Assembly: GCA_026168455.1 (NCBI GenBank) | Contig: CM047427.1 | Span: 13,855,505 to 13,919,504 of the forward strand | Source: Theocolax elegans | Lineage: Eukaryota > Arthropoda > Insecta > Hymenoptera > Cerocephalidae | Reading direction: 5' to 3' | Length of the DNA: 64,000 bases | In this document: piece by piece, positions 1 to 64,000 of the stretch | Position numbering within the stretch: the first letter of the stretch is position 1 | Layout of the letters: each line of letters begins with the position of its first letter | Position numbers and translations under genes: made by a program | Notes under the pieces: generated by a model | Seen by the model: the letters and a program-made list of their open reading frames with translations, nothing else | What the model was told of the DNA's origin: nothing | Databases searched by the model: none

Positions 1-45
1 TAAGAATGAGAGAGAGAGAGAAAGAGAGAGATAGAGAGAGAGACC
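1..45 (+). repeat. (GA)n microsatellite
   Basis: An interrupted GA dinucleotide repeat at the window start. Confidence 0.9.
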
Positions 46-2019
46 TTACGAAAATTCCGAGCGTTTCTGCGATCTTAAATGCGTGGGCGAATAGTTGCTA
101 GAAACCGCTGGTAGTTTAGTGGTCGACCTCAAGGAATGGAAGGACTGACGTTCACGGAATTTTCATGGGGTTGCTTCATATATATATGTATTTTTTTTAT
201 TTTTGAGAGAATTGGTTGACCATAAAGTAGAACGAGTCTCGAGTCAGGCACATACGCGTACATAAAAACGTATTGTGGTGGCTATGCAATTTGAATACGA
301 AATGATGATTGCGAATAGATATACATGGTTCAATTTATATATAGTAGAAAAAGTTTGTCCGATTTGGCAGTCAAGATGTAGGATTGTATCTTTAAAGATT
401 AAAAAATGATGAACTAAATCGAAATAAGTGAATATTTCATAAAATCTTGATTTACTATTCAATTATAATATCAGACTATATCTAATAAAATTTTACATTA
501 AAACTATTTATTTATTTTTATTAAAAATCCTCCGGTCTACTCGTGAGAATGAGAACTAGTTTTATATACATTACAAGAAGCTTTAATGATTTCATTAGTT
601 TCACATCGATGTAAAAATCAAAGTAGCTATTAAACCTTTCATCGATGTAATTGGTGAACAATCAAATAAGATTTAAGATACCACCGTGTGAAGCAGATTC
701 TCCAATAATGGCTGTAGTAATTTATGTTCATTTAGAAATTAAATATCGTTTCATTAGCAATATGATCAATTTCGATTTACATTCTGAAAAAAGTTATGTT
801 AATACGTATAACTATCGATATTATTAATAACCGACTAGGAATATTGTTCATCAGACCAACAACCGTACATAATTGTAACAAAATATTTGCTCCCTTCAAT
901 TATTGTTTACAATCAAAATTATATATAATTATATTATTATTGCTTAACAGTAATTAGTATATTACACTATTATTACTATATCCCACTAATATCTGAAATG
1001 TCAATTAAATTTTTTCGATTCCCATATGTAAATACAGACGAATATATATTTAGAAATATTTTATATGAAACGTGTAAAATAAATGTAGAATTATAAAAAA
1101 AATACATTGGCAAAGAGGTCTCGTGCATTGTTACGATGAGAGAGTGACAGAATGAATATATTTAAATGGAAACGATTAACTTACGAAAGATTAAAATAAA
1201 CGCGTGGGTAATAATAACAAAAAATGGAATTCATTAAACAAAAATTCAACATAAAAGTATATTGTATATAACCAACGAGACTTTTAATAACGGAAAAAAA
1301 GGAAAGGAAAAAAAACAATGCGAAGACTGATGAATAGGCAAATTCACATTGCAGCTTCAATGACAGTTATATTTATTCACCCACACGCATTACCCTATCC
1401 CATTTGAATTGCAAACGCGCAATAAATTTTTTCACGAGCTTAATGTTTAGCCCGACCTGGCAAAAAGAAAACGCGTACGCGTAGAGTGAAAAAAAATATA
1501 GGCAACGAGAAGGAAAACTCGTGCTATAAAAAGTCTGTAGGTGTAATTTTGTATGTTTTTCAGGTGTATATAACAATCGAATGGACGAGGTAGAGGGTTA
1601 AGAAAGCCACATCGGGAAGAGCGATAAAGCGTAATTCTGAGCCGACATTCCGAGCTGCAATATCCAGCACCTCTAGTGCCTGGAGCAATTATGCCAGTGG
1701 GTAACTTCCATCTCGCTCTCGCTCTCGGTCTGGATGTTGCACTTAGTCGAAATTGAAGTTCAATTGGACATTGACCATCCGAATGCGGCAGGGGTCGCCT
1801 AATTGCGCTTTGCATTTCCAGACGCTCCAATCATTAAAGCCAGGAGAGATACCAAATATAAGAACCGAACCGCATCCCTCGCAATACCAAGACGATGAGA
1901 ACGGATGATTTACTTGGTTAATACAAATAGACACTGCGTATCCTATATATACTATTACAATTATCTCGAAACTATATTTGGTACAAATTTGGCTATTTTT
2001 ATTAGTTGTTCTGTAAGCG
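46..2019. other. AT-rich non-coding DNA
   Basis: Apart from the island at 1590-1900 I see only AT-rich sequence with short runs and no gene signal. Confidence 0.6.
1590..1900. other. GC-richer open-frame island, unassigned
   Basis: This is an isolated stretch with overlapping short open frames on both strands. The plus frame at about 1655-1752 reads APLVPGAIMPVGNFHLALAL; minus frames include YCEGCGSVLIFGISPGFNDW. The composition is protein-like and unlike the flanks, but no family is recognised and there is no complete gene. It could be a conserved exon, a transposon relic or chance. Confidence 0.2.
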
Positions 2020-2605
2020 GGAAACGGATTTTACGAAACTCTAGGATATTTTTGCTACTATGAAAATATGAAGAAAGCCGGAGATTTAGTGTCCAATGTC
2101 TTTTTTTACGATAGCTATAAGCAAATAACGATAAATTTCACCAAAAAACCCTCAACTTTGATTGCTTGCAACTCGGAAACGAGTAAAGATATACATTCAA
2201 ATCTAATAGTAAATATTTTGAAAAAAAAGAAGCTCAAATATCTTAATTTAGTCAAAAGTTATGGAAGAAAAAAAATAGACGAAATTTTAACGAAAATTTA
2301 GCATTAAAATTTAATGATTTTTTAAGCTAAAATTTCGTCTAATTCTTATTTGTTTCATAATTTTCGACTATATTAAGCAATTTGTGCTTCTTTTCTTCAA
2401 AATATTCTCGATCTCAGCTTTCTTTTGAACTTAGGTTTGAATATATATCTTTACTCGTTTTTGAGTTACAAGCAATCAAAGTTAAGAGTATTTTTAGCGA
2501 AATTTTTTGTTATTTGCTTATATCTATGGTAAGAAAGGGCATTAGATTATATAACTCCGGCTTTCTTCATATTTTTATAGTAAAGCAGGGTTGGTCCTCT
2601 CTTGG
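2020..2605. mobile_element. Foldback (long-inverted-repeat) element, copy 1
   Basis: The left arm (about 2020-2301) and right arm (about 2302-2605) are imperfect reverse complements. For example, CTTTGATTGCTTGCAACTCG on the left answers GAGTTACAAGCAATCAAAG on the right, and the CGGAGA/ACTCCGG region near each end matches. The open frames in each arm are by-products of the palindrome and do not resemble a transposase. Related copies lie at 6.6 kb and 63.6 kb. It is a non-autonomous MITE or foldback element of unknown superfamily, diverged enough to be old. Confidence 0.75.
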
Positions 2606-4369
2606 TAAGTATAGTATTTTCCTATTGATTTTTAAAAAATGTCTAAATTTTTTTGACAATAAATATTTCATTAATGTCTTTTATATAAACTATTTACAAA
2701 ATTCATATCAAAAGTCAAACCGATCTATCACGTTTTAAGTAATTTATTAAAGGTTAAAAATTGTATAGGAACACTTTACTATTTTCACATAGATAGTACT
2801 CAATTCACTTCAATTTTTTAAATTAAAAAATATAGAATGCATAATACTTTGTAACTTTTTGTTATCGGTCTTTTATCGATCAGTATTTTTTTTATTTACA
2901 TTTATACCCAAGTAATCCAAAGTTTTTTTAAATTGATATAAAAGAATACAGAGAATGAATCTACAATTAACGAATTAATTAGCCAATAAAAAGTGATTTA
3001 ATAAATTATCGTTTTAAAAAATTCTATTCAATTGACTCAATAACCCTTTGATAAAATCAAAAGAAAGAATGGAAAAAAGTTTGTATGGTTTTGCAATTTA
3101 TTGAATTTTGATAGGAAAGAAATCAATTGAACATCGATGTACTTTATACGAGATACAGAAAATTCAAAATTCACAATCGACCAAGTACAGATTCACATCA
3201 GATTTACCAGAAACTATACAGCTACTTCATTCTTTCATCTTTTTAGTAATTTTATACATAGAATTTTGCTTTATTTCAACGTTATTTCTTTATATACTTT
3301 CCTTCAATTACTTTTAATTAAGTTTATATACAAGAATTATAACCAGATATCAAATGGTTTTTTGATAAATATTTTTCCTATACAGAAACCAGATATTGAA
3401 TACAAGGTTTCGTTTGTGTTACAATGACTGAGAATTTCAAGATTTTATCTTTTAAAAATTGAAAATTTATATTTAACAAAAATGATATTGTAGTTATTTT
3501 GTTTTAAATTATTATAATTCGGTATGTTTATATTTACATATTTTTGTCGTTGATATATAATTAATATTTTTAATAAAATCGTAACAAATTTTAAAAAACT
3601 ATACACATATCATATTTTATTCACTATCCTTTCACATTAATACAATAAAATATTAAAACTAGAATATGTATAAATATATTTAGAATCGATGTTAATCAAT
3701 TTAAATGAACAATAACAAAATTAAGTTAAATTTTTTATTCGACTTAACTATATATTTATTATTATTATTTTTAGTTTCGTTTTAAAATTCAGGAAGAATC
3801 CAATATTTAGGAAATATTAAATTTCAAAGTTCTGATGAAAAGTCGCCAGTCAAAACTTTACTACGTTACTTTATTTTCATGTAAATTTCTATCGATTTTT
3901 AATATCTTTTGATCAAGCAGTAAATTCTTTGAAAAAATATATATTTTTTCGTATTAAAAAAAATCTGTTTTATTACTAAATAAAATTTCCACTTAAATAT
4001 TCAAACTATATTAAATTTCACGTTTAAAGAAGAAAAAAAACAAGACCGAAATCTTTTATTTTTAATAAATGAAAATATAACACTTTTTACTCTTTACTCA
4101 ACGTATCTTAATCTCTACTATCAGATAATACAATATATGTTTAAATATATCGATTTACTCATTCTTATAATAAATTTTATGTGTAAAAAATAAGTTACGA
4201 AATACGTATGATTAAGAAATATTTTAAATAAATGTTGAATATAAATATTGTAATTGAAATGAGAATTTCTACAAGTATATAGAGAACGTAGTTCATTAGA
4301 ATGAAATACCAATTTACATGATGAATTCACAAATGACTCATACTGGGAGAATTATACATTAAACTAGTT

Positions 4370-4730
4370 AGGAGTTTAACGTGAGCGCATCAGTGCCAAA
4401 ACGATCCACGCAAAAGACAAACGCATCAGCGTAACACACACGTGTGTCGTATTATATGCCATTCGTACACACCGAGTTACGTTGCTAACGGAATCAACTA
4501 AGCTCATCTCGAACTGTAACTGTAAGGACTCGGCATGCCGGTGCAACGCGCAGTGTGTTGCAACGACGATTCCTATGCGGAATCCCTTGAAAAGCCTCAT
4601 CATTGTATTTATAGAGGGTACCGGTTTAAAAATCGGTCTTTGCTCTAATCAAGACGAAAATACGTGCTGTGGATTGACGACGCTTAGAGACGCAGCATTC
4701 TCCGAGATTGCAAATTTATTGTCATCAATT
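4370..4730. other. GC-richer island with a cysteine-rich open frame
   Basis: The plus frame from 4482 to 4763 holds several cysteines (NCNCKDSACRC, then DENTCCGLTT) but has no ATG at its start and no recognisable family. A minus-strand frame overlaps it. It stands out from the AT-rich surroundings only by composition. I do not call it a gene. Confidence 0.15.
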
Positions 4731-6067
4731 TTATCACGTGTATGGAAAAAATTTTACGGTTAGAAATTATATATAAAAATTGATATACGGGTATAAAAAG
4801 TAAAAAAAGCGATTACGCAGCACGTAACAGCAGCTATTACGAGACGTTCTTTTATAATAGAAAAGAGGCAACAACTTAAGAGCATGAGATATTTTTTTTT
4901 TTTACTATTTATAATAAAAATGTAATCAATCAAGTAGAAATTTAAAAATTCGGATGCCAGCATGATGTTCTGCGGTTATAAATAATTACATTTAAATTTT
5001 AGTTCGGTAAACGATAAAATTATTTAAACTTATATTGAATCGATATTGCTAAGTAATCATAAACAATTACAGGTGTCACTTTATCACAAGTAATCTATTA
5101 CGATAAATTATATACCTTTTATTATTTAATTTAAAAACGTATATGCAATGTTCTTTTTGATATACTTTTAATGAAATAATTTTTACCATGCTACTCTGTA
5201 AAATTTATATTTATCCGTCTTTTGCTCAACGCGATTGTAGATCGTCGCTGTAGTAATTTGTAAGAAACCAGTATTAATTTTACATAATAATAATTTTAAA
5301 ATATTACTATTATTAGTATTGCAATTTTAAAATAATTATATTCATTTAAGATTGATAATTATTGTAACATAAATCTAATAAATAAAAGTAAACGCTTTAA
5401 TTGGATTTGTTCGTATAAAGTAATGTTAATAAATCTCATTTCTTGCAGATGGAGCGGTGCAACTTTAGTTGAATTGCAATTCGTTTAAATAGAATGGCAC
5501 GTGATTGATCAAGCACTGTATACTTAATGTTCCAGAATTCGGTTTAAATGATTAACAGTTGCTATTAACTGCAAATACCAAAATTTAATATTTGACCGAA
5601 TTAATTTCAGTGAGAAGATGATAAATGTTTGTCAAAAAGTTTGACCATAGCTAAAAGCGTTACCATTTATTCGGTAATCTACACAACAAAAGATTTTGTT
5701 TTAAAATTAGATAATAAGATATATATATATAATATCATAACTAAATATTATAGATATAAATTTCATGCCGAGAAAAGAGGTCGACTGGATGTTTATGTAG
5801 TAGTCAATTTATGTTACACTGATCAACGTTCGTATGTATAATTTACGGAACGTAACGTAGATTAAGTAATCTAAAGATCAAAGAACTCAGATTAATGAGA
5901 TTTTCGTATGTCGACTCGTAATCGACGATTGCTTTCGTTGCTACAAGCGAGCAACGATATTCGATTACAAATCGATTATGGAAGAAACAAATAAGCAAAA
6001 AAAGAGAAATAATCAATTGGTATAAGGATAGGGCGGAAATAGCGGATTGAATGGGGTCTATAATGGT

Positions 6068-6094
6068 GGGCGGAGGGGGGGGGGTGAGGAGGGG
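6068..6094 (+). other. G-rich tract followed by (CG)n run
   Basis: A ten-G homopolymer lies between two shorter G runs. About 210 bp downstream an alternating CG run (about 6307-6323) could form Z-DNA. No coding role is seen. Confidence 0.3.
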
Positions 6095-7154
6095 TAGGTG
6101 CAAAAGGACGAGAATAGCTCCCTTGGTGGCGTGTCTCTCTGGTAAACTTGACTTCGCTTATGAAATTATGCGAAGCAGTAAGTACACTTAGCAAAGTTAC
6201 TTTCACTCCGAGTGTGTGTGCGTGTATGCGTGTTCACCAGGAAGTGAGTCGCAATGTCGCTCCACCATTTCAACATTATCAGCCCTCTCTCTTGCTATCT
6301 CCTTTTCGCGCGCGCGCGCGCGCCCACCCCTCCCCCTTTTTGCATCGTGAATAATATTAGCCGGTGAATCGAGTTTAGGGAATCATGGAAAGTTTAAACG
6401 TTTGCAGATTGCGCTAGTGATAGTTTGATAAAAACCATTTCCACGCGTCACGCGAGATCTTGGTAATCTATTATATATGAAATTCGGTTTATAATTCCTT
6501 TGGTTTTTATTTTGCAAGTATTTGTTTGAGAAGAGCTTGGGATACCTTGCCAAAATTTATTATGGAAATATATTTTTTACCGTTATTTAAACAACATTTA
6601 TATTCTAAATAATACTTACAAGGAGAGTGTCACATCTTCGAGATAACGGATTTTACCAAACTCTAGGATATGTTTACAACTATAAAAATATGAAGAAACC
6701 CGGAGTTTTAGACTTTAACGCTCTTTTTTACATATAGATAGATATATAAGTAAATAACCACAAATTTTGTAAAAGATATCTTTGACTTTTGGTCATTACT
6801 CTGGAACAAGCAAAGATTAATACTCAAGCCTAAATTCCAAAAAAAAACTGACATTGAATAAATTGGATTTAATTAAAGGAAACTTAAATATCTTGATTTT
6901 GGCCAAAAGTTATGAAAGAAATAAGAATTTAACGATATTTTAATAACAATTTTGAATTTAAAAAATTATTGATTTTTTAGGCCAAATTAACTTCTTACTC
7001 CTCTTTATTCCATAATTTTTCACCAAATTAAGATATTTGAGTTTTTTTTTTTAAATCAAATATGCTCGATCTTAATTTTCTTCTGAATTCGAGTTTGGAA
7101 GCATATCACTATTTATTTCTGTATTATAAGCGATCAAAGTCAAGGGTTTTTGGC

Positions 7155-7167
7155 AAAAATTTTTATT
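7155..7167 (+). repeat. Left target-site duplication of the ribozyme array
   Basis: The 13-mer AAAAATTTTTATT here is repeated exactly at the right edge. Removing the insertion plus one copy restores a continuous foldback-element sequence that aligns with the uninterrupted copy near 2.5 kb. Because the insert's first bases are also T- and A-rich, the boundary is uncertain by a few bases. Confidence 0.75.
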
Positions 7168-7468
7168 TTAAAATTTGAATTTTCCAACTATTAGAAAAAT
7201 TCGTGAATTTATTGCTTTCTTACACTTTAAGTTTTAAGATATATGAATTTATCGATCTTTACAAGCCAAAGAAATATATTCTTAACATCTCAAATAAGGC
7301 GGACTGTATTAATACCAGCCACTTAATAAACCTCACAGGATGAGTGTTTGAAAAAAGACTAAGACAAGCTAGGTCAACAAAAATATAAAATTTAGTTGTT
7401 TGTAGTATGAAATTAATAAAACCTTAATAAGACGGAAAAAAAAAAAAAAAAAAAAAAAAAAGAAAAAA

Positions 7469-7536
7469 TTATATTTCGCCCTGAGTATGCCTGGTGGGCT
7501 CATCAGTAGATCCAGGCATCTCGTCTCTAGATATAA
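7469..7536 (-). ncRNA. Hammerhead ribozyme, inverted copy
   Basis: This is the same ribozyme on the minus strand in the truncated inverted copy at the left end of the array. It keeps CTGATGA, the GCCC/GGGC stem II, GAAA and the TTATA/TATAA stem III, with cleavage predicted between 7530 and 7529. It is one base shorter than the others (68 against 69 nt): the 3' strand of stem I reads ATCTA instead of CTCTA, leaving four pairs in stem I. The complementary 8-nt stretches in loops I and II are intact. It is probably still foldable but has no partner repeat for release of a unit-length RNA. Confidence 0.85.
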
Positions 7537-7556
7537 ATAATTTTTATATCTGTCAT

Positions 7557-7625
7557 TTATATCTAGAGACGAGATGCCTGGACTCTACTGATGAGCCCAC
7601 CAGGCATACTCAGGGCGAAATATAA
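7557..7625 (+). ncRNA. Type III hammerhead ribozyme, copy 1
   Basis: This is a self-cleaving RNA, described here as the reference copy. Stem III is TTATA (7557-7561) with TATAA (7621-7625). The cleavage triplet is AUC, with the cut after C7563. Stem I is TAGAG (7564-7568) with CTCTA (7583-7587), around a 14-nt loop. CTGATGA (7588-7594) is the invariant core. Stem II is GCCC (7595-7598) with GGGC (7613-7616), around a 14-nt loop. GAAA (7617-7620) completes the core. Loop I ATGCCTGG (7574-7581) is perfectly complementary to loop II CCAGGCAT (7600-7607), giving a possible kissing interaction of the kind that speeds natural hammerheads. Because stem III is the open one, this is topology type III. 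Every base conserved in the family is present. Confidence 0.94.
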
Positions 7626-7966
7626 TTTTTTCTTTTTTTTTTTTTTTTTTTTTTCCGTCTTATTAAGGTTTTATTAATTTCATACTACAAACAACTAAAT
7701 TTTATATTTTTGTTGACCTAGCTTGTCTTAGTCTTTTTTCAAACACTCATCCTGTGAGGTTTATTAAGTGGCTGGTATTAATACAGTCCGCCTTATTTGA
7801 GATGTTAAGAATATATTTCTTTGGCTTGTAAAGATCGATAAATTCATATATCTTAAAACTTAAAGTGTAAGAAAGCAATAAATTCACGAATTTTTCTAAT
7901 AGTTGGAAAATTCAAATTTTAAAATTATATGGCATTGGATCACGAATATGCCTTATGTAACAATAG

Positions 7967-8084
7967 TCTGACGATTAAGACATTAGTTCTATGTAAGTGC
8001 GTTAGGGGGCTACCTGTTAATATGTGGCACTTATTAAAGTTTGCTATCGGTAGGGCATATATACCCCATGTCTTCCTCGTCAGA
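7967..8084 (+). ncRNA. Structured RNA domain of the ribozyme unit (six copies)
   Basis: TCTGACGA (7967-7974) pairs with TCGTCAGA (8077-8084). After a TT/CC internal loop, AAGACAT (7977-7983) pairs with ATGTCTT (8068-8074). Inside this 15-pair closing stem, TAAGTGC (7994-8000) pairs with GCACTTA (8027-8033). CTACC within that hairpin loop (8010-8014) could pair with GGTAG (8049-8053) as a pseudoknot. The same domain starts at 8534, 9095, 9663, 10222 and 10791 in the later monomers. Such dense complementarity in an AT-rich unit without an open frame suggests a functional RNA fold, for example for recognition by a borrowed reverse transcriptase or a host ligase. That role is a guess, and I do not recognise the fold as a known ribozyme class. 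Confidence 0.5.
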
Positions 8085-8121
8085 ATACAGCTAGTTTTCA
8101 AATAATTTTTATATCTGTCAT

Positions 8122-8190
8122 TTATATCTAGAGACGAGATGCCTGGACTCTACTGATGAGCCCACCAGGCATACTCAGGGCGAAATATAA
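8122..8190 (+). ncRNA. Type III hammerhead ribozyme, copy 2
   Basis: The sequence matches copy 1 in all stems, both core segments and both complementary loops. The cut is predicted after C8128. With copy 1 it would release a 565-nt monomer RNA from a transcript of the array. Confidence 0.93.
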
Positions 8191-8688
8191 TTTTTTCTTT
8201 TTTTTTTTTTTTTTTTTTTTTCCGTCTTATTAAGGTTTTATTAATTTCATACTACAAACAACTAAATTTTATATTTTTGTTGACCTAGCTTGTCTTAGTC
8301 TTTTTTCAAACACTCATCCTGTGAGGTTTATTAAGTGGCTGGTATTAATACAGTCCGCCTTATTTGAGATGTTAAGAATATATTTCTTTGGCTTGTAAAG
8401 ATCGATAAATTCATATATCTTAAAACTTAAAGTGTAAGAAAGCAATAAATTCACGAATTTTTCTAATAGTTGGAAAATTCAAATTTTAAAATTATATGGC
8501 ATTGGATCACGAATATGCCTTATGTAACAATAGTCTGACGATTAAGACATTAGTTCTATGTAAGTGCGTTAGGGGGCTACCTGTTAATATGTGGCACTTA
8601 TTAAAGTTTGCTATCGGTAGGGCATATATACCCCATGTCTTCCTCGTCAGAATACAGCTAGTTTTCAAATAATTTTTATATCTGTCAT

Positions 8689-8757
8689 TTATATCTAGAG
8701 ACGAGATGCCTGGACTCTACTGATGAGCCCACCAGGCATACTCAGGGCGAAATATAA
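8689..8757 (+). ncRNA. Type III hammerhead ribozyme, copy 3
   Basis: All conserved core bases, three stems and the loop I-loop II complementarity are intact. The cut is predicted after C8695. It is followed by an 18-nt poly-T run. Confidence 0.93.
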
Positions 8758-9249
8758 TTTTTTCTTTTTTTTTTTTTTTTTTCCGTCTTATTAAGGTTTT
8801 ATTAATTTCATACTACAAACAACTAAATTTTATATTTTTGTTGACCTAGCTTGTCTTAGTCTTTTTTCAAACACTCATCCTGTGAGGTTTATTAAGTGGC
8901 TGGTATTAATACAGTCCGCCTTATTTGAGATGTTAAGAATATATTTCTTTGGCTTGTAAAGATCGATAAATTCATATATCTTAAAACTTAAAGTGTAAGA
9001 AAGCAATAAATTCACGAATTTTTCTAATAGTTGGAAAATTCAAATTTTAAAATTATATGGCATTGGATCACGAATATGCCTTATGTAACAATAGTCTGAC
9101 GATTAAGACATTAGTTCTATGTAAGTGCGTTAGGGGGCTACCTGTTAATATGTGGCACTTATTAAAGTTTGCTATCGGTAGGGCATATATACCCCATGTC
9201 TTCCTCGTCAGAATACAGCTAGTTTTCAAATAATTTTTATATCTGTCAT

Positions 9250-9318
9250 TTATATCTAGAGACGAGATGCCTGGACTCTACTGATGAGCCCACCAGGCAT
9301 ACTCAGGGCGAAATACAA
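9250..9318 (+). ncRNA. Type III hammerhead ribozyme, copy 4 (stem III mismatch)
   Basis: The core and stems I and II are intact. The 3' strand of stem III reads TACAA instead of TATAA: C9316 faces A9252, so the five-pair stem III loses its middle pair. The cut is predicted after C9256. This is the only clear ribozyme-damaging substitution among the forward copies and may lower activity of this copy. Confidence 0.9.
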
Positions 9319-9817
9319 TTTTTTCTTTTTTTTTTTTTTTTTTTTTTTTTCCGTCTTATTAAGGTTTTATTAATTTCATACTACAAACAACTAAATTTTA
9401 TATTTTTGTTGACCTAGCTTGTCTTAGTCTTTTTTCAAACACTCATCCTGTGAGGTTTATTAAGTGGCTGGTATTAATACAGTCCGCCTTATTTGAGATG
9501 TTAAGAATATATTTCTTTGGCTTGTAAAGATCGATAAATTCATATATCTTAAAACTTAAAGTGTAAGAAAGCAATAAATTCACGAATTTTTCTAATAGTT
9601 GGAAAATTCAAATTTTAAAATTATATGGCATTGGATCACGAATATGCCTTATGTAACAATAGTCTGACGATTAAGACATTAGTTCTATGTAAGTGCGTTA
9701 GGGGGCTACCTGTTAATATGTGGCACTTATTAAAGTTTGCTATCGGTAGGGCATATATACCCCATGTCTTCCTCGTCAGAATACAGCTAGTTTTCAAATA
9801 ATTTTTATATCTGTCAT

Positions 9818-9886
9818 TTATATCTAGAGACGAGATGCCTGGACTCTACTGATGAGCCCACCAGGCATACTCAGGGCGAAATATAA
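9818..9886 (+). ncRNA. Type III hammerhead ribozyme, copy 5
   Basis: Intact core, stems and loop complementarity, with the cut predicted after C9824. It is followed by the shortest poly-T run in the array, 16 nt. Confidence 0.93.
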
Positions 9887-10376
9887 TTTTTTCTTTTTTT
9901 TTTTTTTTTCCGTCTTATTAAGGTTTTATTAATTTCATACTACAAACAACTAAATTTTATATTTTTGTTGACCTAGCTTGTCTTAGTCTTTTTTCAAACA
10001 CTCATCCTGTGAGGTTTATTAAGTGGCTGGTATTAATACAGTCCGCCTTATTTGAGATGTTAAGAATATATTTCTTTGGCTTGTAAAGATCGATAAATTC
10101 ATATATCTTAAAACTTAAAGTGTAAGAAAGCAATAAATTCACGAATTTTTCTAATAGTTGGAAAATTCAAATTTTAAAATTATATGGCATTGGATCACGA
10201 ATATGCCTTATGTAACAATAGTCTGACGATTAAGACATTAGTTCTATGTAAGTGCGTTAGGGGGCTACCTGTTAATATGTGGCACTTATTAAAGTTTGCT
10301 ATCGGTAGGGCATATATACCCCATGTCTTCCTCGTCAGAATACAGCTAGTTTTCAAATAATTTTTATATCTGTCAT

Positions 10377-10445
10377 TTATATCTAGAGACGAGATGCCTG
10401 GACTCTACTGATGAGCCCACCAGGCATACTCAGGGCGAAATATAA
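10377..10445 (+). ncRNA. Type III hammerhead ribozyme, copy 6
   Basis: Intact core, stems and loop complementarity, with the cut predicted after C10383. It is followed by the longest poly-T run in the forward copies, 26 nt. Confidence 0.93.
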
Positions 10446-10945
10446 TTTTTTCTTTTTTTTTTTTTTTTTTTTTTTTTTCCGTCTTATTAAGGTTTTATTA
10501 ATTTCATACTACAAACAACTAAATTTTATATTTTTGTTGACCTAGCTTGTCTTAGTCTTTTTTCAAACACTCATCCTGTGAGGTTTATTAAGTGGCTGGT
10601 ATTAATACAGTCCGCCTTATTTGAGATGTTAAGAATATATTTCTTTGGCTTGTAAAGATCGATAAATTCATATATCTTAAAACTTAAAGTGTAAGAAAGC
10701 AATAAATTCACGAATTTTTCTAATAGTTGGAAAATTCAAATTTTAAAATTATATGGCATTGGATCACGAATATGCCTTATGTAACAATAGTCTGACGATT
10801 AAGACATTAGTTCTATGTAAGTGCGTTAGGGGGCTACCTGTTAATATGTGGCACTTATTAAAGTTTGCTATCGGTAGGGCATATATACCCCATGTCTTCC
10901 TCGTCAGAATACAGCTAGTTTTCAAATAATTTTTATATCTGTCAT

Positions 10946-11014
10946 TTATATCTAGAGACGAGATGCCTGGACTCTACTGATGAGCCCACCAGGCATACTC
11001 AGGGCGAAATATAA
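10946..11014 (+). ncRNA. Type III hammerhead ribozyme, copy 7
   Basis: Intact core, stems and loop complementarity, with the cut predicted after C10952. This is the last ribozyme of the array; the monomer after it breaks off about 298 nt downstream, where the host foldback element resumes. Confidence 0.93.
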
Positions 11015-11246
11015 TTTTTTCTTTTTTTTTTTTTTTTTTTTTTTTTCCGTCTTATTAAGGTTTTATTAATTTCATACTACAAACAACTAAATTTTATATT
11101 TTTGTTGACCTAGCTTGTCTTAGTCTTTTTTCAAACACTCATCCTGTGAGGTTTATTAAGTGGCTGGTATTAATACAGTCCGCCTTATTTGAGATGTTAA
11201 GAATATATTTCTTTGGCTTGTAAAGATCGATAAATTCATATATCTT

Positions 11247-11259
11247 AAAAATTTTTATT
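11247..11259 (+). repeat. Right target-site duplication of the ribozyme array
   Basis: This is the second copy of the 13-mer. Its first four A residues also match the array unit (CTTAAAA), so priming of reverse transcription by microhomology is possible. The foldback right arm (ATTTGCTTATA and onward) follows directly. Confidence 0.75.
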
Positions 11260-11386
11260 ATTTGCTTATATTTATCGTAAAAAACGAGCGTCAAAATCTG
11301 AAATTCCAAGTTTCTTCATATTTTGATACTATAGTAAATATATCCTAAAGTTTGGTAAAGAACCGTTTATGTGACATCCTTGATAT

Positions 11387-14300
11387 ATTTTTTTATAATA
11401 TTAAATACGTAAATTTGTGGCAAGTATTATTCGTTACTCGAATAAAGTAAATTAGAATCGATCTCTTCCGATTCGCAGCTACATTTTCTACGAATTAATA
11501 AAATCGTGATAAAGGGTCTCAATATTCAGATTGAATATTGATACTATCCAAATGGATTTCAAATCTAAGGTTATACACAGGTAATTAATTCGAGTTTGGT
11601 AATTAGATCCAGAACTATCCATAATTTAGTTAGCAGCATTAAATCAAACAATGCTGTTAATCAATTTCGTAGAGCATCATATTTCATATCGGATATTTAA
11701 GTAACGATCCTCCGGTCGACTAAATTACAATTGTAAATATACGTGCACCATCCGAATGTGCATCCTCGTTAAAACTGTAAACTCGTTCCAAAAACTAAAG
11801 TGAAGTAAAGCAAACTAAACTAAACTCGGTACATCATTAGACGATTAAACAAAGAATATAAAACTCGTATGCACAACCACGAATAATACCCGGATGATTT
11901 TCATCAGTGTGCAACTATACGTACGTTCGCGAACAACCGCATATTTAGTCGCGGGTCCCAAAAAATAAAAATAGAGAGAAAGTTTAGTTAAAACGAACCT
12001 AGTTTCTCCAGCCGCGAATCCAACGAAACAACCAAAATCGATCTGGCGAAAATAAAAAGCGGTAACTTGGTGAAGCGCGAGAAGGAATTTCATTATGAAC
12101 CCCTAGCGGCCCTCCTCGCCCCCGCGACGGCATCCGTTACTTGAAAAGGCAAGCGAGCAAGATAACGAATTATACCGAGCGAATTACGTTGAATAAGGAG
12201 AGGAAACGAAACAAATGCCAAATGAGTGTATATCCCACGGGCTCGTAATTAAACTGGTTGATGAAGAAATGAGGGGCAGGGAGGGGGAGAAGAGTAAAGT
12301 CGTGATGGGGGAGGGGGGCAGGTGGCTTTGCAGATATCAACTGTATATATATATGCGTGCGTGTGTGTGTACACGCGAGGGATGAAAATAGGTACGGCAA
12401 AGACTTGACCAGGTGGCTACCCTCGGGCCTCTTACGATTCTCACACTGACATTATAGTATTCTCTTTGTATATGTATATATATACGTACATCTATATGTA
12501 CACGTGCAACGGGTTTCATTTCAAGCGGTCGGTCTCGGCGGTTTCCAAGAGAGCGGCGCTAGCGTCGAGTGCCGAGTCAACTCGGGGACACCCGGATAAA
12601 GAGGGGGTGTGCGAGCCCGAGTGTCCGTGTGTGCACGGTCAGAGTGAGAAACTGCCGAGGCAGGATATGAACGTTAAATAAAACTGAGCGAGAGGAAGAG
12701 GGGCAGGAGGGAAGAGAGAGTGAGATAGTGAAAGGAGGGTGGGTGGAGGGGGCTTCCGAGATGCTCCGAGATAACTACCAGAGGTGGAAAAATATAATGA
12801 GGAAAATTAAAGGGGATGTATCGAGTTTATATCGGTTGAATTAACACCTAACGGAATTTTTCTTTTTCTCGCCTACTGCCCAATTTCTTGTTCACACTTG
12901 TATTTTTTCTAACGCATTTCAAATCGTTTAATGAAAATTAAATAATCTTTTAATGACATCCAGGAGGTAATTATTGATTCTAATATTCATATTTTTTTAT
13001 TGCATGAATTATTTTTTTGATGCGGCAAGAGTAACGTGCAAAAAGGTAAACTTCAATTTTGTAATTATAGAATTTATCGTCGAGTGAGGTGGACTCTCAT
13101 TACTAGGCCAACTGGTAAACCTTTTGATTTGTAATTCTCTGGGTAAGGTTCGAACTCTATCGATTGATACAAAGCGCTCGCGAGTAAAGAATTTACGTGT
13201 GCTGCGTCTACAAACTCACACATACGCTCATGTACACACAAACGCAGAGTCAACCTTCGTTGCTGATTAGCATAGCAATGGGAGCATAAATAGAGGTTTA
13301 CCAAACAACATGAAAATATTTCTTGAATATTAGAAAATTTTAATAATTACTGGAAATACTTAAAAAATGTACAAAAATGAAGTTTCATATATAATTTTAA
13401 ACTGTTTTTATATAACTTCACTTAGGTACAAAAATTTGTATAATTCACGTTAACACAAATAGTTAATATTTCTTATAAAATGGTAATATTATCTTAACGA
13501 ATATCTTATTACACATTCAATAATTTCAAAATGCATTATCAGTAGAAATATAATTATAAAAATAATAAATAAGTAAAAAAAGCTTAATAAAATCATCATG
13601 ATTATTATTATTAATAATAAATTCTAAATTATAACTAATACAAATAATGTATCGAGAATAAAGATTCGTTTGAACTTTCTTGAATAATCTAACAGATTAA
13701 AATAAAAAAAAATATGTTCAGGAGTTAGATTATCGATCGACGAGGATTCCAATCATAGATATAGGTTATATAAAGAGACTGCGCGATTAGTTGGTCAGCT
13801 AATTTATAAACTCTGAGGATATACGATAGACTGTAACCGATGTCCTCTAACGATAGACGTTCCTATACGTGTCTTTAACATACACCCAACATGCCTAAAC
13901 AAACTTAATTGCTCGAGGGACTGTCTGGTGATCTTGCTAATTTGATTTACGCTTTAAAGTAAAGGCTACTTGCACTTCGAAGTAAAGTTAACCTCCCGCG
14001 ATGTTCAAAAATTAAATAATTAAGATCCACTCAAAATTAATTACCTACTTGATTAGCAATTGAAATTTTAATAATTAAAATTAAGCTATATATATATTCG
14101 TTATTAAAATACATATGAATATGAATTAGGGTTCGAGAGAAGAAAGATTATTTTTCAAAAAGTAATTAACATTTCAGAAAGGTTTTTCAGAGAAGTTAAC
14201 ATCTTTTTAAAATCTAGTACTTAAGACTCTTTCGTAGATAAGTCTTTTGAAGATTAATTCTACCTTACTTAGACTATACGCATTCTTGACGAAACGAGAT

Positions 14301-14981
14301 ATACATATATTTAGGCGACTGAACAACACTAGTTCATTAGAATAAAATATTAATCATGTATGTGTTATCATCGACCATATACTTTTGTAGTCTACATTCT
14401 GTGTTCTAATATTTTTTATTTATTAATACTTGGAAGGATCAAATTTTAGGTCAGATACTGATGTTTGATAAGAAGCTACTCATAAACGAATACGTTTGAT
14501 TTATTGTACCGAACTACGCATTTCTCATTACAAATTGAAAATTGCAATCTGTCATTATAATTATCAGCGTAATTTATTTGATTTTCTGTATCACCCTAGA
14601 GAAGCAAATTTTTAGCCAACGGTTATAAATGACATTTATCAATATTTAGAAATTTGTTAATTAAAAAAATAATTAAATTTTTTATAATGGTCCATTATTA
14701 TTAAATTATATATATATTTTAAAATAACAATAAGAATTATAAAAGCTATCGAATTGCAAAGTATATATTGTCAATAAATCTTATTTTAGGTCAGAGGTTA
14801 AGGTTATGTATAACATCTACACCTCCTCGTATACCCGTTGTATAGGAAAAATTGAAGATTTAATTTAATATTTTATATTTATCGTATGCTTCGTACTTCA
14901 TCGTTATTAGGTTAGTCACTATATATTATTAGCTAGAATGTTTTTAACTTTAGTGTACGTAAATAAATAATTATTAAATTT
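11387..14981. other. Non-coding DNA with a GC-richer block at 12.1-12.8 kb
   Basis: AT-rich on both sides of 12090-12780, which has elevated GC, CpG steps and polypurine tracts. A short plus open frame ending at 12681 has no recognisable family. A B-box-like GGTTCGAACTC at about 13147 lacks a tRNA fold. Confidence 0.55.
12273..12322 (+). other. G-rich tract with G-quadruplex potential
   Basis: Five or more runs of three to six G residues occur in 50 bp (near 12273, 12280, 12283, 12307 and 12312). A second purine tract lies at about 12690-12752. Both sit in a GC-richer stretch (12090-12780) without a recognised gene. Confidence 0.35.
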
Positions 14982-17113
14982 GTTTGTTAACAATGCTGTA
15001 ATGCTTTATTAATAAAATATTTTATAAATAATTATATCGAATATTTGTTTATAAGTGACCTTATTTACAAAAAGAGCTTAAAATAAAATTTTAATCATAC
15101 CTAACCTCGAAATATGTAGAATATATATGGGGTATTCCACGTGAAGTGGTCCGATCAAAATTTTAAAATGCCCCAAATTTTGGGTTCACATTACAAATGT
15201 TTTTCAGAATACAGAAAAAAATTTTTAGGTACTGGAATTTATTAGTTCAAAAGTTATTCTAACCTCAAAAAGTGAACTTTTTCCAGTTTTTTTCAACACC
15301 AGCTGGGTTCATCGCTATTTAACTCAAAATCTATCAACTTTTACTATACAACATTATATGTAACATTCGTTGCTAATTATGTCTAGAATTTATCCTTCTG
15401 GGTTAGAATTTCCAATCTCAAGGTTAATGACAAATAAACTACATGTCAACATTCAACTTAAAAAAAAAACTAACTTCGCCACAATTGATTTTTTATCCAA
15501 AAGTCCAAAAGAAAGCTTGGAGCAATACCTTTCAAATGATCTGTAGCATTTTTATGGCCTTCAATTCTGTAAAAAGTTATGATAATTTAAAGAAAGACAA
15601 AAAATTCACAAAAATTAACATGGTATTTCCCATTTAAATTTTTAAAAAAAATTTCGTCTTTCTTAAATTATCATAACTTTTTACAGAATTGAAGGCCATA
15701 AAAATGCTACAGATCATTTGAAAGGTATTGCTCCAAGCTTTCTTTTGGACTTTTGGATAAAAAAATCAATTGTGGCGAAGTTAGTTTTTTTTTAAGTTGA
15801 ATGTTGACATGTAGTTTATTTGTCATTAACCTTGAGATTGGAAATTCTAACCCAGAAGGATAAATTCTAGACATAATTAGCAACGAATGTTACATATAAT
15901 GTTGTATAGTAAAAGTTGATAGATTTTGAGTTAAATAGCGATGAACCCAGCTGGTGTTGAAAAAAACTGGAAAAAGTTCACTTTTTGAGGTTAGAATAAC
16001 TTTTGAACTAATAAATTCCAGTACCTAAAAATTTTTTTCTGTATTCTGAAAAACATTTGCAATGTGTACCCAAAATTTGGGGCATTTTAAAATTTTGATC
16101 GGACCACTTCACGTGGAATACCCCATATAAATAAGTATTTTTAAAAAATCTGCCATTGATGTAATTTGAATGATTATTTCGTAAACTGTTTATTTTTATG
16201 AGTAATTGAACTAGCTAAGTATGACAAATTTATTATTTTACAGTTTTTCAAATATAAGGTTTTGAAATAGACGACGAGATGAACCATATTTTAAGGCTGC
16301 TGTTGGTTAAACCGTTGGTCAAGATCTTTCATTTTCGTTACTATACACTATGGCCTTGCATCGAAAAATTTCCAATCTAAAAAAAATATATACCAAGATA
16401 GTAATAACTACACGCGCGTATATACGCATGATCATTCCGTAAACTGAAATATCTTTCCTCTCGATAGTAAAATGAGAGATGGTCACTCGAGCCAATACTT
16501 ATGATGATTACATTAATTTAGGGTCTACATCAAAAGTTCGGTCTTCTTCTTCCTTTTTTTTTATTTTTCAAAAGCTCATATTAATATTACCTGCGGGAGC
16601 TTATCTGCGGTCTCCTGAAATCCAACGTATCATTTTAATTCCCCGAGGGCTTTCACTTTATCTTTATCCTTATATATGTATAATATATAGCCTTTTTCCT
16701 TCGTGTCTCTTTCTTTTCTATCTCCCTCTCGAAAAATCGCCAGCCGCGTCTCCGGGGCGTCAGGAAGCAAAGCTCGAGCTCGACGGTAATAAAGAAGGTA
16801 GAAGGTACGATAAAGATTAAACTTTATCTGAGAGACCTAATGCACATGCGAGTTAATTGTAAGCTTATAATACAGCTACGCCTTTCACGCCGACGATATA
16901 TATATATATAAGTGTACGTAGTACGAGACAAAAAGTTTGAACACATACGAAATGTGCTAGTATTTCGTTGAAAATTTTCATTAGAGTTTTTTGTTTAGTA
17001 TTAATTGCAGTGTGATAAATATTAAATTACAGGCACGACACCTTGTTTTTACGTATTTATTATTACCCATTAATCGCACGCGGTATCCAATAATTGCTTA
17101 TTAAATTTATTAC
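14982..17113 (+). repeat. Tandem duplication I, copy 1 (2.13 kb)
   Basis: It runs from GTTTGTTAACAATGCTGTAA to TTAAATTTATTAC and is repeated directly downstream with a period of about 2130 bp. It contains the palindromic MITE and AT-rich single-copy DNA. No gene is evident. Confidence 0.85.
15128..16125. mobile_element. Palindromic ~1-kb MITE, copy 1
   Basis: The terminal inverted repeats begin TGGGGTATTCCACGTGAAGT and the two arms are near-perfect reverse complements of about 480 bp each, turning near 15.6 kb. TATA flanks both ends (15124-15127 and 16126-16129), a likely target-site duplication. There is no transposase. One strand could fold into a hairpin of almost 1 kb. The superfamily is not assigned. 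Confidence 0.85.
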
Positions 17114-19240
17114 GTTTGTTAACAATGCTGTAATGCTTTATTAATAAAATATTTTATAAATAATTATATCGAATATTTGTTTATAAGTGACCTTATTTAC
17201 AAAAAGAGCTTAAAATAAAATTTTAATCATACCTAACCTCGAAATATGTAGAATATATAGGGGTATTCCACGTGAAGTGGTCCGATCAAAATTTTAAAAT
17301 GCCCCAAATTTTGGGTTCACATTACAAATGTTTTTCAGAATACAGAAAAAAATTTTAGGTACTGGAATTTATTAGTTCAAAAGTTATTCTAACCTCAAAA
17401 GTGAACTTTTTCCAGTTTTTTTTCAACACCAGCTGGGTTCATCGCTATTTAACTCAAAATCTATCAACCTTTTACTATACAACATTATATGTAACATTCG
17501 TTGCTAATTATGTCTAGAAATTTATCCTTCTGGTTAGAAATTTCCAATCTCAAGGTTAATGACAAATAACTACATGTCAACATTCACCTTAAAAAAAACT
17601 AACTTCGCCACAATTGATTTTTTTATCCAAAAGTCCAAAAGAAAGCTTGGAGCAATACCTTTCAAATGATCTGTAGCATTTTTATGGCCTTCAATTCTGT
17701 AAAAAGTTATGATAATTTAAAGAAAGACAAAAAATTCACAAAATTAACATGGTATTCCCATTTAAATTTTGTAACAAAAATTTCGTCTTTCTTTAAATTA
17801 TCATAACTTTTACAGAATTGAAGGCCATAAAAATGCTACAGATCATTTGAAAGGTATTGCTCCAAGCTTTCTTTTGGACTTTTGGATAAAAAATCAATTG
17901 TGCGAAGTTAGTTTTTTTTTTAAGTTGAATGTTGACATGTAGTTTATTTGTCATTAACCTTGAGATTGGAAATTCTAACCCAGAAGGATAAATTCTAGAC
18001 ATAATTAGCAACGAATGTTACATATAATGTTGTATAGTAAAAGTTGATAGATTTTGAGGTTAAATAGCGATGAACCCAGCTGGTGTTGAAAAAAACTGGA
18101 AAAAGTTCACTTTTTGAGGTTAGAATAACTTTTGAACTAATAAATTCCAGTACCTAAAAATTTTTTTTCTGTATTCTGAAAAACATTTGCAATGTGTACC
18201 CAAAATTTGGGGCATTTTAAAATTTTGATCGGACCACTTCACGTGGAATACCCCATATAAATAAGTATTTTTAAAAAATCTGCCATTGATGTAATTTGAA
18301 TGATTATTTCGTAAACTGTTTATTTTTATGAGTAATTGAACTAGCTAAGTATGACAAATTTATTATTTTACAGTTTTTCAAATATAAGGTTTTGAAATAG
18401 ACGACGAGATGAACCATATTTTAAGGCTGCTGTTGGTTAAACCGTTGGTCAAGATCTTTCATTTTCGTTACTATACACTATGGCCTTGCATCGAAAAATT
18501 TCCAATCTAAAAAAAATATATACCAAGATAGTAATAACTACACGCGCGTATATACGCATGATCATTCCGTAAACTGAAATATCTTTCCTCTCGATAGTAA
18601 AATGAGAGATGGTCACTCGAGCCAATACTTATGATGATTACATTAATTTAGGGTCTACATCAAAAGTTCGGTCTTCTTCTTCCTTTTTTTTTATTTTTCA
18701 AAAGCTCATATTAATATTACCTGCGGGAGCTTATCTGCGGTCTCCTGAAATCCAACGTATCATTTTAATTCCCCGAGGGCTTTCACTTTATCTTTATCCT
18801 TATATATGTATATATATAGCCTTTTTCCTTCGTGTCTCTTTCTTTTCTATCTCCCTCTCGAAAAATCGCCAGCCGCGTCTCCGGGGCGTCAGGAAGCAAA
18901 GCTCGAGCTCGACGGTAATAAAGAAGGTAGAAGGTACGATAAAGATTAAACTTTATCTGAGAGACCTAATGCACATGCGAGTTAATTGTAAGCTTATAAT
19001 ACAGCTACGCCTTTCACGCCGACGATATATATATATAAGTGTACGTAGTACGAGACAAAAAGTTTGAACACATACGAAATGTGCTAGTATTTCGTTGAAA
19101 ATTTTCATTAGAGTTTTTTGTTTAGTATTAATTGCAGTGTGATAAATATTAAATTACAGGTACGACACCTTGTTTTTACGTATTTATTATTACCCATTAA
19201 TCGCACGCGGTATCCAATAATTGCTTATTAAATTTATTAC
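17114..19240 (+). repeat. Tandem duplication I, copy 2
   Basis: This is a direct repeat of 14982-17113. A third, partial GTTCGTTAA follows at 19241, so the junction is in a short homology. Differences are mostly one-base indels within 17258-17960; the remaining 1.2 kb is almost identical, differing mainly in TA-repeat length. Confidence 0.85.
17260..18255. mobile_element. Palindromic ~1-kb MITE, copy 2 (inside the tandem duplicate)
   Basis: This is the copy of the palindromic element carried along by the 2.13-kb tandem duplication rather than an independent insertion, because its flanks match those of copy 1. Its left arm has many single-base gains and losses relative to copy 1 (for example TAG instead of TATGG at the very start, and altered A or T runs), while its right arm is nearly unchanged. 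Confidence 0.8.
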
Positions 19241-22200
19241 GTTCGTTAATTAATTATATTTTCAACGTTGGTGATAAAGATGAAAAATCCGGATTTAAAT
19301 TCTCTGTAAAATTGGATTGTACATATAAATTCACGTGTATGTATATAAAATGGGGAGTATTAAAAGTATTAAATACCATAACGAAACTCTTTCTAATTGG
19401 ACTACTTTTCACGGTCTCCATGTATAGATCATTTTTCATTCGCTCTCGAGTATATTACGGAACATGAAGCTCTTTTGTCGATTTAACCCTCGCGGAATCT
19501 GGTTTTACTTGCAACAATTCGTAATTCAATTACTTTCTCAATTTTATCCCATCTCGTATTTCCTCTCTCGTGCTTCACACACACACACACACATATTATA
19601 CACACACGTACACGCAAATGTTTATTTGAAAATTAAGTTTAACGAGTTTGATAATTCGATTGTCTTATGAGCTTATAATTAGTTCAGCACAGTGAGGTTC
19701 GATGTCATTCCGGCGTATAAAATTAAAAAAGTTAATTTATATTTTAGCAGTGCTTTATGACCCCCGATAAAATTTTATTGGAATCGTCATCAAAATTTTC
19801 GATTGTACACTCTAGGCTATACAAACCCACGCGCGAATATTAAAACTTTAATCTCGTAAAAAGTTTAATTTAACGATTACGGATAAATATTTGTACATTA
19901 AGGTGTTTAAGTAATGCTATACAATGGTAATTATAAACATAGTATTGGTAGGAAATAACAATACTTTTTTGAAAAGTATAGTTGCAAAGGGTGAAATTCA
20001 CTGAAAAAATGAATATTTTCCTTATAAGCTTCTTCTTAAATACGCGACTGAAAAAAAGTTAACTGCTTGCTTTTTCTGATGATTCTTTTGTGACTAAAAG
20101 GAATTTTAGAAATCTATTTTAATCACATTTCCTCTGTACTTACATTTATAATTTCAAAAATAATTTTACTTGATTACAGATGATTAATTATAAATGAACA
20201 GCTTAATTATAAACGATTCACATTAGAGCAAGCAGATTTTCTTTTTATTCTAAGATATATTAAGGAAGAATTCCGTTTATATCAATAATCTATTATTTAG
20301 TGTGTATAGATTTAGATACTCTATTTATTCGTTTTTAATAAATGAACTTCTATCTATTATACATACCTGTTCCTTAAAATAATAATTGCAATTATTTCAT
20401 GAAATCATGAATGAGCACAAAATTTTTATTATTCAGATATATCTATAGATATTAAATTTTGTACACCACGACAATCGCTTACCTCGAAATGTGTTTATAT
20501 ACCTTTTACTTTGTCAAATAATTCACAATTCCATATGATTGAATTTTCAAATACGAATGTGATTACGAAACTTTGAAAATTTGAAAAATTCGTAGCGAAC
20601 GTTATGATTGTTTCATCAGTCAAAAATTTGCACATTTTCAAGTTTAAAAGTCGGTATTGATTGAAGTTTTGACATTGACTACTTGTCAGATATGAAATTG
20701 AATGTAACTCAATTTTCATGAAAAAGGGACTGAATGTACTACTCAAAAGCATATGATGCTATACTGCATCGAGCACTAAATTTATGAAAAATAAATAAAT
20801 ATTTAAATTAGATATTCAAATGCGTTTTAGAAAATGATTGATAGAAATTATTTTAATAATTTTAGATAAAAAAATAATATTGCAGTTCAAATTTATGACT
20901 ATTGGTATTTTTCACTCCTCTTCCTTAATTGAAATTATTGTTATTATTACATTTCCAAGCTTTTCAATAAATCAAGTCTTTCAATTATTGATTTGATATT
21001 GAATTTAATTTTATTTCCCTTAACTTCTAGCGTTCTGCTCATCATTATTGAAACGGATTTCCTTAAAATAAAATATTTATTCTACTAATATCATTTTATC
21101 TTGGCAATCGTTAATATCAAAGTACATTATTTTTTTATATTAATAGATTAATACTTGTATAATTGAATATTTCCCTTGAATACTAAATATCAACACGTGA
21201 ACATTCCAATAAAGAAATAATCATAGCCGAAATTCTAGATGAGGAATTCGAAAAAAAAAGTTAAACTATGCGTTAAGAACTCTATTAACTGTAATCCTCG
21301 ATAAAATCCAAGTGCCCGTGTAATATGACCATTTAGACAAAATATAGAACCACCTACTACTTCTACTTCTTCTGCTATATATATACATATGCCCGTTAAG
21401 ATAATGATGATATTTAAAAGGTTCTCTTTCTTCGTTTTTTATCTTGAACCCGTATTAGGGTTGACCGGAAAAACATTATGAATCCTCGATTAAGCATCGT
21501 ATACAGTGTATATAGACAACACCTTTGGAAATAACCGAGTTAATGACTTGCCGTGCGACTTTTTACACGGCCAAATCACCTTAATCTCTTGGGGTCACGC
21601 GATTGGGTGTGTCAAATCTCAGTTAATTGCTCTCAAGACTACTTTATTGAAATACCTTTAATTGCTCGATCAGGCATAATAATTATTTCATTTTTAGTTT
21701 GTTTTTTATAAATTTACTGTCGTTAAAATATATACTGGACTTGTTTTGTTTTCTCATGATTACAGGTATATGTACGAAGCTATTAAGAATTCACAAGTAA
21801 TTAACGAAGCATTATTTTGACTCTGAAAATGAGTGCAAAGGTCGAAATATCGAAATATTTGTTTTTCTTATATGAGAAGTTAATACTTCTTTTTTTTCAA
21901 TTAAAATATTTATAAATATTATTTCAGTTCTGCAAATATAATTATTAAAAATTAAATTTCTATTGTTCAGAGTATTTATATATTTACAAAATCGTATTTA
22001 ATTCGTTCGGTCTTTAAGTTACAATTATTACGGTCAACATAGCGTAAGATGTTAAATAATTACATGGAAAAACTTTGACATTATTTAGTTTTTATAATAA
22101 ATACAGTGATTATTTAAATTATTAGTATTATTATTTAAAATTTTGTAAACGTAACTCTTCAAAAAAACAAATAAATAAGTCTTTGACACAACTAAAAATA

Positions 22201-22300
22201 ACATTTTTTTTCATTGTCTCATATACGAGGAGACATAAAAATTTTACGCGACCAAATGTTTCATTTCAGCGTCACTAAGATGCATAACCACGCTTAACTT
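19241..22300. other. AT-rich non-coding DNA
   Basis: No gene signal. A weaker splice-like GAACAG|GTATGT occurs on the minus strand near 20366-20367. A short (CA)n tract lies near 19580. Confidence 0.55.
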
Positions 22301-22330
22301 ACGACTCACCTGAAATAAAACCGGAATACA
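22301..22330 (-). promoter_or_regulatory. Candidate recursive (ratchet) splice site A in the long intron
   Basis: On the minus strand GGTTTTATTTCAG is followed at once by GTGAGT, with the junction at 22310/22309. A second donor-like GTAAGT starts 8 nt later. A pyrimidine tract plus AG|GT is the signature of a zero-length recursive exon in long insect introns. It lies 31.8 kb inside the intron and 10.4 kb beyond site B. It could also be chance or a boundary of an unrecognised exon. Confidence 0.4.
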
Positions 22331-23078
22331 TTTCGTTACCATTATTCTCCTCTCTCTCTCTCTCTTTCTTTCTCTTTCCCTCTCACTCTCGTTCTTCTCT
22401 AACTTTTGGAATAGAATAAAAATTATGCGCTTCAGGGTTTTTTTATGTGTTCGACGAAAAAAGAAAATTGGGCAGTCCTTGTACCAACAGCGTTGTTGTA
22501 CGAATAATACAGGTTGGTTTTTCATAGTGGAACATTATCATGGTTTGATAATGTCGTCTCTCTCCTTTTTTTTAGTAATTCAACTTATCGAAACTGTTAA
22601 CTATTCAGTCGTAAAGTTAGTTTCTCACATAAATTATCCATTTACGTAGGTTTTAATGTTATTTTCTAATGATTAAAAAGCACGAATGAATGCATAATAA
22701 AAATGAAATAGATCAAACGACGTTTGAATTATATTCGTGTACCCTAACGATTGAACAGCCGTTTATTTCGGTGTTAATTTAATAAATCCACTAATCGTAC
22801 GAAATTTTAGTAATCTCAACGAGCCAAGAAAAGAGAAAAAGAAAAAAGAATAGATACATTCCGGGGGTCGCTTATAAATCAATTTACGAGTCGAAAATTC
22901 GAAAACACACGTAGACACACATGCACACAGAGTCGCAGGTCATTACTCATCCAAGGAAGTTAAAAGTGTAAGTCTAAAAAAGCCCAGGGTCCCACATCAA
23001 TTAAATAACGATATTTCCGAATGAAGATCCGAGAGACGCAGCGAAATATTCTCCGAGCGTTCAAGACCTCGAGTATAC

Positions 23079-23167
<89 letters not shown>

Positions 23168-23774
23168 TGAGATATTGAATGAGAAGCATCATTAGTTCGT
23201 AGACGCTGTCAATGGGACGACGACAACCATTTGCGGGACGATGTCCATTAGCCCGTCACATCGTCGTTTCTCTTGTGTGATAATCTAGTGATAATGACCG
23301 CTTGTTATATACACGCCGTATCAGCTGCAACCTCGAAGCTACAACGGAGAGAGGAAAGGATGTACACTTTTTCTTTCTTTTTCTTTCGTTACCGCTAATG
23401 CCGATTTGTTTTACCACCCGGGCGATATATCTATATTTATAGAATGCCCGTGAGATGCGCTTCGGAGATCGGTGGGCACATTGTAACGCTGAGCTTATAC
23501 ACTTTCAAATAATATCGAGCTACAACTTCGAAAACTTATTCAGGAAGTATACGTAATTACGTGCGTTGGTCTTTACTCGAAATCATCGGAAATGATACCG
23601 ATAAGTAAGATGAGTAACATTTTGTGAAAAATGTAAAATTTTAATTATTTTATTCAAAAATTTTCTTTCGCATTATTAACGAATAATGTACGACATTGTA
23701 GTTAGTCTTTGCTTATTTGTAGTCAGAACAATTTACATTATAAATTCGTTATCTTAAGCTCCTGTACTATGTAA
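22313..23774 (+). repeat. Tandem duplication II, short copy
   Basis: The order is a CT-tract block, about 0.7 kb of shared sequence, a long (GA)n tract and a 0.6-kb GC-richer block. Compared with the longer second copy it lacks about 438 bp between CT tracts and about 580 bp between GA tracts. Both differences begin and end in microsatellites. It starts directly beside the splice-like motif at 22309/22310. Confidence 0.8.
23084..23160 (+). repeat. (GA)n microsatellite
   Basis: A near-pure GA repeat of about 77 bp at the point where the short copy of duplication II lacks 580 bp relative to the long copy. Confidence 0.95.
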
Positions 23775-23807
23775 AAATAAAACCGGAATACATTTCGTTA
23801 CCATTAT

Positions 23808-23843
<36 letters not shown>

Positions 23844-24979
23844 TCTCTTTTGCTAAACATTCGCACCGTAATAACCCAAAAATTACAAAAATAAATATCA
23901 TTTTATGCCATCGTTGTAAATAAGAAACCCACGAGAAAATCGACGCAGCGTTTCCCCCACCGAAAAAAAAACTCGTATCCACTTTTTTTGTAAACTCTAT
24001 ATAAAAAACCTGTCGCCTCGTTAAGGAGGGCTTGACAGTACATATATTACGCTTGGGGAGTGAGATCGAGACCTCGGAATGTCAGAGAGAATGAAGGGTG
24101 ACTTTGCAGCATCAGCGAGGTTTTTTCTTTTTTTTTTTCGTCGCGCATCCATTACGCGCGAATTTTACGGTACAGTATCCTTTATTTTTCTTACGCGCTT
24201 TTAAAACTAGAACTCGGGGTAATTGTAATAAAAAATTTGGCTTCTATCTCTCTCTCTCTCTCTCTTTCTTTCTCTTTCCCTCTCACTCTCGTTCTTCTCT
24301 AACTTTTGGAATAGAATAAAAATTATGCGCTTCAGGGTTTTTTTATGTGTTCGACGAAAAAAGAAAATTGGGCAGTCCTTGTACCAACAGCGTTGTTGTA
24401 CGAATAATACAGGTTGGTTTTTCATAGTGGAACATTATCATGGTTTGATAATGTCGTCTCTCTCCTTTTTTTTTAGTAATTCAACTTATCGAAACTGTTA
24501 ACTATTCAGTCGTAAAGTTAGTTTCTCACATAAATTATCCATTTACGTAGGTTTTAATGTTATTTTCTAATGATTAAAAAGCACGAATGAATGCATAATA
24601 AAAATGAAATAGATCAAACGACGTTTGAATTATATTCGTGTACCCTAACGATTGAACAGCCGTTTATTTCGGTGTTAATTTAATAAATCCACTAATCGTA
24701 CGAAATTTTAGTAATCTCAACGAGCCAAGAAAAGAGAAAAAGAAAAAAGAATAGATACATTCCGGGGGTCGCTTATAAATCAATTTACGAGTCGAAAATT
24801 CGAAAACACACGTAGACACACATGCACACAGAGTCGCAGGTCATTACTCATCCAAGGAAGTTAAAAGTGTAAGTCTAAAAAAGCCCAGGGTCCCACATCA
24901 ATTAAATAACGATATTTCCGAATGAAGATCCGAGAGACGCAGCGAAATATTCTCCGAGCGTTCAAGACCTCGAGTATAC

Positions 24980-24983
<4 letters not shown>

Positions 24984-25050
<67 letters not shown>
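24984..25050 (+). repeat. (GA)n microsatellite
   Basis: A GA repeat at the left edge of the extra segment in the long copy of duplication II. The matching right-edge tract is at 25577-25641. Confidence 0.95.
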
Positions 25051-25056
<6 letters not shown>

Positions 25057-25576
25057 AGGATAAAGAGGATAAGCGCAGGGGAAGAGTCGTATCAATGAAA
25101 TAGACAGCGCGATGCGGTTCATTATTCATTCGATACAATAGACGTACATCATTCTCACGGAAATGTATATAGTTGCATATACGGCGCGACATTGAGAGAA
25201 AGAGAGATAGAGAAAAGAGGAGCGTCAAGTTATATAAATAGAAAAATCGACGAAGGTGTAACGTACTCCCGTACACATACGCGAATGAACAAAACAGTAT
25301 TGGTATACTGAAAAACATGAAAAATTAACAAAAGACGTACGTACATTTTCAAGTAAGCGCGAAATATACGTGAACGGTCAGACGTGAATATAGTAGACAA
25401 AAAGAAAGTAACCGATGCGTGTATGTGTGTGTGCGATACATCTGAACCGAGGGTGAAACGAGAGAGAAAGAGAATCCGTTCACGCACGTAGCAGGAAGGG
25501 GAAAAAGGAAGTAGCGCGTGTGTGATCGTGTCTTTGATGAAATAAGTACATGCCTCACTTGCACATACTGACCAAA

Positions 25577-25600
25577 GTGAGAGAGTGAGAGAGTGACAGA

Positions 25601-25641
<41 letters not shown>
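25577..25641 (+). repeat. (GA)n microsatellite
   Basis: A GA repeat with a few T and C interruptions at the right edge of the extra segment in duplication II. Confidence 0.9.
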
Positions 25642-25647
<6 letters not shown>

Positions 25648-26256
25648 TGAGATATTGAATGAGAAGCATCATTAGTTCGTAGACGCTGTCAATGGGACGA
25701 CGACAACCATTTGCGGGACGATGTCCATTAGCCCGTCACATCGTCGTTTCTCTTGTGTGATAATCTAGTGATAATGACCGCTTGTTATATACACGCCGTA
25801 TCAGCTGCAACCTCGAAGCTACAACGGAGAGAGGAAAGGATGTACACTTTTTCTTTCTTTTTCTTTCGTTACCGCTAATGCCGATTTGTTTTACCACCCG
25901 GGCGATATATCTATATTTATAGAATGCCCGTGAGATGCGCTTCGGAGATCGGTGGGCACATTGTAACGCTGAGCTTATATACTTTCAAATAATATCGAGC
26001 TACAACTTCGAAAACTTATTCAGGAAGTATACGTAATTAGTTGGTCTTTACTCGAAATCATCGGAAATGATACCGACAAGTAAGATGAGTAACATTTTGT
26101 GAAAAATGTAAAATATTTAATTATTTTATTCGACAAAAATTTTCTTTCGCATTATTAACGAATAATGTACGACATTGTAGTTAGTCTTTGCTTATTTGTA
26201 GTCAGAACAATTTACATTATAAATTCGCTTATCTTAAGCTCCTGTACTATGTAAAA

Positions 26257-28266
26257 ATATATACATATATAAACATTGTTAAATTTTTAATTACCAATAA
26301 AATGCTTTTTACTTTTTATAGTACAAGAAGTGTACTTTTTAAACTTATCTTCTATATTTTAACCAATTTTTATGTTGTACTTAATAATGGTAGATTCATA
26401 AGAATAGTTTGGATATGAAAATTACAAATTGCCTTTAATTTGAAGAAAAATAATCCCAACATTTCATACAAAAAAAATATTACATTTTATATTTTGATCA
26501 TCAATAATCAAATACGTTTCGGCTATAACGTATACCTATATGCATCATTCCTGGCTAATAAAATTAAACTACCCATTGATTACAAATAAATCCATATAGC
26601 GAAAGTTTATCGTTAAATAATGTAATAACAAAATAGATTCAAGGTTTATCCATATAACAAAATGTCAATAGTTTTAGTGACATCAAGTTTCGAGCAATTC
26701 ATAAAGTTTAACCTATCTAAATGTCAAAGTAACAAAAGTCATTCAGCAGTACATACGTGTAAGTATATCTAAATGCAGCAGTGAATCCAAAGGTTTAAAC
26801 GAGACTATAATATCTTTGGATTCAAAAAGTCAAAGTTATACGTAAAGGACTTTCATATATATATATAAACTAGTTTTAGAATTGTTCTAATCGCATTAAA
26901 TTTTACATATATTGGAGATTAAAAGTTACGCTATCATCAACCGCACAATTTTCCACAAAAGGCTCGCATTGCGCAGAAGAAACATCTGCAACTTTTATAT
27001 TTACGAGTCGTAACCCAAGTTAACGCCGCCTACGTCCAATTAATTTCAAACGCGTTAATGTTTATAAATCAACAACATATATTTTGTATTTTTCTCTCGG
27101 ACGCTAAGTCAATCTTAATATAAAGTGAATTGTATTCGAAAGCAACGCGTGTCGACAACGAGACAATGAAGGAAAAAGAACAACCCGAAAAAAATACGTA
27201 TTAATCAAATTTCCGAGACGTTAATAAAATATTCCTTATTATTCACGATTTCGTGGAATCGTCGGTGATAAAGAAGACTCGTCGAATCAAAAGTCACTTT
27301 TCCCGAAGCAAGAAAATCAAGTATCATCGGGAAGGAAAGAAGAATCGCGAGAAAGAGAGTAAAAAAAAAGGATTACAAACAGCATCTGCTTTATATTATG
27401 GGTAAAGAAGAAGAATGTCCGGAGACTCGCGGGACATATTCATGATTTAGTACTGAATTAATTCTTTCAAGTGGACCTAAGGGAGAGAATCGAGTTATGC
27501 ATCTCATTCTATACTCGTTCCTTGTTATACGGGTACTCCTCTTCCGAGCTATATATCTGTATATACGTAGCTATATGAACAATAGCCAACTTTCTTCGGT
27601 ATGAATATTACGTACTCACGATTCCTCCCAGTCATTTCTATTTATTGAATTTCGATGTTTCAAACGTCTCTTCAATTCGATATACTACTATATTTTATTC
27701 TTTAATTTCGATATATGCCTGTCCTACTGTTTTATTCATTATTTTTCGACGCGTTAGAATTAAATAACAATATAACTCTTGCAATGTTCTACGATCTCTT
27801 TATACGATATCAATTTTGCCGCATCAACACAGTGAAATTAAATTTAAATGACTAGACAACGCTTTTTTGAGATAATTCATGTATTACGTGGTAAATCTAA
27901 TGCGGTTTGGTCAACCACATCAAGTTTATACGTTTACCAAGCTTTATGTGTCTCTTTAAACACTTAACTGTGGCAACTCACGAGCATTACCATTTTTAAT
28001 TGTTATAAAAACGTATATGCTTGAAAAATGTAAGTGTAACAGTTACAAAGAAGTATGCGAATTTCTTTTCCTTGATTAATTCGTTCGTGATTCATTTATT
28101 TCCGTAATAATTCAACGAGTATACAAATGTAAAAATTTTTATAACAATTTATCGAATTTACGATGAATACTTGGAAATCTTAATTGCGATAACCCAAATG
28201 ATATTTTAATTCAGATATGTGATCAATTTCATAATACTTATTACCTTATTCAATTATCTAATTATC

Positions 28267-28270
<4 letters not shown>
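26257..28270. other. AT-rich non-coding DNA
   Basis: Nothing beyond AT-rich single-copy sequence is seen. Confidence 0.55.

Positions 28271-28316
<46 letters not shown>
28271..28316 (+). repeat. (TA)n microsatellite
   Basis: A TA run at the left boundary of duplication III. Sister runs are at 30161-30204 and 32053-32089. Confidence 0.95.
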
Positions 28317-28318
<2 letters not shown>

Positions 28319-30158
28319 GTTTCACGTATATTAGATCCATTAATAAAATATTGACTAATACTCAATGAGGTCTTTCATATCCTCTGTATCATTATTGCGC
28401 TATGTCATCTCTTTATTACTTTTATTAACTCTTTTGACAATTATATTATTAACGTTTCCATTTCTAACGTTAATGTTACTTCAATTTGTAGTTTTAATAA
28501 AGTTTAGTAATTAAATTAATTATATATTTGTACACAATTATTCATTATTACAACCGCATTTTCTTATTGATATATGTTGTTTATTCGTATAATACACTAT
28601 ATTTATTATCGATTCATTAGTAATAGTAAATTTGTGTTTATTTACATTTATAAGTTTAAGACTTATTTTTGATTATTTAAAATTTAAGAAGAAAACATTT
28701 CATTTTCAAAAAATATAATAGTAACTTTGTAGATCGAGTGCAATTGTAAGACTTCTTGCATCCTCTTAAAGGATTATACTGACGAAAATTTGAGCTTAGA
28801 AATTTGGGGTCAAACATATCTCAAAGTCTTAAAGTTTTAGTAAGAGTATTTGACTCTTGAAAAATACATATTAATTAGGATTTACTAATTTCCCTCGTTA
28901 ATTTATACTCATTAATTAAGAAAATGTCTTATTTACTCTGACAATTGTACGAAAATGTATTTTTTAAAAATATTTTTCTTTTTAATTGCGTATGTAAAAA
29001 TTGATTATTTGAAATACTAACTGCTTGAATATTACGATGTTTCTGAAATATCACATTGAACTGAACATACTAAAAATAATTTTTTCAAACTCTCGATGAA
29101 CGTTTTTTAAAAAAAGAATAAAATAATGACAATCTGCTATATTCTAAAATATATATTTTTAAAATTGACGAAATATCGACATTGCCGAAATTTTACACTC
29201 AATTATTGTACTTAAATATATACTTACACGTACAAGCTTACACTTGATATAAAAAAGGAAAAAATAAAATAACTCGCATCTGTCTACTTTAGTTTTGGTC
29301 AACTATATAGCCGTCGATGACGTAACACAGCTGTTATATGGCGGTCGAGTATATAGAATGCACCAAGGGGTGTACATGTGAGCGTGTATGTATGAAGCGA
29401 ACGGATAGCCTGATGAGATGCGCAGGCATGAAGCACTTACGAATTTCCGAGGGTCCCATCCTCCCCCTGCCCCTGCCTCTTCTTCAGGCCGCAAGTGAAG
29501 CCTCGTATCTTGAGCGTCCTATATTCCTTGCCCGATCTCGCACTTTTCTCTCTCTCTCTCTCTCTGTCACTCTCCTTTGTGTGCGCTCCATTTTAGCTTC
29601 GGGCTTCCCAAGACAACGGGGAACTTTATGGCTACGCGACCTCTTACAATGGGAAAGTCAACTTTTCCCTGTCTTCCTTTATACATATATATATGTATAT
29701 TAATACTTCAGCTCGAAGAAAATCATTATTCGCCTATAGGTTTTTTTCTAGGGGGGGGGTTCTACTCGTTCTTCTTTATTTTTTGTTAGGAAGTGTGATC
29801 TACGAGCCGCTTCGATTCGTATTTTAGTTCCGACAGCTTCAATGCAAGCAATCTATAGATCTTGCAGAGCCAACAATATTTACAACAAACGTGATCGAAA
29901 AATCTATTTAGATGTATATTATTACGCATTAAATAATTTTCCATAATTTTAAGGATATACGTATCCAAATTCTGCAAGGATCTATCCTTTCTAATTTATA
30001 AATGAAGTATACAGAACGCAGAAGGGCTCGACAAATTTACTTAGTAAAAAAGTCATGTCCTTTTTTTTCCGTTTACAATTACATAAACAATATTTTCTTA
30101 ATTATTTCAATTTCAAATCGATAATTATATAGTATTAATTTAGTTTAATTTCTACCAG

Positions 30159-30160
<2 letters not shown>
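28271..30160 (+). repeat. Tandem duplication III, copy 1 (1.89 kb)
   Basis: It is bounded by (TA)n at both ends. The interior is AT-rich to about 29.28 kb, then has a GC-richer stretch (29300-29640) with TGACGTAA and a CT tract, then AT-rich DNA. No convincing gene: the open frames differ between the copies because of one-base indels. Confidence 0.85.

Positions 30161-30204
<44 letters not shown>
30161..30204 (+). repeat. (TA)n microsatellite
   Basis: A TA run at the junction between the two copies of duplication III. Confidence 0.95.
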
Positions 30205-30206
<2 letters not shown>

Positions 30207-32050
30207 GTTTCACGTATATTAGATCCATTAATAAAATATTGACTAATACTCAATGAGGTCTTTCATATCCTCTGTATCATTATTGCGCTATGTCATCTCT
30301 TTATTACTTTTATTAACTCTTTTGACAATTATATTATTAACGTTTCCATTTCTAACGTTAATGTTACTTCAATTTGTAGTTTTAATAAAGTTTAGTAATT
30401 AAATTAATTATATATTTGTACACAATTATTCATTATTACAACCGCATTTTCTTATTGATATATGTTGTTTATTCGTATAATACACTATATTTATTATCGA
30501 TTCATTAGTAATAGTAAATTTGTGTTTATTTACATTTATAAGTTTAAGACTTATTTTTGATTATTTAAAATTTAAGAAGAAAACATTTCATTTTCAAAAA
30601 ATATAATAGTAACTTTGTAGATCGAGTGCAATTGTAAGACTTCTTGCATCCTCTTAAAGGATTATACTGACGAAAATTTGAGCTTAGAAATTTGGGGTCA
30701 AACATATCTCAAAGTCTTAAAGTTTTAGTAAGAGTATTTGACTCTTGAAAAATACATATTAATTAGGATTTACTAATTTCCCTCGTTAATTTATACTCAT
30801 TAATTAAGAAAATGTCTTATTTACTCTGACAATTGTACGAAAATGTATTTTTTAAAAATATTTTTCTTTTTTAATTGCGTATGTAAAAATTGATTATTTG
30901 AAATACTAACTGCTTGAATATTACGATGTTTCTGAAATATCACATTGAACTGAACATACTAAAAATAATTTTTTCAAACTCTCGATGAACGTTTTTTAAA
31001 AAAAGAATAAAATAATGACAATCTGCTATATTCTAAAATATATATTTTTAAAATTGACGAAATATCGACATTGCCGAAATTTTACACTCAATTATTGTAC
31101 TTAAATATATACTTACACGTACAAGCTTACACTTGATATAAAAAAGGAAAAAATAAAATAACTCGCATCTGTCTACTTTAGTTTTGGTCAACTATATAGC
31201 CGTCGATGACGTAACACAGCTGTTATATGGCGGTCGAGTATATAGAATGCACCAAGGGGTGTACATGTGAGCGTGTATGTATGAAGCGAACGGATAGCCT
31301 GATGAGATGCGCAGGCATGAAGCACTTACGAATTTCCGAGGGTCCCATCCTCCCCCTGCCCCCTGCCTCTTCTTCAGGCCGCAAGTGAAGCCTCGTATCT
31401 TGAGCGTCCTATATATTCCTTGCCCGATCTCGCACTTTTCTCTCTCTCTCTCTCTCTGTCACTCTCCTTTGTGTGCGCTCCATTTTAGCTTCGGGCTTCC
31501 CAAGACAACGGGGAACTTTATGGCTACGCGACCTCTTACAATGGGAAAGTCAACTTTTCCCTGTCTTCCTTTATACATATATATATGTATATTAATACTT
31601 CAGCTCGAAGAAAATCATTATTCGCCTATAGGTTTTTTTCTAGGGGGGGGGTTCTACTCGTTCTTCTTTATTTTTTTGTTAGGAAGTGTGATCTACGAGC
31701 CGCTTCGATTCGTATTTTAGTTCCGACAGCTTCAATGCAAGCAATCTATAGATCTTGCAGAGCCAACAATATTTACAACAAACGTGATCGAAAAATCTAT
31801 TTAGATGTATATTATTACGCATTAAATAATTTTCCATAATTTTAAGGATATATCGTATCCAAATTCTGCAAGGATCTATCCTTTCTAATTTATAAATGAA
31901 GTATACAGAACGCAGAAGGGCTCGACAAATTTACTTAGTAAAAAAGTCATGTCCTTTTTTTTCCGTTTACAATTACATAAACAATATTTTCTTAATTATT
32001 TCAATTTCAAATCGATAATTATATAGTATTAATTTAGTTTAATTTCTACC

Positions 32051-32052
<2 letters not shown>
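30161..32052 (+). repeat. Tandem duplication III, copy 2
   Basis: This is a direct repeat of 28271-30160 at an offset of 1888-1894 bp, again ending in (TA)n. Differences seen are homopolymer or dinucleotide steps only, for example one extra C near 31360 and one extra TA near 31412. The arrangement fits unequal exchange or a mis-assembly between (TA)n tracts. Confidence 0.85.

Positions 32053-32089
<37 letters not shown>
32053..32089 (+). repeat. (TA)n microsatellite
   Basis: A TA run at the right boundary of duplication III. Confidence 0.95.
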
Positions 32090-32092
<3 letters not shown>

Positions 32093-32688
32093 TAAAATTG
32101 TGCTTAAGTCGAACAGAATTTTAAAACATTATTGAATTAATCACATTTAAAATATGATTCAATATCACATGTACTTATTTCATTAATATAGAGATTTTGT
32201 TCATTACAGCTGCACAGTTTAAAATTTTCATTTCTATTTTCATACTTTATTCTTTAAAATTTTACAAAACCTAAGCGAAAATTTTAATTCAATTAAATTT
32301 TGCAGCACACATTTTATAAATTAATTTTTTCCGCTTCCTGAACTGCAATACATTTTATTTCTAGAATTTTGTATTATTCTTTTATCATTTTGTTATAAAA
32401 ATAAGTATAAAATAACGTTTCTTATTCTAATAAAAAAACGAACCTAAGTATATCTCGCGAACTTGAAGTTGAAACATTGTCTTTGTTCAACCATCGTATA
32501 TATAAAGGAATTAACGTCAACTTAAAATATAATCAATAATACACGAGTATCCTCAAAGAAGACGAATATATTTAAGAACTAGAAAAAAAAAAAATATCTG
32601 AATAATAATTTTTGGTATACGCAGGTAGGATAAAAAAACGTAAAGTATAAGGTACACTTAATAGCAACCTCTGTTTTTTTTATCGTGT

Positions 32689-32775
32689 ACTCACCGAGAA
32701 ACCGAAGCAACAGCCAGAAGTATCAACTTCGAAAAAAAGAATCTGCCTTACCTGAAACAAAAAAGAAAAATACGT
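32689..32775 (-). promoter_or_regulatory. Candidate recursive splice site B with a 57-nt RS-exon
   Basis: On the minus strand a long pyrimidine tract ends TTTTTTGTTTCAG and is joined directly to GTAAGG (junction 32752/32751). A second strong donor, GTGAGT, begins at 32694, defining a 57-nt exon (32751-32695). If entered in phase 1, as the collagen exon 1 would require, it meets TGA after ten bases or so of codons, so it would not add useful coding sequence. A regenerated donor followed by a downstream donor is the layout known for recursive splicing with an RS-exon. The orientation matches the collagen gene, and the distance from the exon 1 donor is 21.3 kb. Confidence 0.5.
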
Positions 32776-32919
32776 GTTAAGCAAGCCTGTAGAGCTGTTG
32801 AGTATTTCCTAATTGCGACGCGCACACATTTCCAAGTACAATTAGTTAACAACAAAGTTGTGTATATAACTCAAACGCTAATGCTACTCTCTCTCGCTCT
32901 TAATAACCCTTACTTTTCA

Positions 32920-32951
<32 letters not shown>

Positions 32952-34964
32952 CATAAGTCGATGTATAATCGACGTTTCTTTACGACGTATGGACCAAAAA
33001 TCAATACTATAAGAAAATGAGGGACAATATTTGCCGAAGGCCGGTTTTTCTTCGTACTCTTTTTCTCTCGGCGTATTATTTCAAACTGCACTTCGGGCTG
33101 CCTCCATCGAGACCCTCTTTCTCGCTTTTGTCATTTATTTAGAATAACTGTTATTTCGCGCGTGCTCTTCTCTCGTGATTTTTTTTATTATTATTATGTC
33201 TATGTTTGTTTAGTGGTCAACGACTTAAGTGGTATATACACCGTGACTCGCTTTTTTTTTTCCTCTTTTTATGTTTCGCGTAAATTATATGCTCGGATCG
33301 TCCCTTTGCAATTTCGAGTGCGTAATGCTTGGGTATACACGTGTATTGCGATCTTCTTATTCGTTTTAACTCTCCGATCTCTTTGTGGATCTTTGTTTAC
33401 GCACGTCGTTCACCTTTTCGAGTGTTTATTGTCTTTTAGTTTATCGTTAAACAAAAGGATCAGCGTGTATTATCGAGACTACTTGATTCCGAATAAAATG
33501 TTACACCTATATATACACGTGTTACTTGAAAATTTAATTGGTTGTATCAGACAAACGATGCGATTATTACAAACGTTCAAGCGATTATTTAATATCCTAT
33601 ATTGCGCAGAAGTACGATTAAAAACAAATATTTAATTTCATCCATATTTAAAGGAATGTTCATGCGTATGTAACTAAATACATGTTATTATCAACACTGT
33701 TTATTTTTTTCCACCATTATATGCGTTTTTTTAATTAACGATAAAATGACAACATTGATTAATAATCGGAAGTTAATATAAATGCTAAATTACATCATCA
33801 AACCAAGTTATTGTTATTTTACCCTAATATATAATATTACACATTGATATATTTGCCATTTTTAAATTCTCCACCTTTCAAATGACTATCAATTATTGCT
33901 TATAATAAGCCATTCGTGCGCTCTGAATATTTCATCAGGTTGCGTATTGTAAAGCCACATCAATTATTATGAATAATAATAATTTTTAATGTACGTATCT
34001 ATACGCAAACATGTCAATCGCTGTATGTGTGCATATATATATATATATATATATACATAAATTCAACTGAAATTTCACGAAATGCTTAATAATATTTTAT
34101 GCGAAAACGAGAATTTGAAATTTAAACATAAAAAAATAAAAGAATATTTGTCGATGTAAATATTATTTTTGCAATGCAAATTTTTAATTTGAAAAACCTG
34201 GTATTCAGCAACTTTTTTTTCGAATCCGAATAACATGGGATTTTCGTAGCGTTTTTTTTCGAAATAATAAATAATTATTAAATCTGACGTGTTTGCTTGT
34301 ACGCGTCGCGACCCATATTTTTATCATTCTGTTTTACTTGTTTTAACACTACCAATTTGGCGATTTTTACGAAATAACGGATAAACCGTGCAATATTGAT
34401 CATACTAAATTATCGAAAATGTAACGCCAGTCGAACTTAAATAATTAAAGAAGATTTTTATATAACCAAAAATAATTTATTGAATTATTAATATTTTCAG
34501 ATCGTTTCTTAGAAATATGCAAATACACGTGAATAATTAAAGTGTTAGATTGTCTTATATATTTAGTTGAAGGAATTTTACTATTTTATTTACTCACGGG
34601 ATTATTAAATCACGTCTGGATCATCGAATTTTATTTACCGTTGAATTTCTAAGTAAGGAATATAAATAAATGAACTAGTCGATATTCTTATGCAACGCGG
34701 TATTAAACACATTTGCGATAAAAGTTTGAAATAAACGACTTTTACGTATTAAAATTCAACAGGTTTAACGACACGTATGCTTAACTTGAATTTTCAACGT
34801 AGCCGTAAAAGAAAAAAAGAGGTAACCACGATATTCTCTTAGCCGAAGGATGGACTCTTAGTAGCAACAACACTCGTGCAATAAAATAACATCGACGTTA
34901 AGAAGCAGCAATACCCCGCCGATGTCGGAATATTAATTGGCGCATAAATATATAGAGAGACGCC

Positions 34965-34997
<33 letters not shown>

Positions 34998-36913
34998 GGG
35001 CGAACTCTCCCGACTCGTGACTCGGCATCGATAATTTCTCGTGGAGTCGCGAGTCATCGTTCGCGTTTATAATTCGCACCTTACTCCGCCTACGCGTTTC
35101 TGCTACGTTTTACTGCCGGAAGAAACGAGACCGTAAAGACCTCGTCGATTCGTTTCGCGCAGAGAACTAAGCAAAAGTAATGGGATTGTGAAGGGTTCTC
35201 TTAACTTCCATTCGATCAGCAAAATCGTTTCGAGGTATACAAGAATGCCTTTTGAATATGCCCTTACGATGAAATAGGACCTTTCAACGGGGTACTTTGC
35301 ATGCCCGCTTCGACTGTTCGCTCAATCGTTTTAACGAATGAGTCAAACATTTATTCCTTCTACTTTTTATTTTTAACTTTATTTGCATTTATTAAAGTCA
35401 TGTTAAGGAGTTGTATACGTCATCCCTGGTATTGATGTACCTATCGTATTCAAATTTCTTTTTAAATACCTCAACTAATAATAGAGAAATATATATATAT
35501 ACACGTATAATAACATTTGATCCATATATTATAAAAATTTTTAAAATTTTTTCATTTTCTGCTAATAACATTTTTTGAACCTTGAGATTTAACACTTTTT
35601 TTCATTATTAACAGAGAAAAAAGAACTTTTCAATATTTTTTTAAATTACATTTCTTATTATCCTAGTGAAATTTCCTTTAGAAATTTTAAAAAATTTTTC
35701 ATAGAGTAAATTTCTTTCTAATAGCACTCGTTTAAATTCAAAAATATACTCGGTCTAAATGTTCTCTTTTTATAATACAAAAACTTCATCTGTAATGTAT
35801 GAGAAATTTCGTAAAAGAAGAGCTAAAATTACACATGAAGATGAAAAGGGTTTTATTAAAATTTATTAAATTAGAGAATCGGTCGAATGCAATTATTGGA
35901 AAAATAATACAATATTAAATTTTATATTCTCATAACTCTGTGACAAAAATATACTCGTCAATTTACTATTTTTGTAAATAATATCTGTATAATATTAATT
36001 TAAATTCTTCACTTTTTAAACTGATTTATTCAAATTCTATTGATATACTTGCTTAAATAAACAGTGTAAAAGAGCGCATAATGATTTTTGTCAAAATATT
36101 ATGCACAATTAGAAACCCATAGCCAAAAAGACTATGAAAGAGTTATGAGTGAAGGCGCATAACGCATCTCAACGAGAAAGAGAAAAAGAAAAAAAGACGT
36201 TCGTTCCTGACTTGCTCGTAGCTGAGCAGCTTTAAAACGCGAATAGGTGTGAGGCGACTGACACGTTGAAGGCTCGTTTTGATCAGATTAACTTTGATGG
36301 CTAATACACCAAGCGGCTGTATATCAGGTGTTGATGGTATCGCACATCATTTTATGTTATTTTTTCTTTCTTATATGCATAAGACGTTTCTGATACTCGG
36401 TGTATACATACATACTCAGGAAGCTCTCTACCAGAATCTCACTGCGCGTGAATCTCGGCGTCATCCGAAATCAAGTTTTCTCGAGTTACGATGAAGACGT
36501 TGATAATTAGGCGATTTACTATCTTTTTACAATTTTAATTGACTGTTTACTTTTTATTTTTGTTTTGTTGTTTCTCTATTTTAAACATCACATCATTATT
36601 AATATGTAGTTTGAACATCATTTTTATTTACGATGTCACACTCTCCAAGTGAGCTTGATTCTCCAATGAGAAAAAATCCGTAGAGTTACCTTAGCCTTAT
36701 AAATATACATCTGTGCAGTTATAACCGTCCGACATTTCAGGCTCCATCATCGAAGTTTCCTATTAAAAAAGTAAAATTACTCCTTAATTTGTTAAACAAG
36801 GAGAGAATAAAGCTATCTCGAGAAAAACATCACGAATTTTTCTTCTCCTCTTTTTCTCTTTAGCTCGTCTAAATAATTTCGAAACTTTTTAATATCAGCA
36901 ATTTGCAAGAGTA

Positions 36914-36947
36914 GGGAATGGTGAGGGAGGAGGGATAGGGGAAGGGG
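36914..36947 (+). other. G-rich tract with G-quadruplex potential
   Basis: GGG runs occur at 36914, 36925, 36932 and 36938, and GGGG at 36944, all separated by short purine-rich loops. This meets the simple four-run pattern for a quadruplex on the plus strand. Confidence 0.35.
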
Positions 36948-38070
36948 ATGAGTGGAGATGGAGGTAGGTAGGTGGGTGAAATTCAACCGAACGTTACTTT
37001 CTTACCACCCTCCTCTCTCTCCCTCTCTCTCTCTCCCTCTGTTTTAGCTTTAATCTACATAAAAGGACAATTTCCCGCGAAAACAAAAGGATCAATGAGA
37101 GTCGAAACTAAGGCAATCAGAACTCCCCCTCGTTGCATAGAAACGACGGGCGAGCCTCCCCTCGCATCTTTCGAAAGTCGCTCAACGGAACAATGGAAAA
37201 GTTCGGCCCCTGGACGGTGCGGATAAGTCGGCCGGAAGTTGACCCGCGAAGGAAAACCGGCGAAACGAGATGCGAAAGGGAGGCATTTGGGTCAGAAACT
37301 CGAAAACCCATCTATATGTATATGCGTGCACACACGTATACACACCTTTGAGCGCGTACGTGTGGGAATCTCCCTGTCCCTGTGTGTTTAGGCTAACTCG
37401 CGCACACTGCCATTAGATTACTGTTTTGTAATGACCTGCTACGAGCATCCGGTGCACCTCGAGTTTGTTACCAAACTTTGAACGCGACTGGAGCTATTCT
37501 TCACGCAAACGGGTGGTACGACGATACGAGCAAAATCTAGATATATACACTAGAAAACACGTGTGACCGGATCAACATTTTCTTCTGCCCTCGCTCGGAC
37601 GAACTTCCCTTTTTTTTTACCTCGATAAGGGTATTTCGTGGTTTGTTATAGTTGCCGCTAACGTCATTTTACATTATTTAACAAACTCGTTACTTTATGC
37701 TGTTGTACAGGTGTTTGCGTGTTCGCATCTACCTTTTGAATTATTAAAGATCGCAAATTTACACTGGTAGAAATCGTATTCTAATTAATAAGTCATATAC
37801 GTATACACGTTATTCTATGGGCGAAAAACAATTAATAGCAGTTCAAAACAGTTTGAAAAATAAGAATTGTTAAGTTTACCATTCATATAAATTAATTGCT
37901 TTTCTCAGTCTATCGAACGGAAAATTCGCAAAAAAAGTTTTATTTACTGTTAAAAAAGATCAAACAGAGTGAACAACTCTGTATTTAAGCAACTTTTCAT
38001 TATACGTAATTAAAAGGAAAATGTTTTGACGGACTATAATCGAATAATAGCGATTGTACCTTTCGTCGTT

Positions 38071-38219
38071 ACCAATCGATTGGTACCAAGTGCGCGCAAC
38101 AATCCGTTCAATTGGTAAGACTAATCTAATACCAATCGATTGGAGCATTGTTACCAATCGATAATATACATGCGCAGTTGCTACCGATAATTTAAAGGTA
38201 TGCGCATCTGATATCGATA
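38071..38219. promoter_or_regulatory. Cluster of palindromic ACCAATCGATTGGT and TGCGCA motifs
   Basis: The 14-bp palindrome ACCAATCGATTGGT is at 38071-38084, a one-mismatch copy at 38131-38144 and a half copy, ACCAATCGAT, at 38153-38162. TGCGCA occurs at 38171 and 38201, GTGCGCGC near 38090, and TATCGATA at 38212-38219. CCAAT, ATCGAT (DREF/BEAF-type core) and TGCGCA are all known insect promoter or insulator words. The clustering within 150 bp is what stands out. An intronic enhancer or boundary element is possible. Confidence 0.35.
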
Positions 38220-40649
38220 AACCGCTAACAGCAAAACCCACAATTTAAAAAAAAACCAAAATTTGCTTTTCGGAATTTACTAATCAAACAATATTTCGAA
38301 AATTATACCTTTGTCGTAAACAATTTATAAGCCACAATTAAATACCCAAGCTGAATATTATAATACACAATAGTATCTGTAATAATCTTATTTAATTGTT
38401 CAAATTTACAACAATCAAATGGAACAATATGCACATAAGCATACAAATATATACGAACAAATCATTAGGTAATGTTAATGTTAAATAAACCAAAATATGG
38501 ATTTAAATGCAAGATAATAAGCAGGATAGTACAATATAACATTGCTCTAATATAAATATCGTCGAATTGTCCTACTTAAAATGTGTAAATTTAAAAATAA
38601 TTTGTCTAAAAGGAAAAAAGAAATTTACAAGCTCTACTACTCCATTTCCATGTAAATCAACTCTTCTGTCGTTTCGTTCAAATAGTATATAGCGAAATTT
38701 AAATAAGAGATACTATCATCTAAATTAGAGGAATTCTTCCTTTTCTCTCTTTTTTTTATATCGCAAGGAAAACTCTATTTGATCGTGAATTATATTTGTT
38801 TTGTAGTTTAATAACACTATATATACATATACTTTTTCTCTCATATTTATTTTTGAATATTCATTATTTCACTTCTAAAATATGAAACTGATACAAAGAT
38901 CCAGTCGTTACGTATGAATAAAACATACAAATATTAATTACGGTGGCGGATAGAAGTATATATAAAAAAAGGATAGCAGTTTTCAGTGTGGGAGAAAAAG
39001 CGAAGGAAGAAAACGATATTCAATTTACTTGTAGATGTTTGATTTACGTCAGCAATGTATAAAAATTTGAAAGAAAAAATCAATTTTACAGTTAGTATTT
39101 GGTTTTAGATATAATATAAAGCCATATAAATCTCGTTACCGATATAATAAATATTGCCTTATAAGTATTTTTTGGTTTATTCGTTGAAGATCAATAAAAT
39201 TAAGCAATAAGGGTAGGTAAAGTATATATACCAAAGCAAAAATCATTACCATGCAAATTGAATCGTATATTTACCTATAGAACGCACGAAGGTACATAGG
39301 TACATGTATAGGTGTATATATATGTATAGTTAAACGTGAAACTAACCATCGGATTAAACGAAATTTTCTCCCGATTTACTATAGATGTGTGCGTGTATGT
39401 ATGTAGAATCGAAATGAAATAGGGATGTGAACGCGTGAATCGTGAAGCACAAAGACAGGCGTACTCGACTTGGCCCTTCTACAATCGATTGAGTGTGTGT
39501 GCTCAGAGGCGGCTCGTGTAATGGAACACGCCCGAGCGTTTCGATTCGCGTCAAGCCGATCGTTAAGTGCCGATCGAATCTGCATTATCTATTTCTCAAA
39601 AGGAGGGGGATGAATCCCGTAGTACCGGAATCCGGTAGTCCCGAGCCATTGTTCGAGGTGTGCAAAGCTCAACCCCAAAATATCAAGGTGTATATATATA
39701 TATAGAGAGAGAGAGAGAGAAAGTGAGAATCGGTGCGCGACACGGTGTCAACATCATCTTCATGGCTTCCCCCGTTATCACAATTAAACGTACCCGCCAT
39801 CCTCCTATTGGTATTCACTCGGCTATCAAAGACTCAAGTTTCCCTATCTATACCCGTTTCATTTTCGACATTTACCTTTCAATTTTATTTGCTTTTTCGA
39901 TTCAATCGATTTATTTTTATTTACAAAACTTTGACGTTTCATTCGATTTATTTTTAGTTTTTTTTTTTTGTAAACTCACTATAGTAGTAGAATGACCTTA
40001 GATTTTACTGTCCAGAGGATCTGTACTGCTTACTCGATTACAGTAATTTTTAAGTGCTATTTCTACTAGTCGATTATTGCGATATACACGGAAACTCCTC
40101 GTGTTCAAAAGCTGCATATTTTTTATATTTTGTTGTATATTGACGTAAAAAACAAGGTAAAACGTATATCGTGTACTTCACTTTTCAACTAGCTATAAAT
40201 AAATTTGTTTTTGCCGCCTTTAATATTATGGAAGAATGTTTACAATTATAGGAATGTCCTTATAGGATTATGCTTCTCAATGTAACTATATACTATTATA
40301 CTGACAGTTTAATTAGTCATGACAATTAAAAATAATAAATATTGTTACAATTGACATTTAACCAACCACTTGGTTATCTTTACCAATTTTATGTCAACTA
40401 AGTGGGCTTAGTAATTTTGACTATGGAAAATAGTTATCCAACTTTTACCAAGTAAATTGATTGAAACAATAAATTTTTTTGTTACCGCAACAACTTATTC
40501 CTTTCAGTGTAGTATAAATAAATCAGGTTCATATTCTAATTATAATCATATCAAAGTTTCGCTTTGACCATTGAAAATATATACATATACATATAAGTTT
40601 TCGATTTCTATATACATAGACACCCACACCCATACATTCGCATACATAC

Positions 40650-40650
40650 A

Positions 40651-40681
<31 letters not shown>
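40650..40681 (+). repeat. (TA)n microsatellite
   Basis: A TA run in AT-rich DNA. Similar runs are at 32919-32944 and 34031-34055. Confidence 0.9.
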
Positions 40682-40683
<2 letters not shown>

Positions 40684-41945
40684 TCAGATATCGATGTATG
40701 AATATGTATGTATTTTGTGGACATTCTCCTCCCTCTATATACGAATATCGAATTGACATATGCAAGAGAAAGAAATGTGTTCTGGAATATTGATTAAAAT
40801 TACAATTTTGTCATACTTTATTATATAAAGTATTTTCTCATTTGTTCCAGTAAATAGGATAATGCAGTTAAAATTATAACTATGTTCTATAATTGAGATT
40901 ATTTAAAATTCGATAATTAACAGTTAATCAAAAGTTTAAAAATAAATTATATAAAATTCATTGTATACGTATAGTTAATACTTTAAAAGAATAAAAATAT
41001 CGGTTAAAAATTCAATGCAACCGTATAAATAGTTATTTTTCTTACGCGTAACATCATTTTTTAATAATTATTTATGCACTAAGGGAGTAAAATTGGCGTT
41101 GATTCTCGCAAATGACAGTTTTGTAGTTCATCTAAGAGAATAATCGCCTATAACTCCCGAAGTGTATATAAAATTTTGCACCCAAATAATCCTAGAAAAT
41201 AACACTTTATTTGACAACAACTTTCTTTTTATTTAGATTCGATTTTTCCAGTTTCATTATATTTTTTTGACAATTACGTGCAAAAAAATTTCAAGTATTA
41301 ACTGAAAATGCGTTTGTACCTAATTTGTATATAACCAGCAGTGTGAATGCGAAATCTAAAAAGCGAGTCCTGTTTTTTTACTTTATTTTCTCAAGAATAA
41401 AATACAATTTCACTCCCGCGAAGACAAAAAGTGAAATTTTCGGATCGTTTGGTGAAAAAGAAATTTTTATTTAGTTAAATAATAAATCTGCAAATATCAA
41501 ATGCAATTCAAATAAAATAAATGTATTTCATTGAACATCTATCGAGTAAAATACATGATAATTATACAAAAATCTATAAATATTTAAAATTTGAAAGGAT
41601 AATTCAATAATTGACGTTTATATTATACGAAGCTCGATTATGACATACCCAACGTTTTCTCACTGCTAAATGTGAAAATGAAGTGCAAGAGACATACAAG
41701 AAAACTAAAGAGAGTGCGAGAGAGAGAGAGAGAGAGAATTACAATATAGAGGGAGATACACTCACACACACATATATATATATATACACACGGAAGAGGC
41801 AGTTAACCGATTAGCCACGGCGGTGGATACGTTCGAGAGAAGGAGCTCCTTTACCCTCGATGCAATTATCCTACAGGCATGTCGTCTCACTTCCATATAT
41901 ACACACCTACGTATACATATACATCTATATCATCTTAAATACTTA

Positions 41946-41987
<42 letters not shown>
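41946..41987 (+). repeat. (TA)n microsatellite
   Basis: A TA run. A short (GA)n tract lies upstream at about 41717-41738. Confidence 0.9.
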
Positions 41988-41993
<6 letters not shown>

Positions 41994-44900
41994 TACGTTT
42001 GCGTTACGGCCTTAAGGGAAAATCGTAGCTCTGAATAGCCGTATAACGTTTAGCTTAATGCTTTCTCGTTTTTTCGCAATTCTAATATAACCTATCAGTC
42101 ATGCGTGTATAAACACCTAATTAGTTGCCTTTTATCGGTCTTGCGCAAAAATTCTCAAGATATTTTTATGTATAAATATCCACGTAAAATCGTTGAAATT
42201 TCTTTGATAAGCAATCACATTGCATCTTAAGGATTCTTTTTTATCTATCGACCGTGTTCGTTGAGTGTTAATAATTTTAATTTAATGCACATATAAGTAT
42301 ATACTTCAGATGAAAAATACTTTTCTTTTGAAGTCTCTTTTTCTTAATACTCGTATAATTTATTTTAAATTATTTATATTTAATCTTGTTATGAAAAATA
42401 GGATTAAATGTATTTTATACTTTGACGATACATATGTAGTTAATAATTGGTGTCGACGTGTATTAGTCATATTTTTTTATTGCCTCGTAAACGTGCCTTT
42501 TTACTTCTAATTAAACTGCAAATTTGTATCATGATCAATTTATAAATTTACCGACAGCTTTTTTCGTGGATAATTCGACATGAGTTGATTAACGTCCAAC
42601 AAAAAATTTTTATTTCATTAAGATGGTGTCATACTTAATTTTTATCATCCCTATTTATCACCGTAAAATATTACATTCGACTGGAAATAACTAAAAAAAG
42701 GCATTGATTTATAGAATGTTTGTTAACCTTTCTTTATTAACAATCTATCTTTGAGTTATTTCGAGAAAAAATATTTATTAGGTTTTGAGAGATCGTTTAC
42801 TAAAATTGACAAATAATTTCACACAATATTAATAACTTATTTAATTCTTTTAGTTGATTTTTTACACCCTCCATTATGTGTATGTTAGATATATTTTTTA
42901 ACGATCTTGAGGGTCAGTGATTTTATTGAATAAAGCACTTTATTTAACGAACTAGGTTCGCAGATATTTGCAGTGGGTAATTTATAGAAATAAAAACAAT
43001 TAATAAAAAGAATAACATAAATAATAGTCAGAACAATAAATGGAGTTACCCCGCACATAATTACACTGAGAAGCCCAAGGTAAGCGTTGTCGAGTAAACA
43101 GAAACTTCGAAAGCAGCTGATATTTATATCAAAACAAAGGTAGAATCGTATATGCAAACACAATACGATATAGTAACTTATATTTAACGACTTATAATTT
43201 ATTTTAAAAAATTTCTTAATGATACTCAAAAAATAATGGATGTTTCTGCTTAAAAGTTATGTAATGGTTGTTAATAAAGGAACGACAACAAACTTTGACA
43301 ATATTGTAAACTAATCCTTTTTTTTAATCATATCCAATTTCATATATATGCAATGTAGGACTGGTAAAAGTTAAGCATGCCACCCCTTCAAATAATAAAA
43401 TCGTACTAGTCGAGAAAAAATAGTTAATTAGATAAAAAAAATAATATTGTTTATAATTTATTTTCTACCGATATTAATTAATAAATTCGTGTATATTTAT
43501 ATTTACGTTTAGTCAATTAGCACACACTTTTATTATTAAATGGAAATCGAAATAATATACAAATTTCAAATAAAAATTAATTCAACTCGTTGCGACTATT
43601 TTTGTACAGTTGAATTTATACATCATTTATAAAAAAATAAATGCAATGTTATAACGTTCTGCTATTAAAATACCCATCGAACCCGGTGAATCTAATAAAA
43701 TATTAGGTATACATCACAATCGTGTGATTATCATCGTATAGTAACCAAAATACTCAAAAAATCCAGTCCACGTACGTGGTTTTACGTACGTGGGTGAACA
43801 TCGACATATAACGAGTCCTCAAAAGTTTGCCTAATAAAAGCCAAAGGATTTAAAGTACTGCTTTTGAAATGGGAAGCGCGGTATTTTATTAAAGGTAAAA
43901 CTCGTAACTTTTACGGCGTTGATAAATAGCCTTTTCCCGTAACTCAAAGCAATTGCCAAGTGTTACCGAGATCTGAGGAAATGCACCACACGCGTATTAA
44001 AATATATACACGTATAGATGAAGCCTTGCTCATTACACTCTTGTTATTTTTTTCTTTTTCGAAATTATAATTTCAAGTATCGAGAGTGAGGTGGATGCCA
44101 AAGGTTGACTGTGGATCGAGCACATTCAAAGGGATACTGGGATTGAAACGGACTCAAAGCATCCAGGGGGGGAATATCATCTATGAATGCAGGAGCGTAA
44201 ACGACATTAAAGTGAGAAACATACACGCGGCTACTCATTCGTATTGATATACATGCATATATACATATATTTGCACATTGGATTAGATTCGGATACATAT
44301 CGACTGTTACGTGTTACTCAATATCTATCTGTCTGCCTATCCTTTTGACTGGACATTTGCTAATTGGTTCATTTTGAGCTTTATCACGTTTAATGTAAAA
44401 TAGTTAGTTATTCAATCGGTCTACTCCAACTTTTCTACATTTTAACTTTAAATTTGATGTTGCGGGTTTTTCTTCGAGCTTTCAAATAATTATGTAATTT
44501 AATTAATTCTGACATTTTTTCGAATGTACATTCAGAAAATTAACGGAAGACAGTATATAACATCTCAAATTATTTTATTATTACGATAAAACGTTCAATT
44601 TGGTCTTTGTTACAATGTGTATGAGCAGTTTCAGAAAAAGTAAAAGTATATAGCCAAGTAATTTCTATCTATATATCCAACTGCAATTTCTTACAGACCA
44701 ACTTCGAAATTAATGGTTGCAAATATATAAAGATAATTTTTGCACGCAACAATCGAGTTTTCTAAAAACTATCAGAGTATCAATCAAATAAAACTAAAAT
44801 TTTAATACACAAATAAATTCTCTTAATATATTACTTGTATTAATTAATCAACGTGTATATTTGCGATGTTAATAAATATTAGCTTATTGCCGAATATATT

Positions 44901-47900
44901 TATCGTAATGCCATATTTTCGTATTTTGAATGATTATTATTAATTTCTCCATTAGCATATATTGAATAATAAATAATATACAGTATTTTCGCTATACTTA
45001 CATTAACTGTAAGTGTTTGCACAACGTATTAATCAAATGAGGATTATTTGTGCGACAAAATCTGAAGTTAGGTATATTTATTTGGAACTTTTTCAATATT
45101 TTTGCACGAGATTAATTACATTGACGTATATACTATACGACATTTTACAATAAATTTTGTATCGCGCGTCCCTACAATTAACGAAAAATAAAAATATCTT
45201 CATTTTCGGGTTATTAATCGAACTCATTTAATTTGCATTATTTATTTGCATAACCTTGTATTACGATTCACGAAATTATCTTGTGCAAATAATTGTTCTG
45301 TAAAATAGGCAATCAGTAAATGTATTCAATTAAAAATAAAATTGGTGTGTACACGTGCATGCGCGTATTAATAATACTATACTATACTAATATTGAAGGA
45401 CTGCACATATAATTATTAAATTATAAACGCGTTTTATTTATATATAATAATTTTTTTTTATATTACACGACTCATTCGCAAGTAATCTAACCATCGTATT
45501 ATCACTGTCGAATAATCAATTACAAAATTTAAACGCGCAGATCGATGAAAAGGTGTTCCTTAATCACATCGTAGGTGTAAACGAAACCGATGCATATGTA
45601 TATGCAGAAACGACGCGGTTAATACGCGAGAGCCACATCATCCGTAAAATGATCCACGCGCAATTAATCCGCTACGACACGTCCTCGCAGGTGTAAGTCG
45701 GATCTTCTTCATTCGGTAGTCCAGATGCGCGCACCCGCGCTACACCGTACGAAACTTCGGTATTGCTGCACACACATCGCGCTCTGATGCACAAATCATA
45801 GAGAAAGCACGTTCGAACTTTCAAACTGACGCGCTCGAATTGGAAAATGCGAAATTCAATTCGTTACAACCTATATATATGCCGTAAGCTTAAACAAAAA
45901 TCTATATATATATATATACTACTTCGGTTTTCTTTTTATCTCACGACTTGTTTCGGATAGTTCAATTCTCTCTCATTGGTTCTTTACTTCTTTTTTCTGC
46001 GCTTTTCTTTTATATGTTTCAGCGCGCTCGTGTGCTTTTATACACTTTTCTTTCGTTTTTTTTTTCAATTCAAGTTCGTTTGTCTATTATGAACACGTTG
46101 GTACGTCATTCTTTTAGGTGATTTAACAAGTACGTGAGGCATCGAACAAATAATACGGTGAAATTGATTGATAAAAACGTGATCGATTGTTTCGAATTAA
46201 ATAATTATCGTTTAAAGGGGTTAACCAAGTATGATTTCGTATAATTGAGGTGTCGAACAAAAGTTACAGATATCTGACTTTACCGATTTAAAATTTATAT
46301 TTAAAATATTATCTTATAATATTGAATCAATTGCCACTTTTCCGATAAGGTAAAAACGTTAAAAAATAACTTTTAGACTCTATTAATCAAAATAAACAAC
46401 ATATCTTCGGTTGTTTTGTTAGTCATACATTATATATATCAAATATTATAAGTTTTAAGAAAGTGTGAATTATAATTTTTAATGAAATAATTTTATTTCC
46501 TTTGTATCTAATTCAAATATAGAATAATAATAGTGTGACATTAAAATACTAAAGTAAAAAATGTCGAGAACAAATGAAATATCACTATATGAACATAATT
46601 CTCTAACGCTTATATGTTTTAAACTCATTTGCAGAAGTAAACTATAACACTAATAAACATAATTTAATAAATGTATGCAAATTTAAAAATTATCTTAAAA
46701 AAACACATAAAAATGATAAAATTTTACAATTAGAATCGGTATCAGTAACGTTATAACAATGTCACCAAAAACGAATAATTAAAAAATGAATGTAAAAAAA
46801 TATAAAATACTAGATATAGTTGAAAGTAATGAAATTCTATAGAATTACATGGGTATCTACAACGATTTTCAAGCCCATCACACGAAAATGTTTTATGTAA
46901 AAGCAAAACCCTTTACTGCACTTCCATCGGATAATGCAACTTCATCCGGTGATAAAAAAAAGAGTAGACAGCGATGCCTATTGAAAGATTCCGAGCACAT
47001 TTTTAGTGCTAAATTGATGAACAATAAAAAGCGACCGAGTAAAGAACATCGACACTCAATCTCGCCAGGTTATATATATATATACACACACAGGCACACA
47101 CACACATATATATACGCGTTCTCTTTCCGCGTTATAAAAAAAACCACCAAGAAATTTCGAATCATATCCCGTGGAAAATTAAGATTTCGCGACGGGTACT
47201 TTCGAAGCTTTACTGCGTCCCACTAAAACCCATAAACGCACATTTTCAGCGAGATAGAGAGAGGAAAGAAAGAGAGGACGGCGTATGTATAGGTGCATAT
47301 AAGCCGACGCATCGTATATACCTCCTGTATATCTTCTTATTTACCGTCGCCAAGAAATAAGACGGCAAGAAAGTATTTTATTCTTCTTCTAGGGTCTTCT
47401 GCGGTAAAATTAAGTTTTTTTGTTTTTCATAAATACTTTTGTAAAATTAATTGTTTTTAATTAATCAATTGTTTACCGATAATCTGTAATAATGCATTTT
47501 CATTTCAAAATTCTGTGTGAATATGTGTAATCGATATTAAAATTGTAATTCAAGTACCGAACTCTTCCATATAACTTAATTGTTTAGAAAACCCAATTTC
47601 AGATTTTTTAAAACACTTTTTTTATTTATAAATTTACTCAATATTATAAAAATAATCTTACACGTTGATGATCCGTTACTTATTTTCATTATTTGCAAAC
47701 ACGTTCAATTATTTTTTGATAAATGATGCACAACAAAAGTAAATAATTTTAAATAAAATCGATGGAATTATAATATCACAACTATTGTAGTGTATTTTCT
47801 TATGTGTAATAATAAGATTAGATACAATAATATATGCAGTGTAGAAAATATAATATTTTAAATGTAACAAATTGACTCACATATTTTGGACATCAATGTT

Positions 47901-48976
47901 GTACTATTTGTGACCCAGATTTATTTTCAACTGTGATGGAAATTACATGTACGAGTCAACAACGCATGCAACTTGGTATTTGCATACCTTTTGATCAGAT
48001 TTTGTGTGTGTTGTTTCGGTCTCGTTGGTGTATATATATATGTGTATATAGAAGATGTATACGTGTTGTCTCGTATATGTAATTTACATTAGAACTGAAA
48101 AAAGGTCTGGGTCGCAAATATTGCAACATTGATACCCAAAAGTTGTAAGTCTATTTATTGTATTTAAAATTTATAGTTTTGTATTTTTCATACTGCACAA
48201 TATTAATACGATAAAATAGGCGATCGTTACCGACCGAGCAAATTAGGTTATTTTGTTACACTATATTGAACGAAAAATAATATTTTATACAAAACCTATT
48301 ACTAAAGATACTTCCTAAATTATAGAAGACTTCATCATTCTGCAAACTCAATTACAGAAAATGTTTGCAACAACAGAGTGACATTTTTTGTATATATTTA
48401 AAGGTATCGTCAAATTTCCAGAAAATATTATTTAATTAAGTTTTGGTTGGAGTTGTAAATTGTTTAGATTAAGTGAATTAATTAATCTATATTACTCGGT
48501 CGATAACCAATAGATTCACGACCAACTTAAAGAATTGTTTCAAATAAGAATGTCAGTCAATATCTCCAAAGCACAGGATTTTACGCATTTTTTGAAACTT
48601 AAACAATTCAGAAACATTTTTTTTTCAATGCAAAAAATAACCTATCCAGGGTTGGTACGTTAGGTCTATAATTGTTCCCTTCAATGAAATTTCAATTAAC
48701 ACGTAAACAAAAAATTATTGTTTAACGCGAATGAATCCAAAAGTGTCACTAGGTTTATTTAACATAGAATAATAGATATATTTTTCACTGTATATAATTT
48801 TCACGTACAACAACGGTAACAACAAATAAAACAACTTTAATATGCTTGAAATTATCTCTGACTGTGTACAATTAATATAATTCAAAAGGAACATGTCGAA
48901 CGCACACAGACGCGCACACACATGCACACGCGTAACCCTAAACAATTCGTATATAAACACAAAGAGACACGTATAT

Positions 48977-48979
<3 letters not shown>

Positions 48980-49037
<58 letters not shown>
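48980..49037 (+). repeat. (GA)n microsatellite
   Basis: A pure GA run of about 58 bp. It yields long Ser-Leu open frames on the minus strand that are not genes. Confidence 0.95.
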
Positions 49038-49041
<4 letters not shown>

Positions 49042-52000
49042 GCTATACCAAACTGACACGTCGCTCTAGGGGGTCGAAAAAGCCTTTTCGGACATATAAT
49101 TGTATATAGACGGTTACCAAAACCGCAATCCCCGGCACATCTCCTCTCTCCCCAATAACGATAGCGAGTTAGAAAAGCCCAATGTATCACCCTTAGGGTA
49201 GATAACCTCGCTTCGTATATATATATATATAGAAATTTCCTTGTGTCGGAAAAAAATAGATCGACGCTTGCAAAAAAAAAGAAGAGTGAGAGAAAGAGAA
49301 AACAATTTGCGAAATGAAGAGTCGTGTCTTATCAGATATACCAAGAGAAAAGTGTCGCGTTTTCAATCACGTACGGAAGCTTTCCGAATAGTTCGCAAGA
49401 CACGACAATGCCCACATAGAATATAAGCCGAGCGACACAAGATTTATGGTGTCTACTGGCTCCTCCCTTTTTATCTATCTCTTTCTCTTTCCCTCTTACT
49501 TCAGATCCAAGAGTATAGAGTCTCAATCTCTCGTATTCACGAACCCTTTCCACCCTGAAAAATATTGACGACCGAGAACGAAAAGTCGATAGCACCTATA
49601 CATACACACACAGACACATACTCGATAACTCTCTACGCGCTCAACGAAATTTGAATGTTTTAAATCGTACGATCTACGTCAGAGGTGATACAATCTGGTT
49701 TTTCAGAATCGTGTTATACTATGTAAAGAATTAACCCTATACGTGTATAAGCGACATAGTTTTACACAGCGATACGACGATATTTATAACTATCCGTAAT
49801 GGAATTGATAAATTTTTAAAAGGAATTATTAGCTTTACTCTCAACCCTATGAAATAAAGTAATTTTTTGCACTTGCGTTATTTGAAAATTTTGCGGTAAA
49901 TCGATTGATATTCGTATAGAATAATTTTTATCAACACTTATACCATTCAATAATACATTGTTAAAATTATAATGAATCTTTGATTTACAAATTATTCTTT
50001 CCTGAATTCAATTTATTAATTAACTTGAATGGTGTTGAAAAATCACGAGGAATCGACCTAATTAAAGAAAAATTGATAATCACAAATTAATGAAGACGAA
50101 TACGACATTGAAGTTGAGGTGTAAGATCGATCGAATTTCCTTCAATAAAGTTTGTAATATTAAAGTCTAACAATTTACAGATATAAAGATAATCACATAA
50201 GATTTATATAGACTTTCATTTACAGTAAAAAGCAATTTTAAGCAAGTTTAAATAAAAAACTAAACAAAATCACTTATATAGCAAATTTTGATATTAAATT
50301 ATTTATCTAAGTTCGCGAGTCTTCTAAAAACGATTTTATTACGATCCATTACAAAAAAATTACCTCGTTACTTGTTAAAATGAATACAAAAATGCATTAT
50401 GAATATAATTTTTTCGTCGTTACACGAGTACTCCCATACATATAGAAGGGAGCTGCAATTTCGGCAGCACTTATTTTTTCGACGAGTCTATTTAGCAGGT
50501 AATAAGGTTGAAAATTACTTTCTAGGATGTCGCATTCGCAGTGTAGGATAATTATAAGTACGAGTAAACCCTTACTTCTCCTCCTCCTCCTACTCTCCCC
50601 CGCCGCACCTTAAACGCTTTAAAATTAAAACTAACCCTTTTACTCGTACAAAGTGTGCGTAATTATTATTTAATTGCATCAACAAAAATTTAAACCGAGA
50701 TAATCACAAATGTTTCTCGCTATGATAATTTGTACATTAAAAAAAAATAGAGAGAGAGAGAGATAGTTTACGTGTATACTAATTACAAATTTTTTTAAAA
50801 TAAATGTACATAATTTCATATATGGTGGAATGTCATTCGAATGAAAAATGTTACACATTTTTCCATATACACGTATGTGTGGGTGTGTATAAAACTCGCG
50901 AATTAAATGCACCTGTAATACGGCGGGTATATGTATAGCTATATATATATGAAGAAATGAAATTATTTATATGTACTTTGACTCTTCTTCCGTAGCTATA
51001 TATCATTATCTTATTCGCGACTGAGGATGAATGAAAAAACCTGCTTTTTCCATCCGCTTTGACGGGGGAATGAAAAACGCGAACGCATCGTTAGACACTT
51101 CATTCTACAATACTTTCTCCCTTAGAAAATCTCGAGGCAATTTTAAATTCTGAAATTTTATACTTCAAATTTATTAGATTTATTTCTTTCTTTGCCTTTT
51201 TAATATTATATTTAATCAGCTGCGTCGCAATATATCGTTTTAAATATCGTGCTAATTGCCGTTTATAATAATAGCGAGACATCTTTTTTTACAAGCATTA
51301 TCGTGAAACGTCGTACCTACAATTTTGATTAGTTTTTAAAATATCGAAGGAATTTATAGCATTGAATCAATGTTACGGACATTTATCAATGTCAATGTTT
51401 TAATCAAGCAACCTCTTAAAATAATTATTAAAAAAAGGTTTAAATAGTCTCTCGCCTATTTAAATTAAAAAATATCGACAATCTTATTTAAAAGAAGACG
51501 TATTTATTTGAAACTCGTGAAAAATAACATTTATCACTTTTCCTTCAGTTCGATAAAATTAGTTCCATTCATATCGATCGTAAGGTATAATTACATTATG
51601 CAAAACTTTTAAAAATGTTAAACATCTCTCTCTTTTTTCCTATAATTTAAATCAAGATACGACAAAATAAAAATAAACTTTTTTTTAAAGAAAATTATTA
51701 TAATTAAGAAAATGAAAGTGATTTATAAATTAATTTCATTGCATTATACCGCCTTGTAAATCACGATAACTCGTAAATTCCAATCAACTCATGAACGAGC
51801 AATTACAAATTTTTTATCGATAAACAATTCAATTAAAATGAAGAAGGTCAGAAACCATCCATGTATAAAATCATTTCTATAAAAAATAAGACAAATATAT
51901 TCTTTAAATCGTTTGATGAATGTTAATGTACAATATCGGTATTTAAATGCAACGTGTGTGTATATATGCATGTACGCGTCACATTTCATCCCTCACGATG

Positions 52001-54063
52001 GAATTCCACTTCTTTTAACTTCTTTATCCTTCGCATGTGTCTATACCTTCTTTCATTTCGTTTTCTTTTTTTCAATCCACTATAAACTCTCGGTAGTTCG
52101 AAAGTGTACAAGCGCGTGTTCGTAAGTAAATACGAATCAAATTGCATTTGATTGTATACTCGCGTATGTATAACCTTGCGATTACAGATTTTAATCGACT
52201 ATTAAAGAACAATTTTGTGCATCGCTCATTAATAAACGTTCTTTAAAACATATCTTAATATTGACTCTTATTGTGTGCAATAATTAAATTATTTATTTGA
52301 TGATACTTTTTATTCTAGGTACGTACTTGATGATAATTATTTTATCAAAAATCGCTATATTTTGTATTTGCGTAAATATATGCTTGCACGGAAAGAACGT
52401 TATAGTTTTTGGTAATTATAAAACGTGTTAACTATTGTTATATCGTTTTTACAACTACAATTTTTTATGGTAATTATAACTATTATTTATTTGGTGATGA
52501 TAACGAATGAAATTATTATTTCAACCCACAAATATAATTTTATAGCTGACTAATCTTCTTTTGCAATTAAAATTGTTAAAAAAAAATTTTTATTTGAATC
52601 AATCCTCATTATCGTGATGATACAATTTTCTGTGTTTCTGAATATCTATACTTCAAAATGTGCGAATAATCTATCGTTTTTACATTTTATTAATAAATTA
52701 ATATCTAAATTTTATTTCATTATTAAATTCAAGTAACTATATTTAAAATATTTAGAAAAATTTAATACAGTTTATGTACCTTGCATTTATTCTTCACTAT
52801 AAATGAAGGAATTATCGGACTCTAATTACGGAGATCTACACCTTTCAACCAAAAAGTTGTGTCGAAAATATTGAATTAAATATCTGAACAAATTTTTTAC
52901 AGATATATTTTAAAACATAAAGGAAAGCTTAACCTTTTAATGTTTTTAAGAAAAATTCATTCTTTTTAATAATAATTGAATGAACAATTTTTGGTCGGTA
53001 ATAATTAATCAAAAAATTATCAAAAGGAGCATTAGCGCCTGACGCAAGTATGAAGGCGCGTAAACCACATGTGCAGCTAACTAGCCCCTCGATTTTAAGA
53101 CATAAATATTTTCAAGAATTCATTCTTTTGTTCATAAAAATTATAACATTTGCCATTTCTCATATTTTTTACAATATTTACTATAATTACTACAATAAAA
53201 TATTTACTATAGTTATTGACATTACTTTTTATAGTATCAGTAGCTATAAGTTGCATGCAGTACTAGTTACTATAGCAACGTAATTAACTACGGTGCAACT
53301 ATTTGAAATAGTTTTAGAATAGTTGTGTGATTTCGAACTATCATACTTTGTTTAGAATCACTACTTTATTAGTAGGGGTAACCGCTAAATTGTTTCCGTG
53401 CATATTCTCCTTGTTTTTCTTATGTTTTATATATAGTAAATATTAAAATGTGTTGAACTATGTATAGTAAATTTTAATACGAATATAATAAAAATTAACA
53501 AACGTTAGGAAAATAACTATAAATTAAGTATATATCTATGCTACCACAGAATATAGTAACTTTTAATGTAACATTTTTCTCAGTATATTATTAATAATAA
53601 TTATTATTATAAAATTAACCCTGTAAATCTAAACCGTGTATTAATTAACCTTTATCGATTAAACTGCTTTACTATGGGTGCTTGGCAATTATTTAATTGC
53701 TTTGGATTAGTACTTAATTTATGTTTTAAACGTGGGTCTAATATTTTTTGTGCACAATATGATTTTTAGCTTTCTTTAAAAAATCTAAATATTATTTTAT
53801 TGAAATTCCAAAAGTATAGTAAAATCCTTTTTAAAATCTAATTATTCTAATGATGAAAGAAGTGTTAAAAGAAGTATAACTAACGACGATTTAATCGCGC
53901 AAAAAAATACTTCTGCAATTATAAATGCGAAAATATGTTTCGCTATTACTTTTGCGCAATTAATCATTTTTCTTCAATGTGAGCGATAATTACGCGAATA
54001 ACATTAGCAGTAATGATGAAATTGTAAAAGCAATATCTTTAAAAAAAAAGCAGATGAACGTAC

Positions 54064-54451
54064 CTGGAGGACAATTGCAGTCAACGGCATCCCTCTTGAG
54101 CCTGAAGACGTTGGTAACGGCATCAATGTCGTCGGTCCTCTTCCGCGCGTCATAAATTTGTTGTTTCACCTCACGCTCGATCCTCTTGATCAAAACCTCC
54201 GATGGATTATCCGGATTGTAACGACCCTCGAATACGATGCTCTCGAGGTTCATGATTCTTTCTTCGAGTCGGCGTTCGCGATATAGCAGAAACCCTGATA
54301 TCGACAAGCTGGCGATGCAGAGAACGCACATCGACCAGTTGATCGCGTTGTTTGTATTGCGCGTCACCTGCTCGGCAACGACCTTCTTGGTGCGAAATTT
54401 TTTGGGTACCGGGGCCTCTAAGGACCTACCGCTACCTTCGCCACTCCCCAT
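54064..54451 (-). CDS. First coding exon of a transmembrane collagen (type XIII/XXIII/XXV-like)
   Basis: The exon encodes residues 1-130; the Gly130 codon is split after its first base (phase 1), as is common for collagen exons. Residues 1-38 form a short cytosolic tail with a basic patch (PKKFRTKK, 16-23). Residues 39-57 (WSMCVLCIASLSISGFLLY) are a single membrane segment. Residues 58-73 and 84-105 are charged and heptad-like, as expected of a trimerising coiled coil. RLKR (117-120) is a furin-type site, and DCNCPPG (124-130) looks like the start of a collagen segment. Membrane collagens of this class are type II proteins that trimerise by a coiled coil and can be shed by furin. The exon ends in CCAG|GTACGT (junction 54064/54063). 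The ATG has G at -3 and G at +4. The family is inferred from architecture alone, because no Gly-X-Y repeat is in the window. The order matches insect type XXV-like collagens such as Drosophila CG42342, as I recall it. Confidence 0.85.
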
Positions 54452-54546
54452 CGCGGGCTCGTTTCTCTCTCCTCTCTCTCTCTAGCCTTCACTCCGTCAC
54501 ACTGAGAGAACGGGGATTTTTTTTTTCGTTTCAAATATATATATAC
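54452..54546 (-). promoter_or_regulatory. Probable 5' UTR and core promoter of the collagen gene
   Basis: Read on the minus strand, an arthropod initiator-like TCAGTG lies at 54505-54500, which would place the start site near 54503 and give a 5' UTR of about 52 nt. A run of alternating T and A at about 54546-54535 lies 32-43 nt upstream of that point, roughly where a TATA box would be. No convincing downstream promoter element is seen. The leader itself is a (GA)-rich tract. This is a motif reading only; a more distal promoter joined by splicing is also possible (see the CpG-dense stretch at 55.9-56.1 kb). Confidence 0.4.
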
Positions 54547-55929
54547 TCCTGTACGTTCCTGCGTTTAGAGAAATTGCAGCTTTTAGTTTTGATCGATAAT
54601 TTTAAAATAATAAACGCATTTTTACAGCTAATTACTGCAGTTACTCTATACGCAAGAATACGTGAATTCGATGTGGTTTATCAAACTTTTGACCAAGTAT
54701 TAATCTACAACTTTTGTCTCGAAGACTGGCGTTGCAACAACGGCAAAGTAACTACGCTCAATGAAAATAAATAATAAATGCAGTACTCAAAGCTACGTTT
54801 CGTTCGACACACACGCATTCATCTTTGAATTCGTACGTTTCGTATAGTCCGTTGCGTATGCGTGTGCGCGTATCTACCTGAAATATACTGTTATATGCAT
54901 TTTCATTCATTCATCTCTGCGGTTCCAAAAGCCCGAATAAACGGCGCTCTAAAGGTTAAGCAAAATTAAATGACGTTTGACAGGTAAAATATAATATTTG
55001 ACACTCTGCGAATTTCGTTATAAATATTTGTTTAATCTTTACATATATAGTACTCTCTTTAGCTGAACAGTGATTGTTTCTTCTTTTCCAGAAATGTGTA
55101 AAGTGTTGGACAAAAGATTTTACTGTTGTCAATTGTTAAAAAACGAATGCACCATGAGACATATCCTTTTCTAAATGAAAATTATGTTCATTAATTTCTA
55201 AAAAAATGAAAAGGAATTGCAATGTGTGTCGGGAAAGTAAGCTTGAGATCAATGTATATACGTATGTATAAAATGTAGGAGCGGTTTAACAATGATCAAA
55301 ATATTTAAACAAAGCACATCGAATAAATCTGTTTGAAAATGTTGATTACACTTCTCTCTCAGTGAGCGCAAGACTTGAATCCTGGCGATATCCTTAAAAA
55401 AAACCTTCCCTCTTTCTTCAAGTGGATATATACACACACATATACATCCGAGGAGAGTCAATCCTAAATCGACCGGCGCGTCATATCGGAAGCGCGCCTC
55501 ACACCACTAGCACGTGCGCGTAAATATATACATACAGATACGCGTCTGCATATAGAAATATATTATTTAAATTGTATACACGTGGATACAACGTATAAAT
55601 AAATAACTCAACCCGGCAATAGCACTTATCCAAAAATCAAACTTGCCCGGTCTCGTGTAGTTGCATTTTCTTACATATACTTATATACCGTACAACTCAC
55701 TACGGATTATTACTTTCTTTTTTTTCTTTCTTTCTTTCTAATCAATCTCCACTATTCCCGTCCACCAGTGTGTAAGTCTCACTAAAAAAAATGGCAATCG
55801 ATTCGATTGACCAACTGTTCGCGTGTCAGATTGGAATCAACCGCGTCTTCTTTTCATTTCGCTCGGTTAAATTTTAAGATAAAATAAGAAAAGGAATTTC
55901 TCTAATTTTTTTTTATTTTGAAAAAGTTG
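54547..55929. other. 5' flank of the collagen exon
   Basis: Mixed AT-rich sequence with short CA/TA tracts. On the minus strand TATATTTCAG|GTAGAT near 54887 is splice-like and would matter only if a more distal first exon exists. Confidence 0.45.
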
Positions 55930-56110
55930 CTGTACCTCTCTGTTAGAGCACGCCGTTCATATGCGCTTGTACGTGTATCGCGGAGACGCGCGCGCGATCC
56001 TCGCGTTACGGCGCTCGCAGCACGACTGGATGTGGTGGGGCGCGATCCCAGTTGTGAGAACGTACAGGGGGTTCGTGTTCGGTCATTTCCGCTGCCGCTC
56101 GGGATGAAAG
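55930..56110. promoter_or_regulatory. CpG-dense island upstream of the collagen exon
   Basis: This is a sharply GC- and CpG-rich stretch, with GGAGACGCGCGCGCGATCCT and many CG steps, set in AT-rich DNA and ending in a (GA)n tract. It lies about 1.5 kb upstream of the collagen ATG. Such islands often mark promoters or untranslated first exons in insects with sparse methylation. Short open frames occur on both strands but none is recognised. Confidence 0.3.
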
Positions 56111-56125
56111 ACAGAGAGAGTGAGA

Positions 56126-56190
<65 letters not shown>
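56111..56190 (+). repeat. (GA)n microsatellite
   Basis: A GA run directly downstream of the CpG-dense stretch. The open frames across it are repeat artefacts. Confidence 0.95.
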
Positions 56191-56195
<5 letters not shown>

Positions 56196-57479
56196 AAGAG
56201 GAGAAAGAACGAGGGAGAGATTTCTACTGCCGCCGCGCTAATTTCGCCCACCACTTGACATTTTTGGAGATCCGACCACTCCGTCTTCTCGCGCCTCTTC
56301 GCCTTAGTCTTCTCTCTCTCTCTCTCACTCCTTTGGTTTGTTATGTGCCCTTTCTTGACGCTTTTCTTTACCATCCAAGTGCGACTCGACGATGCGACAA
56401 GTTTCTATTCTTTTTCCTTCTTTTCTGTTCTTGTCTTACAATTTTTATCGGAATAGGATTGTTCAACCGGTTTTTCTTTCGTCCGCGTAGTGGTTATTCA
56501 ATTAGATTATTTATGCTAATGCGTTTCACCACCGCGCCAGTTAATCATTATAAATTATTCACTAATTACGCGGTTTTAACTGCACAACAACTCCTAAGGA
56601 TTTTTAATAATTTGGGTTAATAACTTATTAAATTACCAAGAGTCGCTTTGAAATTCTGCACATTTTGTTGGATTATCGCCTAATACTCTGATACGTCAAT
56701 AGCGATCGTAAGAATTTACCGATATTTCATTGGACATAATCAATTTTACCACAAAGTATAATCATTTATAATGCGTACGTATTCTCTCAATTTTCCGACG
56801 ATTATTTTTTTTCAACTACATATGGTCACTTTCAATCGTTCAAGTAAAAAGAAATTATTTTATAATTCAAAATGTATTAATAAAGACTTTTTTATTTAGG
56901 AGTTTTTCTTCAATTCAATTTTAGAATATGACGCGTATTAATATAAGAATGTGGAAACTGTTTAAATCGGATTAGTCGGGTGAATTAATTATATATAGTG
57001 ACAAAACTACTGAGATTTAAAATCGTCTAATGTACTTATCGATCAAATAAGAAGTATTAAAACACAATCAGTATTTCGTTGCCTCGCGTTACTATTTGAC
57101 ATTCTGTTCATTTAATAATTTAACCAAAGTTTCCATCGTGTTTTATAATTAATAAGATTTATAAACATTTTGTAACTTAAACTTTTCGTATTTGTTTAGA
57201 CTATGCAAATAGTTATTATAATATAATAGTTAAAATTTATACCCATCGTTCTGCAACGTGTTTTTTTGTGTTTCTAAAACGTAAACCAGAACAAAGGTAT
57301 ATATTAGATACACAACTCCATAATAATGAAAATTTACGTTACTATCCAATTAGAAGACGGAACAACATCCAGCAACCGACTGCTCCCTAAAACGTTAAAA
57401 AACTTGAGTATAACGTCATAAAACTATCAAGGTTGATAAAATAACAACGCTGTTGCGTATTATCGAAAGAGAGGGTGGA

Positions 57480-57810
57480 GGGGGGTTAGAAGGAGAGATG
57501 GAAGAGAGAAGTACCCTTGTAGGAAACATCGGACGAGCTGCCGTGAACGACACTCAAATTAAATAAGGAACTTTTCAGACGCATCTCGTGGAGCTCGCGA
57601 GCGATTCCCGTAATTAGTTCCATCGCGAGCGTAGCACAGAGAGGCGCACCAGCGAGCCAATTCACAGGGCAGGTACTTGGTGAAAGTCTCGGCCACCCTA
57701 CATACACCTATAGATACACGTACGACCGTCTACTCTCTCCAGACACACACGCGTGAAGTATCCTTCCCCTATGACTCTTGGCACGTATCCAGAGAGTTTC
57801 CCACTGGCGA
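57480..57810. other. GC-richer island with open frames, duplicated at 60.3 kb
   Basis: A 73-codon minus frame (57707-57486) includes MELITGIARELHEMRLKS and passes over an AAGG|GTACTT donor-like site. The same stretch recurs unchanged at 60525-60304 because of the tandem duplication. Plus-strand frames are also open. No family is recognised; it could be an upstream exon or regulatory DNA. Confidence 0.15.
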
Positions 57811-57825
57811 ATTTTCGAATATATA

Positions 57826-57833
57826 TTCTCTCT

Positions 57834-57862
<29 letters not shown>
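57826..57862 (+). repeat. (CT)n microsatellite
   Basis: A CT run in copy 1 of duplication IV. The copy 2 counterpart at 60645-60684 is a few bases longer. Confidence 0.95.
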
Positions 57863-57866
<4 letters not shown>

Positions 57867-59427
57867 ACCCCCTTACAATTCGACGACGTTGGTTTAATTA
57901 GTTTCGACGTTGGACATTCGAAAATTTTTTGTCAACTCGATGCGAGAGAGATATGCGTTTGTGCCAAGAATTTCAGGAGAGCTGCTCGAAATTTAGACGT
58001 AAAAAAATAGAGTTTTCTCTTTTTCTCTTTTATCCTGGCTGAAGGGAATAACGCAGCTTGGTGAATCAACGACTTGTCTTTTTATTCTCTTGGTCAATCG
58101 CTTGGAATTTTTCAATAAAAATGTATAGTCGTCTTTTTGTTATTTATAGTGCAAACAGTTTAACAATTATTGATTTACAAATTAAGGTTTTATTTATATT
58201 TTATTATTGTACTATATATTATTCTATCATATCGATAACATTTTTATTATAATATCATTTAAACTCTTTAGTCAAATTTCAAGTAAACGTTTATAAACAA
58301 AGAAAAAATTATATTCACACGAATTAAGTAATAAATTCTATACCTATAATATAGTATAATACAATAAGTTTGAGGAATTATTATTATTATTGAATAACTT
58401 TATTGGCTTTGTAATCAAGTACACATCGCCAAGTTTGAGGAATTTCCTGTAGATCAAGAGTGCGCCATCTGTTATTCTAATCTTGTACTGATGCAATTGC
58501 TCGGCTGCTTAGTTAGGTATTCTATTAAGCTGCAAATTTTTTACATATATCAGATTTAAATCAAAAGTTATTCAATCTGTAGCAAACATATTTTGCAATG
58601 TACTTTATTGATAAAATATAATTAATAAATAAAAATAAATATTAAGGTACTATATTTTTATAAGCTTGTTATTTGAATTCAATCAACAAAAAAACAACAT
58701 ATTATACGGAAAAATTTATAATTTATAAGTATAAAGAGGGCGGAAAGAAAAATATAATTTTCTATACTGAGATAAATGATAGATTAAAAATGATAGACTA
58801 TTACAGTATATATCTACGGGTATGATGGTTATTGACGCTCTCCATTGTTGATTTGAATGATTGATATCTCTTTTTAGATCTAAAGGATTTTAATGATTAT
58901 TTATATAATTTGACCAGTTTTAGATCGAATAACAGATATCATACGGGGATAGAATTTGATTATCCTAATTTTTGTTATATTTTATAGTAATTATTAGAAC
59001 GTAAATTACTATGCACGTATTGCAGTACTTTTACTATAGAACCTAACAAAAATAACAATCAAATTCCATCATCACGTTATTGCAAAATAAAATAACTTTT
59101 AATATTCCAATTTTGCTCAGTCTACGAAAATGTGAACATTGTGAGATTTTGATAAAAGTAACATTTTTTATTATATTTATTATGTATTTATTATACAGTA
59201 TTCTATTTAACACGTCTGCCACGTTACACCATATTCATATAAAACAAAAGCGAGAAACATGGCGAGTGGACTGTAAGCCAATATTAATATTGGAAACAGA
59301 ATAGCTGGATCGAAATGATATACATATATATTTCACCTTGCACAAGCCTATATACAATACGCAGTTTTCTATGCGAAAATAGCGTTTCTGGGAAACGTGC
59401 CTTATCAATATAACAATATGAGTTCTC

Positions 59428-60650
59428 GTTAATAACTTATTAAATTACCAAGAGTCGCTTTGAATGTCTGGCACATTTGTGGATTATCGCCTAATTACTC
59501 TGATACGTTCAATAAGCGATCGTAAGAATTTACCGGATATTTCATTGGAATAATCAATTTTCCCACAAAGATAATCATTTACTAATGCGTACGCTTATTC
59601 TCTCAATTTTCCGACGATATTTTTTTCAACTTACCCTATGGTCACTTTCAATCGTTCAAGTTTAAAAAGAAATTATTTTATAAGTTCACAATGTATAATC
59701 AAGGACTTTTTTATTTAGGGAGGTTTTCTTCATTCAATTTTAGAATGACGCGTATTAATATAAGAATGTGGAAACTGTTTAAATCGGATTAGGTCGGTGT
59801 GAATTAATTATATATAGTGACAAAACTACTGAGATTTAAAATCGTCTAATGTACTTATCGATCAAATAAGAAGTATTAAAACACAATCAGTATTTCGTTG
59901 CCTCGCGTTACTATTTGACATTCTGTTCATTTAATAATTTAACCAAAGTTTCCATCGTGTTTTATAATTAATAAGATTTATAAACATTTTGTAACTTAAA
60001 CTTTTCGTATTTGTTTAGACTATGCAAATAGTTATTATAATATAATTTTTAAAATTTATACCCATCGTTCTGCAACGTGTTTTTTTGTGTTTCTAAAACG
60101 TAAACCAGAACAAAGGTATATATTAGATACACAACTCCATAATAATGAAAATTTACGTTACTATCCAATTAGAAGACGGAACAACATCCAGCAACCGACT
60201 GCTCCCTAAAACGTTAAAAACTTGAGTATAACGTCATAAAACTATCAAGGTTGATAAAATAACAACGCTGTTGCGTATTATCGAAAGAGAGGGTGGAGGG
60301 GGGTTAGAAGGAGAGATGGAAGAGAGAAGTACCCTTGTAGGAAACATCGGACGAGCTGCCGTGAACGACACTCAAATTAAATAAGGAACTTTTCAGACGC
60401 ATCTCGTGGAGCTCGCGAGCGATTCCCGTAATTAGTTCCATCGCGAGCGTAGCACAGAGAGGCGCACCAGCGAGCCAATTCACAGGGCAGGTACTTGGTG
60501 AAAGTCTCGGCCACCCTACATACACCTATAGATACACGTACGACCGTCTACTCTCTCCAGACACACACGCGTGAAGTATCCTTCCCCTATGACTCTTGGC
60601 ACGTATCCAGAGAGTTTCCCACTGGCGAATTTTCGAATATATATTCTCTC

Positions 60651-60688
<38 letters not shown>

Positions 60689-62243
60689 ACCCCCTTACAA
60701 TTCGACGACGTTGGTTTAATTAGTTTCGACGTTGGACATTCGAAAATTTTTTGTCAACTCGATGCGAGAGAGATATGCGTTTGTGCCAAGAATTTCAGGA
60801 GAGCTGCTCGAAATTTAGACGTAAAAAATAGAGTTTTCTCTTTTTCTCTTTTATCCTGGCTGAAGGGAATAACGCAGCTTGGTGAATCAACGACTTGTCT
60901 TTTTATTCTCTTGGTCAATCGCTTGGAATTTTTCAATAAAAATGTATAGTCGTCTTTTTGTTATTTATAGTGCAAACAGTTTAACAATTATTGATTTACA
61001 AATTAAGGTTTTATTTATATTTTTATTATTGTACTATATATTATTCTATCATATCGATAACATTTTTATTATAATATCATTTAAACTCTTTTGTCAAATT
61101 TCAAGTAAACGTTTATAAACAAAGAAAAAATTATATTCACACGAATTAAGTAATAAATTCTATACCTATAATATAGTATAATACAATAAGTTTGAGGAAT
61201 TATTATTATTATTGAATAACTTTATTGGCTTTGTAATCAAGTACACATCGCCAAGTTTGAGGAATTTCCTGTAGATCAAGAGTGCGCCATCTGTTATTCT
61301 AATCTTGTACTGATGCAATTGCTCGGCTGCTTAGTTAGGTATTCTATTAAGCTGCAAATTTTTTTACATATATCAGATTTAATCAAAAGTTATTCAATCT
61401 GTGCAAACATATTTTGCAATGTACTTTATTGATAAAATATAATTATAAATAAAATAAATATTAAGGTACTATATTTTATAAGCTTGTTATTTGAATTCAA
61501 TCAACAAAAAAACAACATATTATACGGAAAATTTATAATTTATAAGTATAAAGAGGGCGGAAAGAAAAATATAATTTTCTATACTGAGATAAATGATAGA
61601 TTAAAAATGATAGACTATTACAGTATATATCTACGGGTATGATGGTTATTGACGCTCTCCATTGTTGATTTGAATGATTGATATCTCTTTTTAGATCTAA
61701 GGATTTTAATGATTATTTAATAATTTGACCAGTTTTAGATCGAATAACAGATATCATACGGGGATAGAATTTGATTATCCTAATTTTTGTTATATTTTAT
61801 AGTAATTATTAGAACGTAAATTACTATGCACGTATTGCAGTACTTTTACTATAGAACCTAACAAAAATAACAATCAAATTCCATCATCACGTTATTGCAA
61901 AATAAAATAACTTTTAATATTCCAATTTTGCTCAGTCTACGAAAATGTGAACATTGTGAGATTTTGATAAAAGTAACATTTTTTTATTATATTTATTATG
62001 TATTTATTATACAGTATTCTATTTAACACGTCTGCCACGTTACACCATATTCATATAAAACAAAAGCGAGAAACATGGCGAGTGGACTGTAAGCCAATAT
62101 TAATATTGGAAACAGAATAGCTGGATCGAAATGATATACATATATATTTCACCTTGCACAAGCCTATATACAATACGCAGTTTTCTATGCGAAAATAGCG
62201 TTTCTGGGAAACGTGCCTTATCAATATAACAATATGAGTTCTC
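59428..62243 (+). repeat. Tandem duplication IV, copy 2
   Basis: This is a direct repeat of 56616-59427 at an offset of about 2816-2819 bp. Single-base indels cluster in the first 350 bp and again near 61360-61500, while the kilobase between is almost identical apart from the CT-tract length. Uneven divergence like this is more typical of consensus error than of evolution. Confidence 0.85.
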
Positions 62244-63639
62244 GTACAAATGATGCATTAGCAAACGCAAAACAGCACGTACCGATGTAAAAGATAAGGA
62301 TGAACGTTGCAAATTTTGGTGTTGCGAAACTATAGATTTCTATACGATATGTATTTATTAATGTCGGAGTTTCTTATTAATATAAACAAATATCTATCGT
62401 TTTATAAGTCTTTTACATTATTTGTTCAATTCAATATTAAATTAATTTTTACGCTCATCTTTCGAACAGAGCTGTACTTTTATCACTTTATGTTTTTAAT
62501 TTTCACGATTCGTAAAAATTTTATTTAATTTATATAATTTTAAATATATGTACGATCGAATACGCCTTTGTGCAATTAAAAAGCTCACGTGGGCAAATTG
62601 ATAATTTATTTTTAAAAAATATTAATTAATTAAATTCATTTGGTTAAAAATTTGCAAATTAATATTACTTTAGTATGTTTTATTTCTTCGTATCGCATGA
62701 ATTGAATAAAATTTCTTAAATATTTGATTGTATGAATTAAAAATATAATGAGAGTATACGACTATTCTTATTTAGAAAGTGTGAATCAATAAATTTAGCG
62801 ATTTATCTTTTAAACTATGAATGCAACATATTTTTAATTGCTTCCTGTAGAAGAATTTGTATTCCATGGTCAATTATATGTTGCACTGCCACACGTAACA
62901 AAGACAATGAATTTTAAAGTAGTTCTTACTGATGACACAAAATGTAAGAAATGCACACTAAATTAAATATACTAAAATTGTAATCCTTGAAAAAATACTA
63001 GAATAAATTAAATTACTAGAAATATTTACTGTCCTAGGGTTCTGAATATTCTTTTTGCAAGATAAATGTCGTAACGATTAAAATATGTTTATAAAGAAAT
63101 AGTTTATTTAATACGATGTGTTTCTATAACCTGTATGATTATTAATGATTAAATTGATTGTTTAACGATCCACGTGTAAAATGTAAATTTATTATGAATA
63201 AATTATTTTAAGCATCATCGAAATGAAACTGTCGCCGCTGACGAAAAAAATGACGCCATGAAGATGATGATACGATATCGACGAGACGTCCAGTGTTGGT
63301 GACTATGGAATGCCGGATTATATGTTACTAAAAGAACGATGAGGATATATCGATAATTTTAATAATTAAGAGCGAAAAATGTGTCGCTTTATATTTATAT
63401 TTTTCCCACACTTGTTAACTATTTCCTTTAGCTAGTGTTAACAAAATTATATCACATTTTAAACTATTTGTCAATTTGTAAATATAAATCAAGTTCAAGT
63501 CTTGTTCTGACTATAAAAATGTTATTAAAAGTCAAGGATGTAACTCCTAGAATATTTGAAAGAAAAGCCTCGCTACAGGAACCACCAATTACCATTCTAG
63601 ACAAAATTACAATGAGCTTTCTTTAATTTAAAATTAGAA
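62244..63639. other. AT-rich non-coding DNA
   Basis: Single-copy AT-rich sequence between duplication IV and foldback copy 3; no gene signal. Confidence 0.55.
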
Positions 63640-64000
63640 CTTACAAGGAGATCTCAACAGATTTTTACCTTACTCTAAAAAGTGTTTATCACTGTAAAAA
63701 TATGAAAAAACTCGAAGTTTTAGACTCTAACGCTCTTTTTTACGATAAATATAAGCTAATAACCAAAAATTTTGCAAAAAAAAACTTGGATCGCTTCTAA
63801 CTCAAGCTCAATTTGATTGGATTTAAAAAAAGGAAGTTTAAGTATCTTAATCTGATTAAACGTTATGGAAAAAAATAAAAATAAGCAGTCAATTGGGCCC
63901 AAATTCAGTAAATTTTTTAATTTAAAATTCTCATAAAAATATCGTTAAATTCTTTTTCCTTTCAATCCATTTTAAATTTTAAATCCATTTTACTCAATCT
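63640..64000. mobile_element. Foldback element, copy 3 (cut by window edge)
   Basis: It begins CTTACAAGGAGA like copy 2 and continues with the shared sequence: TATGAAAAAACTCGAAGTTT, GACTCTAACGCTCTTTTTTA, and the mirrored AAGTATCTTAAT/TTATGGAAAAA region. The left arm and the turn are present; the right arm lies beyond the window. Confidence 0.75.

What the first reader, a model, noticed from the sequence alone, without database searches (positions are those of the whole stretch)
7155..11259. Tandem array of hammerhead-ribozyme units: a probable insect retrozyme
Seven forward copies and one inverted copy of a complete hammerhead core (CTGATGA, closed stem II, GAAA, stem III, AUC cleavage triplet) recur once per ~565-nt non-coding unit. 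A transcript of the array should cut itself into unit-length RNAs that could circularise. Each element is visible in the sequence. Hammerheads in satellites and small circular-RNA retroelements are established, but I do not know of this family being described in insects of this kind.
Basis: partly seen in the sequence, partly recalled or inferred. Interest (0 to 1): 0.95.

Follow-up and report, generated by a model that had tools for sequence, protein, structure and literature searches.

The report
Penelope-style insect retrozyme with type III hammerheads
A string of units that look like self-cutting RNAs in an insect genome proves to be one of many copies of a tiny jumping element whose insertions have the same unusual shape as those of a Penelope-like retrotransposon in that genome, which suggests how such elements spread.

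Summary
Positions 7155-11259 hold seven forward and one inverted copy of a type III hammerhead ribozyme, one per 559-569-nt non-coding unit, flanked by a 13-bp target-site duplication. The window's own 658-Mb genome gives 229 matches to the unit; 150 were listed, in 29 clusters. In 21 elements mapped, 31 of 33 outer ends lie at two unit positions, about 300 (A) and 366 (B); 10 of 12 two-armed, head-to-head elements have one end at each. A second, sequence-unrelated family (481-514-nt units) shows the same anatomy in 3 of 6 loci tested. One Penelope-like element (PLE) of this genome, recognised by its GIY-YIG endonuclease, also has head-to-head arms, two outer ends (30 nt apart), a 13-bp duplication and a stretch resembling the retrozyme at site A. 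A published PLE protein extends both target strands from two internal RNA sites. Best reading: retrozyme RNA, probably circular, is copied by PLE machinery from both target strands. Published animal retrozymes carry type I hammerheads; type III was reported from termite genomes as isolated motifs, and insect elements are mentioned as in preparation. Cleavage, RNA circles and PLE dependence were not tested.

The parts
7155..7167 (.). left target-site duplication AAAAATTTTTATT
7165..7538 (-). minus arm, outer end at site B (unit position 364); its first bases overlap the duplication
7469..7538 (-). inverted hammerhead, one base missing from a stem I strand; not reported by Rfam
7535..11253 (+). 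plus arm: end of one unit, six full units and part of another, outer end at site A (unit position 300)
7556..7625 (+). type III hammerhead 1, cleavage predicted after C7563
8121..8190 (+). type III hammerhead 2, cleavage predicted after C8128
8688..8757 (+). type III hammerhead 3, cleavage predicted after C8695
9249..9318 (+). type III hammerhead 4, T-to-C change in stem III, cleavage predicted after C9256
   Evidence: missed by the strict descriptor
9817..9886 (+). type III hammerhead 5, cleavage predicted after C9824
10376..10445 (+). type III hammerhead 6, cleavage predicted after C10383
10945..11014 (+). type III hammerhead 7, cleavage predicted after C10952
8129..8695 (+). reference unit, 567 nt, from one predicted cleavage site to the next
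11247..11259 (.). right target-site duplication AAAAATTTTTATT; overlaps the A-run of site A

Best explanation
A non-autonomous retrotransposon (retrozyme). A transcript of an array cuts itself at each type III hammerhead into unit-length RNAs, which are ligated into circles of about 565 nt (inferred). The machinery of a Penelope-like element in the same genome cuts AT-rich DNA, and both target 3' ends prime cDNA on hammerhead-sense RNA: one at site A (about 300), the other at site B (about 366). The polymerase passes the template unit repeatedly, and the two cDNAs join head-to-head at variable points, leaving a duplication of usually 13 bp. Shown from sequence: unit, ribozyme anatomy, dispersal, ends, orientation, duplications, a PLE-like element of the same geometry. 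Inferred: cleavage, circularity, and that the PLE enzyme acts in trans.
For: Family: 229 matches, 150 listed in 29 clusters. Outer ends: of 33, 14 at A, 17 at B, 2 elsewhere; 12 two-armed elements, 10 of them with one end at A and one at B. Orientation of the 29 clusters: 12 minus-plus, 1 minus-plus-minus, 8 plus, 8 minus, 0 plus-minus; minus-plus means that both cDNAs copied hammerhead-sense RNA. The script reports duplications of 11-14 bp for 9 of 21 elements, 13 bp in 6. Variants private to one element occur in both its arms: 327 C in L039, 403 A in L043-L044; 6 of 720 pairings score as low as the true one. Family 2: two ends about 36 nt apart in L006-L008, with duplications of 13, 11 and 13 bp. 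The PLE at C6:24250980-24257230: 13-bp duplication, ends 30 nt apart; of 18 GIY-YIG neighbour pairs within 8 kb, 13 are minus-plus and 0 plus-minus. Retrozyme and PLE resemble each other upstream of site A: 2 of 3000 shuffles reach the score, and among 567 windows of the unit only those starting at 262-270 do. PMC11167929 (passages, section 3): a PLE protein cuts AT-rich DNA at ATT, extends both strands and starts at two internal RNA sites, the tail lying between them.
Against: No RNA data; cleavage, ligation and circles untested. The pseudoknot-free energy minimum is a rival hairpin. The PLE is recognised by GIY-YIG, long open frames, a hammerhead core and geometry; its RT domain was not tested. 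The tail match was noticed by eye before it was tested, on one PLE copy; family 2 does not match that copy (683 of 3000 shuffles reach the score). PMC11167929 saw no start-site difference between strands, and insertion with a dead hammerhead, so an uncut multimer could be the template. 12 of 21 elements gave no duplication of 9 bp or more. Arms of L052 differ at 29 positions, and L046, L049 and L054 cannot be told apart. 4 of 11 junctions join inner ends within 30 nt, 1.2 expected, so some may be snap-back. L055.0 and L055.1 have one end off both sites; C704 is minus-plus-plus-minus.
Confidence: 0.75

Rival explanations
1. Same element, but the template is a long uncut multimeric transcript of an existing array, not a circle; the ribozyme matters little for transposition.
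For: For the PLE studied in vitro, hammerhead mutants did not affect insertion (PMC11167929, section 3). Source arrays of many near-identical units exist.
Against: Both arms of L039 and of L043-L044 share private variants. The single-armed element L040-L041 runs 7,621 nt with 13 full units 0.29% apart on average. Weak against a homogeneous source array.
Confidence: 0.2
2. Mobilised by another non-LTR element with twin priming, as in LINE-1, not by a PLE.
For: A-runs at both sites next to AT-rich duplications of about 13 bp would also fit. A LINE-type endonuclease domain lies at one locus (L056).
Against: Two start sites, one per strand, in two unrelated families and in a PLE of the same genome; resemblance at the tail.
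Confidence: 0.12
3. Satellite DNA spread by unequal exchange, with a chance or relic ribozyme.
For: Tandem, homogeneous, non-coding.
Against: Dispersed loci, target-site duplications, two fixed outer ends, head-to-head arms.
Confidence: 0.03
4. Integrated copy of an infectious circular RNA (viroid-like or HDV-like).
For: Termite and toad HDV-like RNAs carry type III hammerheads with loop pseudoknots (PMC7936874, parts 1-3 of 4).
Against: Rfam searches of the array show no hammerhead on the other strand, though they also miss the inverted copy. HDV antigen: 0 matches in the genome, but the control rang nowhere either. No exact match of the family 1 and family 2 ribozymes in viral contigs.
Confidence: 0.04

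Closest known systems
Animal non-LTR retrozymes (PMC7229834; passages and section 13 read)
   Same: Tandem non-coding AT-rich units each with a hammerhead; multimers; duplications longer than the 4 bp of plant retrozymes; PLEs proposed there as a strong candidate helper.
   Different: Those carry type I hammerheads and RNAs of about 170-400 nt; the words inverted and head-to-head do not occur in that text, and the passages read describe no fixed ends.
Plant LTR retrozymes (described in PMC7229834 and PMC7761336, passages; PMC4918200 search listing only)
   Same: Type III hammerhead, units of several hundred nt, circular RNA intermediate.
   Different: LTR-type with PBS, PPT and 4-bp duplications, GC above 55%; here duplications of usually 13 bp and AT-rich units.
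Penelope-like elements (PMC11167929 passages and section 3; PMC3846280 passages)
   Same: Tandem and inverted arms, tail between two RT start sites, both target strands extended, AT-rich targets, a hammerhead.
   Different: PLEs encode RT and GIY-YIG and are described with minimal type I hammerheads (PMC7229834, PMC7761336, passages); this unit encodes nothing of 90 codons or more.
Type III hammerheads with loop pseudoknots in termite and toad HDV-like RNAs and in termite and dipteran genomes (PMC7936874, parts 1-3 of 4 read)
   Same: Type III with Watson-Crick loop 1-loop 2 pairing.
   Different: The termite genome examples were isolated motifs, and its structure searches found none in hymenopterans; here multi-copy arrays with 8 and 11-12 bp of pairing.
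pDo500 satellite of cave crickets (PMC2837043, search listing only)
   Same: Insect tandem repeat with a hammerhead.
   Different: Not compared in sequence here.

Membership tests
Retrozyme | Non-coding repeat unit bounded by hammerhead ribozymes in tandem | tested here: met
Retrozyme | Dispersed retrotransposon insertions with target-site duplications | tested here: met
   29 clusters; duplications of 11-14 bp in 9 of 21 elements
Retrozyme | Circular RNA of unit length made by self-cleavage | not testable with these tools
   No RNA data or assay
Animal non-LTR retrozyme as published | Type I hammerhead | tested here: not met
   Helix III is the open helix, so type III; Hammerhead_3 is the only hammerhead family matched, below its gathering score
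Plant LTR retrozyme | LTRs with PBS and PPT and 4-bp duplications | tested here: not met
   Duplications of 11-14 bp where found and two fixed outer ends; PBS and PPT were not searched for
Penelope-like element | Encodes RT and GIY-YIG endonuclease | tested here: not met
   No ORF of 90 codons or more, stop to stop, lies in the array
Mobilised by PLE machinery | Two internal RT start sites, both target strands extended | tested here: met
   By insertion structure only; no enzyme was tested
Mobilised by PLE machinery | Recognition sequence shared with a PLE of the same genome | tested here: inconclusive
   Family 1 resembles one PLE copy (2 of 3000 shuffles), noticed before it was tested; family 2 does not (683 of 3000)
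HDV-like agent | Delta antigen and ribozymes in both polarities | tested here: not met
   No ORF of 90 codons or more in the array; no hammerhead reported on the other strand of the unit; the genome search for HDV antigen found none, but its control rang nowhere

The most novel reading that the evidence does not exclude
Animal retrozymes can use type III hammerheads, and their retrotransposition is itself rolling-circle: a PLE reverse transcriptase extends both target strands round one RNA circle, each from its own fixed site, and the two cDNAs meet head-to-head. Type III retrozymes would then be a cellular source of ribozymes of the kind seen in HDV-like and viroid-like circles.
Probability: 0.45. 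Interest if true: 0.88.

Novelty: new variant of a known kind. Interest (0 to 1): 0.78.

Why it matters
Which enzyme moves animal retrozymes is open; PMC7229834 names PLEs as a strong candidate (passage). Here two retrozyme families without shown relation and a PLE in one genome share an unusual insertion signature that an in vitro PLE study explains, so the question becomes directly testable. [quoted passage not shown] this element argues against that.

Tried and rejected
Rfam at gathering threshold finds nothing in the window; the better evalue hits, to microRNA and sRNA families, lie on the near-palindrome where the two arms meet. Chance ribozyme: rejected (0 hits in 60 shuffles). Satellite by unequal exchange: rejected on dispersed insertions and fixed ends. 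Homology of the two families outside the ribozyme: not shown (z 2.8, but the best of 300 shuffles equals the score and a rotation beats it). Fold of the circle: family 1 z -1.9, family 2 z -3.2 against 40 shuffles each. Viral and prokaryote contigs: no exact match to the patterns tried; phage records: no match to the unit. HDV antigen: none, control silent. Species not identified: one gene-like ORF is 49% identical to a protein of the wasp Trichomalopsis, and a COX1 fragment gave at most 71%, best to a record labelled Octopus, among mixed animals (best 120 of 877 seen). Hymenopteran is likely, not shown. Hammerhead_1 in the genome: 1 match, 73 of 80241 candidates scored. Literature: the listings of searches show, by title and start of abstract, no paper on an animal type III retrozyme; they cover open-licence PMC only, and PMC7761336 already mentions elements with type III hammerheads in insects as in preparation.

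Not independent: L053.0 and L054 have identical left flanks over 300 nt and L053.1 a similar one; L055.0 and L055.1 share a right flank apart from an indel; so 21 elements are about 18 events. They were kept in the counts. One search treated L043 and L044 as two elements although they are halves of one.
Full report
Observation. The window holds seven forward hammerhead cores and one inverted one. Each forward copy has stem III UUAUAU/AUAUAA (one copy with a change), an AUC triplet, stem I UAGAG/CUCUA, CUGAUGA, stem II GCCC/GGGC and GAAA. The open helix is III, so the ribozyme is type III; Rfam Hammerhead_3 aligns to the seven forward copies at 20.7-25.9 bits, below the gathering score of 48.5, and not to the inverted copy. 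A strict descriptor finds 6 of 7 forward copies and 0 hits in 60 shuffled windows. Loop 1 AUGCCUGG and loop 2 CCAGGCAU are complementary over 8 bp (sequence). Without a pseudoknot the minimum-energy fold is a rival hairpin with the same 8 bp: -19.5 against -7.3 for the three stems, to which the loop pairing could add -12.8 before any penalty.

The unit. Six full units are 559-569 nt; with the poly-T run cut to three T, five are identical and one has one substitution; the poly-T runs are 22, 24, 18, 25, 16 and 26 long. No stop-to-stop frame of 90 codons or more lies in the array.

Genome. The window lies in a 658-Mb assembly. The unit gives 229 matches (29 of 788 candidates scored, so a lower bound), of which 150 were listed; these form 29 clusters, two of which are halves of one element. 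Twenty stretches were fetched, and 21 elements mapped, the window's included. Of 33 outer ends, 14 lie at unit position 295-304 (site A), 17 at 361-371 (site B) and 2 elsewhere. Twelve elements have two arms; 10 have one end at A and one at B; the other two, L055.0 and L055.1, have one end at B and one off both sites. The arm that ends at A is the longer in 7 of 10. About 18 of the 21 are independent events. The element L043-L044 is interrupted by about 9.6 kb of other DNA exactly at a unit boundary, that is at the predicted cleavage site; about 1 kb of it was not fetched, and one ORF of it in L044 carries reverse transcriptase, RNase H and integrase domains.

Duplications. The script reports 11-14 bp for 9 of 21 elements: window, L049, L050, L054, L057 and L058 13 bp; L039 14; L047 12; L056 11. 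For the rest, with L043 and L044 tested as separate halves, it gave nothing or 5-8 bp. By eye the printed flanks suggest longer, partly imperfect repeats for L040-L041, L043-L044, L046 and L048; I did not count these.

Orientation. Of the 29 listed clusters, 12 are minus-plus, 1 is minus-plus-minus, 8 plus only, 8 minus only, none plus-minus. The list is cut off by score: L048, L050, L055 and L058 look one-armed in it and prove minus-plus when fetched. In minus-plus, both cDNAs grow inward from the target ends and both are antisense to the hammerhead, so the template was hammerhead-sense RNA (inference from geometry). Inner ends are scattered over the unit; 4 of 11 junctions join ends within 30 nt, 1.2 expected.

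One template per element. Full units (77) differ by 0.22% within an arm (193 pairs), 0.21% between arms of one element (52 pairs) and 0.87% between elements (2681 pairs; L043 and L044 counted there as two). Two variants are private to one element and present in both its arms (327 C in L039, 403 A in L043-L044). Of 720 pairings of six minus arms with six plus arms, 6 score as low as the true one. Against this, the arms of L052 differ at 29 positions, its minus arm being nearer to other plus arms, and L046, L049 and L054 cannot be told apart.

Family 2. The Rfam Hammerhead_3 search of the genome gave 14 matches (68 of 79098 candidates scored); it did not list family 1. Eight loci, in five regions of the genome, were given as L001-L008 and hold another repeat, of 481-514 nt where full units are seen; the other six matches were not looked at. 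Its type III hammerhead can pair its loops over 11-12 bp in the same register as family 1 (sequence). Across six typed hammerheads from both families, 95.3% of cells form standard pairs (0 of 500 shuffles reach this), 10 of 25 pairs have changes on both sides (shuffled mean 5.1), but further pair types are 14 against a shuffled mean of 16.1; in the loop helix 89.4% of cells pair and four of its eleven pairs are broken in some sequences. Most of this is one contrast between two families. Outside the ribozyme the families are not shown to be related. Of six loci tested for ends, L006, L007 and L008 are minus-plus with ends at 293-296 and 329-333 and duplications of 13, 11 and 13 bp; L002 and L003 are minus-plus, near-copies on the right side, with ends that do not fit and no duplication; L004 has one arm ending at 296 and no duplication.

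The Penelope-like element. GIY-YIG gives 98 matches (150 of 1713 candidates scored). Eighteen neighbouring pairs lie within 8 kb: 13 minus-plus, 3 minus-minus, 2 plus-plus, 0 plus-minus. For one such pair on C6 (open frames of 824 and 833 codons at its GIY-YIG matches) I saw 1,001 bases of the right side and 221 of the left. After the end of the frame comes a hammerhead core; the two sides are identical over 151 nt; then a 13-bp duplication AAGTACCAATAAT follows, the left arm running 30 nt further than the right. The reverse-transcriptase domain was not tested. The 36 nt ending near the right outer end align with the retrozyme before site A (AAGATCGA..., score 26; 2 of 3000 shuffles reach it; of 567 windows of the unit only those starting at 262-270; 2 of 3991 background windows). 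I had noticed this match by eye before testing it. Family 2 does not match this PLE (683 of 3000), and family 1 against family 2 is weak (137 of 3000).

Literature. PMC11167929 (passages and section 3): a PLE protein cuts AT-rich DNA at ATT, extends both strands, starts internally on the RNA, and the tail of genomic copies is the stretch between two start sites; it saw no start-site difference between strands, and hammerhead mutants still inserted. PMC3846280 (passages): PLEs with inverted pseudo-LTRs, optional tail of about 31 bp, duplications of 8-10 bp, head-to-head arrangement ascribed there to self-priming on an antisense template. PMC7229834 (passages and section 13): animal retrozymes with type I hammerheads; PLEs a strong candidate helper. 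PMC7936874 (parts 1-3 of 4): type III hammerheads with loop pseudoknots, isolated in termite genomes, found in dipterans, not found in hymenopterans. PMC7761336 (passages): elements with type III hammerheads in insects mentioned as in preparation. PMC3088659 (passages): the vast majority of hammerheads in eukaryotic repeats are type I. PMC11721086: passages.

Mechanism and confidence. Shown: anatomy, dispersal, ends, orientation, duplications, a PLE-like element with the same geometry. Inferred: cleavage, circles, PLE acting in trans. I put 0.75 on the whole reading, and more on the narrower claim that this is a dispersed retroelement with type III hammerheads.

Noticed in passing
window 14982-19249, 22346-26259, 28273-32089, 56616-62245: Near-identical direct duplications of about 0.7-2.8 kb, 97.4-99.6% alike, and within the first an inverted pair 95.8% alike; real or an assembly effect is open.
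   Followed up: no
window 53990-54481 (-): Gene-like ORF, 49% identical to a Trichomalopsis protein.
   Followed up: partly
L043:5099 to L044:4237: About 9.6 kb of other DNA sits at the hammerhead cleavage site of a retrozyme array; an ORF of it has RT, RNase H and integrase domains.
   Followed up: partly
L052:1500-1800: Near-perfect palindrome with a CTGATGAG core, perhaps a PLE junction.
   Followed up: no
L048:1458-2159 (-): ORF matching Pfam Monjiviricetes_fusion, E 6.9e-57.
   Followed up: no
L042:2165-2806 (+): ORF matching Pfam Pox_A32, E 1.7e-6.
   Followed up: no
retrozyme unit, positions 70-93: Poly-T run whose length differs between elements more than within most of them; on the other strand it is a poly-A downstream of AATAAA (sequence).
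   Followed up: partly
G000 C7:40663787-40664260: COX1 fragment in a large contig, probably a nuclear copy of mitochondrial DNA; open under the invertebrate mitochondrial code.
   Followed up: partly
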